Origin: Acinetobacter sp. XH1741
Lineage (GTDB): Bacteria; Pseudomonadota; Gammaproteobacteria; Pseudomonadales; Moraxellaceae
Length of the DNA stretch: 64,000 nucleotides
Reading direction: 5' to 3'
NCBI RefSeq assembly: GCF_041021895.1
Contig: NZ_CP157428.1
Span: 1,240,001-1,304,000 of the forward strand
Below the pieces are notes generated by a model, which did no database searches, was not told the origin of the DNA, and saw only the letters and a list, made by a program, of their open reading frames with translations. Made by a program: the position numbers and the translations under genes. The first letter of the stretch is position 1. The number at the start of each line of letters is the position of its first letter. Shown piece after piece: positions 1-64,000 of the stretch.

Positions 1-155
1 AGATGAGTTGTGCTTTTCATTATCAATCCTCACATTGGTTTAATGTACCTTAACAAATTCGTTTGGCACTTAGCATTCTATAATAGCAACGTTACGTTGC
101 AAGTTTGAAATGTTGGCATTTAAACAAGGAAGGGCGGGCCAAGCAGACTCTTTTT

Positions 156-164
156 TGTTATAAT
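156..164 (+). promoter_or_regulatory. Extended -10 promoter element for rpe
   Basis: A TGT-TATAAT sequence lies about 40 bases before the rpe start codon. This is an extended -10 hexamer in good context. No convincing -35 hexamer is visible at the expected distance, which is tolerated for extended -10 promoters. The remaining 1-155 bases show no gene. Confidence 0.5.
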
Positions 165-204
165 TTCTAGCCTCTCCTTAAACTTTTAGCCAGGTCATCC
201 ACCT

Positions 205-891
205 ATGTCCAAGCCTTATTTGATTGCTCCTTCTATTTTATCTGCCGATTTTGCTCGTTTAGGCGAAGATGTAGACAAAGTGTTAGCTGCAGGTGCAGAT
301 GTAGTGCATTTTGACGTTATGGATAATCACTATGTTCCAAACTTAACTTTTGGTGCTGGTGTATGTAAGGCCTTAAAAAAATATGGCGTTAAAGCGCCAA
401 TTGATGTGCATTTAATGGTGTCTCCAGTTGACCGTATTATTGGCGATTTCCTGGAAGCTGGCGCAGATATCATTACCTTCCACCCAGAAGCATCTCACCA
501 CATTGACCGTTCATTACAGCTTATTAAGTCAGGTGGCGCTAAAGCAGGCTTAGTTTTTAACCCAGCTACGCCATTACACCATTTAGATTATGTGCTTGAT
601 AAAGTAGATCAAATTTTAATAATGAGTGTAAACCCTGGTTTTGGTGGACAAAAGTTCATTCCAATGACTTTAGAAAAATTACGTGAAGCTCGCAAAATTA
701 TTGATGCAAGTGGCCGTGATATCCGTTTAGAAGTTGACGGTGGTGTTGGCCCTGCAAATATTCGTGAAATTGCAGAAGCGGGTGCAGATATGTTTGTTGC
801 GGGTTCAGCAATTTTTGGTCAACCAGATTATAAAGTGGTGATTGATCAAATGCGTGCAGAGCTTGCTAAAGTAGGCAGTGTAGACGCTTAA
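205..891 (+). CDS. rpe: Ribulose-phosphate 3-epimerase
   Basis: This cytoplasmic TIM-barrel enzyme interconverts ribulose 5-phosphate and xylulose 5-phosphate in the pentose phosphate pathway. The 228 residues match the usual family length. The N terminus has the APSILSADF signature, the metal/catalytic residues H35, D37 and M39 lie in the [11 protein letters not shown] motif, H69 is in the DVHLMV strand, and the phosphate-binding EVDGGV and VAGSAIFG loops lie near the C terminus. The ATG follows an AGG-containing ribosome site. A repeat array and a strong terminator lie downstream, so it is probably transcribed alone. Confidence 0.97.
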
Positions 892-917
892 AAGCAAATG
901 TTAAGCTTAGGTAAGCT

Positions 918-974
918 TGTGGATAACTTTGTTTATAACTGTATGGATAACTGTGTTGATAACCGTATGGATAA
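918..974. repeat. Five DnaA-box-like 9-mers at 12-bp spacing
   Basis: Five 9-mers of the form T(G/A)T(G/T)(G/T)ATAA start at 918, 930, 942, 954 and 966, exactly 12 bases apart. On the minus strand the first reads TTATCCACA, a perfect DnaA box. The others are TTATAAACA, TTATCCATA, TTATCAACA and TTATCCATA. The array lies 26 bases after the rpe stop codon and is non-coding. DnaA binding is an inference from the match and the regular spacing. Confidence 0.6.
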
Positions 975-1032
975 GATGTTGGTAAAATAAACAAAATGAG
1001 ATCAACCGCTTACTCTCTAAGCAAAATATATG

Positions 1033-1061
1033 AAAAAAGAACGCTTTGGCGTTCTTTTTTT
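1033..1061 (+). terminator. Rho-independent terminator after rpe
   Basis: A 12-bp stem (1033-1044 with 1049-1060) with a TTTG loop ends in a T run. It is A-rich on the other side and may work in both directions. The rest of the 891-1246 gap holds the 9-mer array and no gene that I can see. Confidence 0.85.
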
Positions 1062-1245
1062 ACGCATATTGAATGTTTTATTATCTGATTTTTTATTAAG
1101 CTTTGCTAAAAAATAACCTGTGCAAAAAACGAGAGGAGAGGATATGAAACTTTTAAAGGGTAATAGAGAGAAAACTGTAAAAGTGTCATGAAAAGTAAAG
1201 CTAAATTTGATTTAATAAGATTTTAGTAAGAGACCTAGATAATTA

Positions 1246-2067
1246 ATGACAGTAAAAATTTTAGCGGTAGATATGGATGGGACTTTTCTTAATTCTAAGA
1301 AGCAGTACAACAAAGCACGTTTTTTAAAACAGTATGAACAACTAAAACAAAATAACATTCATTTTGTGGTGGCCAGCGGTAACCAACTTGCAAAGCTTGT
1401 GACCTATTTTCCAGAAATTAATCATGAAATTGCCTTTATTGCCGAAAATGGCGCACATGTTGTCGATGCGGGGCAAGAACTCGCTTTTGCCCATTTAAGC
1501 AAAGAACAATTTAGTAATATTCTAAAAGCGATTGACCCAGCATATACCTCGACCATGGTGATCTGTGGAAAACAGAGTGCTTATGTACATACGAGCATGA
1601 ATGCAGAGGACTACGCTAAAGTCGCTCGATATTTTGAAAAGCTGACAGTTATCGATGACTTTTATGCGTTAGATGACTTGGTATGCAAAATTACCTTTAC
1701 TGCTCAGGAAAACCAAAGTTTTGCCCTTTTTGAACATTTTCAGAAGCAAAGTTTTGTGGCAGATAAAGTCTTGGTACCTGTTTCCAGTGGTTTTGGTTTT
1801 ATCGATTTGATACTTCCTGATCAACATAAAGCACATGGTTTGAAGCTATTACTACAAAAATGGCAGATTGAACCTGAGCAGGTGGTGGCGATAGGGGACA
1901 ACAATAATGATATCCAGATGATTAAAGCAGTGGGTTATGGGTTTGCAGTTGAAAATGCTGTGAAAGCTTTAAAAGCGGTAGCGCCTTATTCAACGGTAAG
2001 TAATGAACAAGAAGGTGCATTAGAAGTAATTGATTTAGTCCTTCAGCATCAACCTCCATTTGCTTGA
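1246..2067 (+). CDS. Cof-type HAD-family sugar phosphatase
   Basis: This is a HAD-superfamily hydrolase of the Cof/YbjI/YidA type, probably dephosphorylating sugar phosphates or similar small substrates in the cytoplasm. The 273 residues fit the Cof subfamily. Motif I is DMDGTFL (nucleophile D8, acid D10), motif II is the VASGNQ segment near residue 45, and motif IV is GDNNND near residue 217. The central region is the Cof cap domain. It stands alone between rpe and the copper block. Substrate cannot be told from sequence. Confidence 0.85.
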   Translation: MTVKILAVDMDGTFLNSKKQYNKARFLKQYEQLKQNNIHFVVASGNQLAKLVTYFPEINHEIAFIAENGAHVVDAGQELAFAHLSKEQFSNILKAIDPAYTSTMVICGKQSAYVHTSMNAEDYAKVARYFEKLTVIDDFYALDDLVCKITFTAQENQSFALFEHFQKQSFVADKVLVPVSSGFGFIDLILPDQHKAHGLKLLLQKWQIEPEQVVAIGDNNNDIQMIKAVGYGFAVENAVKALKAVAPYSTVSNEQEGALEVIDLVLQHQPPFA

Positions 2068-2163
2068 TGAGCTAGGTCATTCCTCTGAGATGGAAAATTG
2101 TATCTGATTTAAAACTTGGTTATGCTAATACACCATAGACAAATGGATTGCTCAAGGCAATAA

Positions 2164-2562
2164 ATGATGACACTGCAACACTTACGCAAGTATGCTTGGT
2201 TTGTGTTCCTAATGACTTTGGTCATTGGGTGGAGTGGTGTGTCTATTGCTCAGATGCCTATGCAGCATGATCTTCATATGATGCCTTGTCATAGTAAACA
2301 AATGACGCATCACTCTATGCATGTTCAAGCTGATGATCCGGCGATGTGTCATCAATCTATGGTTCAAGTTTCTCATCAACATGGTGAACACTGCCAAGAC
2401 TGTAACCCAGTCCATTGCCAGATGCTGAATCTGGCTTTACAGCAAGCTGTACCAGATGTTGAAACATCATTTATTCCTATTTCCTCTCAATTTAGCAGTG
2501 TTTATCAGGCTCAGCATTTAGCCGGATACTGGCAAGAAATCTTACGTCCTCCAAAAGCTTAA
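2164..2562 (+). CDS. Small His/Met/Cys-rich periplasmic protein, copper-locus type
   Basis: This 132-residue protein has an N-terminal hydrophobic segment (residues about 10-28) ending near SIAQ, which looks like a Sec signal peptide. Residues 32-87 are extremely rich in His, Met and Cys (MMPCHSKQMTHH, CHQSM, HGEHCQDC), typical of copper-binding periplasmic proteins and of DUF2946-like proteins. It lies 40 bases upstream of copA in the same direction and probably forms an operon with copA and copB. Two ATG codons are in tandem at 2164 and 2167. A role in binding or delivering copper is inferred. Confidence 0.65.
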   Translation: MMTLQHLRKYAWFVFLMTLVIGWSGVSIAQMPMQHDLHMMPCHSKQMTHHSMHVQADDPAMCHQSMVQVSHQHGEHCQDCNPVHCQMLNLALQQAVPDVETSFIPISSQFSSVYQAQHLAGYWQEILRPPKA

Positions 2563-2602
2563 TCCTTTCTTACTTATTTTCTTAGTTCAAAGGATTACAG
2601 CA

Positions 2603-4669
2603 ATGTCTCATAAAACAATTAGCAGCCTCGTCGCTGTATTTGGTCTATTGGTTTCGCCATGGACCCTCGCAGCAATTAAGGAATATCACCTTAATATTAA
2701 TGAACAGCAGGTCAATATTACTGGTCAACCGCTCAAGCGAATGACCGTAAACGGAAAGTTTACAGCCCCACTTCTTGAGTTTGAGGAAGGAGATGAGGCA
2801 GTCATTCATGTTCATAACCAATTAAAGAACCAAGATACATCTTTACACTGGCATGGGTTGTTACTGCCAGGATTGATGGATGGCGTGCCTGGGTTCAATA
2901 ATTTCAAAGGAATCGCGCCAAACGAAGATTTTGTTTACCGTTTTAAGGTGAAACAAAATGGTACTTATTGGTATCACGCGCATAGTAAAGGCCAAGAACA
3001 AGATGGGCTATATGGTCCACTTGTCATTTACCCAAAAGGCAAAATACCACTGGTAGCGCATGAAAAAACTGACCGTGATTATGTGGTGATGCTTTCAGAT
3101 TTTCATCATTCTTCTAGCGATAGTATTTTAAAGAATTTGAAGAAATCTGCTGATTATTACCAAAATCGCCGTGAAACCGTATCTGATGTTTGGAAGCAAG
3201 TTAAGACACAAGGCTTAAAAGTAACTTGGCAAGACCGTTCGATGTGGAATCAGATGCGGATGTTAAAAACCGATATGTCTGATGTGACGGGTTATACTTT
3301 CTTGGTCAATGGTAAGACACCAGAGCAAAACTGGACAGGTAACTTTAAAGCTGGCGAGAAGGTTCGATTACGATTTATTAACGCATCTGCAATGTCTTTT
3401 TTTGATGTCAGAATTCCAAATTTGAAAATGACAGTTGTGAGTGCAGACGGGCAGCCAGTCAAACCTGTGGCAATTGACGAGTTTCGTATTGGTACGGCTG
3501 AAACCTATGATGTCATTGTAGAACCTAAGCAATCAAATTATCAGATTGAAGCAGAGTCCATTGACCGTAGTGGTTTTGCTATCGGTACTTTGCACAATGA
3601 AAATGCACAGGCTGTGGGAGCAATTAAAATACCACAGCCTCGTCCACGTGCTTTGTTAACCATGGATGATATGGGCATGAATCATGGTGATGGAAGTGAT
3701 GAACATGCTGGCCATCAAATGAATATGCAACATGACATGTCTGAAATGAAAAAAGAGACAAGCCATGCTAATCATGATCATACGATGATGAAAATGGATG
3801 ATGACATGAAAGAGATGCCATCTGGCCAACATGATCATTCTATGATGCACATGAAGCATGATATGTCCACCATGCCTGAAATGAAAAATGAGGGGGCTCA
3901 AGACAGTGCTAATCATGATCATACGATAATGAACATGAACCACGACATGAAAAATATGTCATCTGATGAACATGATCATTCCATGATGCAAATGGCGCAC
4001 GACATGTCTGCTATGCCTGAAATGAAGCATGATATGCAAGCAATGTCGTCGAGTGAACATAATGACACCATGATGAATATGAATCATGAGATGCCAACTC
4101 AATCTGAAAATCAGTCTAAAAAAGATGAGCCTGTTTATGGCTGGGCAAATGCTTCAACACCAGCAGGTATGAAAGCATTGCAATATAGCGATTTACAATC
4201 ATTAACGCCTCAGGCAGATACCCGTGCGCCTGAGCGTGAATTAGTCATCCATTTGGGTGGCAACATGGAGCGTTATATCTGGACTATTAATGGTAAGAAA
4301 TTTAACGAAGCTGAACCATTACAAGTTAAATATGGCGAACGTATTCGCTTGAAGTTTGTAAATGACAGCATGATGGCCCATCCAATGCATTTACATGGCA
4401 TGTTTATGCAATTAGAAAATGGCCAAAAAGCTGAAAACTTACCGAATAAACACACCATTATTGTTCCACCAGGAAAGACCGTTACTGCATTATTGACGGC
4501 TGATGCATTAGGGGAGTGGGCGATTCATTGTCATTTGCTTTATCACATGAGTGCGGGAATGATGAATAAGTTAATTGTTGCTCAAGTAAATGACAGCCAA
4601 AAACCAGCTCAATCAAAGCCAACTGTTCAATCTGAAAATGAGAAAGGAGCTAGTCATGCACATCACTAA
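2603..4669 (+). CDS. copA: Copper-resistance multicopper oxidase CopA
   Basis: This is a periplasmic multicopper oxidase of the CopA/PcoA family that oxidises Cu(I) and sequesters copper. The signal peptide (residues 1-24) is Sec-like, because I see no twin arginine, whereas many CopA proteins are Tat substrates. Copper ligands appear in order: HWHG at 82-85, WYHAHSKG near 123-130, HPMHLHG near 593 and HCHLLYHM near 642. Residues of about 354-500 form a long Met/His/Asp linker with repeated HDHSMMxM and HDMSxMPEMK units. At 688 residues it is long for the family because of this linker. The end overlaps copB. Confidence 0.93.
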   Translation: MSHKTISSLVAVFGLLVSPWTLAAIKEYHLNINEQQVNITGQPLKRMTVNGKFTAPLLEFEEGDEAVIHVHNQLKNQDTSLHWHGLLLPGLMDGVPGFNNFKGIAPNEDFVYRFKVKQNGTYWYHAHSKGQEQDGLYGPLVIYPKGKIPLVAHEKTDRDYVVMLSDFHHSSSDSILKNLKKSADYYQNRRETVSDVWKQVKTQGLKVTWQDRSMWNQMRMLKTDMSDVTGYTFLVNGKTPEQNWTGNFKAGEKVRLRFINASAMSFFDVRIPNLKMTVVSADGQPVKPVAIDEFRIGTAETYDVIVEPKQSNYQIEAESIDRSGFAIGTLHNENAQAVGAIKIPQPRPRALLTMDDMGMNHGDGSDEHAGHQMNMQHDMSEMKKETSHANHDHTMMKMDDDMKEMPSGQHDHSMMHMKHDMSTMPEMKNEGAQDSANHDHTIMNMNHDMKNMSSDEHDHSMMQMAHDMSAMPEMKHDMQAMSSSEHNDTMMNMNHEMPTQSENQSKKDEPVYGWANASTPAGMKALQYSDLQSLTPQADTRAPERELVIHLGGNMERYIWTINGKKFNEAEPLQVKYGERIRLKFVNDSMMAHPMHLHGMFMQLENGQKAENLPNKHTIIVPPGKTVTALLTADALGEWAIHCHLLYHMSAGMMNKLIVAQVNDSQKPAQSKPTVQSENEKGASHAHH

Positions 4670-5411
4670 GCTATTTTCTCAAATGATCTGTTGCGGTGTT
4701 TTCTCTGGTGTATCGGTTCTGACTTTTGCGCAAGAACCCTTAACCCATGATCATTTACGCGAACATGGTGGACAGGTTTATCAAGCGACAAAAATTGATT
4801 CTGGCTGGACTCAAAATGAAGATGGAGAAGGGCGTTTTTCTTCTGAATTAGAAAGTTGGGTGGGTACTGATGAAAACAAACTTTTTATCAAAGCACACGT
4901 TGAGAAAGCCGAGTCAGAAGATGCGAATTATGGTGGTTCAGTACTTTATAGCCGAAATATAGCTGACTATTGGGATGTTCAGGCTGGCATAAATTATGAA
5001 CGTTTGCAAAGAGAAGATGGAAAACAAGATCGCTGGGCAGGTGTCGTTGGTTTACATGGCATGGCGCCTTACTTTTTTGAAACCGATGCTTATCTCTATG
5101 CAGGTGAAGATCAGCTATGGAAGTTAAGCTTAGAGACTGAAAGAGACTTACTCTTTACTCAAAAGTTAATTGGTAAACCTTACTTAAAAGCAGATGTTGT
5201 ATTACAGGATGAGTCTCGCTATGCCAGTAAAACTGGTCTGTCGAGTTTACAAGCCGGTTTTCAAACCCGTTATGAAATCAATAAAAAGGTCATGCCTTTT
5301 GTTGATGTGGGTTATGGCTATGAAAAAGGTTTAAAACAAACTGCTTGGCAAACAGGAACTGACTCTGAAAATGGTTGGTATTATGGTGCGGGATTAACAC
5401 TTAAATTCTAA
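4656..5411 (+). CDS. copB: Copper-resistance outer-membrane protein CopB
   Basis: CopB/PcoB is an outer-membrane beta-barrel that works with CopA in copper resistance. I chose the ATG at 4656 because it follows an AAAGGAG ribosome site by 7 bases and starts a signal peptide (hydrophobic to about FAQ, residue 25). A longer reading frame from 4590 would overlap far into copA. This gives 251 residues and a 14-base overlap with copA, implying translational coupling. The protein ends in ...YYGAGLTLKF, a classic C-terminal beta-signal with terminal Phe. Alternating strands (AGINYERL, DVGYGYEKG) fit a barrel. Confidence 0.9.
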   Translation: MHITKLFSQMICCGVFSGVSVLTFAQEPLTHDHLREHGGQVYQATKIDSGWTQNEDGEGRFSSELESWVGTDENKLFIKAHVEKAESEDANYGGSVLYSRNIADYWDVQAGINYERLQREDGKQDRWAGVVGLHGMAPYFFETDAYLYAGEDQLWKLSLETERDLLFTQKLIGKPYLKADVVLQDESRYASKTGLSSLQAGFQTRYEINKKVMPFVDVGYGYEKGLKQTAWQTGTDSENGWYYGAGLTLKF

Positions 5412-5493
5412 TTGCCGAACAAAAATTAAGCTTAATGACATGCCATTGGTTTATACTGATGGCATTGTTTTTTGTGTCAGTTATGGTGCAAAG

Positions 5494-6435
5494 ATGGCTT
5501 TAGAAAAACAAGAGAAACAAATAAATGTAAATAAAAGCTGCTCAAGCTGTGAGTGTTCAAGCGTAGCAGCGCAGGACTATTCGTTTCAGAGTGAACCTGT
5601 ATCGACTGAAATCCAATGGGTGAGTTATTACCATATTCCTCATATGGATTGCGCGGCAGAAGAACAAATGGTGCGAATGGCTTTAGCCCCTTATGCTGCA
5701 AATATTCAAGAACTTGAGTTTGATTTGCCCGCTCGACATTTAGCGGTATATCACAGTACTCAAGCTGAAAAGATTACCCAAAGCTTGCAACGTTTAGGCT
5801 TAGGGGCAGAGCTACAACAAACACAACCTCATTACGAACCCATTGAAAAACCCAAAAAGATTCGAAGAAGTTCTTCAACCCATGCTGCACAAAAACAGGT
5901 TTTACAATGGTTGTTACTCATTAATGCTGTAATGTTTTTCATCGAATTTATGGCAGGTATCATTGCATCATCAACAGGCTTAATTGCTGACTCGCTTGAT
6001 ATGTTTGCCGATGCTGCAATTTATGGCATTGCTTTATTTGTAGTAGGTAAAAACCTCAATGCTCAATTAAAGGCTGCACATATTTCGGGTTGGTTTCAGT
6101 TTGGCTTAGCCATGATTGTGTTGGTTGATGTACTACGCCGTTTTATATATGGCAGTGAACCAGTTTCGATTCTTATGATTTTAATTGGTGGTTTGGCGCT
6201 TGCGGCCAATATTAGTTGTCTTTATTTAATGAGAGATCATAAGGAGAGTGGGGCACATATGAAGGCCAGTTATATCTTTTCTGCAAATGATGTCATCGTA
6301 AACTTAGGTGTCATTATTGCGGGAATATTGGTTGCAATCACAGGCTCTCGTTATCCTGATTTAATTATTGGATTAATTATTGTTTTGTTTGTTTTAAATG
6401 GTGCACGGAAAATCTTACAACTCAAAAATGAATAA
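5494..6435 (+). CDS. HMA-domain/cation-diffusion-facilitator fusion, probable metal transporter
   Basis: The protein has two parts. Residues of about 15-110 hold a CSSCECSS motif and an HMA-like ferredoxin fold with an HMDCAAEEQ metal-site-like loop. From about residue 133 there are six membrane segments of the cation diffusion facilitator type. TM2 has DSLDMFAD, but the TM5 position usually HxxxD reads FSAND, so one site is altered, and the cytoplasmic C-terminal CDF domain is missing. The start at 5494 is chosen over 5440 because the upstream extension is hydrophobic and unlike the family. It lies 82 bases after copB, so it may share the copper operon. The metal is unknown. Confidence 0.75.
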   Translation: MALEKQEKQINVNKSCSSCECSSVAAQDYSFQSEPVSTEIQWVSYYHIPHMDCAAEEQMVRMALAPYAANIQELEFDLPARHLAVYHSTQAEKITQSLQRLGLGAELQQTQPHYEPIEKPKKIRRSSSTHAAQKQVLQWLLLINAVMFFIEFMAGIIASSTGLIADSLDMFADAAIYGIALFVVGKNLNAQLKAAHISGWFQFGLAMIVLVDVLRRFIYGSEPVSILMILIGGLALAANISCLYLMRDHKESGAHMKASYIFSANDVIVNLGVIIAGILVAITGSRYPDLIIGLIIVLFVLNGARKILQLKNE

Positions 6436-6514
6436 GATTTATAGATTAAAGGTGAACTTGAGTTTGGGTTTGCCTTCATTTTTTATTTTAAAGTAAACTG
6501 AGTCTTCATATATA

Positions 6515-6565
6515 GGAGGAACGACCTCCCCCATAATGGGTAATCATGTCGGGACGACCTGACAC
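6515..6565 (+). ncRNA. Guanidine-II (mini-ykkC) riboswitch
   Basis: Two adjacent hairpins carry the hallmark ACGR loops. The first pairs 6515-6519 with 6525-6529 around AACGA, one base longer than the usual ACGA loop. The second pairs 6548-6553 with 6558-6563 around ACGA. They are 18 bases apart and lie just before an SMR exporter gene. This is the architecture and genetic context of the guanidine-II class, which binds free guanidine and raises expression of guanidinium exporters. Ligand and mechanism come from knowledge of the class. Confidence 0.9.
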
Positions 6566-6585
6566 TATAAAAATTAGTGAATATT

Positions 6586-6906
6586 ATGGCTTGGGCTATT
6601 TTAATTTTAGCAGGTGTATTTGAAATCATTTGGGCATATTCTATGAAAATGTCTGAAGGTTTTACACGCTTAACACCTAGTATTATTACCGTAGTTTTTA
6701 TGATTTTGAGTGTGGTTCTGCTTTCAATGTCAATGAAAACGTTACCCCTTGGTACTGCTTATACGGTTTGGACAGGCATTGGCGCAATTGGATCATTTTT
6801 AGTTGGTATATTCTTTCTCAATGAACCTATTGGTGCGATGAGAATGATTGCCGCTGTACTGATTGTATCGGGACTGGTTCTAATAAAAATTTCGTCTCCA
6901 TCTTAA
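6586..6906 (+). CDS. gdx: SMR-family guanidinium exporter (SugE/Gdx)
   Basis: This small multidrug resistance protein of 106 residues has four membrane helices and the Gdx/SugE-type start MAWAILILAG with the essential Glu at position 13 (FEIIWAYSMK). It also has the LPLGTAYTVWTGIGAIG signature of TM3. Proteins of this subtype export guanidinium by proton antiport as dual-topology dimers. I chose the ATG at 6586, which aligns with family starts, over the GTG at 6577. No strong Shine-Dalgarno sequence is visible. The guanidine-II riboswitch immediately upstream strongly supports a guanidinium exporter over a general drug pump. Confidence 0.93.
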   Translation: MAWAILILAGVFEIIWAYSMKMSEGFTRLTPSIITVVFMILSVVLLSMSMKTLPLGTAYTVWTGIGAIGSFLVGIFFLNEPIGAMRMIAAVLIVSGLVLIKISSPS

Positions 6907-6917
6907 AAGGATAAAGT

Positions 6918-7397
6918 ATGTTGCTGTCTTATAAGTATATCAATTCGCCTGTTGGGCAATTAAAACTAGTTGCGAATGAAAATGCTTTGGTGGCAGTACT
7001 TTGGGACAATGAAAATCCAAAACGTGTTCGACTGGCAGAGCTGGTCGAACAAGCTGAGCATCCGGTTTTATTAAAAACTGAGCAACAGTTAAAAGAATAC
7101 TTTGAAGGCAAACGCCGTGAATTTACATTGCCATTAGATTTTGAAGGTACAGCATTCCAAAAACAGGTGTGGACCGCATTACTCAGCATTCCTTATGGCG
7201 AAACAAGAAGTTATAAAGAAATTGCTGTTCAAATTGGAAATGAAAAAGCAGTGCGAGCAGTAGGGGCTGCCAATGGTAAAAACCCAATTTCGATTATTGC
7301 ACCTTGTCACCGAGTCATTGGCGCGGGTGGCGCTTTAGTGGGTTTTGCTGGTGGTCTTGATAAGAAAGATATTTTATTAAAATTAGAGCAAAAATAA
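6918..7397 (+). CDS. ogt: Methylated-DNA--protein-cysteine methyltransferase
   Basis: This is a suicide DNA-repair protein that transfers alkyl groups from O6-alkylguanine to its own cysteine. The acceptor is C130 in IIAPCHRVIG. The helix-turn-helix recognition segment RAVGAANGKNP lies just before it. The 159 residues match the stand-alone Ogt type without an Ada domain. It starts 11 bases after gdx behind an AAAGGA ribosome site, so it is probably cotranscribed with gdx. Confidence 0.93.
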   Translation: MLLSYKYINSPVGQLKLVANENALVAVLWDNENPKRVRLAELVEQAEHPVLLKTEQQLKEYFEGKRREFTLPLDFEGTAFQKQVWTALLSIPYGETRSYKEIAVQIGNEKAVRAVGAANGKNPISIIAPCHRVIGAGGALVGFAGGLDKKDILLKLEQK

Positions 7398-7533
7398 GCT
7401 ATTTTTAGCGCTCGATTTTTTCAGGCTTTTCTAATAAGCTGTCAATACTGATATTTCATATAAAGCGGGTTTTATGACCTCGCTATTTTCTGAAATATTG
7501 ATCTTTTCATAACAAACTCTGGATGTTCTAAAA

Positions 7534-8754
7534 ATGGCTGTCGGCGACGTAACAATGCCACAAATGCATGTGGTAAAAGGTGTAAAAATTGGCTCAACAG
7601 AAGCATATGTACGTTACCAAAACCGACGAGATTTAGTCATTTTTGAGTTTGCAGAAGGTTCAAATGTTGCGGGTGTATTTACTCAAAACGCCTTCTGTGC
7701 AGCACCTGTTCATGTCTCTAAAGCTCATCTTGCTCAAGGCAATCCTCGTTATTTAGTAATTAATACAGGTAATGCCAATGCGGGTACTGGACCTACAGGC
7801 TTAAAAAATGCTCAAGCTATTTGCGCGAAGTTAGCTGAGCTTGCTGGTGTGAACAGTTTTGAAGTACTTCCGTTTTCTACAGGGGTGATTGGTGAGCAGC
7901 TTCCAATGGAACGTTTACTTGCTGGTCTTCAACCTGCATTAAATAGCGTACAAGAGGCTGCTTGGAATGATGCTGCAACTGGCATTATGACTACAGATAC
8001 AGTGCCTAAAGGTGCATCTGAACAATTTGAACTTGATGGCATCACTTATACCATGACAGGTATTAGTAAAGGTGCAGGTATGATTCGTCCAAACATGGCA
8101 ACCATGCTGAGCTTTGTGGCTACAGATGCACCTATTAGCCGCGATTTAGTACAAAAGCTGTTAAAGACCACGGTCGATCATTCATTTAACCGTATTACCA
8201 TTGATGGCGATACTTCAACAAATGACTCTTGTATTTTTGTAGCAACTGGTCAGGCTGGTGGCACTGAAATTACATCAGACAGCGATGCACGCTATGCGAA
8301 AGTGTTAGAAGTGCTTGCTCGTGTCATGAACCGTTTGGCGCAGTTAATTATACGTGATGGCGAAGGCGCGACTAAGTTTATTACTGTTGCTGTAGAGGGT
8401 GGCGGCAACATTCAGGAGTGTTGTGACATTGCGTATAGCATTGCACATTCACCACTCGTTAAAACCGCACTTTTTGCATCTGACCCGAACTGGGGACGTA
8501 TTTTAGCGGCAATTGGCTATGCTGGAGTGAAAGACTTAGATGTGTCTAAAATTCAGGTATGGTTAGATGACGTGCAAATCTGTAAAGATGGTGGCGCAGC
8601 CGAGGACTATACCGAAGAAGCGGGTGCGCGTGTTATGGCACAAACCGAAATTACCATTCGCGTTGATTTAGGTCGCGGACAAGCCAAAGACACGGTCTAC
8701 ACCTGTGACTTATCTTATGACTATGTCAAGATTAATGCAGATTACCGTTCGTAA
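7534..8754 (+). CDS. argJ: Bifunctional ornithine acetyltransferase/N-acetylglutamate synthase
   Basis: ArgJ transfers the acetyl group from N-acetylornithine to glutamate in the cyclic arginine pathway. The 406-residue precursor self-cleaves before the catalytic Thr at about residue 190 in MATMLSF, giving alpha and beta chains. The surrounding [10 protein letters not shown] and the C-terminal [11 protein letters not shown] segments are family signatures. Whether it also makes acetylglutamate from acetyl-CoA cannot be decided from the sequence. A terminator follows directly. Confidence 0.96.
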
Positions 8755-8770
8755 ATATTCAGTTATAATC

Positions 8771-8796
8771 AAGCCTCGACAAAGAGGCTTTTTTAT
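8771..8796 (+). terminator. Rho-independent terminator after argJ
   Basis: A 7-bp stem AAGCCTC/GAGGCTT with loop GACAAA is followed by a T run, 16 bases after the argJ stop. Confidence 0.88.
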
Positions 8797-8900
8797 TAGC
8801 CCCAACTTTTGATATTAAATGATTCAATCTACTAAATCATTTAAGCAGTAACGTTATATGCGAGCAGGTATGCCAGCATGAAGGATAGAGAAGACGTTTT

Positions 8901-9965
8901 ATGAGTGATGCGACTTTAATTGCCAACGATGCAAAAAACATTGTACAAGCGCATTTAGACCGTTTAGGTGAGCCAAAAGATAATCGCCTAAGTGAAGAAG
9001 CAAAACAACAAAAGTTTGCACAGATCGAAGCAGAGCTCAAAAAACGTGATGCTGTCCTTGTTGCTCACTATTATTGCGATCCGGATGTACAAGAGCTTGC
9101 TGAAAAAACAGGTGGATGCGTTTCTGATTCTTTAGAAATGGCTCGTTTTGGACGAGATCATGCAGCCTCTACACTAGTGGTTGCTGGTGTAAAGTTTATG
9201 GGAGAAACAGCTAAAATTCTGTCTCCTGAAAAAACAATTTTAATGCCAACACTTGAAGCAACCTGCTCACTCGACTTGGGCTGTCCAGTTGATGAATTCA
9301 CTGCATTTTGTGATCAACACCCTGACCATACCGTAGTGGTTTATGCCAACACATCGGCTGCTGTTAAAGCACGTGCAGATTGGGTAGTGACTTCAAGCTG
9401 TGCAGTTGAAATTGTTGAGCACCTAGATAGCTTGGGCGAAAAAATTATTTGGGCACCAGATCAGCACTTAGGCCGCTATATTCAAAAGAAAACTGGTGCT
9501 GACATGTTGCTTTGGGATGGCGCATGTATTGTCCATGAAGAATTCCGTGCACGTGGCATTGCCAACATGAAAGCCTTATATCCAGACGCTGCGGTATTGG
9601 TACATCCAGAGTCACCAGAGTCAGTTGTAGAAATTGCCGATGCGGTAGGTAGCACTTCTCAACTGATTAAAGCTGCGCAGACTTTGCCAAATGAAAGACT
9701 TATTGTGGCAACTGACCGCGGTATTTTCTACAAGATGCAGCAAGCGGTACCAAATAAGATTTTAGTTGAAGCGCCAACAGCAGGTGAGGGTGCAACTTGT
9801 CGTTCATGTGCTCACTGTCCGTGGATGGCAATGAATGAACTCGACGGAATTTTAGAAGTTTTACAAAAAGGTGATCAGGAAATACACGTTGATCCAGCAC
9901 TTGCTGAACGTGCCAAAATGCCTTTAGATCGAATGTTAGCCTTTAGTGCATCGTTAAAACGTTAA
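8901..9965 (+). CDS. nadA: Quinolinate synthase A
   Basis: NadA condenses iminoaspartate with dihydroxyacetone phosphate to quinolinate in NAD synthesis, using an oxygen-sensitive [4Fe-4S] cluster. The 354 residues fit the proteobacterial length. Visible signatures are [23 protein letters not shown] and [13 protein letters not shown], which contains candidate cluster ligands, with the [10 protein letters not shown] segment between. It starts after its own promoter region. An AAATGATT/AATCATTT inverted repeat at 8817-8842 lies in that region and could be an operator, which is unproven. Confidence 0.96.
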
Positions 9966-10031
9966 AAGTACGCAAAATGCTTGTTAAATATACATTTGAT
10001 AAGGATTTTTAACTTTTTTTGAGAATAGGTG

Positions 10032-10060
10032 TTGACGTCTGAGGGCGTCGCGCCTAGAAT
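10032..10060 (+). promoter_or_regulatory. Stable-RNA promoter for the tRNA array
   Basis: TTGACG and TAGAAT hexamers are separated by exactly 17 bases, with a GC-rich spacer part and discriminator. They lie about 45 bases before the first tRNA. This is the layout of a strong sigma-70 promoter for stable RNA. Confidence 0.8.
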
Positions 10061-10107
10061 GCACACCGTACCGCACGATGTGCGATACAGCAAAAGCTGA
10101 GATAGAT

Positions 10108-10184
10108 CGGAGCATAGCACAGCCTGGTAGTGCACCTGGTTTGGGACCAGGGGGTCGTAGGTTCGAATCCTACTGCTCCGACCA
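10108..10184 (+). tRNA. tRNA-Pro (anticodon TGG)
   Basis: A 77-base cloverleaf with acceptor CGGAGCA/TGCTCCG, T-loop GGTTCGAATCC and encoded CCA. The anticodon loop is TTTGGGA, giving TGG. First of four tRNAs and identical to the fourth. Confidence 0.97.
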
Positions 10185-10240
10185 CTTAAAATAATATTTT
10201 AAGATCGGCGAAGTATCGCATGATAAGCATCATCGGTTAA

Positions 10241-10317
10241 GCGCCTGTAGCTCAGTTGGATAGAGCATCCGCCTTCTAAGCGGATGGTCACAGGTTCGAA
10301 TCCTGTCAGGCGCGCCA
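10241..10317 (+). tRNA. tRNA-Arg (anticodon TCT)
   Basis: A 77-base cloverleaf with acceptor GCGCCTG/CAGGCGC, encoded CCA and anticodon loop CTTCTAA, giving TCT, which reads AGA/AGG codons. Confidence 0.97.
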
Positions 10318-10350
10318 TTCGGTAGCTTGGTACATAGAACTTATTTGATG

Positions 10351-10426
10351 GTGGATGTAGCTCAGTTGGTAGAGCCCTGGATTGTGATTCCAGTTGTCGC
10401 GGGTTCGAATCCCGTCATTCACCCCA
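10351..10426 (+). tRNA. tRNA-His (anticodon GTG)
   Basis: A 76-base cloverleaf with acceptor GTGGATG/CATTCAC, discriminator C, encoded CCA and anticodon GTG. Discriminator C opposite the post-transcriptional G-1 is normal for bacterial tRNA-His. Confidence 0.97.
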
Positions 10427-10430
10427 ATTT

Positions 10431-10507
10431 CGGAGCATAGCACAGCCTGGTAGTGCACCTGGTTTGGGACCAGGGGGTCGTAGGTTCGAATCCTACTGCT
10501 CCGACCA
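10431..10507 (+). tRNA. tRNA-Pro (anticodon TGG), second copy
   Basis: The 77 bases are identical to the tRNA-Pro at 10108-10184. Only four bases separate it from the tRNA-His. It looks like an intra-array duplication. Confidence 0.97.
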
Positions 10508-10650
10508 TATTTAAAAGCGTTCAAGCTTTCTAAAATATCCCAAATATTAAAATAATTTCTTCTCATCTTACAGATAGAAGGAATTTTTTTGTTTTCTATA
10601 TCGAAATTTTAATTTATACATACTCCCATATTTGAATTTCTTTATATAAG

Positions 10651-10802
10651 CTCTGTTCTCTGTTCTCTGTTCTCTGTTCTCTGTTCTCTGTTCTCTGTTC
10701 TCTGTTCTCTGTTCTCTGTTCTCTGTTCTCTGTTCTCTGTTCTCTGTTCTCTGTTCTCTGTTCTCTGTTCTCTGTTCTCTGTTCTCTGTTCTCTGTTCTC
10801 TG
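10651..10802. repeat. Heptamer tandem repeat (TTCTCTG) x21
   Basis: Twenty-one perfect TTCTCTG units (10656-10802) follow a partial unit. The last base directly touches the stop codon of add on the minus strand. The unit is not a multiple of three, but the array is outside the coding frame. Long perfect heptamers of this kind change copy number by slipped-strand pairing. Between 10508 and 10650 I see nothing else. Confidence 0.97.
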
Positions 10803-11798
10803 CTATTGATATTTCTGTTTTAACTCATCTTTTTCTTGTTCTGATAAAAATGCGATTTTAAGACCATTTTCTTGAGCTGTATAAATTTGCTCAGGGCTTA
10901 AACCCGCGAGGGGAGCAGCAGTTAAATATTCATGTTGTATCTCAATCCCTTCTACAGCAGGGTCATCAGTATTAATAGTGGCAAGCACTCCATGTTCTAA
11001 AAAAGTCTTTAATGGATGTTCTGCTAAAGAAGGCACTGTATTGGTTTGAATGTTTGAGGTAAGACAAGACTCAATACCAATTTTATGTTTTGCCAAATAA
11101 TCTAAAAGTTTTAAATCTTGAACTGCTTTAACACCATGCCCAATTCGCTCAGCACCTAATTCTTCAATGGCTTGCCAAATACTTTCTGGGCCGGCAGCTT
11201 CGCCTGCATGTACCGTAATGTGCCAACCTGCATCACGTGCTTTCTTAAAGTGATCAATAAATAAATTGCCCGGAAAACCAAGCTCATCTCCAGCGAGATC
11301 CAACGCTTTAATATCATTTTTATGGGCAAGTAGTGCATTTAATTCTTTTTTGCAGGCTTCTTGGCCAAAAGTACGGCTCATAATGCCAATTAAATTCGCT
11401 TTTACCCCATAAGCTTGGCTGCCTTCTTTTACACCCGCAATAACCGCTTCAACAACACCTTCAAGTGGAAGTTGATGTGTCATTCCCATATAACCCGGTG
11501 AAAAACGCAGTTCTACATAGTCTAGGCCTTGTTGTGCTGCATCTTGCATGTTTTCAAAAGCAATGCGTTTGCAGGCATCTAAACTGGCTAATACTTTTAC
11601 GCCCCAATCGAGCTTAGATAAAAAACTTAATAAATCTGGTTGGTTATCCATAACTTGTACGTGCGGGCGTAAAGATTCAATGTCATAGGCAGGTAAATAT
11701 AAATGGTATTGTTGCCCCAAATCCAAAATGGTTTGAATGCGGATGTTGCCATCAAGATGACGGTGTATATCGGTAAGCGGAAGGGTTTTTGTAATCAT
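10803..11798 (-). CDS. add: Adenosine deaminase
   Basis: This is a zinc-dependent cytoplasmic purine deaminase converting adenosine to inosine. The N-terminal zinc motif is [10 protein letters not shown], with the [12 protein letters not shown] loop, ESCLTSN and the catalytic NTDDPAV motif near residue 278. The 331 residues match bacterial Add. The HLDGN (not HLEG) version is the one commonly seen in bacterial adenosine deaminases, but adenine deaminase activity cannot be fully excluded. Its stop codon touches the heptamer array. Confidence 0.9.
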
Positions 11799-12199
11799 AG
11801 ATTTCTTCTTATCTGTTCATATTGATTCATCATGCCTGTTTAGGGCAGCTGATAAAAGTTTGGTTTTGCTATGTTTTTGTGAAAAGCGTTGAGCTGAGTT
11901 TTTTGAACTTACTATATTTGTATAAGTTTTAATTTTGATGACATTGTTCTGGCCTAAGAAGACAACGCAGTCTGTGTAAGATACAAGTACCAAGATTTTT
12001 ATTGTTTTTAATTTCGCTGAGCCTGTTTTTGTTGACTCTTTAAGAATGGATTGGCTGAAGAATGGTCATTGGTATTTTGCCTTTTAGTTGTAAAGATGAA
12101 TAAAGGCTTGCTAAAGACTAAACTGATAAAGCGATTAATTTATCTGTAGAAATCTATTTCTGGCAAGTAAATGAAAAAGAAGAAATAGGAAGCACACAA
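11799..12199. promoter_or_regulatory. Divergent intergenic region add / alcohol dehydrogenase
   Basis: This 401-base AT-rich region holds the promoters of two diverging genes. I see no tRNA, repeat or well-matched -35/-10 pair, and no ORF longer than a few codons that looks real. Confidence 0.5.
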
Positions 12200-13375
12200 A
12201 TGAAATCGGTACTTTGTCATCAAGCAAAACTACAAGTGGTGGACCAACCGAAATTAACGCCTGCAAAAGGACAAGTGTTATTAGAAGTGGTTCGATGCGG
12301 GATTTGTGGTTCTGATTTACATATGCAGCATCACTGCGACCACATGCATGATTTAGCTGCACGTGTCGGGTTTCATGGTTTAGCGAAGTCCACAGACCCA
12401 TTTGTACTGGGGCATGAATTTTGTGGCAAGGTTTTAGACTACGGACCAAAAACACGCCACAAACTTAAAGCCGATACACTGGTTTGTGCAATGCCGCTTT
12501 TAAATGTAGATCAGCATGGTTATTTGTCTACAGGGCTTTCACCAAATGCATCTGGTGGGTATGCCGAGCAAGTATTGGCTCAGTCGAGCTTGATGTTTGA
12601 AGTACCCAATGGTCTAGATGTAGATAGTGCAGCTATGACTGAACCGATGGCAGTTGCATTGCATGCCGTTCGCCGTAGCCGTGTGAAAACCAGTGAACCT
12701 GCGATTGTGATTGGTTGTGGTCCTGTCGGGCTAGGTGTCATATTAATGCTTAAAGCCGCTGGGGTTAAAACTGTAGTTGCCAGCGACTTTTCACCAAACC
12801 GCCGTAAGCTTGCCGAGCAATGCGGTGCCGATATTGTGGTAGACCCTAAAGAGACATCACCATTTGCCAACTGGAAAGAGTTTGGTTTGCTTGGCAATGT
12901 TTCTGATGCCATTAACATGGGTATGGGGCTGTTTGATAAGTTACAAGCAACTCGTTTACCATGGTGGCATGGATGGCGCATGATTGATAAGTTAGGTGCT
13001 TTGCCAAAGCGTCCTGTTATTTTTGAGTGCGTGGGTGTACCGGGTGTTTTACAACAGATTATTGAAGGGGCGCCTTTATTCTCCCGAATTGTCGGGGTGG
13101 GAGTGTGCATGCAAAGTGACAAAATAGAACCTGCACTTGCGATTAATAAAGAGTTAGAAATTCAGTTTGTGTTGGGCTATACACCGCTTGAGTTTCGAGA
13201 TGCGCTACACATGATTGCAGAAGGTAAAGTGAACTGCTCACCGCTCATAACAGGTGTTGTTGGCCTAGAAGGAGTTACCAATGCATTTGAAGCATTACGT
13301 GATCCTGAACAGCATGCCAAAATCTTGATTGATCCGAAGCGTAGTGGTTCTGATATTCAATTGATGAGTCATTAA
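12200..13375 (+). CDS. Zinc-dependent alcohol dehydrogenase (MDR family)
   Basis: This 391-residue medium-chain dehydrogenase/reductase is NAD(P)-linked and oxidises an unknown alcohol or polyol. Catalytic zinc ligands are the Cys in RCGICGSDLHM and the His/Glu in GHEFCG. The Rossmann motif is GCGPVGLG near residue 175. The usual structural-zinc set of four clustered cysteines is absent from the catalytic domain, and a Met/His-rich insert (HMQHHCDHMHD) follows the first zinc ligand. A bidirectional terminator follows. No pathway partners are adjacent. Confidence 0.85.
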   Translation: MKSVLCHQAKLQVVDQPKLTPAKGQVLLEVVRCGICGSDLHMQHHCDHMHDLAARVGFHGLAKSTDPFVLGHEFCGKVLDYGPKTRHKLKADTLVCAMPLLNVDQHGYLSTGLSPNASGGYAEQVLAQSSLMFEVPNGLDVDSAAMTEPMAVALHAVRRSRVKTSEPAIVIGCGPVGLGVILMLKAAGVKTVVASDFSPNRRKLAEQCGADIVVDPKETSPFANWKEFGLLGNVSDAINMGMGLFDKLQATRLPWWHGWRMIDKLGALPKRPVIFECVGVPGVLQQIIEGAPLFSRIVGVGVCMQSDKIEPALAINKELEIQFVLGYTPLEFRDALHMIAEGKVNCSPLITGVVGLEGVTNAFEALRDPEQHAKILIDPKRSGSDIQLMSH

Positions 13376-13400
13376 TTCAAAGTCATTAACGCTTAACTAA

Positions 13401-13436
13401 AAAGGTTGTGATCTGATTAATCACAATCTTTTTTTA
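13401..13436. terminator. Bidirectional terminator between convergent genes
   Basis: An 11-bp stem (13402-13412 with 13420-13430, one G-T pair) has T runs on one side and A runs on the other. It serves the dehydrogenase on the plus strand and the LysR gene on the minus strand. Confidence 0.8.
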
Positions 13437-13464
13437 TGCGTATAAATCGCACAAAGTGGCTCAG

Positions 13465-14412
13465 CTAATTTGTATTGCTTTTTAGTTGTTCTAGTTCTTG
13501 GTAAATCCACTCAACAAATTTTTGAATGGTTGGGGTTATGTCTTGGCTCGAATGGATGAGGTAATACTTTCGGCTGCCTTTTAGTTTTTTATTAGAAACA
13601 ATCACCAGTTCTTTTTTTTGTAGTTCAGATTCAATCAACATTTGTGGAATTAGAGCCATTCCCATGTCATGGCTGGCAGCAACCGCAAGCATTGAAAATA
13701 GCTCATGGCGTTGTCCATCAAAAGGTTTTGGGTGCTGCATGTGATGGGTTAGAAACCATTCTTGCCAAATGCTAGATCGAGTGGTTTGTTGTAGCAGGGG
13801 AATTTTTAGCAAATCTTCAGAGCTTAGATCATAGGTATTTTCATTGATCATGTCTGCATCTGGAAAATACTTTTCAATCAGTCTTGGTGAGCATACAGGT
13901 ACAATTTCTTCATCCATTAAATAATGCGCTTGTATACCAGGCCAGTGGTCAATTTGCTGCTGTGTACCTGCAAAAATCGCAGCATCAAAAATATTGTCAT
14001 TAAATAAAAAAGGCTTGGTACTGGTTTCTAAGTGAACCGTAATTTCAGGGTGTTTTTGATTTAAAAGATGAAGTTTGGGTAATAACCATCGCGTTGCAAA
14101 GGTAGGAACCACACCTAACTTTAATGTTCCACCTAAACCCTTATGAGAAATCACATCGGCTGTACATTTCTCTAGACCTAATAGGTAGGGCTTAATACTT
14201 TTAAAATATTGTTGTCCTGCAATGGTCAGTTCAACGCCATGCCGAGTACGTATAAAGAGTTCAACGCCCAAGAAATCTTCTAACTGTTGAATTTGGCGAG
14301 ATACTGCACTTTGGGTAATACATAACTCTTGCGCAGCATAGGTATAACTTAGATGTTTTGCTGCACTTTCAAAGCAAATCAGGCCCTGAATGGACGGGAT
14401 GCTTCTTCGCAT
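13465..14412 (-). CDS. LysR regulator of the glutarate genes (GcvA-like)
   Basis: This LysR-type regulator has 315 residues. The N-terminal winged helix-turn-helix is SYTYAAQELCITQSAVSRQI, followed by the linker helix and a substrate-binding-like effector domain (LKLGVVPTFATRWLLPKL). The start RRSIPSIQGLICFESAA is of the GcvA/AmpR subgroup. It is divergent from gcdH with a 245-base gap that carries a LysR-like inverted repeat, so activation of the glutarate genes is the likely job. Confidence 0.88.
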   Translation of the reverse strand: MRRSIPSIQGLICFESAAKHLSYTYAAQELCITQSAVSRQIQQLEDFLGVELFIRTRHGVELTIAGQQYFKSIKPYLLGLEKCTADVISHKGLGGTLKLGVVPTFATRWLLPKLHLLNQKHPEITVHLETSTKPFLFNDNIFDAAIFAGTQQQIDHWPGIQAHYLMDEEIVPVCSPRLIEKYFPDADMINENTYDLSSEDLLKIPLLQQTTRSSIWQEWFLTHHMQHPKPFDGQRHELFSMLAVAASHDMGMALIPQMLIESELQKKELVIVSNKKLKGSRKYYLIHSSQDITPTIQKFVEWIYQELEQLKSNTN

Positions 14413-14552
14413 AAATAAATCCTTTTATTTGTCGTCATATTTCAAAACAGCATATGACCTAAATACAGGTAGCCGAGTTTAGTATAAAAATAAGCCATTT
14501 TTAATGAAATACAACCAATTAAATATCTAAAGTTAAACCTTCTTATTTTAAA

Positions 14553-14569
14553 TATGCGTAAGTCGCATA
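14553..14569. promoter_or_regulatory. Probable LysR operator (TATGCG-N5-CGCATA)
   Basis: A perfect 6-5-6 inverted repeat lies 89 bases before the gcdH start, between the divergent LysR and gcdH genes. Its size and position fit a LysR-family recognition site. Confidence 0.65.
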
Positions 14570-14657
14570 ACTGCATGAACATTTATCGTTTGATTACTGC
14601 ATTTTTCACGCATAACATCGAGTTAAATAAAGAAGATCAAATCAAGCAGAGGATGCG

Positions 14658-15878
14658 ATGAATCACATGGTGACAACAAAAAAAGCAAAGGTTCAATTTA
14701 ACTGGCAAGACCCATTTTTAATTGAGCAACAGCTTAGCCCAGATGAGCGCATGATTCGTGATGCGGCTCATGCCTATTGCCAAGAACGCCTGCAACCCCG
14801 TGTACTTGAACAATTCCGTCATGAAAAAACAGATCCATCTATTTTTCGTGAAATGGGAGAGCTTGGCTTACTGGGCCCAACCATCCCTGAGCAATATGGC
14901 GGCGCGGGTTTGAACTATGTGAGTTACGGTTTGGTTGCACGTGAAATTGAATATGTGGACTCGGGCTACCGCTCTATGGCGAGTGTGCAAAGTTCATTGG
15001 TGATGGTTCCGATTCATGAATTTGGTACCGAAGAGCAAAAGCAAAAGTACTTACCTAAATTAGCTACGGGTGAATACATAGGTTGTTTTGGTTTGACTGA
15101 ACCTGACCATGGTTCAGACCCGGGCAGTATGATTACCCGTGCTAAAAAAGTTGACGGTGGTTACCGTTTAAGTGGCGCAAAAATGTGGATTACCAACAGT
15201 CCAATTGCCGATGTATTTGTAGTTTGGGCAAAAGAAGTTTCTGCTGAAGGTAATGTAGGTGACATTCGAGGCTTTATTTTAGAAAAGGGTTGGGAAGGCC
15301 TATCTGCACCAGCAATTCATGGCAAGGTCGGTTTACGCGCATCGATTACAGGTGAAATTGTGATGGATAACGTATTTGTACCTGAAGAGAATGCATTCCC
15401 TGAAATTCGTGGTTTGAAAGGTCCATTTACCTGTCTAAATAGTGCCCGTTATGGCATTGCGTGGGGTGCAATGGGGGCTGCTGAGTTCTGCTGGCATACT
15501 GCCCATCAATACACTATGGACCGTAAACAATTTGGTCGTCCGTTAGCTGCAAATCAATTGATTCAAAAGAAACTGGCAGATATGCAAACTGAAATTGCAT
15601 TAGGCTTGCAGGCAGCATTACGTTTTGGCCGAATGAAAGATGAAGGCATTGCGTCAGTTGAAGGCACATCTTTGATTAAGCGTAACAACTGTGGAAAGGC
15701 GCTTGATATTGCTCGTATGGCACGTGACATGATGGGTGGAAATGGCATTAGTGACGAGTTTGGCGTGGCACGTCATTTGGTCAATCTTGAAGTTGTGAAC
15801 ACCTATGAAGGCACACATGACGTTCATGCCTTGATTTTAGGCCGTGCACAAACAGGTATCGCGGCATTTAGTAACTAA
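14658..15878 (+). CDS. gcdH: Glutaryl-CoA dehydrogenase
   Basis: This FAD-dependent acyl-CoA dehydrogenase oxidises and decarboxylates glutaryl-CoA to crotonyl-CoA in lysine and glutarate degradation. The 406 residues include the FAD motif [16 protein letters not shown], the [15 protein letters not shown] strand, the conserved [10 protein letters not shown] segment and the catalytic-base region [18 protein letters not shown]. The Arg in [11 protein letters not shown] is typical of GCDH. Its neighbours (CoA-transferase, carboxylate transporter, LysR) complete a glutarate uptake and activation module. Confidence 0.95.
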
Positions 15879-16105
15879 CTCATTCATTTTTAAAAGATTG
15901 AGGTGTTCTTTCGAGAGCACCTTTAGGGATTTTTACGCAAAAATTTATGGATAATGACAAGATTCATCGTAAGAATACTCATGTAAAGATGTGCCTCTGT
16001 GTACTTAAAACCAAATGTAAGATGATGAAAAGTATAGAAGATTAAGTCATGCAGAAAACATAAGTAGGCTACCGATGACTCATTTGGGAAAATGAGGAAC
16101 TAAAG

Positions 16106-17428
16106 ATGAACAATGACGTTCAAGTAATATCGAAAGAGTTAAAAATTACATTTCCAAGTAACCTTGGAACATATGAAAGAATTGGACCAAATACATGGAA
16201 ATGGGCGTTGTTATTTGCCTATTTTGCGATGGTGGTCGATGGCATTGATATTATGCTGCTGTCTTATAGCTTGACTAGTTTAAAGGCAGAGTTTGGTTTA
16301 AGTACCTTTCAAGCAGGTGCCTTAGGTAGTGCTTCTTTGGCGGGTATGGGTATTGGCGGTATTTTGGGTGGTTGGGCATGTGACAAGTTTGGTCGTGTAA
16401 GAACCATTGCTAACTCGGTAACCTTCTTTTCTGTAGCGACCTGTTTATTGGGCTTTACGCAAAGCTTCGAGCAATTTATGGCTTTACGTTTCATAGGTGC
16501 TTTGGGAATCGGAGCACTCTATATGGCCTGTAATACCTTAATGGCTGAATATGTGCCCACTACTTACCGTACAACAGTCTTGGGCACGTTACAGACGGGG
16601 CAAACCGTAGGTTATATTGCAGCGACACTCTTAGCTGGTGCGATTATTCCAGATCATGGCTGGCGCGTTTTGTTCTTCCTGACCGTAGTACCTGCGTTTA
16701 TTAATATTTTCCTGCAACGATTTGTACCTGAGCCAAAATCTTGGCAGCTCACCAAAATTGAAAGCTTGCAAGGCAATAGACAACCTAAAGAAATGGTGGT
16801 GGCTGAAAAGCCGAAAAGTGGCAGTATTTATAAGCAAATTTTTAATAACTTTAAGCACCGCAAAATGTTTTTGTTGTGGATGACCACAGCATTCTTCTTG
16901 CAGTTTGGTTATTACGGTATTAACAACTGGATGCCAAGTTATTTGGAAACAGAAGTGCATATGAACTTTAAAAACTTAACCAGTTATATGGTGGGTTCAT
17001 ATACAGCAATGATTCTAGGCAAAATTTTAGCAGGTTATCTTGCCGACAAATTTAACCGCCGTGCTGTTTTTGTGTTTGGAACAATTGCGAGCGCCGTGTT
17101 TTTACCAATCATTATTTTCTTCAATACCCCTGACAATATTTTGTATTTATTGATCACTTTTGGCTTCTTATATGGCATTCCATACGGTGTGAACGCGACC
17201 TATATGGCTGAAAGTTTTTCAACGGATGTGCGCGGAACAGCGATTGGCGGTGCCTATAACATTGGTCGTGTCGGGGCTGCGATTGCACCAGCCACCATTG
17301 GTTTCTTGGCATCGGGCGGTACATTTGCTATGGCCTTTATTGTGATGGGCGCTGCGTATTTTGTTGCGGGTGTATTGCCAGGCTTATTTATTAAAGATCG
17401 TCAGTACGATCCGCAAAAACAATCATAA
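16106..17428 (+). CDS. MFS carboxylate:H+ symporter (AAHS type), probable glutarate importer
   Basis: This inner-membrane major facilitator of 440 residues has twelve predicted helices. The DGIDIMLLSYSL motif in TM1 and the GWACDKFGRVRT loop between TM2 and TM3 mark the aromatic-acid:H+ symporter group. A second GYLADKFNRR loop lies between TM8 and TM9. It sits between gcdH and the CoA-transferase, so import of glutarate or a related dicarboxylate is inferred, although family members often carry aromatic acids. Confidence 0.85.
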   Translation: MNNDVQVISKELKITFPSNLGTYERIGPNTWKWALLFAYFAMVVDGIDIMLLSYSLTSLKAEFGLSTFQAGALGSASLAGMGIGGILGGWACDKFGRVRTIANSVTFFSVATCLLGFTQSFEQFMALRFIGALGIGALYMACNTLMAEYVPTTYRTTVLGTLQTGQTVGYIAATLLAGAIIPDHGWRVLFFLTVVPAFINIFLQRFVPEPKSWQLTKIESLQGNRQPKEMVVAEKPKSGSIYKQIFNNFKHRKMFLLWMTTAFFLQFGYYGINNWMPSYLETEVHMNFKNLTSYMVGSYTAMILGKILAGYLADKFNRRAVFVFGTIASAVFLPIIIFFNTPDNILYLLITFGFLYGIPYGVNATYMAESFSTDVRGTAIGGAYNIGRVGAAIAPATIGFLASGGTFAMAFIVMGAAYFVAGVLPGLFIKDRQYDPQKQS

Positions 17429-17480
17429 ACAATGACAAAAAGGTGCGTTGAGTACCTTCTAAAAAGATAAGGGTATCGTT

Positions 17481-18710
17481 ATGGGTGCATTACAAGGAAT
17501 TCGGGTTTTAGATTTAAGTCGTGTGCTTGCAGGGCCTTGGTGTGGGCAAATCTTGGCAGACCTTGGCGCGGAAGTGATTAAGATTGAACGCCCTCGAGTC
17601 GGTGATGACACTCGTATGTGGGGGCCACCATGGATGCTCGATCAAGATGGAAACATGACCCGTGAATCTGGTTATTTTCAGTGTACCAACCGCAATAAAT
17701 ATTCGGTTGCGGTGGATATTACCACGCCAGAAGGTCAGACCTTAATTTATGAAATTGCCAAGACTGCCGACGTGGTAATTGAAAATTATAAAACAGGGTC
17801 TTTGGCTAAATATGGTTTGGACTATGCGTCATTAAGTGAGTTAAACCCAAATATTGTGTATTGTTCCATTACTGGATTTGGGCAAGATGGCCCACGTGCA
17901 GAAGAACCCGGCTATGATTTTATTATTCAAGGCATGTCTGGCTTAATGAGCATTACAGGCGAGCCTGATGATGTGGCAGGCGGTGGTGCACAAAAAGTTG
18001 GCGTGGCTGTTGTAGATATTCAAACTGGTTTATATTCAACCATTGCCATTCAAGCGGCCTTGATTGCACGTTCGCACACAGGGCGTGGTCAGTATATTGA
18101 TATGTCACTCCTTGATGTACAGGTCGCGGCACTGGCAAATCAGGGAATGAACTATTTAGCTTCGGGTAAAGCGCCACAACGCATGGGTAATCAACACCCG
18201 AGTATTGTGCCGTATCAAACTTTTAAGGCCAAAGATAAAGAATTTATTATTGCGTGTGGTAACGATAAACAGTTTAAAGATTTGTGCGTTGCGATTGGTT
18301 ATCCAGAGTTACTCGAAAATGAAAAGTTTGTGCGTAATCAAGATCGCGTAAAATATCGAGATGAACTGATTCCTTTATTGTCCGAACACTTTTTGCAAAA
18401 AAATGCCAAAGAATGGGTCGACATGATTCATGCTTTAAAAGTACCCGTAGGTGTTATCAATTCTATTGAAGATGCTTTGGCTGAACCACAAATCGTCCAT
18501 CGTAATTTGGTGGTGAATATTCCTCATCATTTAAATGAAAACTTTCAAACCATAGGCTCACCAATCAAGCTGTCTGATACTCCAGTTGAATATCATCATG
18601 CACCGCCAGAGCTAGGTGAACATACCGCTCAAATCTTATCGAGATTTAAAACAGCAGAAGAACTGGCTGCGTTAAAAGAGAAAGGCATTATTGATGGAAA
18701 AATTGCTTAA
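17481..18710 (+). CDS. CaiB/BaiF family III CoA-transferase, probable glutarate CoA-transferase
   Basis: This 409-residue enzyme moves CoA between carboxylates through an enzyme-bound aspartyl intermediate. The N terminus has RVLDLSRVLAGPWCGQILAD and GAEVIKIERP, and the nucleophilic Asp is in PGYDFIIQGMSGLMS. It is close in organisation to succinate--hydroxymethylglutarate CoA-transferases (SUGCT), which activate glutarate. Following gcdH and the transporter, it would make glutaryl-CoA for GcdH. The exact CoA donor is not known. Confidence 0.9.
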   Translation: MGALQGIRVLDLSRVLAGPWCGQILADLGAEVIKIERPRVGDDTRMWGPPWMLDQDGNMTRESGYFQCTNRNKYSVAVDITTPEGQTLIYEIAKTADVVIENYKTGSLAKYGLDYASLSELNPNIVYCSITGFGQDGPRAEEPGYDFIIQGMSGLMSITGEPDDVAGGGAQKVGVAVVDIQTGLYSTIAIQAALIARSHTGRGQYIDMSLLDVQVAALANQGMNYLASGKAPQRMGNQHPSIVPYQTFKAKDKEFIIACGNDKQFKDLCVAIGYPELLENEKFVRNQDRVKYRDELIPLLSEHFLQKNAKEWVDMIHALKVPVGVINSIEDALAEPQIVHRNLVVNIPHHLNENFQTIGSPIKLSDTPVEYHHAPPELGEHTAQILSRFKTAEELAALKEKGIIDGKIA

Positions 18711-18745
18711 GCTATTGTCGTTTTTAATGTGATTCAATTGAAATA

Positions 18746-18779
18746 AAAAACTGTGATTTGCAATAACTCACAGTTTTTA
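18746..18779. terminator. Bidirectional terminator
   Basis: An 11-bp perfect stem (18746-18756 with 18768-18778) ends in T runs on both strands, between the convergent CoA-transferase and VOC genes. Confidence 0.88.
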
Positions 18780-18795
18780 TTAGAAAATAATAGTT

Positions 18796-19455
18796 TTAAT
18801 ATTTAAAAATAAGCGGTAGCTCTGGTCTGAAATCATGAATCATTCCTTGAGGTTCATGATCAAAACTAATTTCCATTAAATGCTCCGATCCATCGGTCAC
18901 TTCAAAACTATCAAGCGTATTGAACAGTAATGAAGTAGGGTGCTGTTCGAGATTTGGAATAGAAACCTTAATTGAGGTAATTTCTGATAAATCTTTGCTA
19001 TGCACAAGTGGCTGTTGTTTTTCTTTTACGGCAAGGTCTGGTCGTGAAGCAAATGAAAGGAAGAACCACATCGGTTCAGATACCACAGAATCTTTGGCAA
19101 CATTTACTTCTAAGCTGGCTGGTAAATAGCTTGGCTTGTAAACCCAATTAGGAAATTTTGCGCCATTATCATCTTTATTTTTAGGGCGAAAACAAATACC
19201 AAAAGGGGACGCGATATTATTTTGAGTACTTAGTCGCTCAAAAAGCAGAGTAGGTTTGGTGAGATCGCTTGAGGCTTCTTCTGGGTTATTTAAAAAGATT
19301 AATTCGATAAAGCTATTTTTAAAGAAAAAGCGTCTGTTTTCTGTACCTTGACCCGGGTGCTTATTGGATGAACCTTCTGTTAGACCGAATTTTTTTAAAG
19401 TTTCAGCTTCTGGAGCGCCTGATTGTACACAAATAAAAATATGGTCTACTTCCAT
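18796..19455 (-). CDS. VOC (glyoxalase-like) family protein
   Basis: The 219 residues begin with MEVDHIFICVQSGAPEAETL, a typical first beta-alpha unit of the vicinal-oxygen-chelate/glyoxalase-like domain, and have a second half (MEISFDHEPQG). Such proteins act on small carbonyl or aromatic substrates or bind them. The gene lies 14 bases after the tetR gene on the same strand, so the two form an operon. No substrate can be assigned. Confidence 0.7.
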   Translation of the reverse strand: MEVDHIFICVQSGAPEAETLKKFGLTEGSSNKHPGQGTENRRFFFKNSFIELIFLNNPEEASSDLTKPTLLFERLSTQNNIASPFGICFRPKNKDDNGAKFPNWVYKPSYLPASLEVNVAKDSVVSEPMWFFLSFASRPDLAVKEKQQPLVHSKDLSEITSIKVSIPNLEQHPTSLLFNTLDSFEVTDGSEHLMEISFDHEPQGMIHDFRPELPLIFKY

Positions 19456-19469
19456 TTTAAGTTCTCATG

Positions 19470-20018
19470 CTAATGTTGATGAATATTAAATAATTGATTA
19501 ATAGAATTTTTCATGTTTATCGCAAGTGTTTCATCGAAACCATCGACTAAAAAGCGGCTAATTAAGCCTTCAATCACCGTATAGATCAGCTCAGATAAAG
19601 CTTCACCATTCGGTATATTGCAGTTTTGCGCAATCAATACTTTAATCCATTGTTTATGGGCTTTAGAAATAGAAATAATGTCTTGATCATCTTGGTTAGA
19701 TTCAGCGACCGCTCTTACAAATAAACAGCCTTTAAAAAAATCTTGCCTAAACCAATTGGTGTGCCAATCCAGAATTTTATTGATGGCCTCTAACCCTGTT
19801 GCATCTCCCACATAGCCTAAAAGGCTTTGCTTAAACCGTTCATCACGTGCCACTAGCACAGACTTAACCAGTTGATTTTTATTTTTATAGTACGTGTACA
19901 TAGTGGTTTTAGAGCAGCCAGATTCATCGCGAATCAGGTCAACACCCACCCCGACAAAACTATTTTCATTAAATAACTTCTCGGCTGTATCTAATATTTT
20001 TAAGGCAGATTTAGACAT
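19470..20018 (-). CDS. TetR-family regulator
   Basis: This 182-residue regulator has an N-terminal TetR helix-turn-helix (FVGVGVDLIRDESGCSKTTMYTYYKNKNQL). The C-terminal ligand domain resembles the group with the GCLFVRA motif, seen in many oxidant- or aldehyde-responsive TetR proteins. A perfect 26-bp palindrome lies 18 bases before its start, between it and the divergent HPP gene, so it probably represses both directions. Confidence 0.9.
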   Translation of the reverse strand: MSKSALKILDTAEKLFNENSFVGVGVDLIRDESGCSKTTMYTYYKNKNQLVKSVLVARDERFKQSLLGYVGDATGLEAINKILDWHTNWFRQDFFKGCLFVRAVAESNQDDQDIISISKAHKQWIKVLIAQNCNIPNGEALSELIYTVIEGLISRFLVDGFDETLAINMKNSINQLFNIHQH

Positions 20019-20035
20019 AAAACTTTTCCAAAAAT

Positions 20036-20061
20036 AAAATAGTACAGATCTGTACTATTTT
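20036..20061. promoter_or_regulatory. Perfect 26-bp palindrome, TetR operator
   Basis: The core is AGTACAGATCTGTACT at 20041-20056, flanked by matching A/T arms to 26 bases. It is the only strong dyad between the divergent tetR and HPP genes and has the size of a TetR operator. Confidence 0.85.
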
Positions 20062-20115
20062 TAATTTTATCTATATGCTTTTTAAAAAGCAACTTTTGTT
20101 TGAGGAAAAAAAATC

Positions 20116-20649
20116 ATGTTCTCTATCTTTTATGGCAAAGAAAAACTGGCCCCATCGCCCACTAAAGTTGATATTTTAAGAAGCCTTATTGGAGGTACAC
20201 TCAGTATTTTTATACTTTTGTGGTTGAGTAAGCTCACACACAATATCTTTATCATGGCGCCGTTTGGTGCAACCTGTGTGTTGCTCTATACCGTGTCACA
20301 GTCACCTTTGGCTCAGCCGAGAAATATTATATTTGGGCATCTTATTTCGGCTTTTGTGGGTTTGTTTTTTCTAAAATTTGTCGGTGTTTCTATTTTTACA
20401 ATTGCTTTTTCAGTGGGCTGTGCCATTGCACTCATGCAAGTATTTAAGTGCGTTCATCCACCTGCTGGGGCCAATCCTTTGGTTATTTTGTTGACTGCGA
20501 GCAGCATACATTACGAGTGGAGTTTCTTAATTTTCCCTGTTTTAGTTGGTGCAGTGTCTTTGGTTTTGGTAGCGATGCTAATCAATAATATTAAAGCGAG
20601 TACGAAGTGGCTGATGTATGGCTTGGGAATTTTAAATAGTAAAAAGTAG
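20116..20649 (+). CDS. HPP-family integral membrane protein
   Basis: This 177-residue protein has four to five membrane segments and the family signature CVHPPAGANPLVIL near residue 117, plus GATCVLLYTVSQSPLAQPRN. HPP proteins are poorly characterised; some plant and cyanobacterial members have been linked to nitrite transport. It is divergent from the tetR-VOC operon and probably controlled by the shared operator. Confidence 0.85.
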   Translation: MFSIFYGKEKLAPSPTKVDILRSLIGGTLSIFILLWLSKLTHNIFIMAPFGATCVLLYTVSQSPLAQPRNIIFGHLISAFVGLFFLKFVGVSIFTIAFSVGCAIALMQVFKCVHPPAGANPLVILLTASSIHYEWSFLIFPVLVGAVSLVLVAMLINNIKASTKWLMYGLGILNSKK

Positions 20650-20682
20650 GGAAAGCATGAGCGTTTTGAGCTTAAAAATAAT

Positions 20683-20718
20683 AAAAGTATTCACTATGCC
20701 CAGATAGTGAATACTTTT
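20683..20718. terminator. Bidirectional terminator
   Basis: A perfect 15-bp stem (20683-20697 with 20704-20718) with loop GCCCAG lies between the convergent HPP gene and tcuB. Confidence 0.9.
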
Positions 20719-20726
20719 GAGTGAAA

Positions 20727-21860
20727 TTATGACTTCTTGGAAATACGTTCTTCGATGGCAAATTTGAGTAAAGAAGCACTGCGGTAAAAACCATGTGCGA
20801 ACTTTCCAAATGGCATGGTTATAAAGAATGTCATGACCGTAGCTAAATGGAAAATCAGTAAAAGTGCCATGTATGGAGAATTACGAAATGCCATAAGAGC
20901 TAAGCCTGAAGCACTGACTAAAATTAAAAGGAAAATAAAGCCTCGATCTACAGGTTTTTGCTCACGGTCACCATGTAATGGGTGGCGTTTAAGGTTTAAA
21001 TAAAGCAAGCCAGATGGTCCAATCACTAAGCCAAGCCCACCCAACGTACCCAAAATAACAGGTAAGCTAAAGATAGGGTAAGGCGCATGCAGGTTAAGGA
21101 AATAGTGATATAAAGTCGCTACACCTGTGGCTGCAAAGCAGAGCATAAAGCCATAAAAGGTGAGGTGATGGAACACGCGGCGGATTTGTGTGTAACGGTC
21201 ATCTTGTTCATTACAGCCTTTACCATGCCCACCATCTAAATATTTAAGTGTTAAAACATTTTGAGAGGCTTGAATAAGGTCGGGTTTCTCAACTTTGCCA
21301 TGAATGACTTTAGAGGTTTGTCGCCAGAATTTGCTAATCCCAATACCGAGCAAAACAATGGCAACTGTAAAGGTCGCTCCAAAAAGTAGAGCTAAAAAGT
21401 TATGCGGGAAAATCGCATAGAAATTACCTTGATAGCCTGCAAACAGGTCGGTGCCTTTGTACCACACCACAGCCAACATGCATAAAAAGAAAATAGCTGA
21501 TAATGCTGAGACAAAAGGAATCCCGACAGACTTATAAAGTCGGCCTAAAGGCTGAGGGGTCGCAAACTCTTGGTAAGTTTCTAAACGTACTTGTGCCATC
21601 GCTTTTGGAATGTTTACACCAAACTCATGCGGCGGGGCATATTGGCAAGCGTGTAAACATGCACCACAGTTATGGCACAGGTTTGCGAGGTAATGAATAT
21701 CAGCTTGATTAAACTCAAGGCGCTTGGTCATCGCCGCAAATACAGCACAAAATGACTCACAGTAGCGACAAGCATTACAAATTTGTAGTGCTCTTTGAAC
21801 TTCCTGCTCATGGTCAGAGAGCTGAACAACTGGAATTAGGGCTTTAGTACTAGCATTCAT
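20727..21860 (-). CDS. tcuB: Tricarballylate utilisation iron-sulfur/membrane protein TcuB
   Basis: TcuB takes electrons from TcuA and passes them to the membrane quinone pool. The N-terminal part has two [4Fe-4S] motifs, [14 protein letters not shown] and [15 protein letters not shown]. About six membrane helices with several His residues follow. The ATG at 21860 (MNASTKAL) is chosen, giving 377 residues and an 11-base overlap with the end of tcuA, which indicates translational coupling. A longer frame from 21941 is possible but lies within tcuA. Confidence 0.9.
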
Positions 21861-23256
21861 GTTCAACTCCTTGTGAAAGTGCATAGTGGGCTGCATTTTT
21901 TCCGGCAATGCGTCCAAAGGTCGTGCCAATCGACATACCAACGCCTGCGGTATAACCCTGACCGAGTACGTTACCTGCCATCATTTCACCTGCGACAAAC
22001 AGGTTGCGGCTGGCTTTATTGTTAAAACGCACAGCAGCATCGTCTTCGACTTTTAAGCCTAAATAGGTAAAGGTAATGCCGGGTTTAAGCGCATAGGCAT
22101 AGAACGGCGGGCGATCGAGAGGAACGGCCCAGTGGGTTTTGTTGGGAACAATATTTTCGGTGGTGCAGTCATCTAAAACAGTATGGTTAAAGGTGCCTTG
22201 TACACAGGCTTGATTAAATTCTTCTACCGTGTGGCATAAGGTTTTTGCATCTAGTCCGATTTTTTCGGCTAACTCTTGAATGCTATTTGCTTTCACACCC
22301 GCAAACACAGGTGGCATAAAGCGACCAATGGCTTTTGAGTCGATAATCGAATAGGCAATTTGCTGCGGTTGTTTGGCAACAAGGCGGCCCCAAATCGCAT
22401 AACGTTTTGGCCAGAAGTCTTCGCCTTCATCGTAAAAACGTTCAGCTTTGTTATTGACCACAATGCCCAGTGAAACGCAGTCAATACGGGTACAAATACC
22501 GCCGTCATATAACGGTGCGCGTGCATCTACGGCTACGCAATGCGATTGCGATGGATCACCAATAATATCGGCACCTTGATCTATCATAAATTTGAGTAAG
22601 TTGCCTTGGTTAAAACGGGTTCCACGAATAATGAAATTATCGGCAGGCCATTCGCCGTTTTCATTTTGTCCCCATGCTTCTCTTAACCATTCAAGATTTG
22701 ACTCAAAACCACCTGCGGCCAATACACAGCTTTTCGCTTTAAACACACGACCATCTTCCGCAATTGCAGCTTCAAAATGTCCTTGGTTTAACTTTAGGTC
22801 TTTAATTTTTGTGTTGTATAAAATCTCAATACCAAGCTCTTGGGCACTGCGGTAATACGCATTAATAAGCGCCTTACCGCCACCCATAAAAAAGGCATTG
22901 GTACGTGCAACATGCAAAGCACCTGAGAGCGGCGGCTGAAAATTTACACCATGTTTACGCATCCAGTCGCGGCAAGTCGCCGTGCTACGAATAACGAGAC
23001 GAGCTAAGTGCTCATTGGTTTTTCCGGCAGTCACTTTAAGCAGGTCTTGCCAATATTCTTCTTCTGGGTAGGCATCGACTAATACATCTTGAGGAGCATC
23101 ATGCATGCAGCGAAGGTTACGAGTGTGTTGTGAGTTACCACCACGCCATTCTTTCGGTGCTGCTTCTATGACAAGCACAGAGGCGCCACTTTCTTTTGCC
23201 GTGAGTGCGGCACACAGTGCGGCATTCCCACCACCAATCACAATTACATCATGCAT
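21850..23256 (-). CDS. tcuA: FAD-dependent tricarballylate dehydrogenase TcuA
   Basis: TcuA oxidises tricarballylate to cis-aconitate, feeding it into the TCA cycle. The 468-residue flavoprotein belongs to the fumarate reductase/succinate dehydrogenase flavoprotein family. The ADP-binding motif is [20 protein letters not shown] at the N terminus, the [12 protein letters not shown] segment contacts FAD, and [17 protein letters not shown] closes the FAD domain. It is first in the tcuAB operon. Confidence 0.93.
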
Positions 23257-23359
23257 GGATTTCTCCTTTTCTCAGCTAGGGCTAATGTAGCTTTAAAAGG
23301 GACGGTGAAGTGAGAGGCTAAGCTTGAATGGGTGTTTAGTAAAAATAAACACTAATCGC

Positions 23360-24289
23360 TTAAGTGTTTATGAGATGTGCACCGGGCCAGCGTTTTTCAT
23401 TAATGAGATTGGTGACACAAGCACGAATAACCACTTTGGTGCCTAAAGTAGCCGGTGAGAGCTCTTCTTCAGAGAGACTAATTAAATAGTTAATGCGTTC
23501 AATAGCAGGTTCTACAATGCGCAGTAAACATAGGTCTTGCCGTGAGTTTAACGATGCGCCCGCAGGTTGGATGGTTGCCATTTCGAGCTGGCTAATACTT
23601 TCCATTAACAAATGCAGCCCATCAATTTCATAGGCCACTTTAAGCTGATGAATTTTCTGTTCGAGCAACAAGCGCAGTCCATGTCGTTGGCTCGGTAAAA
23701 TTAGCGGAAGTTCTTTAAGCTGTGAATGAGTAATGGTTTGAGTGTCTATGCAGCTTTCAAGATGGTACTGACTCAGCACTTCTTTAGGCGAGATTAAAAA
23801 CATCTGTTCTTTGACTAAAGGCTGTATGGCCCACTGTGGGTCGACATCGTCACTAAAGATGATCGCGACATCGAGCTGCCTTGCATTAACTAAGGCCTTG
23901 AGGTCACCCGATAAGCCTTCAATGAGACGGACTTTAATGTCTGGATAACGGTTTCTCATGAGTTTTAAAAAGTGCGTGCCAATAACCGATGCGACACTGG
24001 GCGAAAAACCGACGGTGACATGACCACTTAAACGTGAAGAGTGTGCAGAGTCTACCGCATGGTCTAAGTGTCTAAGTGCCAGTTGAACTTGTTGAAAAAA
24101 AGCTAAACCCGCAGGGGTGGGAACTGTACCCAAAGCAGTACGTTGTAAAAGGCGAATAGAAAGCTCGCTTTCTAATTTTGAGATTTGTTGACTTAATGCA
24201 GAAGTTCCAATATCGAGATTTTTTGCAGCTTTACCTAAGCTTCCTGACTCGATCACTGCAATAAAATACTTTAATTGTTTGAGTTCCAC
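23360..24289 (-). CDS. LysR regulator, TcuR-like (copy 1)
   Basis: This 309-residue LysR regulator has the N-terminal motif LGKAAKNLDIGTSALSQQIS and belongs to the NAC/Cbl-like group. It lies 103 bases upstream of tcuA on the same strand and has a clear paralog of identical length at 26895-27824, with the same C-terminal pattern (INYLISLSEEELSPATL versus INYLVSLAEEELSPAAL). Control of the tcu genes is inferred from position and the known TcuR. Confidence 0.85.
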   Translation of the reverse strand: MELKQLKYFIAVIESGSLGKAAKNLDIGTSALSQQISKLESELSIRLLQRTALGTVPTPAGLAFFQQVQLALRHLDHAVDSAHSSRLSGHVTVGFSPSVASVIGTHFLKLMRNRYPDIKVRLIEGLSGDLKALVNARQLDVAIIFSDDVDPQWAIQPLVKEQMFLISPKEVLSQYHLESCIDTQTITHSQLKELPLILPSQRHGLRLLLEQKIHQLKVAYEIDGLHLLMESISQLEMATIQPAGASLNSRQDLCLLRIVEPAIERINYLISLSEEELSPATLGTKVVIRACVTNLINEKRWPGAHLINT

Positions 24290-24380
24290 GGCAAATACTA
24301 CATTGTCCTTTGTTAATTATTCTACACTGGTTTATCGCTATACATTTTGCTCTATTGTGCTGAGTAAACAGCCCAAAGAG

Positions 24381-24413
24381 TAAAGGCAACACCCTCTCAA
24401 AATGTTGCCTTTT
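24381..24413 (-). terminator. Probable terminator after the ModA-like gene
   Basis: A perfect 10-bp stem (24381-24390 with 24402-24411) lies just after the stop of the minus-strand gene at 24421. The T run is short, so termination may be partial. Confidence 0.65.
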
Positions 24414-24420
24414 AGAGCTT

Positions 24421-25215
24421 TTATTGTTTAACCTGCTCAAGACCCTGTTCTTCAATAATTTGTGTGGCTTGAGGCGATTTCACAAATTGAATAAGTTCTT
24501 TTGCGACTTTTTCATGCTCAGAGTTTTTACCAATACCTGCCGCAAACACGGTGACTTTTTGGTAAGGCGCAGGAATTGGGCCGACTAAATCAACTTGACC
24601 ATATTTGCCGGTAAACGGTTTGATTTCACTAATTTGCTGGAAACCAATATCAAACTGGCCTTCGGCAATACGTTTTGCCACGCGGTCGCCGACTACTTTT
24701 TCTGCTTTACCAGAAATTACTTTGTACTCGACAGGTGGGAAGCTTGGGAAAACATCTTTTTCAAGATGCGTACCACTTGCACTTGCTGAATAGCCGATGT
24801 GTTTTGCCTTTAATAAAACTTTTTCGAATTTTGCCGCAGAGCTAATGTCCGGTTTTGGCGCACCTTTAGGCACAGCCATGCCAATGCTTGAATTGACTAA
24901 AGCACGTTGTGAATTTGGGTCGACATAACCCTTTTCTGCAAGCTTACTGAGTTCAGGAGCAGCCAAGACCACCATGTCAAAACGTTCACCACGATCGAGA
25001 CGGTTTGGAATTGCAGTTGGTGATGCACCCATTGATGAACCAGACGAAAGGTGAACCGTGTGGCCAGTTTGCTTTTCAAATATTGGAATGAGTTTTTCCA
25101 TAGATGAATAGAAACCGCCAGAGCTAATCACTTCGAGCGTATCTGCGTTAGCAAGGGTTGAGCCTAAGCTTGCACCAGCTAGGCAGATGGTCATGAAGAT
25201 AGGGGACTTTTTCAT
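24421..25215 (-). CDS. Periplasmic ModA-like substrate-binding protein, orphan
   Basis: This 264-residue protein has a Sec signal peptide cleaved near ANA (residue 23) and a ModA/extracellular solute-binding fold (EVISSGGFYSSMEKLIPIFE, FDMVVLAAPELSKLAEKG, FDIGFQQISEI). The ATG at 25215 starts directly at the signal peptide, and a longer frame from 25260 is unlikely. No ABC permease or ATPase is adjacent. It sits inside the tcu locus, so it may bind a tricarboxylate instead of molybdate, which is inference. Confidence 0.75.
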   Translation of the reverse strand: MKKSPIFMTICLAGASLGSTLANADTLEVISSGGFYSSMEKLIPIFEKQTGHTVHLSSGSSMGASPTAIPNRLDRGERFDMVVLAAPELSKLAEKGYVDPNSQRALVNSSIGMAVPKGAPKPDISSAAKFEKVLLKAKHIGYSASASGTHLEKDVFPSFPPVEYKVISGKAEKVVGDRVAKRIAEGQFDIGFQQISEIKPFTGKYGQVDLVGPIPAPYQKVTVFAAGIGKNSEHEKVAKELIQFVKSPQATQIIEEQGLEQVKQ

Positions 25216-25305
25216 AGTATCTCGCTTTAATGACAGGAGAGCACAGTACGGTTGCAACATGCGCCGTACTGTTCATTAAAATTTCAGGTTAAGTAGTTAG
25301 TTGTT

Positions 25306-26616
25306 TTAAGCGCTAACCTTGGCAGGTTCAGCAATCGCGTCAGATTTGTTCTGCTTAGAACCGCGACATAAATACAAGCTTGAGATGAGACTACATACCG
25401 CAGCAAGCATGAGCCAGAAAGCTGGTGTGCTTGCATTGCCTGTGTTTTCCACAAGGTAAGTACACGCCATTGGCGTCATACCACCAAAAATAGCGGCTGC
25501 AAGACTAAACGCTAAAGAGAAGCCAACGGTACGAACACGTTTCGGCATTACTTCGGCAAGTGTTGCGACCATAGTCCCGTTGTACATACCAAAGAAGAAC
25601 GAGAAGTAAGCAAGCGTGATCAGTAAGTTTGAAAAACTAATATCGCTCACCAACCAGCTTAAAACTGGATAACTGGTAAAGATCGCAAGTGTCGTAATAC
25701 CCACTAACACTGGACGGCGACCAATTTTGTCTGAAAGTAAGCCACCCATTGGTAACCAGAAGAAATTCGATAAACCTACAAATACGGTTGCTAAAAGGCT
25801 GTCTGTGACCGACATTTCTAAAGTACGTTTTGCATATACTGTGGTGTAAACCGTAATAAAATAGAACGTGGTTGTAGTCATGGCACTCATCATCATACCT
25901 GCAATTACAATGCGCCAGTTGCTCGCCAGTGTGCTGAAAATTTCCTTGGTTGAAGGATGAGTTTTTTGCGCTTTAAAAGCTTCAGTTTCCTCTAAAGTAC
26001 GGCGGAATAAGAAGATTAAAGGAATGATTAAACAACCAATTAAGAACGGAATACGCCAGCCCCATTCACTCACTTGCGCATGAGTTAAGATGGTGTTGAG
26101 CCAATAACCAAATAATGCAGCAAACACCACCGCAATTTGTTGGCTACCAGACTGCCAGCTTGTGATAAAACCACGGTTTTTATCGGTTGCAATTTCTGCG
26201 AGGTAAATCGATACACCGCCAGATTCAACACCTGCCGAGAAGCCCTGTAACAGACGTCCAATCACCACTAAAATCGGGGCCATAATACCGATAGTGTCAT
26301 AACCCGGTACAAAGGTAATTAAGATTGTACCAATAGCCATGAGGCTTAGAGTCACAATCAAACCTTTACGGCGACCAATTCTATCGACATAAGCACCCAA
26401 GAAAATAGCGCCGAGAGGACGCATAAGAAAGCCCGCAGCAAACACGGTAAATGTCATCATTAACGAGACATATTCATTATTTGAATGGAAAAATTTTGCT
26501 GCGATATAAGTGGCATAGAAGCCAAAAAGAAAAAAATCGTACTGTTCTAAAAAGTTGCCACTCGTTACATTTAATATTTTTTTAAAAGTAGCCCTACGGT
26601 TATTAACGACATCCAT
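25306..26616 (-). CDS. tcuC: MFS tricarballylate/citrate:H+ symporter TcuC
   Basis: This 436-residue major facilitator has twelve helices and belongs to the metabolite:H+ symporter family ([20 protein letters not shown] at the start, [12 protein letters not shown] loop). TcuC/CitA members import citrate or tricarballylate. It is upstream of the ModA-like gene on the same strand and 3 kb from tcuAB, with paralogous LysR genes on both sides of the group. Confidence 0.87.
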
Positions 26617-26894
26617 TGGAGACCTCCTTGGCCTGACAAAATGGAAACATTCACGATCTTCAAAGTTTGGACGTAAATTGATTCAATCAATAAACCTAAA
26701 TAGGAAATGGGTTAGAGATGAGATTTAAAGGTGTCCTTGGTAGAAAATGTGATGCCTTGTTTCCAGTTAAAACTACACATCTATATTTCGATAAACAGAA
26801 AACCACTTATCATTCGTATAAAAATGTAATCTTAAAAAGCAGGGAGGAGTGAGAGGCGAAAATTAATTAGGTCTTTAGAAAAATTAATGACCCT
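26617..26894. promoter_or_regulatory. Upstream region of tcuC
   Basis: This 278-base non-coding stretch lies between the second TcuR-like gene and tcuC, both on the minus strand. It should hold the tcuC promoter, but I can point to no confident operator. Confidence 0.4.
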
Positions 26895-27824
26895 TTAAAC
26901 AATAATTTCAGAACAAGGCCAAATTTGGTTTTGAATTAACTCTTTCACACATGCCTTAATGGCTGACTTGGCAGCAAGTGCAGCGGGTGATAATTCTTCT
27001 TCGGCAAGGCTCACCAAGTAGTTAATTCGTTCTACTTCTGGGTCAATCACCTTAAGTAATTGCAGCTTATGTTTATACTCTTGCAAGCAAGCACTTCCGG
27101 GACGAACACTGGCAAGGTCTAGGTGAATTAGACTGTCCATAAGCAGGTGTAAGCCATCAATTTCATAGACGACATTAAGCTGACCAATCTTGTGTTCAAG
27201 CAGTTTCCGTAAGCTATGGCGCTGACGTGGTAGCACTAATGGAATATCGCCAATTTGCTGCGACTGAATAATGCCGCTTTTAATGCACTCGCTCAGACCG
27301 TATTTTTCGAGCACTTCTTTGCGTGCCATTAAATACATTTGCTCACGTACCAAAGGCTGTATAGACCACTGCTTATCAATCTCATTCGTAAAAATAATGG
27401 CGATATCAAGCTGACGCGAGTTAATGTACTGAATCAGGTTACCTGACAGGGTTTCCACAATCTCTAAGCGAATGTCTGGATAACGTTCAGACATTAGTTT
27501 CATTAAAGGGATACCAATCAAAGCGGTAATGGTCGGCGGAAAACCAAGACTGACATGACCTGAAAGCCGTGCTGAATGCGCAGCATCTATAGCAAAGTTC
27601 ACCTGACGCAAAATAAGCTGAGAGTGCTTTAAAAAGGCAAGGCCAGCAGGTGTTGGGGTCACGCCAAAAGCATTACGCTGTAATAAGCGAATGCTTAACT
27701 CTTGTTCGAGCTTGCTAATTTGCTGACTAATCGCTGAAGCGCCAACATCAAGTTTTTGGGCAGCTTTACCAATACTGCCTGATTCAACCACCGTCAAAAA
27801 ATACTTTATTTGCTTGATTTCCAT
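26895..27824 (-). CDS. LysR regulator, TcuR-like (copy 2)
   Basis: This 309-residue LysR regulator is a close paralog of the one at 23360-24289: same length, same MEIKQIKYFLTVVESGSIGKAA type start, and a colinear effector domain (LVREQMYLMARKEVLEKYGL, RQRHSLRKLLEHKIGQLNVV). It sits upstream of tcuC, whereas the first copy sits upstream of tcuAB, so each may control its own half of the locus. Confidence 0.85.
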   Translation of the reverse strand: MEIKQIKYFLTVVESGSIGKAAQKLDVGASAISQQISKLEQELSIRLLQRNAFGVTPTPAGLAFLKHSQLILRQVNFAIDAAHSARLSGHVSLGFPPTITALIGIPLMKLMSERYPDIRLEIVETLSGNLIQYINSRQLDIAIIFTNEIDKQWSIQPLVREQMYLMARKEVLEKYGLSECIKSGIIQSQQIGDIPLVLPRQRHSLRKLLEHKIGQLNVVYEIDGLHLLMDSLIHLDLASVRPGSACLQEYKHKLQLLKVIDPEVERINYLVSLAEEELSPAALAAKSAIKACVKELIQNQIWPCSEIIV

Positions 27825-27940
27825 AATAAATGTATTCGCTCATCATCCTTGATTTATAGAGATATGAAGGATTGGAAAATCTATCATGCATTTTCATATT
27901 AACAGCAATGCATAAAAAAGTTTCTGAAAATTAAAAAGCT

Positions 27941-28549
27941 CTACTGAAAATTAGTAAAAAGCAGAATCACCCCCAACACACATAAAATAGAACCAATTAC
28001 CTTATTAATCTGCGTTTGTTTGGCTAACATTTTCTGTCTTAAGAGCATAGATGAAAACAGCACGGCCACCAGTGAAAACCATACAAAATGGGCAAATGAC
28101 ATAAAAAAGCCATAAGCTAAAAGAACGCTTTCAGGCGTGGTTAAACTCACAATTTGCGTATAGGTACTAATCACAAATAGCGTGGTTTTAGGGTTAAGGG
28201 CATTGGTAAAAAAGCCGTATTTTATGGCTTGAAAACTACCTATAGCATTTAAAGCAACAGCGTTTAAAACAGGTTTTTGAGTAAAAGTTTTATAGCCAAT
28301 ATAGATCAGGTAAAGCGCGCCAATATACTTAACAATAGTCAAAATTTGCGGCGTATAAGCCATCACAAACGCAACCGCTATTAGTGTATAAGTCACATGT
28401 ACCAACACACCTAGTGATATTCCGAGTGAAGTGAACACACCTATTTTTCTGCCATACAGATAACTATTTTTAGTCACAATCGCGAAGTCAGCTCCGGGGC
28501 TTACCACTGCCAAAATCGTAATAAGAATAACCGCAATAAACTCTGCCAT
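27941..28549 (-). CDS. LysE/RhtB-family amino-acid exporter
   Basis: This 202-residue membrane protein has about six helices and the family start SPGADFAIVTKNSYLYGRKIGVFTSLG. The conserved NALNPKTTLFVIS loop lies near residue 115. LysE/RhtB proteins export amino acids or their derivatives. It is divergent from a LysR regulator at 28806, which probably controls it. The substrate is unknown. Confidence 0.88.
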   Translation of the reverse strand: MAEFIAVILITILAVVSPGADFAIVTKNSYLYGRKIGVFTSLGISLGVLVHVTYTLIAVAFVMAYTPQILTIVKYIGALYLIYIGYKTFTQKPVLNAVALNAIGSFQAIKYGFFTNALNPKTTLFVISTYTQIVSLTTPESVLLAYGFFMSFAHFVWFSLVAVLFSSMLLRQKMLAKQTQINKVIGSILCVLGVILLFTNFQ

Positions 28550-28805
28550 TATCTTGTACTCTCACTAAAAACAAGGGAGCTAATCTGTAGTTTTTGGAAT
28601 GTATATAAGAAGGCGCAAGAACTACCTATAGTTGCTATTCTTTTTGCGAGAAATGTCGGGGCTTTAGGTTTGTGAAAATAGATATAGATATTCAATATGT
28701 TTTTCATCATCTAAAATGGTGTTTAATAAAGATGATTTTTATTTTTGAACAGAAACCTAAAAATAAAAATCGATAAAAACGACTGCACATCTATGAGTTT
28801 TTGGA

Positions 28806-29678
28806 ATGATCGAAAGAATATCGCTGAATTCATTAAAATTTTTCTACTTTGTGGCGAAGTATGGCAGCGTCACTTTAGCTGCAAAGAAATTATTTGTGAC
28901 GCAAAGTGCGGTTAGTAAACAGATTTATAATTTAGAAGAAGCTTTAAATACGGCTTTATTCGAGCGAAAAAATAAAACCCTTGTGATGACTGAGCAGGGC
29001 GAAATTTTATTGAGTTGTTGCCATCAGGTGTTTGGTCAACTTGATGAATGTTTAATAGAACTCAGCCACCCTAAAAACGAAAAAAAGCAACTGGTTTTGT
29101 CGTGTGAACCGACTCTTTCCATGAAATGGCTTATTCCACGATTATCAAAATTTAAAAAGCTCGGTCATGATTTTGAGGTTGTGTTACTTACCGCAGGCGG
29201 CGTGGTCGACTTTGAAAAAGATAATATTGATATCGCAATTCGTAGAAATGACTTTGATTGGGGAGAGCATATTTATAGCGAAAAGATTGCCGATGAATAT
29301 ATCGTTCTAGTTCAACCAACCAAGCTATCGGAAACAAACGACGTACTCATCTCGACCTCTAGACCGAATTTTTTCAAAAATATCACTCGCATTGCTGAGT
29401 TAAAGCAGAGCTTAAAAGGCTACACCAAAGTTGAGCTTGAACATTTTTATCTATGTTTAGAAGGCTGCTTGGCGGGACTCGGAGCTACAGTCATCTCAAT
29501 TTATATGATTGAAAAAGAGCTTGAGTGGAACTTGCTGAAAAAAAATTCACCAATCGTTCAAGATGGCTCAGCCTATTTTTTACTTTCTCATAGTGCTTTT
29601 GAGGAAGATTCACGCAAAACTATATTTTTAGAATGGCTAAAAGCAGAGCTGAGCGAGATTCAACATAAATTACTTTAG
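28806..29678 (+). CDS. LysR-family regulator
   Basis: This 290-residue LysR regulator has the helix-turn-helix SVTLAAKKLFVTQSAVSKQI. The effector domain begins at LVLSCEPTLSMKWLIPRLSK and includes DNIDIAIRRNDFDWGE, typical of the GcvA-like group. It is divergent from the LysE exporter, the common arrangement for an exporter and its sensor. The 256-base gap between them holds no gene. Confidence 0.87.
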   Translation: MIERISLNSLKFFYFVAKYGSVTLAAKKLFVTQSAVSKQIYNLEEALNTALFERKNKTLVMTEQGEILLSCCHQVFGQLDECLIELSHPKNEKKQLVLSCEPTLSMKWLIPRLSKFKKLGHDFEVVLLTAGGVVDFEKDNIDIAIRRNDFDWGEHIYSEKIADEYIVLVQPTKLSETNDVLISTSRPNFFKNITRIAELKQSLKGYTKVELEHFYLCLEGCLAGLGATVISIYMIEKELEWNLLKKNSPIVQDGSAYFLLSHSAFEEDSRKTIFLEWLKAELSEIQHKLL

Positions 29679-30045
29679 TTCTAGCGGTAATATTTAGATA
29701 AAAATGATTTAATGAATTGAAAATAATAATAAATTTTTAATATTTTAAGGGCGATTGGCAAGCGCCGTATATTGAATTTTTGCCATCTAAAAATTTCTAA
29801 GATGAAAAATATTTAACTTCATACTTATTTATTAAACTCTAAACATGAATTTCACTCAGTTTTGAATGAGACTAAATCATTTTTATTCATGTTGTGATTA
29901 CGGTATAAATCTATTCATGCTCTGAAGCGCTCCAGTAATTCACTTTTGATAAGACCATGAGGCACAAAACTGACAAGGCTGGAAATGTTTAAAAAGAGCT
30001 CAAAAATTTTTTAGGTTTATCTCAGAAATTAGGGTACTGATCAAA
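29679..30045. promoter_or_regulatory. Non-coding region upstream of mesX
   Basis: This 367-base AT-rich stretch separates a LysR gene from the methionine synthase operon. It must hold the mesX promoter. I do not recognise a SAM riboswitch or a clean MetR site in it. Confidence 0.4.
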
Positions 30046-31032
30046 ATGAGTAAAGAATTTACATTTACGATTAAGAGTATTTGTTTCGATGAGAACTATC
30101 GTCCAGCAGACAATACGCGTATTACCACCAACTTTGCTAACTTGGCGAGAGGGATGAGCCGCGAAGAAAATTTGCGCAACACCTTAAGGATGATCGACAA
30201 TCGTTTCAATGCCTTAGCTCATTGGGACAACCCTAAGGGCGACCGCTATGGCGTTGAACTTGAAATCATTTCAGTTGAAATGAATATTGATGCTCAAAAT
30301 CGTGCAAGCGGGCTGCCTTTAATCGAAATATTGAAAACCAATATTGTTGATAAAAAGACTAATGAACGCATCGAAGGTATTGTAGGTAATAACTTCTCGT
30401 CTTATGTACGTGACTATGACTTTAGTGTGCTGTTGTTAGATCACAACAAAAACCAGTCGACTTTTAGCACGCCAGAAAAGTTTGGTGAATTGCACGGCAA
30501 CTTGTTTAAGAGCTTCATTAACTCTGAAACTTACAGAGCCAACTTTAAAAAAGCGCCTGTGATTTGCTTAAGCGTTTCAACGACGAAAGAGTACCACCGT
30601 ACTGAAAACGAACATCCAGTTTTGGGCGTGGAATACAAGCAAGAAGACTATTCACTAACCGATGAATATTTCCAAAAAATGGGCTTAAAAGTTCGCTACT
30701 TCATGCCGCCAAATAGCGTTGCGCCGTTAGCGTTCTATTTTACTGGTGATTTGCTGAGTGATTACACCAACCTTGAGTTGATCAGTACCATTAGTACGAT
30801 GGAAACCTTCCAAAAGATTTACCGTCCTGAAATTTACAATGCAAATTCAGTGGCTGGAAAATCTTATCAACCGAGTTTGAAAAACGAAGATTATTCACTT
30901 ACTCGAATTGTGTATGACCGTGAAGAACGTAGCCGTCTGGCTATAGAGCAGGGGAAGTTTGTTGAAGAGCAATTTATCAAACCATACCAAGCGATTCTTG
31001 AGCAGTGGTCTGCGAATTACGCTCCTAATTAA
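30046..31032 (+). CDS. mesX: MesX (DUF1852), partner of the MesD methionine synthase
   Basis: This 328-residue DUF1852 protein starts SKEFTFTIKSICFDENYRPADNTRITTNFANLARG. I recall that in Acinetobacter baylyi DUF1852 proteins (MesX) are needed together with the core methionine synthase MesD for folate-independent, oxygen-dependent methionine formation. Its biochemical job is not settled. It lies 15 bases before mesD, so the two are cotranscribed. Confidence 0.88.
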   Translation: MSKEFTFTIKSICFDENYRPADNTRITTNFANLARGMSREENLRNTLRMIDNRFNALAHWDNPKGDRYGVELEIISVEMNIDAQNRASGLPLIEILKTNIVDKKTNERIEGIVGNNFSSYVRDYDFSVLLLDHNKNQSTFSTPEKFGELHGNLFKSFINSETYRANFKKAPVICLSVSTTKEYHRTENEHPVLGVEYKQEDYSLTDEYFQKMGLKVRYFMPPNSVAPLAFYFTGDLLSDYTNLELISTISTMETFQKIYRPEIYNANSVAGKSYQPSLKNEDYSLTRIVYDREERSRLAIEQGKFVEEQFIKPYQAILEQWSANYAPN

Positions 31033-31047
31033 TCAACATACGGGTCA

Positions 31048-32097
31048 TTGATCATGAAAAAATTATTACCGACTTCAACTGCTGGCAGCTTACCAAAACC
31101 GTCTTGGCTTGCAGAACCTGAAAAGCTTTGGTCGCCTTGGAAACTCGAAAACGAAGGCTTAATCGAAGGTAAAAAAGACGCGTTACGTTTGGCATTGCAC
31201 GAACAACAACTTGCTGGCATCGACATTGTGAGCGATGGTGAACAAACCCGCCAACACTTTGTGACCACGTTTATTGAACACTTAAATGGCGTAGATTTTG
31301 AAAAGCGCGAAACAGTTCGTATTCGTGACCGTTACGATGCAAGCGTACCGTCTGTGGTAGGTGCGGTGTCTCGTCAAAAGCCTGTGTTTGTTGAAGATGC
31401 GAAGTTCTTACGTCAGCAAACCAATCAACCAATTAAATGGGCATTACCTGGCCCAATGACCATGATTGATACACTTTATGATGGTCACTACAAGAGCCGT
31501 GAAAAACTGGCTTGGGAATTTGCCAAAATCTTGAACCAAGAAGCGCGTGAGTTAGAAGCTGCTGGTGTAGACATCATTCAGTTTGACGAACCTGCATTTA
31601 ACGTCTTCTTTGACGAAGTAAATGACTGGGGTATTGCGACTTTAGAGCGTGCAATTGAAGGTCTAAAATGCGAAACTGCGGTACACATTTGCTATGGTTA
31701 CGGCATTAAAGCCAACACTGACTGGAAAAAGACACTCGGTTCAGAATGGCGCCAGTACGAAGAAGCTTTCCCGAAACTTCAAACTTCTAACATTGATATC
31801 ATCTCGTTAGAATGCCACAACTCACATGTGCCTATCGATTTGCTCGAACTTATTCGTGGTAAAAAAGTGATGGTCGGTGCAATTGATGTCGCATCTAACC
31901 AGATTGAAACACCAGAAGAAGTGGCGAACACACTACGTAAAGCGCTTCAGTTTGTAGATGCCGACAAGCTTTACCCTTGCACAAACTGCGGTATGGCACC
32001 TCTTTCACGTGAAGTGGCACGTGGCAAGTTAAATGCTTTAAGTGCAGGTGCAGAAATTGTTCGCCGAGAACTGACTGGTTTGGAACTTACTGCTTAA
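31048..32097 (+). CDS. mesD: Core cobalamin-independent methionine synthase MesD
   Basis: This 349-residue protein has only the C-terminal, zinc-containing half of MetE. Candidate zinc ligands are the His and Cys in AVHICYGYG, a Glu near residue 230 and the Cys in PCTNCGMAPLSRE. The LPTSTAGSLPKPSWL start and VSDGEQTRQHFV are core-MetE features. Lacking the N-terminal half, it cannot act like ordinary MetE on polyglutamated methylfolate. With MesX it forms the MesD family system. A translated start at 31048 or 31054 is possible. Confidence 0.9.
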   Translation: MIMKKLLPTSTAGSLPKPSWLAEPEKLWSPWKLENEGLIEGKKDALRLALHEQQLAGIDIVSDGEQTRQHFVTTFIEHLNGVDFEKRETVRIRDRYDASVPSVVGAVSRQKPVFVEDAKFLRQQTNQPIKWALPGPMTMIDTLYDGHYKSREKLAWEFAKILNQEARELEAAGVDIIQFDEPAFNVFFDEVNDWGIATLERAIEGLKCETAVHICYGYGIKANTDWKKTLGSEWRQYEEAFPKLQTSNIDIISLECHNSHVPIDLLELIRGKKVMVGAIDVASNQIETPEEVANTLRKALQFVDADKLYPCTNCGMAPLSREVARGKLNALSAGAEIVRRELTGLELTA

Positions 32098-32120
32098 TAT
32101 TTACCAATACAATGGTATAA

Positions 32121-32165
32121 AGGGTTACTTTTTTGATGGCTATTGATAATCAAAGCAGTAACCCT
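32121..32165 (+). other. Intercistronic hairpin between mesD and the flavin reductase gene
   Basis: A perfect 9-bp outer stem (32121-32129 with 32157-32165) encloses an inner 6-bp stem (32132-32137 with 32149-32154). No T run follows, so it is more likely an RNA processing, stability or attenuation element than a simple terminator. Confidence 0.7.
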
Positions 32166-32286
32166 CATTTCACTTATTACATGTAGTTCTAAACAGGACT
32201 CATGTCGATACAGTGCCTTTCTGATGGAGTTGGGCGGTATAGCAAAACACACAGGACAAGGTACGGTTCAATTTAGGAATAATGTC

Positions 32287-32778
32287 ATGGTTCAAGCAAC
32301 AGACTTTAGAAATGCAATGTCTTTACTCACAAGTGCGGTTAGCGTTGTGACCACGGCAGGCATGTCTGGCCGTTTTGGATTTACTGCCTCTGCTGTTTGT
32401 AGTGTGACTGACACACCGCCGACATTATTGGTCTGTATGAACCAAGCTGCGAGTTCACATGCACATTTCCTAGATAATAAAATCTTAACGGTGAATGTGT
32501 TAGGCGCGCACCACGAACATATTTCAAAAGCATTTTCATCTAAACTCACACCAGAAGAACGCTTTAAACATGGCGAATGGATTGAGTTAGAAACGGGTTC
32601 ACCTGTGTTGGATGATGCTTTGGTGAGTTTTGATTGCGAGATTGAACAAATTCAACAAGTCGGCACACATACGATTTTTATATGTCCGATTGTGGCGATT
32701 AAACAAAGCCAGCATGACCAAAGTTTGGTTTACTTTAACCGCTCTTATCACCAAGTGGGGCAGACAGAGATTGTCTAA
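32287..32778 (+). CDS. Flavin reductase family protein, mes-locus partner
   Basis: This 163-residue NAD(P)H:flavin oxidoreductase-like protein has SAVSVVTTAGMSGRFGFTASAVCSVTDTPP, the FMN-binding start of the flavin reductase-like domain, and the terminal YFNRSYHQVG motif. The ATG at 32287 follows an AGGA site by 8 bases and aligns with the family, so the longer frame from 32143 is rejected. It lies 190 bases after mesD. It could supply reduced flavin to the oxygen-dependent MesD/MesX reaction, which is inference. Confidence 0.85.
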   Translation: MVQATDFRNAMSLLTSAVSVVTTAGMSGRFGFTASAVCSVTDTPPTLLVCMNQAASSHAHFLDNKILTVNVLGAHHEHISKAFSSKLTPEERFKHGEWIELETGSPVLDDALVSFDCEIEQIQQVGTHTIFICPIVAIKQSQHDQSLVYFNRSYHQVGQTEIV

Positions 32779-32923
32779 ACCCACTTTTATGCGAAATTTT
32801 TTATTCTTTGATATGAGTACAAAAATTAAAAGACTGTAATTAAGAGAAATTTGAATGTTAAACTACTGATAAAATTAATTTATATTTTAATAAATAGTTA
32901 AATTACACGGGAAATTTAAATAT

Positions 32924-33259
32924 ATGATTTTTATTTGGCAAGGACTGGGGTTTTTAGCTATTGTTGTACCATTCCTAGTAGTACTACTAGTGAATATTGT
33001 GGTAGATCAAATATATGGTACTGGGTATTATTCATCACATCACATATTTGCAACTGGTGGTTTGATTGTTTCAGCCGTAGTTATTTGGTTTTTAGGCATG
33101 AGGTTGAATAATAAAAAACATGATCGAATATTGCTTGATCAAGTAACTGGTGAAACAGTTATCCTTAAAAAGAAACATACTTTTTTTTGGATACCGTTAC
33201 AATATTTCTCGATAGTTCTTATAGCATTTGCAGTGTTTTTTTTAATAGATAAGTCTTAA
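32924..33259 (+). CDS. Small membrane protein of unknown function
   Basis: This 111-residue protein has three hydrophobic segments, at about residues 5-28, 42-58 and 87-108. The loop between the second and third is basic and contains DQVTGETVILKKKHTFFWIP. I do not recognise it. It stands alone after the flavin reductase gene and before the structured RNA region. The AT-rich sequence and lack of family features suggest accessory DNA. Confidence 0.6.
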   Translation: MIFIWQGLGFLAIVVPFLVVLLVNIVVDQIYGTGYYSSHHIFATGGLIVSAVVIWFLGMRLNNKKHDRILLDQVTGETVILKKKHTFFWIPLQYFSIVLIAFAVFFLIDKS

Positions 33260-33639
33260 ATATCCTAGCTTTTATTTTAAAGTTAAAGTTCTGCGCCTGT
33301 GAATTATTACTTTCACTAATTAATGTTAGATTACCCAGCTTATGTAAAAGTTTTGATGACTTTCGACATCGCACCTATCTCTAATAAGAACGAGCTGCTT
33401 TTCGTGGTAATCTACATCCTATCGTAGATAGTTTTATCTTGGCTGCAATTACGCAAACAAAGATTGTTTGATCTAAAATCATTGTCATGATTATTATCTC
33501 AGTAAGTCTATTAAAAATATAATTAAATATAATATCTAAAGTAATAATTAAGTTAATCTAATGAAAAACAATAAGATATTTAATCACTTCTCATAAATGC
33601 AACATTGACACATCTAAACTCTCAGATTATGCTTTGCGT
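33260..33639. other. Non-coding AT-rich stretch before the structured RNA
   Basis: About 380 bases show no credible ORF. The promoter of the structured RNA downstream should lie here, but I cannot single out a good -35/-10 pair. Confidence 0.4.
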
Positions 33640-33864
33640 GCTGGCCACATTGCCAGCCGGCTTTGACAGGTCGATCTTCAAGTACATTGAAAAAACTTGT
33701 TTTTTTTTGATGTAGACCCACTCGTCCCTCTTTTGTAGCGGTAGGACGGAAGGGGGACACCTTCGGGTGTGCTGGGTTCTTGAAGCCGGTCTGTCAACCC
33801 CCTTTCGTTCTGCCACCATAAGTCCGAAAAAATGCTCTGGCAGAACTCCAAATAAAAAGGAGTT
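33640..33864 (+). ncRNA. Highly structured RNA leader with mutually exclusive hairpins
   Basis: The region folds into clear, nested stems. One hairpin is GCTGGC/GCCAGC (33640-33645 with 33652-33657). A long arm joins 33663-33669 to 33791-33797 and 33676-33682 to 33779-33785, closing inner stems ACCCA/TGGGT and ACACC-TTCG-GGTGT. A 9-bp hairpin (33807-33815 with 33838-33846) shares three bases with a 6-bp hairpin (33844-33849 with 33859-33864) that covers the GGAG ribosome site of a small ORF, so only one of the two can form. This looks like a regulatory leader or an sRNA. A link to the phage C4-type antisense RNAs known from Acinetobacter is possible but unverified. Confidence 0.75.
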
Positions 33865-33868
33865 GGCT

Positions 33869-33925
33869 ATGCACATCCATCATTTCTTGGCACGCCGTGC
33901 CAAAAGCTACAACAACACAGCTTAA
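33869..33925 (+). CDS. 18-residue ORF under a sequestered ribosome site
   Basis: The peptide reads MHIHHFLARRAKSYNNTA. It starts 4 bases after a strong AAAAAGGAGTT ribosome site that can be closed in a hairpin. The coding part contains a perfect 17-base palindrome at 33887-33903 (TTGGCACG-C-CGTGCCAA). It may be a leader peptide or part of the RNA fold. No homolog is recognised. Confidence 0.55.
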   Translation: MHIHHFLARRAKSYNNTA

Positions 33926-34034
33926 AAAATTACAGCAGCTTGAACGCCATAAGGTTTTCAGGCTTTACGTCATTTTTACTTAAAACTTAGCAACAAAAAA
34001 CTTGAGATGTGCCAAGCACCGTCTTGCGGCTTTG

Positions 34035-34073
34035 CTGTGCCTTTTTTTCTCTCAAAAAGGGCACAGGCTTTTT
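34035..34073 (+). terminator. Terminator-like hairpin before tetR
   Basis: CTGTGCC (34035-34041) pairs with GGCACAG (34060-34066), with T5/A5 extension inside and GCTTTTTAT after. It would end the structured RNA transcript about 40 bases before the tetR start. An alternative GCAC/GTGC stem at 34016-34040 could compete with it. Confidence 0.65.
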
Positions 34074-34113
34074 ATCTCATTTAGACACAACAAGAACTTA
34101 TAACGGTAAAACT

Positions 34114-34698
34114 ATGCCAAATTTAGAAACCTCTTCCAAAAAATTACAGGCTGTTCAAACCACCATACAACTTATTACGACACATGGATTCCACAAAGTA
34201 GGCGTAGACCTGATTGCTAAAGAAACCAAAATCGCCAAAGATACGATTTACAACTATTTTCACTCCAAAGAACACCTGATCGAAATGTGCATCGTTTTTC
34301 AAAAAAGCCTGCTCAGAGAACAAGTGCTTTCCATCATCTACTCAAGCCGTTACTACACTTCAAAAGATAAACTCAAAGCAATTATTGTTTTACATACCAA
34401 TCTAAACAGCCATTACAACCTTTTACTTAAAGCCATTTTTGAAATAAAACTCATTCACCCGAAGGCCTACGGTATGGCGGTTGAATACCGAAAGTGGTTG
34501 CGCCATGAAATTTTTGACCTGATTTTTAGCGGTGAAACCCGCGAGCCAAAGTTCGATGCCAACATGGTGGTCAACCTGATCGATGGTTTGCTGCTACAGG
34601 CTCTAAGCTCTAATAGTTTGGATGAACGGGATGAGGTGTTGGAGAGGTTTTGGGGGAGGGGTATAAATAATAAAATAGTATACGGTGACTATACTTAA
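34114..34698 (+). CDS. TetR-family regulator downstream of the structured RNA
   Basis: This 194-residue regulator has the TetR helix-turn-helix HKVGVDLIAKETKIAKDTIYNYFHSKEHLIEMC. The C-terminal domain is not informative. The ATG at 34114 is chosen because the family motif starts soon after it. The longer frame from 34009 runs through the terminator-like hairpin. Being directly downstream, it may be the gene that the RNA leader controls. Confidence 0.85.
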   Translation: MPNLETSSKKLQAVQTTIQLITTHGFHKVGVDLIAKETKIAKDTIYNYFHSKEHLIEMCIVFQKSLLREQVLSIIYSSRYYTSKDKLKAIIVLHTNLNSHYNLLLKAIFEIKLIHPKAYGMAVEYRKWLRHEIFDLIFSGETREPKFDANMVVNLIDGLLLQALSSNSLDERDEVLERFWGRGINNKIVYGDYT

Positions 34699-34808
34699 GG
34701 TTATTCAATAAAATTTTATTTTCATGCTAATATTTAGCCGCTAAGGGTATATGAAATATATTTATATATTAATTTGAGAATCTTTATTTTGGTTGGGATA
34801 TATTAATA

Positions 34809-35336
34809 ATGAAATTATTTATAAAAATTATTTTATCCTTATTGGCTGTTTTTCTTATTTTGTTGGTTGTAACTTCATCTTTTAATCTGCAATTGAAAAT
34901 TTTTAAATTACTTCATCCTGATTGGGTTGAATTAAAAGATTATAAAATTTTAGATTACAAGATTTACTGTTCAAGTAAACCTTGGCGACGAGGAATGGAT
35001 AGGAATGCTCGTGGAGATATAAAGTATCAATATACGTATCGAAATGCCACTTATACATCAGAAAAAGAAGATTTTTTGGTTGTATATAGATTATTTATTT
35101 CTGAAAACTGTGATGAGATGAAAGGCCAAAATTTATCTATATTTAATGAGATAAAGAAAAATAATGAAATAAAAGTTTTTATTTCACCAGATACAAAAAA
35201 ATCAAAAATATTAATAACAAAAAAAGGCTTATCATTTAGAAACTCTTGGATGATAAACCTTGTTTTAGAAATTCAGTTAATATTTTTGGTCTTAATTGGA
35301 TTAATTATATATTTGATTGTGACTTCTAAAAAATAA
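34809..35336 (+). CDS. Membrane-anchored protein of unknown function, paralog A
   Basis: The 175 residues have a hydrophobic segment at each end (about 5-28 and 148-170) around a polar domain with an LLHPDWVELKDYKILDYKIYCSS motif and one later Cys (ENCDEM), which may pair in the periplasm. It resembles DUF3592-type proteins in layout. The gene at 35505 is a clear paralog (LTHPNWIQLEKFQILNYEIKCSS, ERCDSF). Position next to a type VI remnant makes a role as an immunity protein possible but unproven. Confidence 0.65.
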   Translation: MKLFIKIILSLLAVFLILLVVTSSFNLQLKIFKLLHPDWVELKDYKILDYKIYCSSKPWRRGMDRNARGDIKYQYTYRNATYTSEKEDFLVVYRLFISENCDEMKGQNLSIFNEIKKNNEIKVFISPDTKKSKILITKKGLSFRNSWMINLVLEIQLIFLVLIGLIIYLIVTSKK

Positions 35337-35408
35337 TAGAGGACTAATTTGTATGTTAATAGTATATAATTATCTAACATTTGCTAAGAATTAATATATT
35401 ATAGTTTT

Positions 35409-35506
35409 GAGTTTTGAGTTTTGAGTTTTGAGTTTTGAGTTTTGAGTTTTGAGTTTTGAGTTTTGAGTTTTGAGTTTTGAGTTTTGAGTTATGAGTTATG
35501 AGTTAT
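35409..35506 (+). repeat. Heptamer array (GAGTTTT)x11 (GAGTTAT)x3 running into a start codon
   Basis: Eleven GAGTTTT units (35409-35485) are followed by three GAGTTAT units (35486-35506). The ATG of the next gene at 35505 straddles the end of the last unit. Two earlier ATGs in the array (35491, 35498) run into stops within 6 codons. Copy-number change would move the start codon against upstream signals. Confidence 0.95.
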
Positions 35507-36044
35507 GAATAAATTTTTCTATATTAGTCTCTATCTTGTATTGTTTTTACTTGTTTTAATTTTTTTATGCACAAGCATTCCTACTGCTAAGTTAAAAATT
35601 TTTAATTTAACTCATCCAAATTGGATACAGTTAGAAAAATTTCAGATCTTAAATTATGAGATTAAGTGCTCAAGTCCTTGGGGACGAGGCGGGGATAAAA
35701 TGGCAAATCTAGTAGTTTCATATCAATATAATTATGGAAATAAAAGCTATTTTCAACAAGACCAAGTTTTTTATAGAATATATAAAACATATATTTTTGA
35801 ACGTTGTGATTCTTTTAAAGAAAAGAATAAACAGCTTTTTAATAAGGCTGTAAAAGATCAAACAATAAAATTATTTATAAATAAGAATTCCCCCAGTACA
35901 TCTAAGTTATTTCTTTCGAATAAAGAATTTAATTATAGATTATCTTGGTTAAGTATTTTCTTCTCAGAAATACAAGGAATTCTATTGACTTTACTTGCGA
36001 TTGTTTCTCTTTATAGTATTTATATGTTATTTAACCGTAGATAA
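35505..36044 (+). CDS. Membrane-anchored protein of unknown function, paralog B
   Basis: This 179-residue paralog of the protein at 34809 has the same two terminal membrane segments and the same HPNW...CSS core with a second Cys in ERCDSF. No Shine-Dalgarno sequence is evident, because the start codon lies at the edge of the heptamer array. The 3' end overlaps the convergent SEL1 gene by 18 bases. Expression may vary with the repeat number. Confidence 0.65.
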   Translation: MNKFFYISLYLVLFLLVLIFLCTSIPTAKLKIFNLTHPNWIQLEKFQILNYEIKCSSPWGRGGDKMANLVVSYQYNYGNKSYFQQDQVFYRIYKTYIFERCDSFKEKNKQLFNKAVKDQTIKLFINKNSPSTSKLFLSNKEFNYRLSWLSIFFSEIQGILLTLLAIVSLYSIYMLFNRR

Positions 36045-36827
36045 CCTTTCTAATGCTTGATCAGCCTCAGGGATATGGTTTTTTGAAGCTTCCATATACC
36101 AAAATTTAGCCTTTTCCAAATCAGGGAAAATATTTTCATACATATAAGCTAAATTATATTGTGCTTGAGGAAAGCCTTGCTGAGCTGCTTTAGTAAAATA
36201 CTCTAAAGCTTTCTTATTATCTTGGGTAACCCCTTCACCGTCTGCATACATATTACCTAAATTATAGGATGCTTGAGGAAGATTTTGCTGTGCTGCTTTT
36301 GAGAAAAGTTCTAAAGCTTTCGTATTATTTTGTGGGACACCATCTCCATTTGCATAAGCATTACCTAAATTATATTGAGCCTTAGCGTAACCTTGTTCAG
36401 TTGATAACTCATAAAGTTCTAGAGCTTTTTTTCTATCTTTTTGAATATAAAAACCTTTATCATACATGAGCCCAAGGTTATATTGCGCTGCTGCTAATTT
36501 TTGGTTAGCTGCCTTATCAAAATATTTAAAAGCTTTTTGATAATCTTGAGGTGTGCCTAGACCTTCGAAATACATTCCTCCTAGATCATTTTGCGCTTCA
36601 GCTAATCCTTGATCAGAGGCTTTTTGAAATAGCTCTAAAGCTTTTTGATAATTTTGCTTAACATCTTTACCTAAAAAATATTTCTGTCCTTCTTCATATA
36701 ATCTCAGAGCTTCTGAAGGTTTTTCTTGTACAAGATTTTGTGACGAAGGTTGCTTGGCACATCCAGATAGTAAAAAACTATTAGATAAAATTAAACACCC
36801 GGCAATAATCAATAATTTCGATTTCAT
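36027..36827 (-). CDS. SEL1/TPR-repeat lipoprotein
   Basis: The 266 residues begin with a lipoprotein signal ending in the lipobox LLSGC (Cys at residue 23). From about residue 40 there are six SEL1-type repeats of 36 residues (A-x-x-x-L-G-x-M-Y-x-x-G pattern, for example AQYNLGLMYDKGFYIQKDRKKALELYE). The protein should be anchored in the periplasm. Downstream of the candidate effector in the VgrG-tail operon, it fits the place of an immunity protein; periplasmic SEL1 proteins have this role in some type VI loci. Confidence 0.75.
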   Translation of the reverse strand: MKSKLLIIAGCLILSNSFLLSGCAKQPSSQNLVQEKPSEALRLYEEGQKYFLGKDVKQNYQKALELFQKASDQGLAEAQNDLGGMYFEGLGTPQDYQKAFKYFDKAANQKLAAAQYNLGLMYDKGFYIQKDRKKALELYELSTEQGYAKAQYNLGNAYANGDGVPQNNTKALELFSKAAQQNLPQASYNLGNMYADGEGVTQDNKKALEYFTKAAQQGFPQAQYNLAYMYENIFPDLEKAKFWYMEASKNHIPEADQALERLSTVK

Positions 36828-36846
36828 CTTTAGTCCAGATTAATTG

Positions 36847-37620
36847 TTAATCAGCTCCGATAATGTGCCATTCTAACATAGGATCTTTTTCAAGCTGTTT
36901 TTGTCTTTCCGCTTCTGCATTTGCCTTTTCTTGCGCTTCCAATATATCTGCTGCGTCTGCTAAACCATTAACAACACTCACTACAGCTTGCGAATCTCCA
37001 AGCCTTTGTCCTACTTTCGATTCTCCAGCTCCTTTTCCAATTGCATCTCCAGTTTTATTTCCTAAATAAAACAGTGCTCCAAAACATGATGCACCAACAA
37101 GTGCAGCTTTTTGTGGTGTACCTTTTGCTAGTTTAGGACATATTTTTCCTGCTAATGCTAATCCGCCTGCTTCTCCATAAGTTGAACCTGTCATTGTTGC
37201 CGCTTTTACAACTAAACCTTTGGAATCACGTTCTCTGGTCAATATTCCAATTTCTACAATATCTCCTGCTTTTCCTAATTTACCTCCTATTTTGTCAAAC
37301 TTTTTTGCTACTTCACCTACATTAGATACACTTGTGTTAGGGTTTCCTCGAAATACCTTATTTCCTACATTATCAGGTTTATGAAAATACATACGTGCAT
37401 TGGTAGATTTTTTAATACGTTCTAAGCTGAACGGAGGAGTATTTTTTGAATGTAGAAGTCCCCAAGCAAAGTTATTTTTCTCGATCAGTTTAGTTGAGTT
37501 AGTTAATACACCAATATATGTTGAAGTATCTTGGGCCGTACTAGCTGCTTCTTTTTGACTTGGCGAGAATAAATAAACAGGCCTGCCATTTTGATTTACT
37601 TTTTGATTTCCATCACTCAT
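36847..37620 (-). CDS. Candidate type VI secretion effector, glycine-rich C-terminal half
   Basis: This 257-residue protein has no signal peptide. The N-terminal part (1-100) is polar. The middle has a helical, Gly-rich region (GKLGKAGDIVEIGI, then GSTYGEAGGLALAGKI and GASCFGALFYLGNKTGDAIGKGAGE), which could insert in a membrane. The C terminus is charged (AQEKANAEAERQKQLEKD). It lies between a VgrG-type C-terminal protein and a periplasmic lipoprotein in one operon, the usual order of adaptor, effector and immunity gene. Toxicity is inferred. Confidence 0.6.
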   Translation of the reverse strand: MSDGNQKVNQNGRPVYLFSPSQKEAASTAQDTSTYIGVLTNSTKLIEKNNFAWGLLHSKNTPPFSLERIKKSTNARMYFHKPDNVGNKVFRGNPNTSVSNVGEVAKKFDKIGGKLGKAGDIVEIGILTRERDSKGLVVKAATMTGSTYGEAGGLALAGKICPKLAKGTPQKAALVGASCFGALFYLGNKTGDAIGKGAGESKVGQRLGDSQAVVSVVNGLADAADILEAQEKANAEAERQKQLEKDPMLEWHIIGAD

Positions 37621-37641
37621 GATTCAATTTTCCTATATAGC

Positions 37642-38328
37642 TTATTCTGAATAATTACTTCTCAAATAATCGCCTTTTTCTTCTGTTTCAGGCAATAATT
37701 CTATTTCTTTTAGGATTTTGGGGCTAATTAAAATAATTTCTCGAACAAAATTATTTTCAATACGCATCATAGGTTTATATGTTTGGTCTATAAAATTTTT
37801 AATAGATAAAAGAGGAAAGTCATCATTAGGGCTACTAAATTTTGCTTCTCCATTTTGGTCAGTTCTACAAGATGCTATTAATTTATTGTTATCATTAGTG
37901 ATTTGGAATTCTAAATTACTTATTGGATTCCCTAAGAAATCTAAGAATTTTATATATGTTTCATCATTCTTAGTTCCACCTAGTTTGTCGATATAATAAT
38001 GCCAGTCATCGCCACCAATTAGAACCTTAACTTTTTCTTTTTCATTAGATTTGATGCGGCCAGTCCGACCATATTGATCAAGAAAACCAGTTTTTACTTG
38101 CCCATTTGGGTGTAAAACAGAATATTCAATATTGGATGTATTTGGAAATAAATTATAAACATCTAATTTATTACTGAAAGGAAGCTGCACATTAGGAATT
38201 TCAGGTAAAGAGTAATTAGCTTTTTCACCGCTTTTAAAAAGATGTTGTCCAGCTTTGGGCTCAAATTTTCCTGGTGTAATCAGGGTAATACCATCTTTAT
38301 TAATAATAATTTGAGAACCACCAGCCAT
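37642..38328 (-). CDS. Truncated VgrG tail with transthyretin-like extension
   Basis: The N terminus (AGGSQIIINKDGITLITPG, then KFEPKAGQHLF) is the end of the VgrG DUF2345 domain, and the body that forms the VgrG spike is missing. From about residue 110 there is a beta-rich segment (FLDFLGNPISNLEFQIT, RTDQNGEAKFSS) like the transthyretin-type domains that bind cargo in VgrG tails. The ATG at 38328 follows a GAGG site by 7 bases, so the fragment may still be translated (228 residues). It is either a VgrG remnant or a separate adaptor. Confidence 0.75.
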   Translation of the reverse strand: MAGGSQIIINKDGITLITPGKFEPKAGQHLFKSGEKANYSLPEIPNVQLPFSNKLDVYNLFPNTSNIEYSVLHPNGQVKTGFLDQYGRTGRIKSNEKEKVKVLIGGDDWHYYIDKLGGTKNDETYIKFLDFLGNPISNLEFQITNDNNKLIASCRTDQNGEAKFSSPNDDFPLLSIKNFIDQTYKPMMRIENNFVREIILISPKILKEIELLPETEEKGDYLRSNYSE

Positions 38329-38422
38329 TAATAACCTCAATTTTTATAAAAATATTCAGAATTTTGCATTGATATAGCCTAAAATAAATGCATATCAAAT
38401 GTCTCGTTATTTTACGTAAAAT

Positions 38423-39124
38423 ATGACTTTCATCCTAGCTATTCAATTAAACGATAGCATTATTGTTGCAGCTGACAATAAACGAGTAACTTTAAATAAA
38501 GATTCAGATATAGAATTTTCTACTACGAATTATTCTAAATTGTATGCTTGGGAACAAGGTATTATTACTGGTACTGGGGAATCATATGTTATTAAGCAAG
38601 CATTTGATATATTTAAAAATGTAGCTAATTCAAAATTAGTAAGTTTACCTGAGTGTTTGGATATATCGAAGAGATTGCGGCTCTTGGAGATAGGTCAAAA
38701 TGTTGATCAAGTTCAGAATGGTAAACTGCTTTGTTCTAGTTACACTCAAAGAAGAGCACAGTTATATAAAATTGAATGCTTCGATAAAAAATCTCAGCAT
38801 ACGATGACTAAAATTTCTCCTATGGAAATTATTATTTGGTTATTTCATCCTAATGTAGATGCGATTGCTGATAATTTGAAGAGACTATATTCTGAACTGA
38901 AAGATTATTCATACTTCTCAAATCAAGTTGATTGGGTAAATTATTATATCAATCGAATTGCACCTATTTATCAAAAACAGAGCGAATTAGATCTATTTAT
39001 GAGTCAAAGTTTTGATATTTTTTTTCAAACAAAAGATGAACATTTATTTGGACATATACCTAATACACAGAATATTCCTTTAACTTTCCAGCAGGTTTTA
39101 AAAAAGGATGTGTATATTAAATAG
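38423..39124 (+). CDS. Proteasome/HslV-like Ntn-hydrolase candidate
   Basis: The 233 residues begin M-TFILAIQLNDSIIVAADNKR. After Met removal, Thr1 would be N-terminal and Asp17 falls exactly where proteasome beta subunits and HslV have their conserved Asp17. SKLYAWEQGIITGTGES follows, matching the Lys33 strand and the Gly-rich turn in order. The remainder does not match known proteases. It lies divergent from the VgrG-tail operon. Peptidase or amidase activity is inferred from motifs only; the family is not recognised by me. Confidence 0.55.
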   Translation: MTFILAIQLNDSIIVAADNKRVTLNKDSDIEFSTTNYSKLYAWEQGIITGTGESYVIKQAFDIFKNVANSKLVSLPECLDISKRLRLLEIGQNVDQVQNGKLLCSSYTQRRAQLYKIECFDKKSQHTMTKISPMEIIIWLFHPNVDAIADNLKRLYSELKDYSYFSNQVDWVNYYINRIAPIYQKQSELDLFMSQSFDIFFQTKDEHLFGHIPNTQNIPLTFQQVLKKDVYIK

Positions 39125-39232
39125 ATCTTGAAAATTTGATGTAAAGCTGGATTCTTCATAGCTGCTAGTTGAAGCTTAATTATAAAATCAATGACTTAAC
39201 ATATTATTTGTATGATAAAGAGTTCACACATT

Positions 39233-39562
39233 TTATAAAGAACCTTCATACTCCACATATCCATCTTCAATTGCAGGAATAATCTCTACAAATTCGAAGT
39301 AAGGCACTGTACAAAACTCAGAGTCTCGAATCGCATCAATCACAAAATAATAATCTTGCAGAGATGTCGTCTCAAACACAGCAATATCACTCGCTTTAGT
39401 GCTAAATGCTTCAACGTCATACCACCGAACTTTTACAGTTGGGTACTTCTCAAAAATAGGCTCAAGTTTCTGTGCACTAAACTCAGCCCGCTTTTCACGA
39501 GCTAAAGTCAACCAAGCAGGCAATGCTCTTAAATGAATAAAAAAAGTATAGGTTCTAGACAT
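39233..39562 (-). CDS. Darcynin-family protein
   Basis: This 109-residue small cytoplasmic protein matches the darcynin family known mainly from Acinetobacter, of unknown function ([59 protein letters not shown]). It looks like a ferredoxin-like dimeric alpha-beta barrel. The ATG at 39562 has a GGAG site 5 bases upstream and is preferred to GTG at 39568. It is divergent from a TetR gene with two inverted repeats in between. Confidence 0.8.
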
Positions 39563-39628
39563 AACCACTCCATGACTGGGCTGAGTTGTAGTTCAACTGA
39601 AAGGCAGCATTTGCTTGTCATATCAACA

Positions 39629-39658
39629 TGACTCAGTCAGTATATGAGTGATTACTCA
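39629..39658. promoter_or_regulatory. Two inverted repeats between darcynin and tetR genes
   Basis: TGACTCAGTCA (39629-39639) and TGAGT-GATT-ACTCA (39645-39658) are two dyads in the 120-base divergent gap. They are probable TetR operators. Confidence 0.65.
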
Positions 39659-39682
39659 CATTAAATACTCGCATTTCAGCCC

Positions 39683-40282
39683 ATGCCAGAAACTCTCCCA
39701 GACCCACGTAAACGCCCGCGTCAAGCACGTTCAGTGGCTACCTTTGAAGCTATTTTAGAAGCGGCTGCTCGCATTTTAGAGTCGTTAGGCTTTGCTGGAT
39801 TTAACACAAATGCTGTGGCTGACCTTGCTGGTGTAAGCATTGGTAGCCTATATCAGTACTTTCCATCTAAAGATGCTTTAATCGTCGAGTTAATTCGACG
39901 TGAGCGCGCCAAGCTTTCAAATCATATTGTTGAAGCCATACAGCAAAATGCTGGCACAGATTTAAAAGAAAAATTAAAACTCATCATACAGGCCGCTGTA
40001 CAACATCAATTCAACCGTCCACAGTTGGCACGAACTCTTGAATTTGCTTCTGAAATCCTTGGAAAAGACACTGAGGAAAATGAGCTTCAACTCGAGCTTG
40101 AAACCATAATTTCTGATCTGTTTACTTGTTCTGGCATTTTACATGCACAAACAGCCGCACAAGATGTAATTGCCTTAAGTAAAGGAATGATTAATGCGGC
40201 AGGCATAGCAGGGGAAAGTGATTTAAATTATTTACAACAGCGAGTTGAAAAGGCTGTATTTGGGTATTTGGATTTGAGCTAA
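39683..40282 (+). CDS. TetR/AcrR-family regulator
   Basis: This 199-residue regulator has a basic N-terminal arm (RKRPRQARSVATFEAILEAA) and helix-turn-helix FNTNAVADLAGVSIGSLYQYFPSKDALI. The C-terminal ligand domain is of the TetR_C type. It is divergent from the darcynin gene and probably represses it through the two dyads between them. The 216 bases after it hold no gene. Confidence 0.9.
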   Translation: MPETLPDPRKRPRQARSVATFEAILEAAARILESLGFAGFNTNAVADLAGVSIGSLYQYFPSKDALIVELIRRERAKLSNHIVEAIQQNAGTDLKEKLKLIIQAAVQHQFNRPQLARTLEFASEILGKDTEENELQLELETIISDLFTCSGILHAQTAAQDVIALSKGMINAAGIAGESDLNYLQQRVEKAVFGYLDLS

Positions 40283-40498
40283 AAAACTTTTTTATTTCCT
40301 TCCAGAAGCTTGATTGAAAATAAAATAAATTTTACAACATTATTTAGATTTTCTAATTAATTGCATGTGCGATATTCATTTAACTAAAATAAATAATGAT
40401 TATTTAGCACAAGTAATACAATTGTAGTATTTCGTATTGCCATACCCATTACTATGATTAAGAAATATAACTTTAATTAATATAGATAACATTTAAAA

Positions 40499-41401
40499 AT
40501 GCTAGACAAAATTAAATGCGACGCCTTTTCGGCCGTTGTTGAAACAGGAAGTTTCGAAAAAGCTGGTAAAAAATTATGTGTATCTCAGTCAGCGATTTCT
40601 CAAAGAGTTAGATTACTAGAGGAGAGATTAGGAAATGTATTATTGGTGAGAGAAAGACCATGTAAACCAACACCATTTGGAGCTGAGTTATTTGCTTATC
40701 TTCAGCGAGTGTCTTTATTAGAGAATGTTTTTTTAAAATCGGTCATCGATAATAATAAATTTAAGCCGTTACCGATTGCTGCGAGTATTGGTACATTTGA
40801 GTCATTGCTTTTCCCAATATTAGCTAAGTACTGTCTGTCGGAGGCTATTACAATAGACGTAAAGATTGATACGCTTTGTAATACCATCGAACTCTTAAAA
40901 AGAGGAGAGGTTCAGGCTTGCATTACTTCAGAATCTGAGATAATCAGAGGGTGTACAAGTGTATATTTAGGCAATATGATTTATTGCCTAGTTGCCTCAG
41001 AGAATTTTATTAATAAATGGTTTAAAAATGGAATTAATAGAGAGAATCTGCGTTTAGCTCCTTTAGTTTTATTTAATGAAAATGAAAGAATATATTTCGA
41101 TTTTTTAGAATCTAACTTCGGACTCAAAAAATCAATGATTCCTTTTCATATTATTCCTTCAACTGACTCTTATATTTCTGGGCTTGCTTGTGATATGGGT
41201 TACGGAATAATGCCTATATGCAAGATAAATCAGGATTTATCGAATCAGGGCATAAAGGAAATTTCAAAGGAATATAGGATTAAGATTCCATTATACTGGC
41301 ATCAGCTTTCTTATCTTTCTCCAGCAGTTTCAATAATGAATGATATTATTATTAAGCATTCAACAACAATCTTGGCTACCGTAGGGAATGAAGATGCTTA
41401 A
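40499..41401 (+). CDS. ArgP/LysG-type LysR regulator
   Basis: This 300-residue LysR regulator has the ArgP-like start FSAVVETGSFEKAGKKL followed by CVSQSAISQRVRLLEE. Members of this subgroup usually sense basic amino acids and control their export or synthesis. Its end overlaps the ATPase gene at 41388 by 14 bases, so the two are translationally coupled. It may sense the substrate or product of the biosynthesis-like cluster next door. Confidence 0.85.
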   Translation: MLDKIKCDAFSAVVETGSFEKAGKKLCVSQSAISQRVRLLEERLGNVLLVRERPCKPTPFGAELFAYLQRVSLLENVFLKSVIDNNKFKPLPIAASIGTFESLLFPILAKYCLSEAITIDVKIDTLCNTIELLKRGEVQACITSESEIIRGCTSVYLGNMIYCLVASENFINKWFKNGINRENLRLAPLVLFNENERIYFDFLESNFGLKKSMIPFHIIPSTDSYISGLACDMGYGIMPICKINQDLSNQGIKEISKEYRIKIPLYWHQLSYLSPAVSIMNDIIIKHSTTILATVGNEDA

Positions 41402-42476
41402 GCATGAGGGTCAAAGTCCACTCGAGATATACAACTCTATGATTGATAATGGCGTTGTTCTTGCAGATCCGTCTCAGCGACAAGCTATTGAAACATTAAA
41501 TGAGATTTGGAATAAAATTGAAAACCAGTCTAGTCATTTCTTCAGTCCCCAGATTAAAGGTCTGTACATGTGGGGAAGTGTAGGAACAGGCAAGACATGG
41601 ATTATGGATTTATTCTATAACTCTCTTAATTTTAAAAAGAAAATGAGAGTGCATTTTCATCATTTCCTAAAAGATGTTCACAAGCAACTTATTGCCTATC
41701 GGGGAAATAAAGATCCTTTAAAGCTGATTGCTAATGACATAGCAAGCAACTATAAGCTCATTTGCTTTGATGAGTTTTTTGTATCAAATGTTGCCGACGC
41801 AATGATACTTTCAAATCTATTTAATCTGCTATTTTCAAAGAAAGTGATATTGGTTGCTACCTCGAATATTGATCCGGAAGATCTTTATAAAGATGGTTTA
41901 AATCGCGATAGATTTTTAGAGACCATAGATCATATCAATAAGAATTGCACGGTCTTGAAAATCGGTAATCAACTCGATTACAGAACCATCAAAGAAAGCA
42001 ACGCCAATGACCATTTCTATAGATTTCCATTAAATGAAGAATCCGAACAATGGCTTCATTCGGTTTACCAGCAGCTTACACATAATCAGAAAGAACTCAA
42101 GACGAGCATCATGATCAACCATAGATCAGTCGAGGTTAAATCTTGCTATAAGAATGTAATTTGGTTCGACTTTGAAAACCTTTGCCGAGAAGCCAGAAGC
42201 CCAGCTGATTATATAGAGATAGCAACGCAATATGACTATGTGCTCATCAGTGGAATTGGTGATTTAACAGATAGAATTTATGATACCGTGAGACGTTTTA
42301 TTTATTTGATTGATGAACTTTATGATCAAAAAATCAAACTATACTTTGCTGCTTCACAACCATTAAATCAATTATATAAAGGCGAGAGGCTTAAATTTGA
42401 ATTTCAAAGAACGTATTCACGATTACAGGAAATGCAAAGCATAAGTTATAACAAGGAACTTCAGGAGCCTGCTTGA
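41388..42476 (+). CDS. ZapE/AFG1-like ATPase
   Basis: This 362-residue AAA-type P-loop ATPase has Walker A GSVGTGKT at residues 63-70 and Walker B LICFDEFF near 124, with sensor-like ATSN near 160. These are features of the ZapE/LACE1 (AFG1) family, which acts on membrane proteins or cell division. It starts inside the LysR gene and is the only non-metabolic protein in this cluster. A housekeeping zapE is expected elsewhere in the genome, so this is probably an accessory paralog. Start 41388 or 41394. Confidence 0.85.
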   Translation: MKMLKHEGQSPLEIYNSMIDNGVVLADPSQRQAIETLNEIWNKIENQSSHFFSPQIKGLYMWGSVGTGKTWIMDLFYNSLNFKKKMRVHFHHFLKDVHKQLIAYRGNKDPLKLIANDIASNYKLICFDEFFVSNVADAMILSNLFNLLFSKKVILVATSNIDPEDLYKDGLNRDRFLETIDHINKNCTVLKIGNQLDYRTIKESNANDHFYRFPLNEESEQWLHSVYQQLTHNQKELKTSIMINHRSVEVKSCYKNVIWFDFENLCREARSPADYIEIATQYDYVLISGIGDLTDRIYDTVRRFIYLIDELYDQKIKLYFAASQPLNQLYKGERLKFEFQRTYSRLQEMQSISYNKELQEPA

Positions 42477-42515
42477 ATATATGACTATGCTTTGCATGAC
42501 TAACACGCAGTTGGA

Positions 42516-43043
42516 TTAAGCAAAAAAGTACGATTTCTCTGGAAATTTTGACTTATATCCATTCTGCAAAAATACTTCTAATGCTTGAATAATGTCGGCT
42601 TGTTCCTCGGGACTAATTTCCTTTTTTCTATTGTTTTTAAAGTCTTCAATAATATATTGAATGTCAGCGTTATAGTCCTTAATAAAAATATCTGAACTCA
42701 GTCGAGTTTTAGGTTCAATATTGGCAAGTAGTGGTTCTATTTCTTCAATATTTTTAAAAAATTCAATACTAAACTCTCCAATTTGAAGAATGATATAACG
42801 GCTTTCAATCTTAATATCTTTATTTGCAAATCTGTGTCTAACATTGGGAGGAATTTGAAAAAACTCCCCCCGATTAACAATATATTTCTGCTGCAAATCT
42901 GGTAACTCAACCTGAATAGCACCTTTTGAGCAGTACACAAGATCGGGGATATGAGTATGCTTATGAAACGGAAACAGGCTATCTTTTAAGTTGCACAGCA
43001 CTATCCTAATATCGTGGTCATAACAAAACTGATGCATTTCCAT
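42516..43043 (-). CDS. Cupin-domain protein (AraC N-terminal type)
   Basis: This 175-residue protein has a cupin core, with FPFHKHTHIPDLVYCSKGAIQVEL and GEFFQIPPNVRHRF carrying His residues that could bind metal. The C-terminal part is helical without an AraC DNA-binding domain. An AGGAAAA site stands 7 bases before the start. It is the last gene of the four-gene operon, so it may be an enzyme or a binding protein of the pathway. Confidence 0.7.
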   Translation of the reverse strand: MEMHQFCYDHDIRIVLCNLKDSLFPFHKHTHIPDLVYCSKGAIQVELPDLQQKYIVNRGEFFQIPPNVRHRFANKDIKIESRYIILQIGEFSIEFFKNIEEIEPLLANIEPKTRLSSDIFIKDYNADIQYIIEDFKNNRKKEISPEEQADIIQALEVFLQNGYKSKFPEKSYFFA

Positions 43044-43063
43044 TGATCATTTTCCTTGTCCGA

Positions 43064-44776
43064 TTAACTAATTTTATAAAGTTGTTCTGGAGTAAATATG
43101 GGTTCACTAAGATGCTTTTGAAACAATTCAACCCAATCAGTCGAGACAGAATCAGCCGCATCAACAATCGCTTTGGAAAAGTTACGTTCATTCTGCCAGT
43201 ATCGGGTAAGCACACCGAAAGAGTAAAAATACTCCGAGGGCTTTATAAACCCTCTACGGTTTTCCATCAGTTTGTAGGTCTCGAAACCATCTAGCATCAA
43301 TCCTCCAGTGTTATATTCATCCTCCATATTCGGGACAATATTCTTTTGCTCTAACAATGATTTAACCAATGCTGAGGGATGTTTATAGATATCAAAGTCT
43401 TGACTGATCGTATTAACCACAAGATCAAAATCAAATGAATGCCCTAGATCATCAGTGAGCTGTACATGGCTATCCATTATTTTTAGAGGTTTACTGTTAT
43501 AGCCAAGTTTGAGTGATTGAAGTAAACCAGCTTCAAATAGGCATTTCAGCTTTTGTGCATTTTCCAGTGGGATTGGTACGGCAAGGCGAATGAATAAGTG
43601 ATCAAATTCTTGGTCGTAGCGTTCTTTATCATGACTGCTTAAATAACGGTAAAACTTCATTCTTCGTACTTTAAGAATGATCATATTAATTAAGTCATTA
43701 AGCTCTTGGTGCTCCAGATCATATTTCAACTTTTCATAAGCATTTGCGAATTTCAAGTTGCACAAATCATTGAATGACACTTCACCGTTAGTTGCATTTT
43801 TAAGCTCAAGATCAAGCAGATAAAGAATATCATTTAGTGATAAAACCTGATTTAAGTGCTGCTGCAACTCATGGAAAGATTCATGAGTGAAATACTTAAA
43901 GTCATAGTTAGGTTTATTGCCTCGTACCGCTGGGAAGTATCCCGAACGACTAACGATATAGATTTTGAAGTTTTCATCTGTCACGGCCTTCTGATAGCTT
44001 GAGAAGGCTCCATTTTCAGTTGCAAACGATCCTTCACTAAAAAGAGTGATGACCGTATCAACACCACTAGGGCCCATACCACGTACAAGAACATTTGGCT
44101 TATGATCTTGTCTTATAATGTCATTAAGTCTCATTAAGACTTTTTGAAAAGGGTATGGCTTCACGAATAAACTGTGCTTGGAGTCTAAACTACTTGCAGT
44201 CCAGTGCCCGATAGTGAGTAAAAGCTTAGAAAATCCTTTTAATTCAATTTTTTGATTTGAATTTTGATTCTTGATAACTAAATTATAACCGCCTTTAGTT
44301 TCATAGCCATCGATAGCTTCATAGCCATTGTAAACTTCAACTTTAATGTGATTTGATTTGGCTAATTCTAAGTATTTTTTAAACCTATCATTGAGATAGA
44401 TACCAAACAAAGCTCTAGGGTAAAAAGCGTTAGGATCTGGGAAGGCTTGCGATTCACCAGCTAAAGATTTCTTATAAACTAGGTGGGGGTAATGAGTCAT
44501 CAGGTGATTTTTATTTTCTGCCATCCAATCCACAAAGTCGTTATCCCAAAGCGACATTGAATGGGCAGGGTTATTACACAAATGGCCAGCCAATAATTCG
44601 TCTTTGTCGTATGGATTCCCATGTCCCATAGATTCACGCATTTCAACAAGAGTAATCGAGTATGACTTATGATCAATCTCTTGATTCAGTAATTTTTTTA
44701 CAAAGCTGATGAAGGTACACGTACCTGAGAATCCCATTCCAATGATACAGAACTTTTTCAAAGTAATATCGTCCAT
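43064..44776 (-). CDS. FAD/NAD(P)-binding oxidoreductase
   Basis: The 570-residue protein begins with a Rossmann motif CIIGMGFSGTCTFISFVKKLL and has a second nucleotide-binding stretch near LVRGMGPSGVDTVITLFSEG. It fits the FAD-NAD(P)-binding (NAD_binding_9) family, which often appears in secondary-metabolite clusters as an oxygenase or oxidase. No Shine-Dalgarno sequence precedes its ATG, and a strong hairpin separates it from the upstream aminotransferase gene. Confidence 0.8.
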   Translation of the reverse strand: MDDITLKKFCIIGMGFSGTCTFISFVKKLLNQEIDHKSYSITLVEMRESMGHGNPYDKDELLAGHLCNNPAHSMSLWDNDFVDWMAENKNHLMTHYPHLVYKKSLAGESQAFPDPNAFYPRALFGIYLNDRFKKYLELAKSNHIKVEVYNGYEAIDGYETKGGYNLVIKNQNSNQKIELKGFSKLLLTIGHWTASSLDSKHSLFVKPYPFQKVLMRLNDIIRQDHKPNVLVRGMGPSGVDTVITLFSEGSFATENGAFSSYQKAVTDENFKIYIVSRSGYFPAVRGNKPNYDFKYFTHESFHELQQHLNQVLSLNDILYLLDLELKNATNGEVSFNDLCNLKFANAYEKLKYDLEHQELNDLINMIILKVRRMKFYRYLSSHDKERYDQEFDHLFIRLAVPIPLENAQKLKCLFEAGLLQSLKLGYNSKPLKIMDSHVQLTDDLGHSFDFDLVVNTISQDFDIYKHPSALVKSLLEQKNIVPNMEDEYNTGGLMLDGFETYKLMENRRGFIKPSEYFYSFGVLTRYWQNERNFSKAIVDAADSVSTDWVELFQKHLSEPIFTPEQLYKIS

Positions 44777-44787
44777 AAAAATATAAA

Positions 44788-44816
44788 TTCAGGAAGTTAA
44801 AACTTAACTTCCTGAA
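44788..44816 (-). other. Perfect 13-bp intercistronic hairpin
   Basis: TTCAGGAAGTTAA pairs perfectly with TTAACTTCCTGAA across a 3-base loop, 9 bases after the aminotransferase stop and 11 bases before the FAD gene start. It lacks a T run. An mRNA processing or partial termination role is likely. Confidence 0.85.
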
Positions 44817-44825
44817 TAATATGAG

Positions 44826-46106
44826 TTAGTTCAATTTCTGAAGGGCTTCTTTAATACGTGCTGCAGCTGCCTTTAGAGTTACTGGATCACGTCCACAATT
44901 CATGCGAATGTAATGTCGGAGGCTATCGATGTTTTCACCAAAATGCATGCCTCCAATAGAAGCAACTTTTGCTGTTTCCAAAAGATATTGATCGGCTGAA
45001 TCAAATCCTAACTCTTGGATTTTGTCGCCATACTTTGACAAGTCCAAGAATAGGAAAAATCCACCTTCAGGCTCAGTTACTTCTAAACCAGTGCAGTTTT
45101 TCAAGTCTTCAATGAATGTTTGCATGTTCTGTCTTGCAACTACCGCACGTTTCTTTGCAACGTCATCCATGTATTCTTGCATTGCTTCATGTGTCGCAAT
45201 TTGGGCATAAGTCGAAGCAAACGAGTTTAAGTTCACCTGTACCTTTTCCATAACTTTAATCAGTTTGTCCGAAGCACAAATATATCCAGATCGGTCACCA
45301 TGCATTCCATAGGTTTTACCGGGACCAGTGATATAAATGGTGTAGTCCCACATAGAGTGTGTTTGGTCTTTAAACTGCTGCGTAATATTTGAAATGTTTG
45401 CAGGCTTATTATTCAAAATATGTGATTCATACGGACAATCAAAAAGCACATAGATTGGGCTTAAACCTTTTGATAAACGTTCGGCATTGGCAGTCAAAAT
45501 CACTTTCGAAATCGACTCTAATTCATCACGAGTGTAAATTTTGCCAGAAGGGTTTAGGCAGTCACCAAGAATGATAATTTTGGTCTTATCTGTAATGGTT
45601 TTTTCTAATTCAACTACATCAATCGCTTGGTTATAAAAGTCTTTGACATAGATTGGTTTAGCTTTACCTAAGTGCAATTCAATCATGTCTGCGTAATGAG
45701 GCCAGTTTGGTACTGGATAAATCACTTCATCGTCTGGATTTAGAAGTGTATGGAATACCACAGTGATAGCACCTTTAATACCGCCAGGAGTGACCATGAT
45801 TTCAGTATCTGGATTGAAACTGATATCACGTAAACGCTTTACACGCTCAGCAATAGACTTCCGTAAGAAAGGGAAGCCTTTAACTGGTGCAAACTCATGG
45901 ATAATTGCAGCATTATTTGAAATATAACTCTTAACTGCATCATCAATGCCGCTATTGGTCTTTTCATCTAAAGTACCAATACTTAAATCAATGACTTGAT
46001 CATCTGCGCCAGACTTTTTATTTAATTCTAAAATTTTTGCCTTAGTTCCGTGTGTAATTGATTCACGTAAATTCAAGGCTGCTTGTGAAATACCTAAGTT
46101 TTGCAT
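44826..46106 (-). CDS. Class I/II PLP-dependent aminotransferase
   Basis: This 426-residue fold-type I enzyme has the Schiff-base Lys at K264 in YITGPGKTYGMHGDRSGYI, N185 in GDCLNPSGKIY and D223/Y226 in LFDCPYESHIL. These are the aspartate aminotransferase-family residues that bind PLP. The N-terminal arm and the GIKGAI turn support a class I/II enzyme, which may transaminate or decarboxylate an amino acid substrate. It is second in the operon after the HDO protein. Confidence 0.85.
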   Translation of the reverse strand: MQNLGISQAALNLRESITHGTKAKILELNKKSGADDQVIDLSIGTLDEKTNSGIDDAVKSYISNNAAIIHEFAPVKGFPFLRKSIAERVKRLRDISFNPDTEIMVTPGGIKGAITVVFHTLLNPDDEVIYPVPNWPHYADMIELHLGKAKPIYVKDFYNQAIDVVELEKTITDKTKIIILGDCLNPSGKIYTRDELESISKVILTANAERLSKGLSPIYVLFDCPYESHILNNKPANISNITQQFKDQTHSMWDYTIYITGPGKTYGMHGDRSGYICASDKLIKVMEKVQVNLNSFASTYAQIATHEAMQEYMDDVAKKRAVVARQNMQTFIEDLKNCTGLEVTEPEGGFFLFLDLSKYGDKIQELGFDSADQYLLETAKVASIGGMHFGENIDSLRHYIRMNCGRDPVTLKAAAARIKEALQKLN

Positions 46107-46131
46107 TGTGAAATCTCAAAATCCGTTTTAG

Positions 46132-46914
46132 TTAAAGTGATACAGCTTGATCAAACATTGCATTCCACATCTTAAGCTGGGCTTTCAATGTTTCATTTGC
46201 ACCAAACTTAATCTCATCAAGGTCTTCTTGGTTATTACAGTTGTTATGGACACACTGTTTAGCATCTTGAGCGTGACGATCTTCGACGCCATTTTCGATA
46301 TGGGCGTTAAAATAGACCTCAACTTTCTTAATGAATTCACTTGGATCAAGGTTTTTGTTATTGAATCTGAACGCTTCACGGAATACGGTAAGCATCTTAT
46401 CAGCATGATTTTCTAGGGCCATGACTGCTCCCAACATGCGAGGATAACTACCCGTAATCAAACCTTGGATAGTATCTCGATACTGCAATGTCTCTGCGAT
46501 GATTCGATCACTATTCTTAGCCTGTTGAACCTTCATCTCTGGAAGATTGTATTCTGCGGCACCAAATATATTGAGCGCATTCTCCATAAAGATTTCATGG
46601 CACTTGGCTTTTTCACCCATACCAGTTTCTTCACTTAAAATGTGGGTGAATAGGACTAGAGTGTCCATATCGTTTTCAAAAGCAGATCGCGAACATACAT
46701 GAGCAATCCCTTTTACAGTTAGCTCGGTACGATAGAAGAAATTGTCACGAAATAAGATATATGATTCTGGCGTCCATGAAGTAGAAGTCAAATGCTTGAA
46801 ATAATTGTTTTGGAAAATTTCATGATCATCCATTTTAGTAATGAATTCATCTAACTCAGCACTAATCGTTTCTTTACAATCAACATTTCCATTGATGATT
46901 ACTTTAGAGTTCAT
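46132..46914 (-). CDS. Heme-oxygenase-like diiron (HDO) protein
   Basis: This 260-residue all-helical protein has the metal-ligand spacing of the HDO/iron-containing redox family: E96 and H106 in SEETGMGEKAKCHEIF, E168 (or H170) in ALENHAD, H205 in YFNAHIENG, and E211/D212 with H214 in VEDRHAQD. HDO enzymes use O2 for lyase, N-oxygenation or C-C cleavage reactions on amino acids and fatty acids. It is the first gene of the operon, divergent from the TSUP exporter. Substrate is unknown. Confidence 0.75.
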   Translation of the reverse strand: MNSKVIINGNVDCKETISAELDEFITKMDDHEIFQNNYFKHLTSTSWTPESYILFRDNFFYRTELTVKGIAHVCSRSAFENDMDTLVLFTHILSEETGMGEKAKCHEIFMENALNIFGAAEYNLPEMKVQQAKNSDRIIAETLQYRDTIQGLITGSYPRMLGAVMALENHADKMLTVFREAFRFNNKNLDPSEFIKKVEVYFNAHIENGVEDRHAQDAKQCVHNNCNNQEDLDEIKFGANETLKAQLKMWNAMFDQAVSL

Positions 46915-47094
46915 TCTTGAATTATCCTTTTATAATGAAATTTATTTTTTACAGCGAAATTTTTATAACAAAGAAATAATCAAAAAAAATGAGTATTAAA
47001 TATTTTAATGTTTGATAAAATTATCTAATATTTATGTGATAATTTATATTTTAGTGTAGTTTGGCTTGGTTAAAAATCAAAAATGGAATTTTAA

Positions 47095-47853
47095 ATGTAT
47101 CTTTTAGAAGACTTTTCAGTACTGCAACTTTCAATAATGTTAATAACAATAGTGTGCTCTTATATTATTTTTGGAATGGTGGGTTTTGGAACTGCATTAA
47201 TCGCGAGTCCTGTATTACTTAACTTTTTACCTCTCTCACAAATTATTCCATTATTAGCCTTACTAGATATGTTCGCTGCCATTTCAAATGTCATTAAAGA
47301 TGGTAAGAAGGCAGACTTTTCTGAATTAAAATTTCTAATACCACTTATGTTTGTCGGTAGTTTTCTTGGCTTTATACTGCTGATGAGAGTTAATGCAAGT
47401 TACGCACTTCTAGCATTTGGTATATTTACTCTTTTATATGCGGCTTACTCATTAAGTGGCTTTAAGCCACAGAAAAAACTAGAGAAAAAATTTGTTTTTC
47501 CTTTTGGATTATCTGGTGGCTTCTTAGGTGCCATGTTTGGTAGCGGTGGGTTTTTATATGCGATTTACCTCAATGGACGAATCGAAACCCCAGAAAAAAT
47601 CCGTGTCACTCAAACTACATTAATTGGATGCAGCACGGTTTTTCGAGTCATTCTATTTACTACAGCAGGCGTGTATTTTTCGGATAACTTATTGTCACTT
47701 GCACTTCTGTTTATCCCATCGATGTTGATAGGTGCGTTCATTGGCAAGCGAATTACACTCAAATTGTCTAAGCAGCAATTCTTGAAAATTATTAATTTTA
47801 TTGTACTGCTATCTGGAATATCGATTATTGTTAAATACGCTTTAACAGTATAG
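47095..47853 (+). CDS. TSUP (TauE/SafE) family membrane transporter
   Basis: This 252-residue protein has about eight helices in two halves, with the typical FGMVGFGTALIASPVLLNFLPL first half and GLSGGFLGAMFGSGGFLYAIYL second half. TSUP proteins export sulfonates, sulfite or organic anions. It is divergent from the HDO operon and shares a 180-base promoter region with it, so it probably exports the product or an intermediate. Confidence 0.85.
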   Translation: MYLLEDFSVLQLSIMLITIVCSYIIFGMVGFGTALIASPVLLNFLPLSQIIPLLALLDMFAAISNVIKDGKKADFSELKFLIPLMFVGSFLGFILLMRVNASYALLAFGIFTLLYAAYSLSGFKPQKKLEKKFVFPFGLSGGFLGAMFGSGGFLYAIYLNGRIETPEKIRVTQTTLIGCSTVFRVILFTTAGVYFSDNLLSLALLFIPSMLIGAFIGKRITLKLSKQQFLKIINFIVLLSGISIIVKYALTV

Positions 47854-48051
47854 GTCCATTATTTTGGGTGCCTAAACTAATTAATTTGGATGTTAATAAT
47901 TTTACTATTAAATTTATTTTATTTTTTAATAATGAAGGATGAGATATATATACTGCTTTATAGGAAATATTAATCAATACATTGATGCCTGTAGTGAAAT
48001 AAAATCAATTAATTAATATCTATTTATAAATTTTAATAAATACAAGCCAAG

Positions 48052-48080
48052 AAAAAACCGCTAATAGATAGCGGTTTTTT
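48052..48080. terminator. Terminator of the duplicated nrdB tail
   Basis: A 12-bp stem (48052-48063 with 48069-48080) with A and T runs. It has the same ACCGC/GCGGT core as the terminator of the true nrdB at 51443-51471 and probably came with the duplication. Confidence 0.85.
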
Positions 48081-48101
48081 CTTAATTAACTAAGTCGAAA
48101 C

Positions 48102-48140
48102 TTACCAGCTTAATGCACCACCAGTTTGGTAGTCAGTTAA
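48102..48140 (-). pseudogene. Short duplicate of the 3' end of nrdB
   Basis: On the minus strand the sequence encodes [11 protein letters not shown] and a stop, identical at the protein level to the last residues of NrdB at 51514-51550. It differs by one silent base. No other nrdB sequence is nearby. This is a footprint of an insertion or recombination at the nrdB end. Confidence 0.9.
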
Positions 48141-48233
48141 CTGGTTTGCTGAAGTATTGCCATTATTGGTGGAAGTGTTGTCATTAACTATATATGTAGT
48201 AGTTTTTTGATCACATCATCACTTATTTAGAAC

Positions 48234-49115
48234 TTAGGTTAATAATCTATTTTGTTTCATAAAAACAGGTAGACACATACCAACTAAAATCAAAAAACCA
48301 CCAACTATCATATTAAAATGTAATTGTTCTTGAAGTAACCACATTGCAAAAATTGCTGCAAACACTGGTTCTAGGTTATAGATTAATACGGCTCTATTAG
48401 GAGTAGTATAAGATTGATAATTGGTTTGAACCCAAAAAGCAATTATGGTTGAGAAAATCGCTGTAATAAATAAAGCAGTAATTAAATTAAAATTCCATGT
48501 GGTGGGAATAATATTATGACCTGTAAAATTAATAACACAAGACATCACAACTGCGGTTGTAATAAGCTGCAAAATTGTCAATACCATACTGTTTTGCTGC
48601 TGGGATTGAATTTTATCAATGGCAATAATATGTATAGCTGAAAAAATAGAACCTAAAATAACTAGAAGTTCTCCCTTTTGTAATACCCAGTCTTGCATAT
48701 CGGACATCACATATATCCCGATAAGACCAAGTAGTGTGGCTATAACAATGTCTAATGAGGGGAGTTTATAAGCGATAATGCTTGTTAAAATTAATACCCA
48801 AATTACACTTAACCCCGCCAGAAAACCAGTACTTGATGCAGTCGTGAGTTCTAGACCAAATATTAAAAAAATAAAAGAAAGACTTAAAAGAAAACCCAAA
48901 AATATACCTGAAAAAAGCGTTTTAGTTTCTATTTTTGAAAGGTCTTTCATTGCAAAAGGAAATAGTAAAATTGCAGCTAAAATAAACCGTAATGCCAAAA
49001 CTGTAGCAACAGGATATTCATTGATGGCTAATTTCATGACAGGAAAACCAATTCCCCATCCAGCAGCAACAGTTAATAATAAGAGTTCAGCAACAATTTT
49101 TTTATTTTTAATCAC
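48234..49115 (-). CDS. EamA/DMT-family exporter
   Basis: This 293-residue protein has ten membrane helices in two EamA repeats (AAGWGIGFPVMKLAINEYPVA at the start, IYNLEPVFAAIFAMWLLQE near residue 245). DMT transporters export amino acids and metabolites. Its start codon touches the stop codon of the cysteine desulfurase gene, so the two are in one operon. It may export a sulfur-containing product. Confidence 0.88.
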   Translation of the reverse strand: MIKNKKIVAELLLLTVAAGWGIGFPVMKLAINEYPVATVLALRFILAAILLFPFAMKDLSKIETKTLFSGIFLGFLLSLSFIFLIFGLELTTASSTGFLAGLSVIWVLILTSIIAYKLPSLDIVIATLLGLIGIYVMSDMQDWVLQKGELLVILGSIFSAIHIIAIDKIQSQQQNSMVLTILQLITTAVVMSCVINFTGHNIIPTTWNFNLITALFITAIFSTIIAFWVQTNYQSYTTPNRAVLIYNLEPVFAAIFAMWLLQEQLHFNMIVGGFLILVGMCLPVFMKQNRLLT

Positions 49116-50264
49116 TTAATACTCTTTTAATCTTTCATATGTGGTGTAAATTAAATCTAAAGCTGTATCTAGATCTTCTAAAGTTGTCCTATTTCCAAAA
49201 CTTAAACGAATTGCGCTTTGACTAATTTCATCATCAAGCCCCATAGCAGTAAGTACATGACTAGGCTTTTGTTCGGATGAAAGACAGGCAGATGCACTAC
49301 TTAAAGCAACTTTCATTTTGAGTTTTTTGAGTAATGTACTTGATTTAACCGCTGGCAAAGAAAAATTAATCGTATTAGGAAGGCTCTGTTTTTCACAGCC
49401 ATTCACAATGGCATGAGGGAAAAACTGTCTCAATTTTTTAAGAAGATATGTTTTGAGCTGTTTTTGTTGTGCAATATTGTCTTCATGCAATGCAATAAAG
49501 AGTTCGGCCGCTTTTGCCATACCTGCTATTCCAGGTAAATTGGCTGTTCCACTTCGCATACCCGATTCTTGTCCGCCACCATGAACAAGTGGAGAATTCA
49601 AAATGATATCCTGCTGATTACAGTACAACACGCCCACTCCTTTAGGGCCATAAAACTTATGTGCTGAAATACTTACGAAATTAGGTTTAATATCTTTAAC
49701 AGAAAAGGGGAGTTTTCCAATCCATTGAGCCGCATCGGTATGAAATAAAATATGATGGTCATGTGCAATTTGGCTAATTTCTTGAAGCGGCTGAAGCGTT
49801 CCTGTTTCGTTATTTGCAGCCATGATAGAAATGAGGCGTGTATTAGGTTGTAAAGCTGTTTTCAATGATTGAATACAAACTTTTCCAGATTTATCAACAG
49901 GTAAATAAGTAACTTCTACATCTTCACGTTGCTTGAGGTGTTCGCAAATATTAATCAGACATTTATGTTCTATGCTACTAGTAATAATATGCACAGTCCC
50001 TTGAGGTTTATAATAATCCACAACAGCGCGAATAACAGTATTGTTTGCCTCAGATGCACCTGAGTTAAATATAATGTGATTTGGGTCAGCATCAATCATT
50101 TGAGCAACAGTGGCTCTACATTTTTCTAAATGATGATATGCTTTAATTCCCTCGTGATGACTGACAGAAGCAGAGTTTGCAAAGTAGTCATGAAAGCAAG
50201 CTGTCATTGTTGACAGAACGTCAGGATCAATCGGCGTTGTTGCATTATAGTCAAGATAAATCAT
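49116..50264 (-). CDS. Cysteine desulfurase (IscS/NifS family)
   Basis: This PLP enzyme converts cysteine to alanine and a protein-bound persulfide. With the ATG at 50264 (MIYLDYNATTPID) it has 382 residues; an upstream TTG at 50276 is less likely. The PLP lysine is K203 in SISAHKFYGPKG, the PLP-stacking His is in SSIEHKCL, and the catalytic Cys is C327 in SASACLSSE. No iscU, iscA or sufE lies nearby. It sits between an unknown protein and an exporter, so it likely serves a dedicated sulfur transfer instead of Fe-S assembly. Confidence 0.88.
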   Translation of the reverse strand: MIYLDYNATTPIDPDVLSTMTACFHDYFANSASVSHHEGIKAYHHLEKCRATVAQMIDADPNHIIFNSGASEANNTVIRAVVDYYKPQGTVHIITSSIEHKCLINICEHLKQREDVEVTYLPVDKSGKVCIQSLKTALQPNTRLISIMAANNETGTLQPLQEISQIAHDHHILFHTDAAQWIGKLPFSVKDIKPNFVSISAHKFYGPKGVGVLYCNQQDIILNSPLVHGGGQESGMRSGTANLPGIAGMAKAAELFIALHEDNIAQQKQLKTYLLKKLRQFFPHAIVNGCEKQSLPNTINFSLPAVKSSTLLKKLKMKVALSSASACLSSEQKPSHVLTAMGLDDEISQSAIRLSFGNRTTLEDLDTALDLIYTTYERLKEY

Positions 50265-50303
50265 TGTTATACTCAAGCTTTATATATTTTGATTTAGGTA
50301 TTT

Positions 50304-51104
50304 TTAGATGAGATGAATTTCGTGATTTACTTCTGCAATTTCCCCCGTATCATCACCAAAAAATATATTAATAATTGAATGATTGATATCTTGATTGGAA
50401 TCTTTGATTGCAGAAAGTGCAAAGCGTCCTTGGGTCACCTTGGTTTTGTCTGAAAGATCAGACCAATCAATAATGATAATATTGGTCACATCAGCAAATC
50501 GTTGTTTAACTTTAGTCAGAACATCTTTGTAGTGTTGAGACATAATGGCAGGACATTTGGCTGTAAATGTATGCCCTTGGCGACGTGCCATAACAAACGA
50601 ATGATTTTGATCTGTTAATTTAATTTCAGTATGGGTTTCTTCTTCATTGAAAATAAAAGGACTCTTATCTTTTTTAATTATTTTTTTGATACTATCAATT
50701 GCTCTATTTTTACTGGTTCGTTCAGAAAAAATAAGTACTTTATCTCGTTTGATCAGTTTGCTATTCGATAAAATAGATTCCAGTTCGCTAGGTAATTCTG
50801 ATCTTATTGAATCTTGCTTCGTTTCTGTTGATAAGATTGTACAACTCTCTTCTGAACAAGCTAAACCCAGATCATCAATTAAAATGCCATAAGTGAGCTT
50901 AATGTCTCTTTGATATTTTTTTATAATCATTGAGCCAAGTGCTATGGCATCATTTAATGTATTAATTGCAAAATCATCTGCACCAAAATTATGACTAAAA
51001 TGTCCACCTTCAAGATAAATTACAGTTTTATCATTAATTTGTTGATAAATACTATCAACAACAGTCATAACATTACTTAAATAATCTTTATCATATAAAT
51101 TCAT
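50304..51104 (-). CDS. Unknown protein of the desulfurase-exporter cassette
   Basis: The 266 residues show no signal peptide or membrane segment and no family I recognise. There are acidic and beta-rich parts (KTVIYLEGGHFSHNFGADDF, ITNIIIIDWSDLSDKTKVTQ, INIFFGDDTGEIAEVNHEIHLI) and a few Cys residues (CSEESC). It is the first gene of the operon and is followed after 39 bases by the desulfurase. It could be the sulfur acceptor enzyme, which is only inferred from position. Confidence 0.6.
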   Translation of the reverse strand: MNLYDKDYLSNVMTVVDSIYQQINDKTVIYLEGGHFSHNFGADDFAINTLNDAIALGSMIIKKYQRDIKLTYGILIDDLGLACSEESCTILSTETKQDSIRSELPSELESILSNSKLIKRDKVLIFSERTSKNRAIDSIKKIIKKDKSPFIFNEEETHTEIKLTDQNHSFVMARRQGHTFTAKCPAIMSQHYKDVLTKVKQRFADVTNIIIIDWSDLSDKTKVTQGRFALSAIKDSNQDINHSIINIFFGDDTGEIAEVNHEIHLI

Positions 51105-51442
51105 TCTTATTCCTATTCGTTATATGTATATATATATTGTTAGATTAGCATTTTGACCGAAAACCTTTGAGGCAAAAAATGACATTTTTACCGTAATATT
51201 TGAATTAGGCTGTGAAATAAAAAAACTAGGTTTTTTCAAATTTAAGAAAAAGATTTTTCCAAAAATACCTGACAGAAACTGAACAAACTTTTCTATGGAT
51301 ATTGTAAGGGGAGCGAAGATAAAACTATAAAGGTGGTGCTGAAGTGTATAAATATTTTGAAACTAACCAACATATGCATAAACGAGTTTATATTTGCAGG
51401 AGTGATCAAATAGTTAAAGTAATTAACAAAACTCAATTAAAG
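51105..51442. other. Non-coding region before nrdB terminator
   Basis: About 340 AT-rich bases between the cassette promoter and the nrdB terminator. It contains the promoter of the minus-strand cassette near 51105-51150 (TATATATATA stretch). No other gene is seen. Confidence 0.5.
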
Positions 51443-51471
51443 AAAAACCGCCAACTTGTGGCGGTTTTTTT
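51443..51471. terminator. Terminator of nrdB
   Basis: An 11-bp stem (51443-51453 with 51459-51469) with A and T runs on either side, about 42 bases beyond the nrdB stop on the minus strand. Confidence 0.85.
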
Positions 51472-51513
51472 ATCAATGACAGTTTATGTGTCACTTGATG
51501 GTAACTCTTAAAC

Positions 51514-52797
51514 TTACCAGCTTAACGCACCACCAGTTTGGTAGTCAGTTACGCGAGTTTCGAAGAAGTTCTTCTCTTTACGTAAGTCCATCATCTCAGA
51601 CATCCACGCAAATGGATTCGTTACACCAGCAAATTGCTCTGGTAAACCTAACTGAGATAAACGACGGTTACAGATGAATTTCAAGTATTCTTCCATCATG
51701 CTTGCGTTCATACCCAATACACCGCGTGGCATCGTGTCACGTGCATATTCGATTTCAAGCATTGTGCCTTCAAGAATCATTTGAATGACTTCTTGTTGGA
51801 ACTCGGCAGTCCAAAGGTGAGGGTTCTCAATCTTGATTTGGTTAATCATGTCGATACCAAAGTTCAAGTGCATAGACTCATCACGCAAGATGTATTGGAA
51901 CTGCTCAGCAACACCGTTCATCTTGTTACGACGACCCATACTTAAAATTTGAGTAAAGCCACAGTAGAAGAAGATCCCTTCGAGTACACAGTAGAATGCG
52001 ATCAAGTTACGAAGTAAACGTTGGTCGTTTTCAGGAGTACCTGTGTGGAAAGTAGGGTCACTTAAAGATTGAGTGTACTTGAGGCCCCAAGATGCTTTAC
52101 GCGCAACAGATGGAATCTCGCGGTACATGTTGAAGACTTCGCCTTCATCCATACCTAAAGATTCGATACAGTATTGGTAAGCGTGAGTGTGAATTGCTTC
52201 TTCAAACGCTTGACGCAAGATGTACTGACGGCATTCAGGGTTAGTAATGTGACGGTAAATCGCCAATACCAAGTTATTTGCAACCAAAGAGTCCGCAGTA
52301 GAGAAGAAACCTAAAGAACGCATAACAATAGTACGCTCATCTTCAGTTAAGCCATTTTCAGACTTCCAAAGTGCGATGTCATGGTTCATGTTAACTTCTT
52401 GCGGCATCCAGTGGTTTGCACACCCGTCAAGATATTTCTGCCAAGCCCATTCGTATTTAAACGGTACAAGTTGGTTCAAGTCCGCACGACAGTTAATCAT
52501 CGCTTTGTCGTCAACTTGAACGCGTTGTGCGCCCATTTCTAGCTCTTCAAGGCCAGGAGCAACGTCTAAGTGTTCTAGGGCTGCAGAGGCTCTAGCCATC
52601 GTATCGGAGGCAACTGTTGGTCGCACGGAATGGGTTCCAGCGGATTGTGGAGCTGCCATGCTCGGCGATGATGGCTGCGCAGTAGATACATTCTGCGAAT
52701 CAGACGTTTTTTCCGGTTGGATGGGCGCAGACTTGTGTTCAGGTGCAGCCGGTTTTTGCGAATCATCTTCAAAATCGTCCCAACTAAGGATAGACAT
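51514..52797 (-). CDS. nrdB: Ribonucleotide reductase class Ia, beta subunit
   Basis: NrdB holds the diiron-tyrosyl radical that starts reduction of ribonucleotides. The ferritin-like fold has diiron ligands in [12 protein letters not shown] and [10 protein letters not shown]. The N terminus (52797 downward) has a long Pro/Ala/Gln-rich segment of about 75 residues ([16 protein letters not shown]) that is longer than in E. coli. The ATG at 52797 ([11 protein letters not shown]) is preferred to the upstream frame at 52836. It follows nrdA and a small membrane gene on the same strand. Confidence 0.93.
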
Positions 52798-52934
52798 TTT
52801 TGTTCTCTCTTCGTTGTATATATCTAAGTTCGACATCTCTAAACGAAGATGTCCCTACTATACGCTTTTAATGTGTAAACAAAATTAAGTTTTATTGATG
52901 TATGACCAAATTTTGGGCCTTTGGTCTCTACTCC

Positions 52935-53069
52935 CTACAACTTATTTTGCTTACGCTGCTGCTTACGTATTGTGATAAATGCGTAAACCATCGGCATATA
53001 AAAGAAAATAAAGGCAAAGATTAATACTCCAACACCAAGCATATAGTTATGGCTGAGATGAGAAAGCAT
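52935..53069 (-). CDS. 44-residue membrane protein between nrdA and nrdB
   Basis: This short ORF codes for 44 residues with one hydrophobic segment (LGVGVLIFAFIFFYMPMVYAF) and a basic tail (RKQQRKQNKL). An AGAGGT site precedes the ATG at 53069. It is in the same direction as nrdA and nrdB and would be read from their operon. Not recognised. Confidence 0.65.
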   Translation of the reverse strand: MLSHLSHNYMLGVGVLIFAFIFFYMPMVYAFITIRKQQRKQNKL

Positions 53070-53125
53070 AATCTTTACCTCTTTTAAAATTGCTCTTTAG
53101 TGAAAAAGAGCAATTTTATTGAATG

Positions 53126-55960
53126 TTATTGGCAAGCTTCACAATCAGGGTTGTCTATTGAGCAAGCCATTGGTACAGGAGCTGCTTGGGTAAAGCCTTC
53201 TTCTTCAACTGCTGCTTCTGGTTTCTTCGCTTCTACAACAGGGGCAGCAACTGGAGCCGCTTCAACGGTCGCAGGTTTAACTGCGTTTAACGCACCTGTG
53301 TTGATTGTAGATTTTTCAGCAGAAGTTGCACCTAAAGCTCGGAGGTAATAAGTCGTCTTAAGACCACGTAACCATGCCATCTTATAAGTGATGTCAAGTT
53401 TCTTACCATTTGCACCAGCGATGTAAAGGTTAAGTGACTGAGCTTGATCAATCCATTTTTGACGGCGTGATGCAGCATCAACGATCCAACGTGTATCTAC
53501 TTCAAATGCAGTAGCAAAGATTGCTTTTAATTCTTCAGGAATACGTGCAATTTTTTGTACTGAACCTTCAAAGTGTTTAAGGTCGTTAACCATCACTGTA
53601 TCCCAAAGACCGCGATCTTTTAATGCGCGAACAAGGTATGGGTTAATTACAGTGAACTCACCAGACAAGTTAGATTTCACATATAAGTTTTGGAATGTTG
53701 GCTCAATAGACTGAGAAACACCACAAATGTTCGAGATGGTTGCAGTTGGAGCAATCGCCATCACGTTTGAGTTACGCATACCGTCTTTTTGAACTTTGGC
53801 ACGTAAAGTGTCCCAGTCTAAACGTTGAGTACGGTCAACTTCGAACATGCGCTCTGGACGAGATTTCGCAACAATTTCTAAAGAATCGATTGGAAGGATA
53901 CCTTGATCCCACAATGAACCTTTAAATGTTGAGTAAGCACCACGTTCAACAGCCAAGTTGCTTGAAGTTTCAATCGCGTAGTAGCTAATCACTTCCATTG
54001 ATTCATCTGCAAAATCAACAGCAGCGTCTGAACCGTAAGCAATACCCATTTCGTATAGTGCATCTTGGAAGCCCATGATACCCATACCGACAGGGCGGTG
54101 TTTCAAGTTCGAGTTTTTCGCTTGTGGTACAGCGTAGTAGTTAATGTCGATAACGTTATCGAGCATACGTACTGCTGTTTTAATAGTGCGAGCTAATTTC
54201 TCACGGTCTAACACACCACCTTGAACGTGTTGTACAAGGTTGATCGAACCCAAGTTACATACTGCAATTTCATCTTGATTTGTGTTCAAGGTAATTTCAG
54301 TACATAAGTTAGATGAGTGAACTACGCCAACGTGTTGTTGTGGTGAACGTAAGTTACATACATCTTTGAACGTGATCCAAGGGTGACCAGTTTCAAACAA
54401 CATAGAAAGCATTTTGCGCCATAAATCTTTAGCACGTACTTTCTTGTGTAGCATGTTAGTTTCTTTCGCTACAGACTCATAGTAAGCATAACGCTCAGCA
54501 AATTCAGCACCTGTTAAATCGTGCAAGTCTGGAGTTTCAGAAGGAGTAAACAGTGTCCATTCACCATCTTCAAATACACGTTGCATAAACAAGTCTGGAA
54601 CCCAGTTCGCAGTGTTCATGTCATGTGTACGGCGGCGGTCATCACCTGTGTTTTTACGAAGTTCTAAAAACTCTTCGATGTCTAAGTGCCAAGTTTCTAA
54701 GTACGCACATACCGCACCTTTACGCTTACCACCTTGGTTTACCGCAACTGCTGTATCGTTCGCTACTTTAAGGAACGGAACAACACCCTGAGATTTACCG
54801 TTTGTACCTTTAATATAAGAGTTCAAGGCACGTACTGGTGTCCAGTCATTACCTAAACCACCAGCCCATTTAGAGAGCATCGCGTTGTCACGCATTGCAC
54901 CATAAATGTCATAAAGGTCATCGCCGATTGTTGTTAAATAACAACTTGAAAGCTGTGGACGTAATGTACCTGAGTTAAACAGGGTAGGCGTAGACGCCAT
55001 GTAGTCGAAGCTAGACAATAAGTTATAGAACTCGATTGCACGTTCTTCTTTATCTTGCTCATTAAGTGCAAGACCCATTGACACACGCATGAAGAATAAT
55101 TGTGGTAATTCGAAGCGTACGCCGTTTGAGTGAATGAAGTAACGGTCAAATAGAGTCTGTAAACCTAAATAGGTGAACTGATTAGAACGTTCTGGCTGAA
55201 TTGCTGCTGCTAATTTTTCTAAGTCGAAGTCAAGCAAGTCAGGTGAAAGCAAATCAAGCTCAACACCTTTTTTCAAGAATGCTTCAAGTGCATTGTTTTC
55301 AGGTGTGTCTGTTGCTAAACCTAAGAACTCTAAACCTGTGCCCACTAACTCATTACAAAGCAAACGTGCAGTTACGTAAGTGTAGTTTGGTTCTTGTTCA
55401 ATACGGGTACGTGTTGCCATCATCATGGTTGTGGCAATATCACTTTCTTTTACGCCGTTATATAAGTTCTTAACGGTTTCATCCACAATGGCTTGAACGT
55501 CAATACCTTCCAAACCTTCAGCTGCTTTAGAAACAGTTGCTTGCAATGCACTTAAATCAAGTGGCTGAAGCTGACCGTTTTTATCGGTAACTTGTAAAGT
55601 AGGGTGGTGGTTTGAGTTTGTTTGCTGACGAGCATTAGCACGTTGTTCACGGTAAATTACATAAGCGCGGGCAACTTTTTGTTCCCCAGTACGCATTAAA
55701 GCAAGTTCTACTTGATCTTGAATCTCTTCAATATGGATCGTACCACCCGATGGTAAACGGCGAGTGAAAGTATTTAATACCATTTCCGTCAACTGGGTAA
55801 TACGGTCGTGAATACGGCTTGAATCCGAACTCTGTTGACCTTCCACAGCAAGAAAAGCTTTACCAATCGCAACTGAAATTTTCTCTGCATCAAATGCAGC
55901 AACATCTCCAGTGCGTTTAATCACCTGAATTTGACCGGGAGTCGAAGTAATTACGCTCAT
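53126..55960 (-). CDS. nrdA: Ribonucleotide reductase class Ia, alpha subunit
   Basis: NrdA is the catalytic and regulatory subunit reducing NDPs to dNDPs. It has an N-terminal ATP-cone (IQVIKRTGDVAAFDAEKISVAIGKAF), catalytic residues in SSCYLTT and NLCTEITLNT, and the C-terminal redox Cys pair in DCEACQ. At 944 residues it is longer than E. coli NrdA (761) because of a second cone-like domain after residue 119 and an Ala/Pro/Val-rich linker near 905-920. Two NrdR-box-like sites lie upstream. Confidence 0.95.
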   Translation of the reverse strand: MSVITSTPGQIQVIKRTGDVAAFDAEKISVAIGKAFLAVEGQQSSDSSRIHDRITQLTEMVLNTFTRRLPSGGTIHIEEIQDQVELALMRTGEQKVARAYVIYREQRANARQQTNSNHHPTLQVTDKNGQLQPLDLSALQATVSKAAEGLEGIDVQAIVDETVKNLYNGVKESDIATTMMMATRTRIEQEPNYTYVTARLLCNELVGTGLEFLGLATDTPENNALEAFLKKGVELDLLSPDLLDFDLEKLAAAIQPERSNQFTYLGLQTLFDRYFIHSNGVRFELPQLFFMRVSMGLALNEQDKEERAIEFYNLLSSFDYMASTPTLFNSGTLRPQLSSCYLTTIGDDLYDIYGAMRDNAMLSKWAGGLGNDWTPVRALNSYIKGTNGKSQGVVPFLKVANDTAVAVNQGGKRKGAVCAYLETWHLDIEEFLELRKNTGDDRRRTHDMNTANWVPDLFMQRVFEDGEWTLFTPSETPDLHDLTGAEFAERYAYYESVAKETNMLHKKVRAKDLWRKMLSMLFETGHPWITFKDVCNLRSPQQHVGVVHSSNLCTEITLNTNQDEIAVCNLGSINLVQHVQGGVLDREKLARTIKTAVRMLDNVIDINYYAVPQAKNSNLKHRPVGMGIMGFQDALYEMGIAYGSDAAVDFADESMEVISYYAIETSSNLAVERGAYSTFKGSLWDQGILPIDSLEIVAKSRPERMFEVDRTQRLDWDTLRAKVQKDGMRNSNVMAIAPTATISNICGVSQSIEPTFQNLYVKSNLSGEFTVINPYLVRALKDRGLWDTVMVNDLKHFEGSVQKIARIPEELKAIFATAFEVDTRWIVDAASRRQKWIDQAQSLNLYIAGANGKKLDITYKMAWLRGLKTTYYLRALGATSAEKSTINTGALNAVKPATVEAAPVAAPVVEAKKPEAAVEEEGFTQAAPVPMACSIDNPDCEACQ

Positions 55961-56045
55961 GCCAGCATAGCTCCATTGTCACTTTTGTTATGTTTATAGA
56001 CCGTTTGAACCGAGCAAAAAACATGCCACGATATTTGAGGGATAA

Positions 56046-56093
56046 ACACAAGACTTAGTAGTTAAAGTTTATTTTCAACACAAGATACGGGAT
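56046..56093 (-). promoter_or_regulatory. Two NrdR-box-like sites upstream of nrdA
   Basis: ACACAAGA occurs at 56046 and 56078, 32 bases apart, about three helical turns. Spacing and the ACAC start fit paired NrdR boxes, although the right halves are degenerate. NrdR represses ribonucleotide reductase genes when dATP/ATP signals are high. Confidence 0.6.
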
Positions 56094-56195
56094 TTTTTAA
56101 GCTAGATCAATCTTGACTTTTTAGTAATTTTTTATCTGTATGATTTGTCGGGAGATAGCATACCAAAGCTAACAAAAAACACTTATAGATAACTT

Positions 56196-56204
56196 TGTGG
56201 ATAA
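56196..56204 (-). promoter_or_regulatory. DnaA box upstream of nrdA
   Basis: TTATCCACA on the minus strand is a perfect consensus DnaA box, 236 bases before the nrdA start. DnaA boxes at nrd promoters are known from E. coli. Confidence 0.6.
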
Positions 56205-56492
56205 CTCAAAAAACAAGCACTTGAATGAATTTAAAATCAAAGAAGAAATAATTTGTTTAATATTCATACATAGGAAATATGAATAGATTATGACTTTTAA
56301 TAACAATAAACAGATCTTAAAAATACTTGGAAATTCAAAGGCTAATAAAATGCAACAAAACACAGTTGTCATGTATCAGTTTGGTGAACGCCTACTTGTT
56401 TACAATGTAAACGTGTGTATATTGCAAATGATAAACGAATGTATCTGCAAGATTTTTAAGATGCATGTAATGAGATTTATAGGGGCAATGAT

Positions 56493-57209
56493 ATGAGCCA
56501 AGAAGAAAAGTTACCAAAGATTCTGATCGTTGAAGATGATGAGCGCTTAGCGCGATTAACTCAAGAATATCTAATCCGCAACGGTTTGGAAGTTGGTGTA
56601 GAAACTGATGGTAACCGTGCAATTCGTCGTATTATTAGTGAACAACCAGATCTAGTGGTCTTGGATGTCATGTTGCCGGGTGCCGATGGCTTAACAGTTT
56701 GCCGTGAAGTTCGTCCACACTACCATCAACCGATTCTGATGTTGACTGCACGTACAGAAGACATGGATCAGGTACTTGGTCTAGAAATGGGTGCAGACGA
56801 TTATGTTGCTAAACCAGTTCAACCACGTGTGCTATTAGCGCGTATTCGTGCACTATTACGTCGCACAGATAAAACTGTTGAAGATGAAGTTGCACAGCGT
56901 ATTGAATTTGATGACCTTGTGATTGACAATGGCGGCCGTTCAGTGACTTTAAACGGTGAGTTAGTTGACTTTACAAGTGCTGAATATGACTTGTTATGGT
57001 TGCTTGCTTCAAATGCTGGTCGTATCTTATCGCGTGAAGATATCTTCGAGCGTTTACGTGGTATCGAATACGATGGTCAAGACCGTTCAATCGATGTACG
57101 TATTTCACGTATTCGTCCAAAAATTGGCGATGATCCTGAAAATCCAAAGCGTATTAAAACTGTACGTAGTAAAGGTTACTTGTTTGTTAAAGAAACCAAT
57201 GGATTGTAA
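56493..57209 (+). CDS. bfmR: OmpR-family response regulator BfmR
   Basis: BfmR controls envelope, capsule, biofilm and stress functions in Acinetobacter. The 238-residue protein has a receiver domain (phosphorylated D58 in VVLDVMLPG, conserved K107 in VAKPVQ) and an OmpR-type winged helix (FTSAEYDLLWLLASNAGRIL, DVRISRIRPKIG). It comes 32 bases before bfmS in one operon. Confidence 0.96.
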   Translation: MSQEEKLPKILIVEDDERLARLTQEYLIRNGLEVGVETDGNRAIRRIISEQPDLVVLDVMLPGADGLTVCREVRPHYHQPILMLTARTEDMDQVLGLEMGADDYVAKPVQPRVLLARIRALLRRTDKTVEDEVAQRIEFDDLVIDNGGRSVTLNGELVDFTSAEYDLLWLLASNAGRILSREDIFERLRGIEYDGQDRSIDVRISRIRPKIGDDPENPKRIKTVRSKGYLFVKETNGL

Positions 57210-57241
57210 AATCTGATTAAACTTCCTATAAGGTTGGTCGA

Positions 57242-58891
57242 GTGTTTAAACACAGTATATTCCTGCGAATATATGCGGGATTGGTAATTCTTGTTGTTTT
57301 GGTAGCGGTTTTTGGCTATTTACTGGTACAAATTATCAACTATCAACGCGCACAAGAATACCGCGAGTCTTTAACTGATGGTATTTCGTACGTCATTAGT
57401 GAAGGAGTTGCTCGACAACCTGGGAAGCAGCAGAAGATAGATTGGATTTCAGATGCATCTGATTTGCTTGAACTTCCAATTTATTACACCGATGCAAATA
57501 AGGTTGAATTGTCTCGAACCGAGAAAAAGCGGATCGAAGCACAAAAATCTGTAGTTCGTTACGATGCCAGTAATAGCATTGCGTATGTGATTATTGGCTT
57601 ACGTGACGACCCTCAACATTATTTATCAATTAAAGTCGACAAAATTAGTGAAAGGCAAATGAAAGCCCTCCCTATTTTTGTGCTCGATTATTTGATGTTT
57701 TATCCTGGGCAAGAGCAAGAATATCTTGCCAAGATTCAAAAGCATTTCTCATATCCAATTAATATTCAAAATGTTCAAGATGTAAATCTGGACTCGGAAC
57801 AGATTGGACGTTTACGCCAAGATCAAAGCGTTATGTTGTACAAAGATAGTGCAACAGTACGTGGCACTACTATTTCGATTGTGTCTCCAATCCCGAATCA
57901 CCCTGCACAAGTTTTGGTGTTGGGCCCAGTTCCAATGTTTAACTGGATGCCATTACAGCTTTCGGCAGGGATTACCTTATTTAGCCTATTCTTATTAAGT
58001 TTGGGTGTTTATGGTTTGATTCTGCCGTTAGAGCGCAAGATCCGACAAGTGCGTTATGCATTAAACCGTATGAAATCGGGTGATTTGTCATTGCGTGTTC
58101 CTATTGAAGGAAGTGATGAGATGGCAAATTTGGCTTCAAGTTATAATAATATGTCCGATCATATTCAGCGTTTGATTGAAGCTCAGCGTGAGTTAATGCG
58201 TGCTGTGTCTCATGAACTTAGAACTCCTGTTGCGCGTATTCGCTTTGGTACAGAAATGTTAGCCGAAGAAGATGATTACAATCATCGTATGCATCAGGTC
58301 GACATGATTGATAAAGATATTGAAGCACTCAATACCTTAATTGACGAAATTATGACCTATGCAAAACTAGAGCAGGGTACACCCTCATTAGATTTTGCGG
58401 AAATTGTACTTTTTGAAGTGTTGGATCAGGTTGCTGTTGAAACTGAAGCTTTAAAAACCCAAAAAGAAATTGAACTCATTCCACCTCCTTTATATGTAAA
58501 AGTAGATGCAGAGCGCCGTTATCTACACCGTGTTGTACAAAACTTGGTAGGTAATGCTGTTCGCTATTGTGATAACAAAGTACGTATTACAGGTGGTATT
58601 CATAGCGATGGCATGGCTTTTGTCTGTGTTGAAGATGATGGGCCGGGTATTCCTGAACAAGACCGCAAGCGTGTATTTGAAGCCTTTGCACGTTTAGATG
58701 ACAGCCGTACGCGTGCGTCAGGTGGTTATGGTTTGGGTCTTTCAATTGTAAGTCGTATTGCTTACTGGTTTGGCGGCGAAATCAAAGTTGATGAAAGCCC
58801 AAGCTTAGGTGGTGCGCGTTTTATCATGACGTGGCCTGCACATCGATTCAAACAACCGCCACTCAAGGCAAATAAAAAAGCACCTGCATAA
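57242..58891 (+). CDS. bfmS: Sensor histidine kinase BfmS
   Basis: This 549-residue inner-membrane kinase pairs with BfmR. It starts with GTG and has TM1 at about residues 8-32, a periplasmic domain to about 240, TM2 near 240-262, then HAMP, HisKA with the phospho-accepting His near 324 in AVSHELRTPVARIRFG, and HATPase_c (VGNAVRYCDN, EDDGPGIPE, GGYGLGLSIV). The stop codon lies inside the terminator hairpin. Confidence 0.96.
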   Translation: MFKHSIFLRIYAGLVILVVLVAVFGYLLVQIINYQRAQEYRESLTDGISYVISEGVARQPGKQQKIDWISDASDLLELPIYYTDANKVELSRTEKKRIEAQKSVVRYDASNSIAYVIIGLRDDPQHYLSIKVDKISERQMKALPIFVLDYLMFYPGQEQEYLAKIQKHFSYPINIQNVQDVNLDSEQIGRLRQDQSVMLYKDSATVRGTTISIVSPIPNHPAQVLVLGPVPMFNWMPLQLSAGITLFSLFLLSLGVYGLILPLERKIRQVRYALNRMKSGDLSLRVPIEGSDEMANLASSYNNMSDHIQRLIEAQRELMRAVSHELRTPVARIRFGTEMLAEEDDYNHRMHQVDMIDKDIEALNTLIDEIMTYAKLEQGTPSLDFAEIVLFEVLDQVAVETEALKTQKEIELIPPPLYVKVDAERRYLHRVVQNLVGNAVRYCDNKVRITGGIHSDGMAFVCVEDDGPGIPEQDRKRVFEAFARLDDSRTRASGGYGLGLSIVSRIAYWFGGEIKVDESPSLGGARFIMTWPAHRFKQPPLKANKKAPA

Positions 58892-58904
58892 GGTGCTTTT
58901 TTAT
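58874..58904 (+). terminator. Terminator of bfmRS
   Basis: A 12-bp stem (58874-58885 with 58891-58902) with loop GCATA overlaps the bfmS stop codon and ends in a T run. Confidence 0.88.
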
Positions 58905-58912
58905 TGGTTTAT

Positions 58913-59266
58913 TTATAATTGGCTCGCATCGGGTTCTAAAATAGGTTTGCCACTTCTTAAGCTATTGAGCGCATCTGGATTAAAGTCAATTAAGAGCGAA
59001 TTGTTTTTAGCATCGATTTGATATTTTTGAATAAGAGGTTGGTCTCCATTCAAAGTTTCAACTTTATATGAATCTGCAATATGTAAAATGCCTTCTAGAT
59101 TTGTTGTGGTTGACGCGAAATCTTGTCTAAAAATCTCATAGACATCTCGCAAGTCAAAAATGGCATTATCTGCATCTGGGTGTTTTTGAATATAGCTTTC
59201 TATATGTCGCACGAGTAATTGTGCAAACAAGTAATAGTCTGGTTTATGCGTATATTCTAGATTCAT
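58913..59266 (-). CDS. Conserved small protein of unknown function
   Basis: This 117-residue cytoplasmic protein has no signal peptide or membrane segment. The sequence is helical in the first half (LFAQLLVRHIESYIQKHPDADNAIFDLRDVYEIFRQDF) and beta-rich later (YKVETLNGDQPLIQKYQI). An AAGGAGAAA site precedes the ATG. It lies between bfmS and the diguanylate cyclase. Not recognised beyond being a plausible Acinetobacter core protein. Confidence 0.7.
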   Translation of the reverse strand: MNLEYTHKPDYYLFAQLLVRHIESYIQKHPDADNAIFDLRDVYEIFRQDFASTTTNLEGILHIADSYKVETLNGDQPLIQKYQIDAKNNSLLIDFNPDALNSLRSGKPILEPDASQL

Positions 59267-59359
59267 ACATTTTTCTCCTTATTATCTGTTCCTAGCATAC
59301 ATGGCAAAAACAGAAGTTATTGTATAAAATTCATTACACTAGATGATGACTTAGGAATA

Positions 59360-60781
59360 TTACAAAGAAATAAAAACTCGATTACGTCCCTCGCGCTTTG
59401 CTTGATAGAGTGCGTCGTCTGCTTCTTTAAAAAGACTTTCAATAGAACGATGAGAGCTTGGTGAATATAAGCTAATACCAATACTTACCTGTACAAAAAT
59501 AGGCAATTTCCCATAAACATAAATAGGCTGCTGGCTAATTTTAATGCGTATTCTTTCGGCAAGTTCAAACGCTGCTTCTTTGGTGGTGTCCGGAATAAAA
59601 ATTGCAAATTCCTCGCCGCCAAAACGCCCTAACAAATCATGAGGGTGTAAAATATTTTGGATAGTTGTTACGCAGGTTTGTAAGGCTCTATCACCAATTA
59701 AATGCCCATAATTGTCATTCACATTTTTAAAATGGTCGACATCCAGCATAAAAAAAGCAGAGGTTTTATTTTCCTTCTGTACTTTTTCTTGGAGCAGTCG
59801 AACTGATTGTAAAAATTGACGTCTGGTTAAACTTGAAGTGAGTTCATCGTGTGCAATGGCATGTTGTAGCTTTTGAATTAATTCGGAGTGAAGCGCACTA
59901 ATACTAGAAACTGTGAGCGGCGCAATGGTCATCATAATTAAACCAATCCGAAATGAAATGGTGTTATTTAAATATTCATTTGGATATAGCAATAAATAAT
60001 GACTAGACACATGATAAATAATATAAGCGCTAGCAAACGATGTAATCAGGGCAACAATAATCGGTTTATAGCGAATAGCGCACCAGATTAAAGCTGCAAT
60101 AGGATAAAGCAGGGAACCTGGTCCTGAATCGTAACAACTTACGCCAATTGAAAGTAAAACCGCCAAAAAAGGTAATAAGTCCGCAGTGTTAATGGCGTTA
60201 CGATTTCTACTTAAATAGTGTTTTATTTTAGGGTAGGGAGGAATATTTAAAATAATCGGTAATAACAGCAACGCATTTTGTAGTTCTGATGTCACCCAAT
60301 AACCAAACTCAGCCCAAAAATCTCCTATCATAAATTTTGTATTAAACATGGGCACGAAGGTTGCTGTAAAAAAAGCACCGGTTACGCTGCCAATACCGCA
60401 TAATGCAAATAAGACTAAATAAGAGTAACCCCGATAAGCTGCTTTTATATGGCGACTAAACAACATGGCGAGTGCTAATGTAGTCACCACATATAGGTAA
60501 TTGGAGATGGTTAAAATAATAGTTAAAAAAAGCGGGGTGCCGTTAATCAAATCGGCAATCATATAACCCGTAAAAGCCCCTATAAAGCTTCCTAGTTGGC
60601 GCGTTTGTGGGAAACGGATCAGTAGGCCAAGAAATATGGAGTTGGCGGGCCAGAAAAATGCAAGAAAACTAAGGGGGCGAGATGCAATTCCAATAAAACA
60701 GCATATCGAAATAATAATGGTAAATAGGAAGAAAAATTTCAGGGAGGAATAAAATGAAAATTCACGAAGTGAGTATGGCAT
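59360..60781 (-). CDS. MASE1-GGDEF diguanylate cyclase
   Basis: This 473-residue protein makes cyclic di-GMP from GTP. The first 290 residues hold about eight membrane helices of the MASE1 sensor type (FLAFFWPANSIFLGLLIRFP). The GGDEF domain (about 310-470) has the active GGEEF motif in LLGRFGGEEFAIFIPD. The inhibitory RxxD site five residues upstream reads HPHD, so product inhibition may be lost. It stands alone and points away from nuoA. Confidence 0.9.
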   Translation of the reverse strand: MPYSLREFSFYSSLKFFFLFTIIISICCFIGIASRPLSFLAFFWPANSIFLGLLIRFPQTRQLGSFIGAFTGYMIADLINGTPLFLTIILTISNYLYVVTTLALAMLFSRHIKAAYRGYSYLVLFALCGIGSVTGAFFTATFVPMFNTKFMIGDFWAEFGYWVTSELQNALLLLPIILNIPPYPKIKHYLSRNRNAINTADLLPFLAVLLSIGVSCYDSGPGSLLYPIAALIWCAIRYKPIIVALITSFASAYIIYHVSSHYLLLYPNEYLNNTISFRIGLIMMTIAPLTVSSISALHSELIQKLQHAIAHDELTSSLTRRQFLQSVRLLQEKVQKENKTSAFFMLDVDHFKNVNDNYGHLIGDRALQTCVTTIQNILHPHDLLGRFGGEEFAIFIPDTTKEAAFELAERIRIKISQQPIYVYGKLPIFVQVSIGISLYSPSSHRSIESLFKEADDALYQAKREGRNRVFISL

Positions 60782-61207
60782 CAGCTGCCCTTAATGATAA
60801 ACACTCTTATCCAAGAGTAAAAAATATTAATGCATGATTAAACATTCATCATAATTCAGAGGGGAAGATGAATACAATAAAAAACGGCCTAATATTATAA
60901 AAAAGTAAGGTGTTTAAATTGACCGATTGAGCAATTGTGCAAATAATATTAAAAATCAAAAAATGAAAAAAATCATTACAAGTGCTAAAACTATCAAATA
61001 AACCGATTATAAGCGGTGAAACCCCCTCTACAAGACATAGATCAATACTTTTGATTGGAAAATCATCCAAAAGACTAAGACGCTTCAACTAGCATGGGAA
61101 ATTAGAAATCAGGTACAATTGGCGGGATTAATTTTGTGTTTGGTGTATTCAAAGGCCAATACATACATTCTTTGTTAAATAATAGGCCTGCCAGGAGTTA
61201 TCCCCGC
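60782..61207. promoter_or_regulatory. Divergent region diguanylate cyclase / nuoA
   Basis: A 426-base AT-rich gap that should hold the nuo operon promoter. A TACAAT hexamer at 61113-61118 is a possible -10, but no good -35 is seen. No gene is apparent. Confidence 0.4.
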
Positions 61208-61759
61208 ATGAGTGCCATTACTCCATACGACTGGGCGATTATCGCCTTCGTGATCGGCGTTACATTTCTTTGCGTCTTTATGCTCACAGTTCCCTTACTC
61301 CTCGGGGGAAAATCGTGGGGACGTGCTAAGCAAGAGCAGTTTGAATCAGGTGTCGTGAGTGCTGGTGGCGCTCGCATTCGCCTGTCTGCAAAGTTCTATC
61401 TAGTTGCAATTTTCTTTGTTGTTTTCGACTTAGAGGCACTTTACCTCTATGCATGGTCTACTTCGGTGCGTGAAGTAGGGTGGTTGGGATATACCACTGT
61501 CGTGATCTTTGTCGTTGACCTGTTAATTGCGCTTGTTTATGCCTTCTCTGTAGGTGCCTTAAGTTGGTCACCGGCAGATCGTCGTAAATCAGCTGGTGAA
61601 AAGATTAAAGTCGGTTCACCATCAATGAACATTGCTGAAATCACACGCTTTAACTCTATTGAAGAGCTCGTAACTGACCCTACAGGCCAGATTCCAGCCC
61701 AATCATCAGGTCGTGTTAAGTCAAAAACTACACCTGCATTGTCATCTGAAAAGGAGTAA
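61208..61759 (+). CDS. nuoA: NADH-quinone oxidoreductase subunit A
   Basis: NuoA is a small membrane subunit of Complex I. The 183 residues contain three helices and the family signature QFESGVVSAGGARIRLSAKFY, followed by FFVVFDLEALYLYAWS. The C-terminal tail of about 45 residues is longer than in E. coli (147 residues). The ATG at 61208 (MSAITPYDW) is preferred to a longer frame at 61136, with AGGAG upstream. It leads the nuo operon. Confidence 0.95.
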   Translation: MSAITPYDWAIIAFVIGVTFLCVFMLTVPLLLGGKSWGRAKQEQFESGVVSAGGARIRLSAKFYLVAIFFVVFDLEALYLYAWSTSVREVGWLGYTTVVIFVVDLLIALVYAFSVGALSWSPADRRKSAGEKIKVGSPSMNIAEITRFNSIEELVTDPTGQIPAQSSGRVKSKTTPALSSEKE

Positions 61760-61765
61760 GTCGGG

Positions 61766-62443
61766 ATGAAATATACTCTGACCCGCGCGAATCCGGATGC
61801 TGATCAATACCCATTGCAAGAACGTCAAATCGTGACGGATCCGCTTGAAGAGGAAGTGAATAAAAACGTATTCATGACTCGTTTAGAGGATGTCTTGCAT
61901 ACAGCAGTAAACTGGGGACGTAAAAACTCTTTGTGGCCATTTAACTTTGGTACCTCATGTTGTTACGTTGAATATGCTACGACTTTAACAGGCGTACATG
62001 ACTTGTCCCGTTTCGGTGCAGAGGTTATTCGTGCTTCACCTCGTCAGGCTGACTTGATGATTGTTGCAGGTACATGCTTTGTAAAAATGGCTCCGGTTAT
62101 TCAACGTTTGTATGAACAAATGTTAGAGCCTAAATGGGTTATTTCAATGGGTGCTTGTGCAAACTCTGGAGGTATGTACGACATCTATTCAGTAGTTCAA
62201 GGTGTAGACAAAATCATTCCTGTTGACGTGTACGTCCCAGGTTGTCCGCCTCGTCCTGAAGCATTAATCCAAGCATTAATGCTTTTACAAGACCAGATTC
62301 AATTAGAGCGACGCCCGCTTTCTGCCGTGATCGGTGATGATCTTCAGCCAGTGTATAAGCCAAAGATGATGCCAGAACGTGATCGTAAGAATGCACAGCG
62401 TATTGCCGTTAAAAACTTACGCTCTATGGATGAGATTAAATAA
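61766..62443 (+). CDS. nuoB: NADH-quinone oxidoreductase subunit B
   Basis: NuoB carries the [4Fe-4S] cluster N2 that passes electrons to quinone. The 225 residues include the ligand motifs [18 protein letters not shown] and [10 protein letters not shown]. It follows nuoA by 6 bases and precedes nuoCD. Confidence 0.97.
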
Positions 62444-62527
62444 TTTTTTGACGGTGCTTTGACATATCTAACCGATATGTTCATCGAGAAAATTGACAGA
62501 ATTTGTATTAAATAGGAAGCCAAGCCA

Positions 62528-64000
62528 ATGGCTGAAACTGACATTGCTATGCCAGAGTCAACACCAGTTGATTCACGCCCAGCATTTGCAATCGTAGAAG
62601 AACTCAAAACCAAATTTGGTGAGAACTTCTATGTGCAGGCGACTTTTGAAGAGTTTCCAACAGTCTGGGTTGAGCGCGCACGCGTGCAAGAAGTCCTTAT
62701 GTTCCTGCGTAAAGTGGAACGTCCTTATGTAATGCTGTTTGACTTATCAGCGATGGATGAGCGTTTACGTCAACATCGTGATGGTTTACCAGCATCTGAC
62801 TTCACTGTGTTCTATCATTTATTATCGCTTGAGCGTAATAGTGACATTCGTATCAAGGTTGCCTTGAACGAAAATGATCTTAACCTCCCGACAGCGACAA
62901 ATATCTGGCCAAATGCCAACTGGTATGAACGTGAAGCTTACGATATGTTCGGTATCAATTTCGAAGGGCATCCAATGCTCCGTCGTATCTTGTTGCCAAC
63001 TTATTGGGAAGGTCATCCGCTTCGTAAAGAATATTCAGCACGTGCGACAGAATATACGCCGTACATGCAAGACAAGGCGAAACAAGATTTCGAACAGGAA
63101 CACTTACGCTTTGTACCTGAAGATTGGGGGCTTAAGCGTGGTAATGCTGACGAAGACTTCATGTTCTTGAACTTGGGTCCTAACCATCCATCTGCACATG
63201 GTGCGTTCCGTGTTGTATTGCAGTTAGATGGCGAAGAAGTGAAGGACTGTGTACCTGATATTGGTTATCACCACCGTGGTGTGGAAAAGATGGCTGAACG
63301 TCAAACATGGCATTCTTTCATTCCTTATACTGACCGTGTCGACTACTTAGGTGGTTGTGCTCAGAACATGCCTTATGTCATGGCTGTAGAGCAAATGGCA
63401 GGTATTAAAGTTCCTGAACGTGCACAAGTAATTCGTGTCATGTTGAACGAATTGTTCCGTATTAATAACCACTTGTTATTCTGTGGTACGGCAATTCAGG
63501 ATGCCGGTGGTATGACACCAGTATTCTATATGTTCGCAGACCGTCAAAAAGTTTACGACATTGTTGAAGCAATCACGGGTTACCGTATGCACCCAGCATG
63601 GTTCCGTATTGGTGGTACAGCACATGACCTTCCAAACAACTGGCAAAAACTTGTTAAAGATTTGCTAGAGTGGATGCCAAAACGTCTGAACGAATACTAC
63701 ACAGCTGCACTTAAAAACTCTGTGTTTATTGGTCGTACACGTAATGTTGCTCAATACGATGCGAAATCTGCGCTTGCGTGGGGTGTGACTGGTACTGGTT
63801 TACGTGCAACAGGTATTGATTTCGACGTACGTAAATACCGTCCATACAGTGGCTATGAAAACTTCGATTTTGATGTGCCAGTTGAGTATGAAGGCGATGC
63901 ATACGCTCGTGTTCTTGTTCACTTCCGTGAAATTACTGAGTCACTCAAAATTATCAAACAGTGTTTGGATAACATGCCTTCTGGTCCATATAAAGCGGAT
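62528..64000 (+). CDS. nuoC: NADH-quinone oxidoreductase fused subunits C/D (5' part)
   Basis: This frame is open to the end of the window (491 codons so far) and continues outside it. The first about 200 residues are NuoC ([20 protein letters not shown], then [13 protein letters not shown]). The NuoD part begins with [34 protein letters not shown] and [13 protein letters not shown], which line the quinone site. C and D are fused, as in E. coli and other gammaproteobacteria. An AGGAAG ribosome site stands before the ATG at 62528. The symbol nuoC is used for the fused nuoCD gene. Confidence 0.96.

What the first reader, a model, noticed from the sequence alone, without database searches (positions are those of the whole stretch)
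40499..47853. Undescribed biosynthesis-like cluster: HDO protein, aminotransferase, FAD protein, cupin, TSUP exporter
Four minus-strand genes form a tight operon with an O2-using HDO protein first. A divergent exporter and an ArgP-like regulator coupled to a ZapE-like ATPase flank it. HDO, PLP and FAD enzymes together usually remodel an amino acid into a small bioactive product. I do not recognise a known pathway with this set, and the ArgP-like sensor hints at a basic amino acid substrate.
Basis: partly seen in the sequence, partly recalled or inferred. Interest (0 to 1): 0.8.

Follow-up and report, generated by a model that had tools for sequence, protein, structure and literature searches.

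The report
Mobile orphan amino-acid oxidation gene cluster
A few Acinetobacter species carry a small gene set, seldom found elsewhere, that probably builds and exports an unusual molecule made by oxidising an amino acid; the product is unknown and the idea can be tested in a laboratory strain.

Summary
In detail: seven genes at the stated places that behave as one unit. HDO occurs in 4 of 175 Acinetobacter genomes; the same four alone have a full FAD-gene match. dN/dS is 0.02-0.22 for all seven genes. HDO-AT-FAD-cupin is collinear on a Vibrio plasmid, followed by a TauE-family gene; HDO-AT recurs in Nocardia and Streptomyces. So the core is HDO plus PLP enzyme. The FAD protein's wider family is nearest, among solved structures, to an L-aspartate N-hydroxylase; the HDO keeps a complete metal-ligand pattern. 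Best reading: a carrier-free pathway that N-oxidises an amino acid, with TSUP export under a LysG/ArgP-type regulator. The substrate is unknown, and C-C cleavage is not excluded. The ArgP hint is only partly supported: the regulator goes with the exporter half. A second ZapE lies with a TSUP gene in 6 of 6 Acinetobacter genomes that have one, but 0 of 15 further TSUP places have ZapE. The searches made found no paper on this set. Both structure models were unusable.

The parts
46132..46914 (-). HDO (heme-oxygenase-like dimetal oxidase), 260 aa, first gene of the operon
   Evidence: PF14518 41.2 bits; E96, H106, E168, H205, E211, H214 invariant in 7 of 7 sequences, 4 of them Acinetobacter
44826..46106 (-). 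Fold-type I PLP enzyme (class I/II aminotransferase-like), 426 aa
   Evidence: PF00155; best NCBIfam model GntC 175.6 bits, below cut-off 415; N185, D223, Y226, K264, R272, R401 invariant in 4 of 4 lineages (residue roles recalled)
44787..44817 (-). Terminator/attenuator-like hairpin between AT and FAD genes
   Evidence: kept in 4 of 4 Acinetobacter copies, fragments fold at about -17 kcal/mol
43064..44776 (-). FAD/NAD(P)-binding protein (PF13454), N-monooxygenase-like, 570 aa
   Evidence: wider family profile reaches L-Asp N-hydroxylase 8CP2 at E 1.8e-16, close profile only E 0.97
42516..43043 (-). Single-domain cupin, 175 aa, with H27-x-H29-x4-D34 ... H70
   Evidence: PF07883; the four residues invariant in 4 of 4 sequences, 3 of them Acinetobacter
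47095..47853 (+). TauE/SafE (TSUP) exporter, 252 aa, divergent from HDO
   Evidence: PF01925 110.9 bits
46915..47094 (.). Shared spacer between HDO and TSUP, 16.7% G+C, aligned in 4 of 4 Acinetobacter copies
40499..41401 (+). LysG/ArgP-type LysR regulator, 300 aa
   Evidence: NF002964 260.5 bits, cut-off 197; 3isp, 6xtv
41388..42476 (+). ZapE2, second ZapE/AFG1-type ATPase, 362 aa, start overlaps the LysR end
   Evidence: NF040713 409 bits; another ZapE at 47% elsewhere in the genome
40340..48037 (.). Whole conserved unit as delimited by DNA alignment to G062 (to 48029) and G142 (to 48037)

Best explanation
The locus is a small, horizontally spread, carrier-free biosynthetic cluster that makes an N-oxidised amino-acid derivative and exports it. 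Shown: HDO and PLP enzyme genes are the conserved pair; FAD and cupin genes extend it in Acinetobacter and Vibrio; in Acinetobacter a LysG/ArgP-type regulator, a second ZapE ATPase and a TSUP exporter belong to the same unit. Inferred: (1) the HDO uses a dimetal centre and O2 to N-oxygenate an amino acid, most likely the side chain of a basic one; (2) the PLP enzyme transaminates, lyses or cyclises it; (3) the FAD protein, related to a flavin N-hydroxylase, adds a second N-oxidation; (4) the metal cupin finishes the rearrangement; (5) the regulator senses a basic amino acid or the product and switches on TSUP export, ZapE2 serving the exporter. The order of steps 2-4 is a guess.
For: Collinear enzyme genes in Vibrio; HDO-AT followed by a gene 80% alike in Nocardia and Streptomyces, which I read as a membrane protein. 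E-H-E-H-E-H ligand pattern; its first pair E96-x9-H106 lies in EExGxGE-x4-H, as in an own-genome protein whose numbering, shifted by 2, fits DtpC E143, H153, H232 (mutants in PMC13232832, passages). FAD family best solved relative is an L-Asp N-hydroxylase (8CP2 identified in PMC10404684), and two of the three distant family members used are homologous to the window protein by profile (99.7%). HDO N-oxygenation is established for lysine (HrmI/BelK) and methylarginine (SznF) (PMC13108848 section 8). LysG/ArgP-type regulator. dN/dS 0.02-0.22 in 21 comparisons.
Against: No substrate or product evidence. The HDO matches no solved structure by sequence beyond E 0.73 to an unnamed protein and its model was unusable, so N-oxygenation is not separated from C-C cleavage. 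Only the first ligand pair is anchored: the DtpC residue H232 does not align with a ligand candidate of the window HDO. The close FAD profile gives only E 0.97 to 8CP2; the strong match needs members at 21-23% identity; a SidA pair is not matched. FAD, cupin and TSUP have no match beside the Nocardia and Streptomyces pair, and the Vibrio TauE is only remotely alike. Of 15 further TSUP places, 1 has N-monooxygenase genes of the Mycetohabitans type and 0 have ZapE.
Confidence: 0.5

Rival explanations
1. Same kind of cluster, but the HDO does C-C cleavage, desaturation or C-N ring closure (as BesC, UndA, PolF), giving an olefinic or cyclic non-protein amino acid that the PLP and FAD enzymes process.
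For: The family's common ligand set serves these reactions too (PMC13108848 sections 4 and 7); a PLP enzyme gene follows HDO directly in all four lineages.
Against: Does not by itself account for an FAD protein whose wider family is nearest to an N-hydroxylase.
Confidence: 0.25
2. Organosulfur route: a cysteine-derived sulfonate or sulfonamide made with cupin and HDO and exported by TSUP, whose known substrates include sulfite and sulfoacetate (recalled).
For: TauE-family genes in both Acinetobacter and Vibrio; cupin with a complete metal-ligand pattern.
Against: LysG/ArgP-type regulator points to basic amino acids; apart from the TauE-family exporter, none of the seven genes is of a sulfur-specific family; the cupin's best, weak, solved matches are quercetinases (E 0.0012 and weaker).
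Confidence: 0.12
3. A catabolic or detoxifying operon that degrades an unusual amino acid and pumps out a toxic end product.
For: Regulator and exporter resemble an export-relief module.
Against: Several probable O2-using oxidases in a rare, sporadic unit is more typical of specialised biosynthesis (general knowledge).
Confidence: 0.1
4. Unrelated neighbours, no pathway.
For: None beyond the hairpin between AT and FAD.
Against: Collinearity in Vibrio, joint presence in 4 of 175, purifying selection.
Confidence: 0.03

Closest known systems
Arginine-derived N-oxygenation pathways: SznF (streptozotocin, recalled) and azomycin (RohS; RohR and partners recalled)
   Same: HDO plus a PLP enzyme whose best NCBIfam model is the arginine cyclodehydratase GntC in 4 of 4 homologues; SznF also joins an HDO and a cupin (PMC13108848 section 8)
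   Different: GntC cut-off not met (157.2-175.6 against 415 bits), and its lead over the next model is only 0.5-17 bits; cupin is a separate protein; an FAD protein is present instead of the other azomycin enzymes
HrmI/BelK lysine N-oxygenases
   Same: HDO on a basic amino acid is the proposed chemistry
   Different: Window HDO has no sequence match to a solved HDO; substrate unknown
L-aspartate N-hydroxylase (FzmM/CreE family, 8CP2)
   Same: Best solved structure for the wider FAD family, E 1.8e-16, aligned in N- and C-terminal parts
   Different: Only E 0.97 from the close homologues; none of the other six genes is lyase-like by family, unless the PLP enzyme acts as one
LysG-LysE / ArgP-ArgO export systems (pairings recalled)
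   Same: LysG/ArgP-type regulator in one unit with an exporter
   Different: Exporter is TSUP; a ZapE paralogue is coupled to the regulator gene
   Same: Related TSUP (about 53% and 45%), transaminase plus amine N-monooxygenase, ZapE in L049
   Different: Other enzymes, different LysR, no HDO match (for L072; annotation for L049)

Membership tests
Heme-oxygenase-like dimetal oxidases (HDO) | PF14518 domain above curated cut-off | tested here: met
   41.2 bits, cut-off 28.9
Heme-oxygenase-like dimetal oxidases (HDO) | E-H-E-H-(D/E)-H metal ligands (motif from PMC11363339, passages) | tested here: met
   E96, H106, E168, H205, E211, H214 invariant in 7 of 7; assigned by pattern, only the first pair anchored to a tested HDO
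Heme-oxygenase-like dimetal oxidases (HDO) | Seven-helix fold with bound metals | tested here: inconclusive
   Model mean pLDDT 40.8, helical but unusable
SznF-type N-oxygenase | Seventh ligand (extra Glu, 3H/4C) | tested here: inconclusive
   E64 and E95 invariant in 7 of 7, but no structure places them
SznF-type N-oxygenase | HDO fused to a C-terminal cupin | tested here: not met
   HDO and cupin are separate genes
GntC/RohR arginine cyclodehydratase | NF041364 above cut-off | tested here: not met
   175.6 bits against 415
L-aspartate N-hydroxylase (FzmM/CreE) | Sequence relationship over the whole protein | tested here: inconclusive
   E 0.97 with the close profile; E 1.8e-16 with the wider profile
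L-aspartate N-hydroxylase (FzmM/CreE) | Converts L-Asp to nitrosuccinate | not testable with these tools
   needs an enzyme assay
ArgP/LysG regulator | NCBIfam ArgP/LysG subfamily model | tested here: met
   NF002964 260.5 bits, cut-off 197; the stricter NF009888 and TIGR03298 not reached (264.3 of 297; 253.6 of 273.55)
ZapE | NF040713 above cut-off | tested here: met
   409 bits, cut-off 140
ZapE | Single housekeeping copy of the genome | tested here: not met
   Extra copy; another ZapE lies elsewhere in the same genome
TauE/SafE (TSUP) | PF01925 above cut-off | tested here: met
   110.9 bits, cut-off 32.6
TauE/SafE (TSUP) | Transports a small anion out of the cell (recalled) | not testable with these tools
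   needs a transport assay

The most novel reading that the evidence does not exclude
Two new things at once: an HDO and an FAD N-hydroxylase relative oxidise nitrogen in one free amino acid without any carrier protein, giving a new nitro, nitroso or N-N amino acid; and the export half is a reusable module in which a second copy of the cell-division ATPase ZapE serves a TSUP exporter under an ArgP-type sensor.
Probability: 0.25. Interest if true: 0.8.

Novelty: new variant of a known kind. Interest (0 to 1): 0.6.

Why it matters
HDOs are a fast-growing enzyme family with about a dozen characterised members (PMC13108848 section 4) and reactions that are hard to predict. A small carrier-free cluster with its own exporter is a compact setting in which a new HDO reaction could be found, and a laboratory strain should suffice. 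The ZapE link would give a duplicated cell-division ATPase a testable role in membrane export.

Tried and rejected
AlphaFold of HDO and FAD protein from four near-identical sequences each: mean pLDDT 40.8 and 31.3, so no fold search was made. HDO in viral contigs: 39 pattern matches, no relative. Genome-contig scan: 14 pattern matches, 1 relative, A. seifertii NIPH 973. FAD against a pair of SidA-type oxygenases by profile: no match. Anti-phage library: no match for 5 of 5 proteins given. Altemicidin (cupin SbzM) considered as a model: PMC6331615 passages gave no support; its HDO role was only recalled. Diazo clusters with a MetRS-cupin fusion (PMC13061610 passages): the window cupin is a 175-aa single domain. 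Chance neighbours: rejected. The idea that TSUP relatives generally travel with N-oxidation genes was not borne out: 1 of 15 further places (which looked only for homologues of the window's and the Mycetohabitans genes).

Limits: the class, phylum and order draws overlap and were not de-duplicated; only genomes of the window's own phylum were drawn, so presence in actinomycetes is known only from plasmid records. Paper searches listed but did not open most papers.
Full report
WHAT IS THERE. The window lies in an Acinetobacter genome close to A. seifertii (G000, 4.0 Mb in 4 contigs; HDO 99.6-100% identical to that of A. seifertii NIPH 973). The seven genes are confirmed. Two halves meet tail to tail at 42476/42516. 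The left half reads +: a LysG/ArgP-type LysR whose last 14 nt overlap the start of a ZapE-type ATPase. The right half reads -: HDO, aminotransferase-like PLP enzyme (AT), FAD protein, cupin; the TSUP gene diverges from HDO across a 180-nt spacer of 16.7% G+C. A perfect 14-pair hairpin with a T-rich tail lies between AT and FAD and is kept in 4 of 4 Acinetobacter copies. The genes of the copies are 92-99% identical, so this conservation is weak evidence, and terminator-like sites are not in excess in the region (5 against 3.9, sd 2.1, in shuffles). That HDO-AT is transcribed more than FAD-cupin is an inference.

IT IS ONE UNIT. HDO occurs in 4 of 175 genus genomes. The FAD search finds 5 of 175: the same four over the full length, and G100 with 43 bits over part of the protein. 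DNA alignment delimits the unit to about 40340-48037 in G062 and G142. In the four genomes it lies at or near the 3' end of nrdB; in the window a further 3.4-kb block stands between. Ten genomes without the unit, chosen out of 171, all have nrdB. Against the window, the three other copies give dN/dS 0.02-0.22 in 21 of 21 gene comparisons (zapE2 of A. seifertii over its first 627 nt only). So the genes are kept by selection in a unit that is otherwise sporadic.

HOW FAR IT SPREADS. Apart from the own genome, HDO was found in 0 of 368 class genomes and 0 of 298 phylum genomes at E 1e-20, and 0 of 243 order genomes at E 1e-3 (overlapping draws in which the three sister genomes did not show up). 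Of 72,556 plasmid records three hold it: Vibrio maritimus (59%), Nocardia sp. NBC_01327 (50%) and Streptomyces sp. NBC_01237 (51%). The Nocardia protein as query adds one record at 25%. Vibrio has HDO-AT-FAD-cupin, then a TauE-family gene and an O-methyltransferase, all on one strand; its TauE is only remotely like the window's. In Nocardia and Streptomyces HDO-AT is followed by a gene whose products are 80% identical; Pfam names nothing above cut-off for the Nocardia one, and I read it as a YczE-like membrane protein (recalled label, no test). No match to the window's FAD, cupin, TSUP, LysR or ZapE was found near these two pairs. HDO and AT genes overlap by 8 nt in Vibrio and, as annotated, in Nocardia. 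The constant part is therefore HDO + PLP enzyme.

THE ENZYMES. HDO: the pattern E96-x9-H106 ... E168 ... H205-x5-E211-x2-H214 is invariant in 7 of 7 sequences, four of them Acinetobacter, and fits the E-H-E-H-(D/E)-H motif of the family (PMC11363339, passages). The first pair sits in EETGMGE-x4-H, like EELGLGE-x4-H of an own-genome protein whose residues 145, 155 and 234, read from an upstream start, fit DtpC E143, H153 and H232 with a shift of 2; these were shown to matter for DtpC (PMC13232832, passages). In the same alignment DtpC H232 does not fall on a ligand candidate of the window HDO, so the last three ligands rest on pattern alone. AT: catalytic residues invariant in 4 of 4 lineages (roles recalled). 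Its best NCBIfam model is GntC in all four homologues, at 157.2-175.6 bits against a cut-off of 415, ahead of the next model by 0.5-17 bits, while the best solved structures are aspartate aminotransferases; transaminase, lyase and cyclase all remain open. FAD protein: PF13454. The close profile reaches 8CP2 at E 0.97 only, behind a flavin monooxygenase at 0.15. A profile with three distant PF13454-type proteins (21-23% identity; homology of two of them to the window protein supported at 99.7%) reaches 8CP2 at 1.8e-16, ahead of a flavin-containing monooxygenase at 1.7e-6 and a lysine N6-monooxygenase, MbtG, at 0.0021. 8CP2 is an L-aspartate N-hydroxylase (PMC10404684, passages). Cupin: H-x-H-x4-D ... 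H, invariant in 4 of 4, three of them Acinetobacter, so probably metal-binding.

THE EXPORT HALF. The regulator's best solved relatives are 3isp (Rv1985c) and LysG 6xtv. The same genome has another ArgP-like gene (35%) divergent from a gene that I read as LysE-like. All 173 genus genomes searched have ZapE; six show more than one match: the four cluster genomes, G090 and G119 (in G086 the extra copy is in two pieces). In all six the extra copy lies with a TSUP gene: in the same unit in four, directly beside it in G090 (60% and 67% to the window's genes) and G119 (44% and 38%). A Mycetohabitans megaplasmid has a 53% TSUP in a cluster with a HpaB-like hydroxylase, Rieske oxygenase, transaminase, SidA-type N-monooxygenase and a ZapE (that ZapE is 30% to the window's; one of nine Mycetohabitans records was opened). 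Against: in a 388-genome draw 15 further TSUP places were found, all were fetched with 15-18 kb, 0 have a ZapE match and 1 has the N-monooxygenase cluster. So an extra ZapE predicts TSUP in this genus, but TSUP does not predict ZapE.

READING. The common theme is oxidation of an amino acid, most likely on nitrogen: a dimetal oxidase, a flavoprotein with N-hydroxylase kinship, a PLP enzyme and a metal cupin, with a basic-amino-acid-type sensor on the exporter side. HDOs do this to lysine (HrmI/BelK) and methylarginine (SznF) (PMC13108848 section 8), but they also cleave C-C bonds (section 7), and nothing here separates the two by test. I put the N-oxidation reading at about one half.

KNOWN OR NEW. 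The searches listed no paper that I could recognise as describing this set; they cover open-licence PMC papers only, and their hits were seen as listings. Papers seen otherwise: PMC13108848, abstract and sections 4, 7, 8 and 11; PMC13232832, PMC10404684, PMC11363339, PMC10367076, PMC6331615 and PMC13061610, passages. All enzyme families are known; the combination and its export half I did not find described, so I call it a new variant of a known kind.

Noticed in passing
L008 about 14905-16213 (A. seifertii NIPH 973): A transposase-bearing insertion of about 1.3 kb splits zapE2 in A. seifertii, while HDO, AT, FAD and cupin matches there are full length.
   Followed up: partly
window 48098-48139 and 51510-51551: A 42-nt direct repeat (98%) of the nrdB 3' end flanks a 3.4-kb block with EamA, a NifS-like gene and an ORF; it looks like an insertion at an nrdB 3'-end hot spot next to the cluster.
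   Followed up: partly
window 50304-51104 (-): 266-aa ORF without a Pfam or NCBIfam match at E 0.001, beside a NifS-like gene and an EamA exporter gene.
   Followed up: no
L049 7903-17369 and L072 about 1694-10436: A second TSUP-linked cluster: Rieske oxygenase, diaminobutyrate-type transaminase, Lys/Orn-type N-monooxygenase, FMN-binding protein, tautomerase; with HpaB and ZapE in Mycetohabitans, with PEP-mutase-like and DAO genes in the other.
   Followed up: partly
L006 1055-9438 (Nocardia plasmid): The HDO-AT pair lies downstream of genes for a DegT-type aminotransferase protein, a formyltransferase family protein and an aldo/keto reductase; whether they belong to one cluster is open.
   Followed up: no
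window 36027-36827 (-): ORF that I read as a Sel1-repeat lipoprotein, with 71-72% DNA matches near the same hot spot in relatives.
   Followed up: no
L027 (G000:C1:2844981): Apparent orthologue of DtpC, the desiccation-tolerance HDO of A. baumannii; positions of E143, H153 and H232 fit with a shift of 2.
   Followed up: partly
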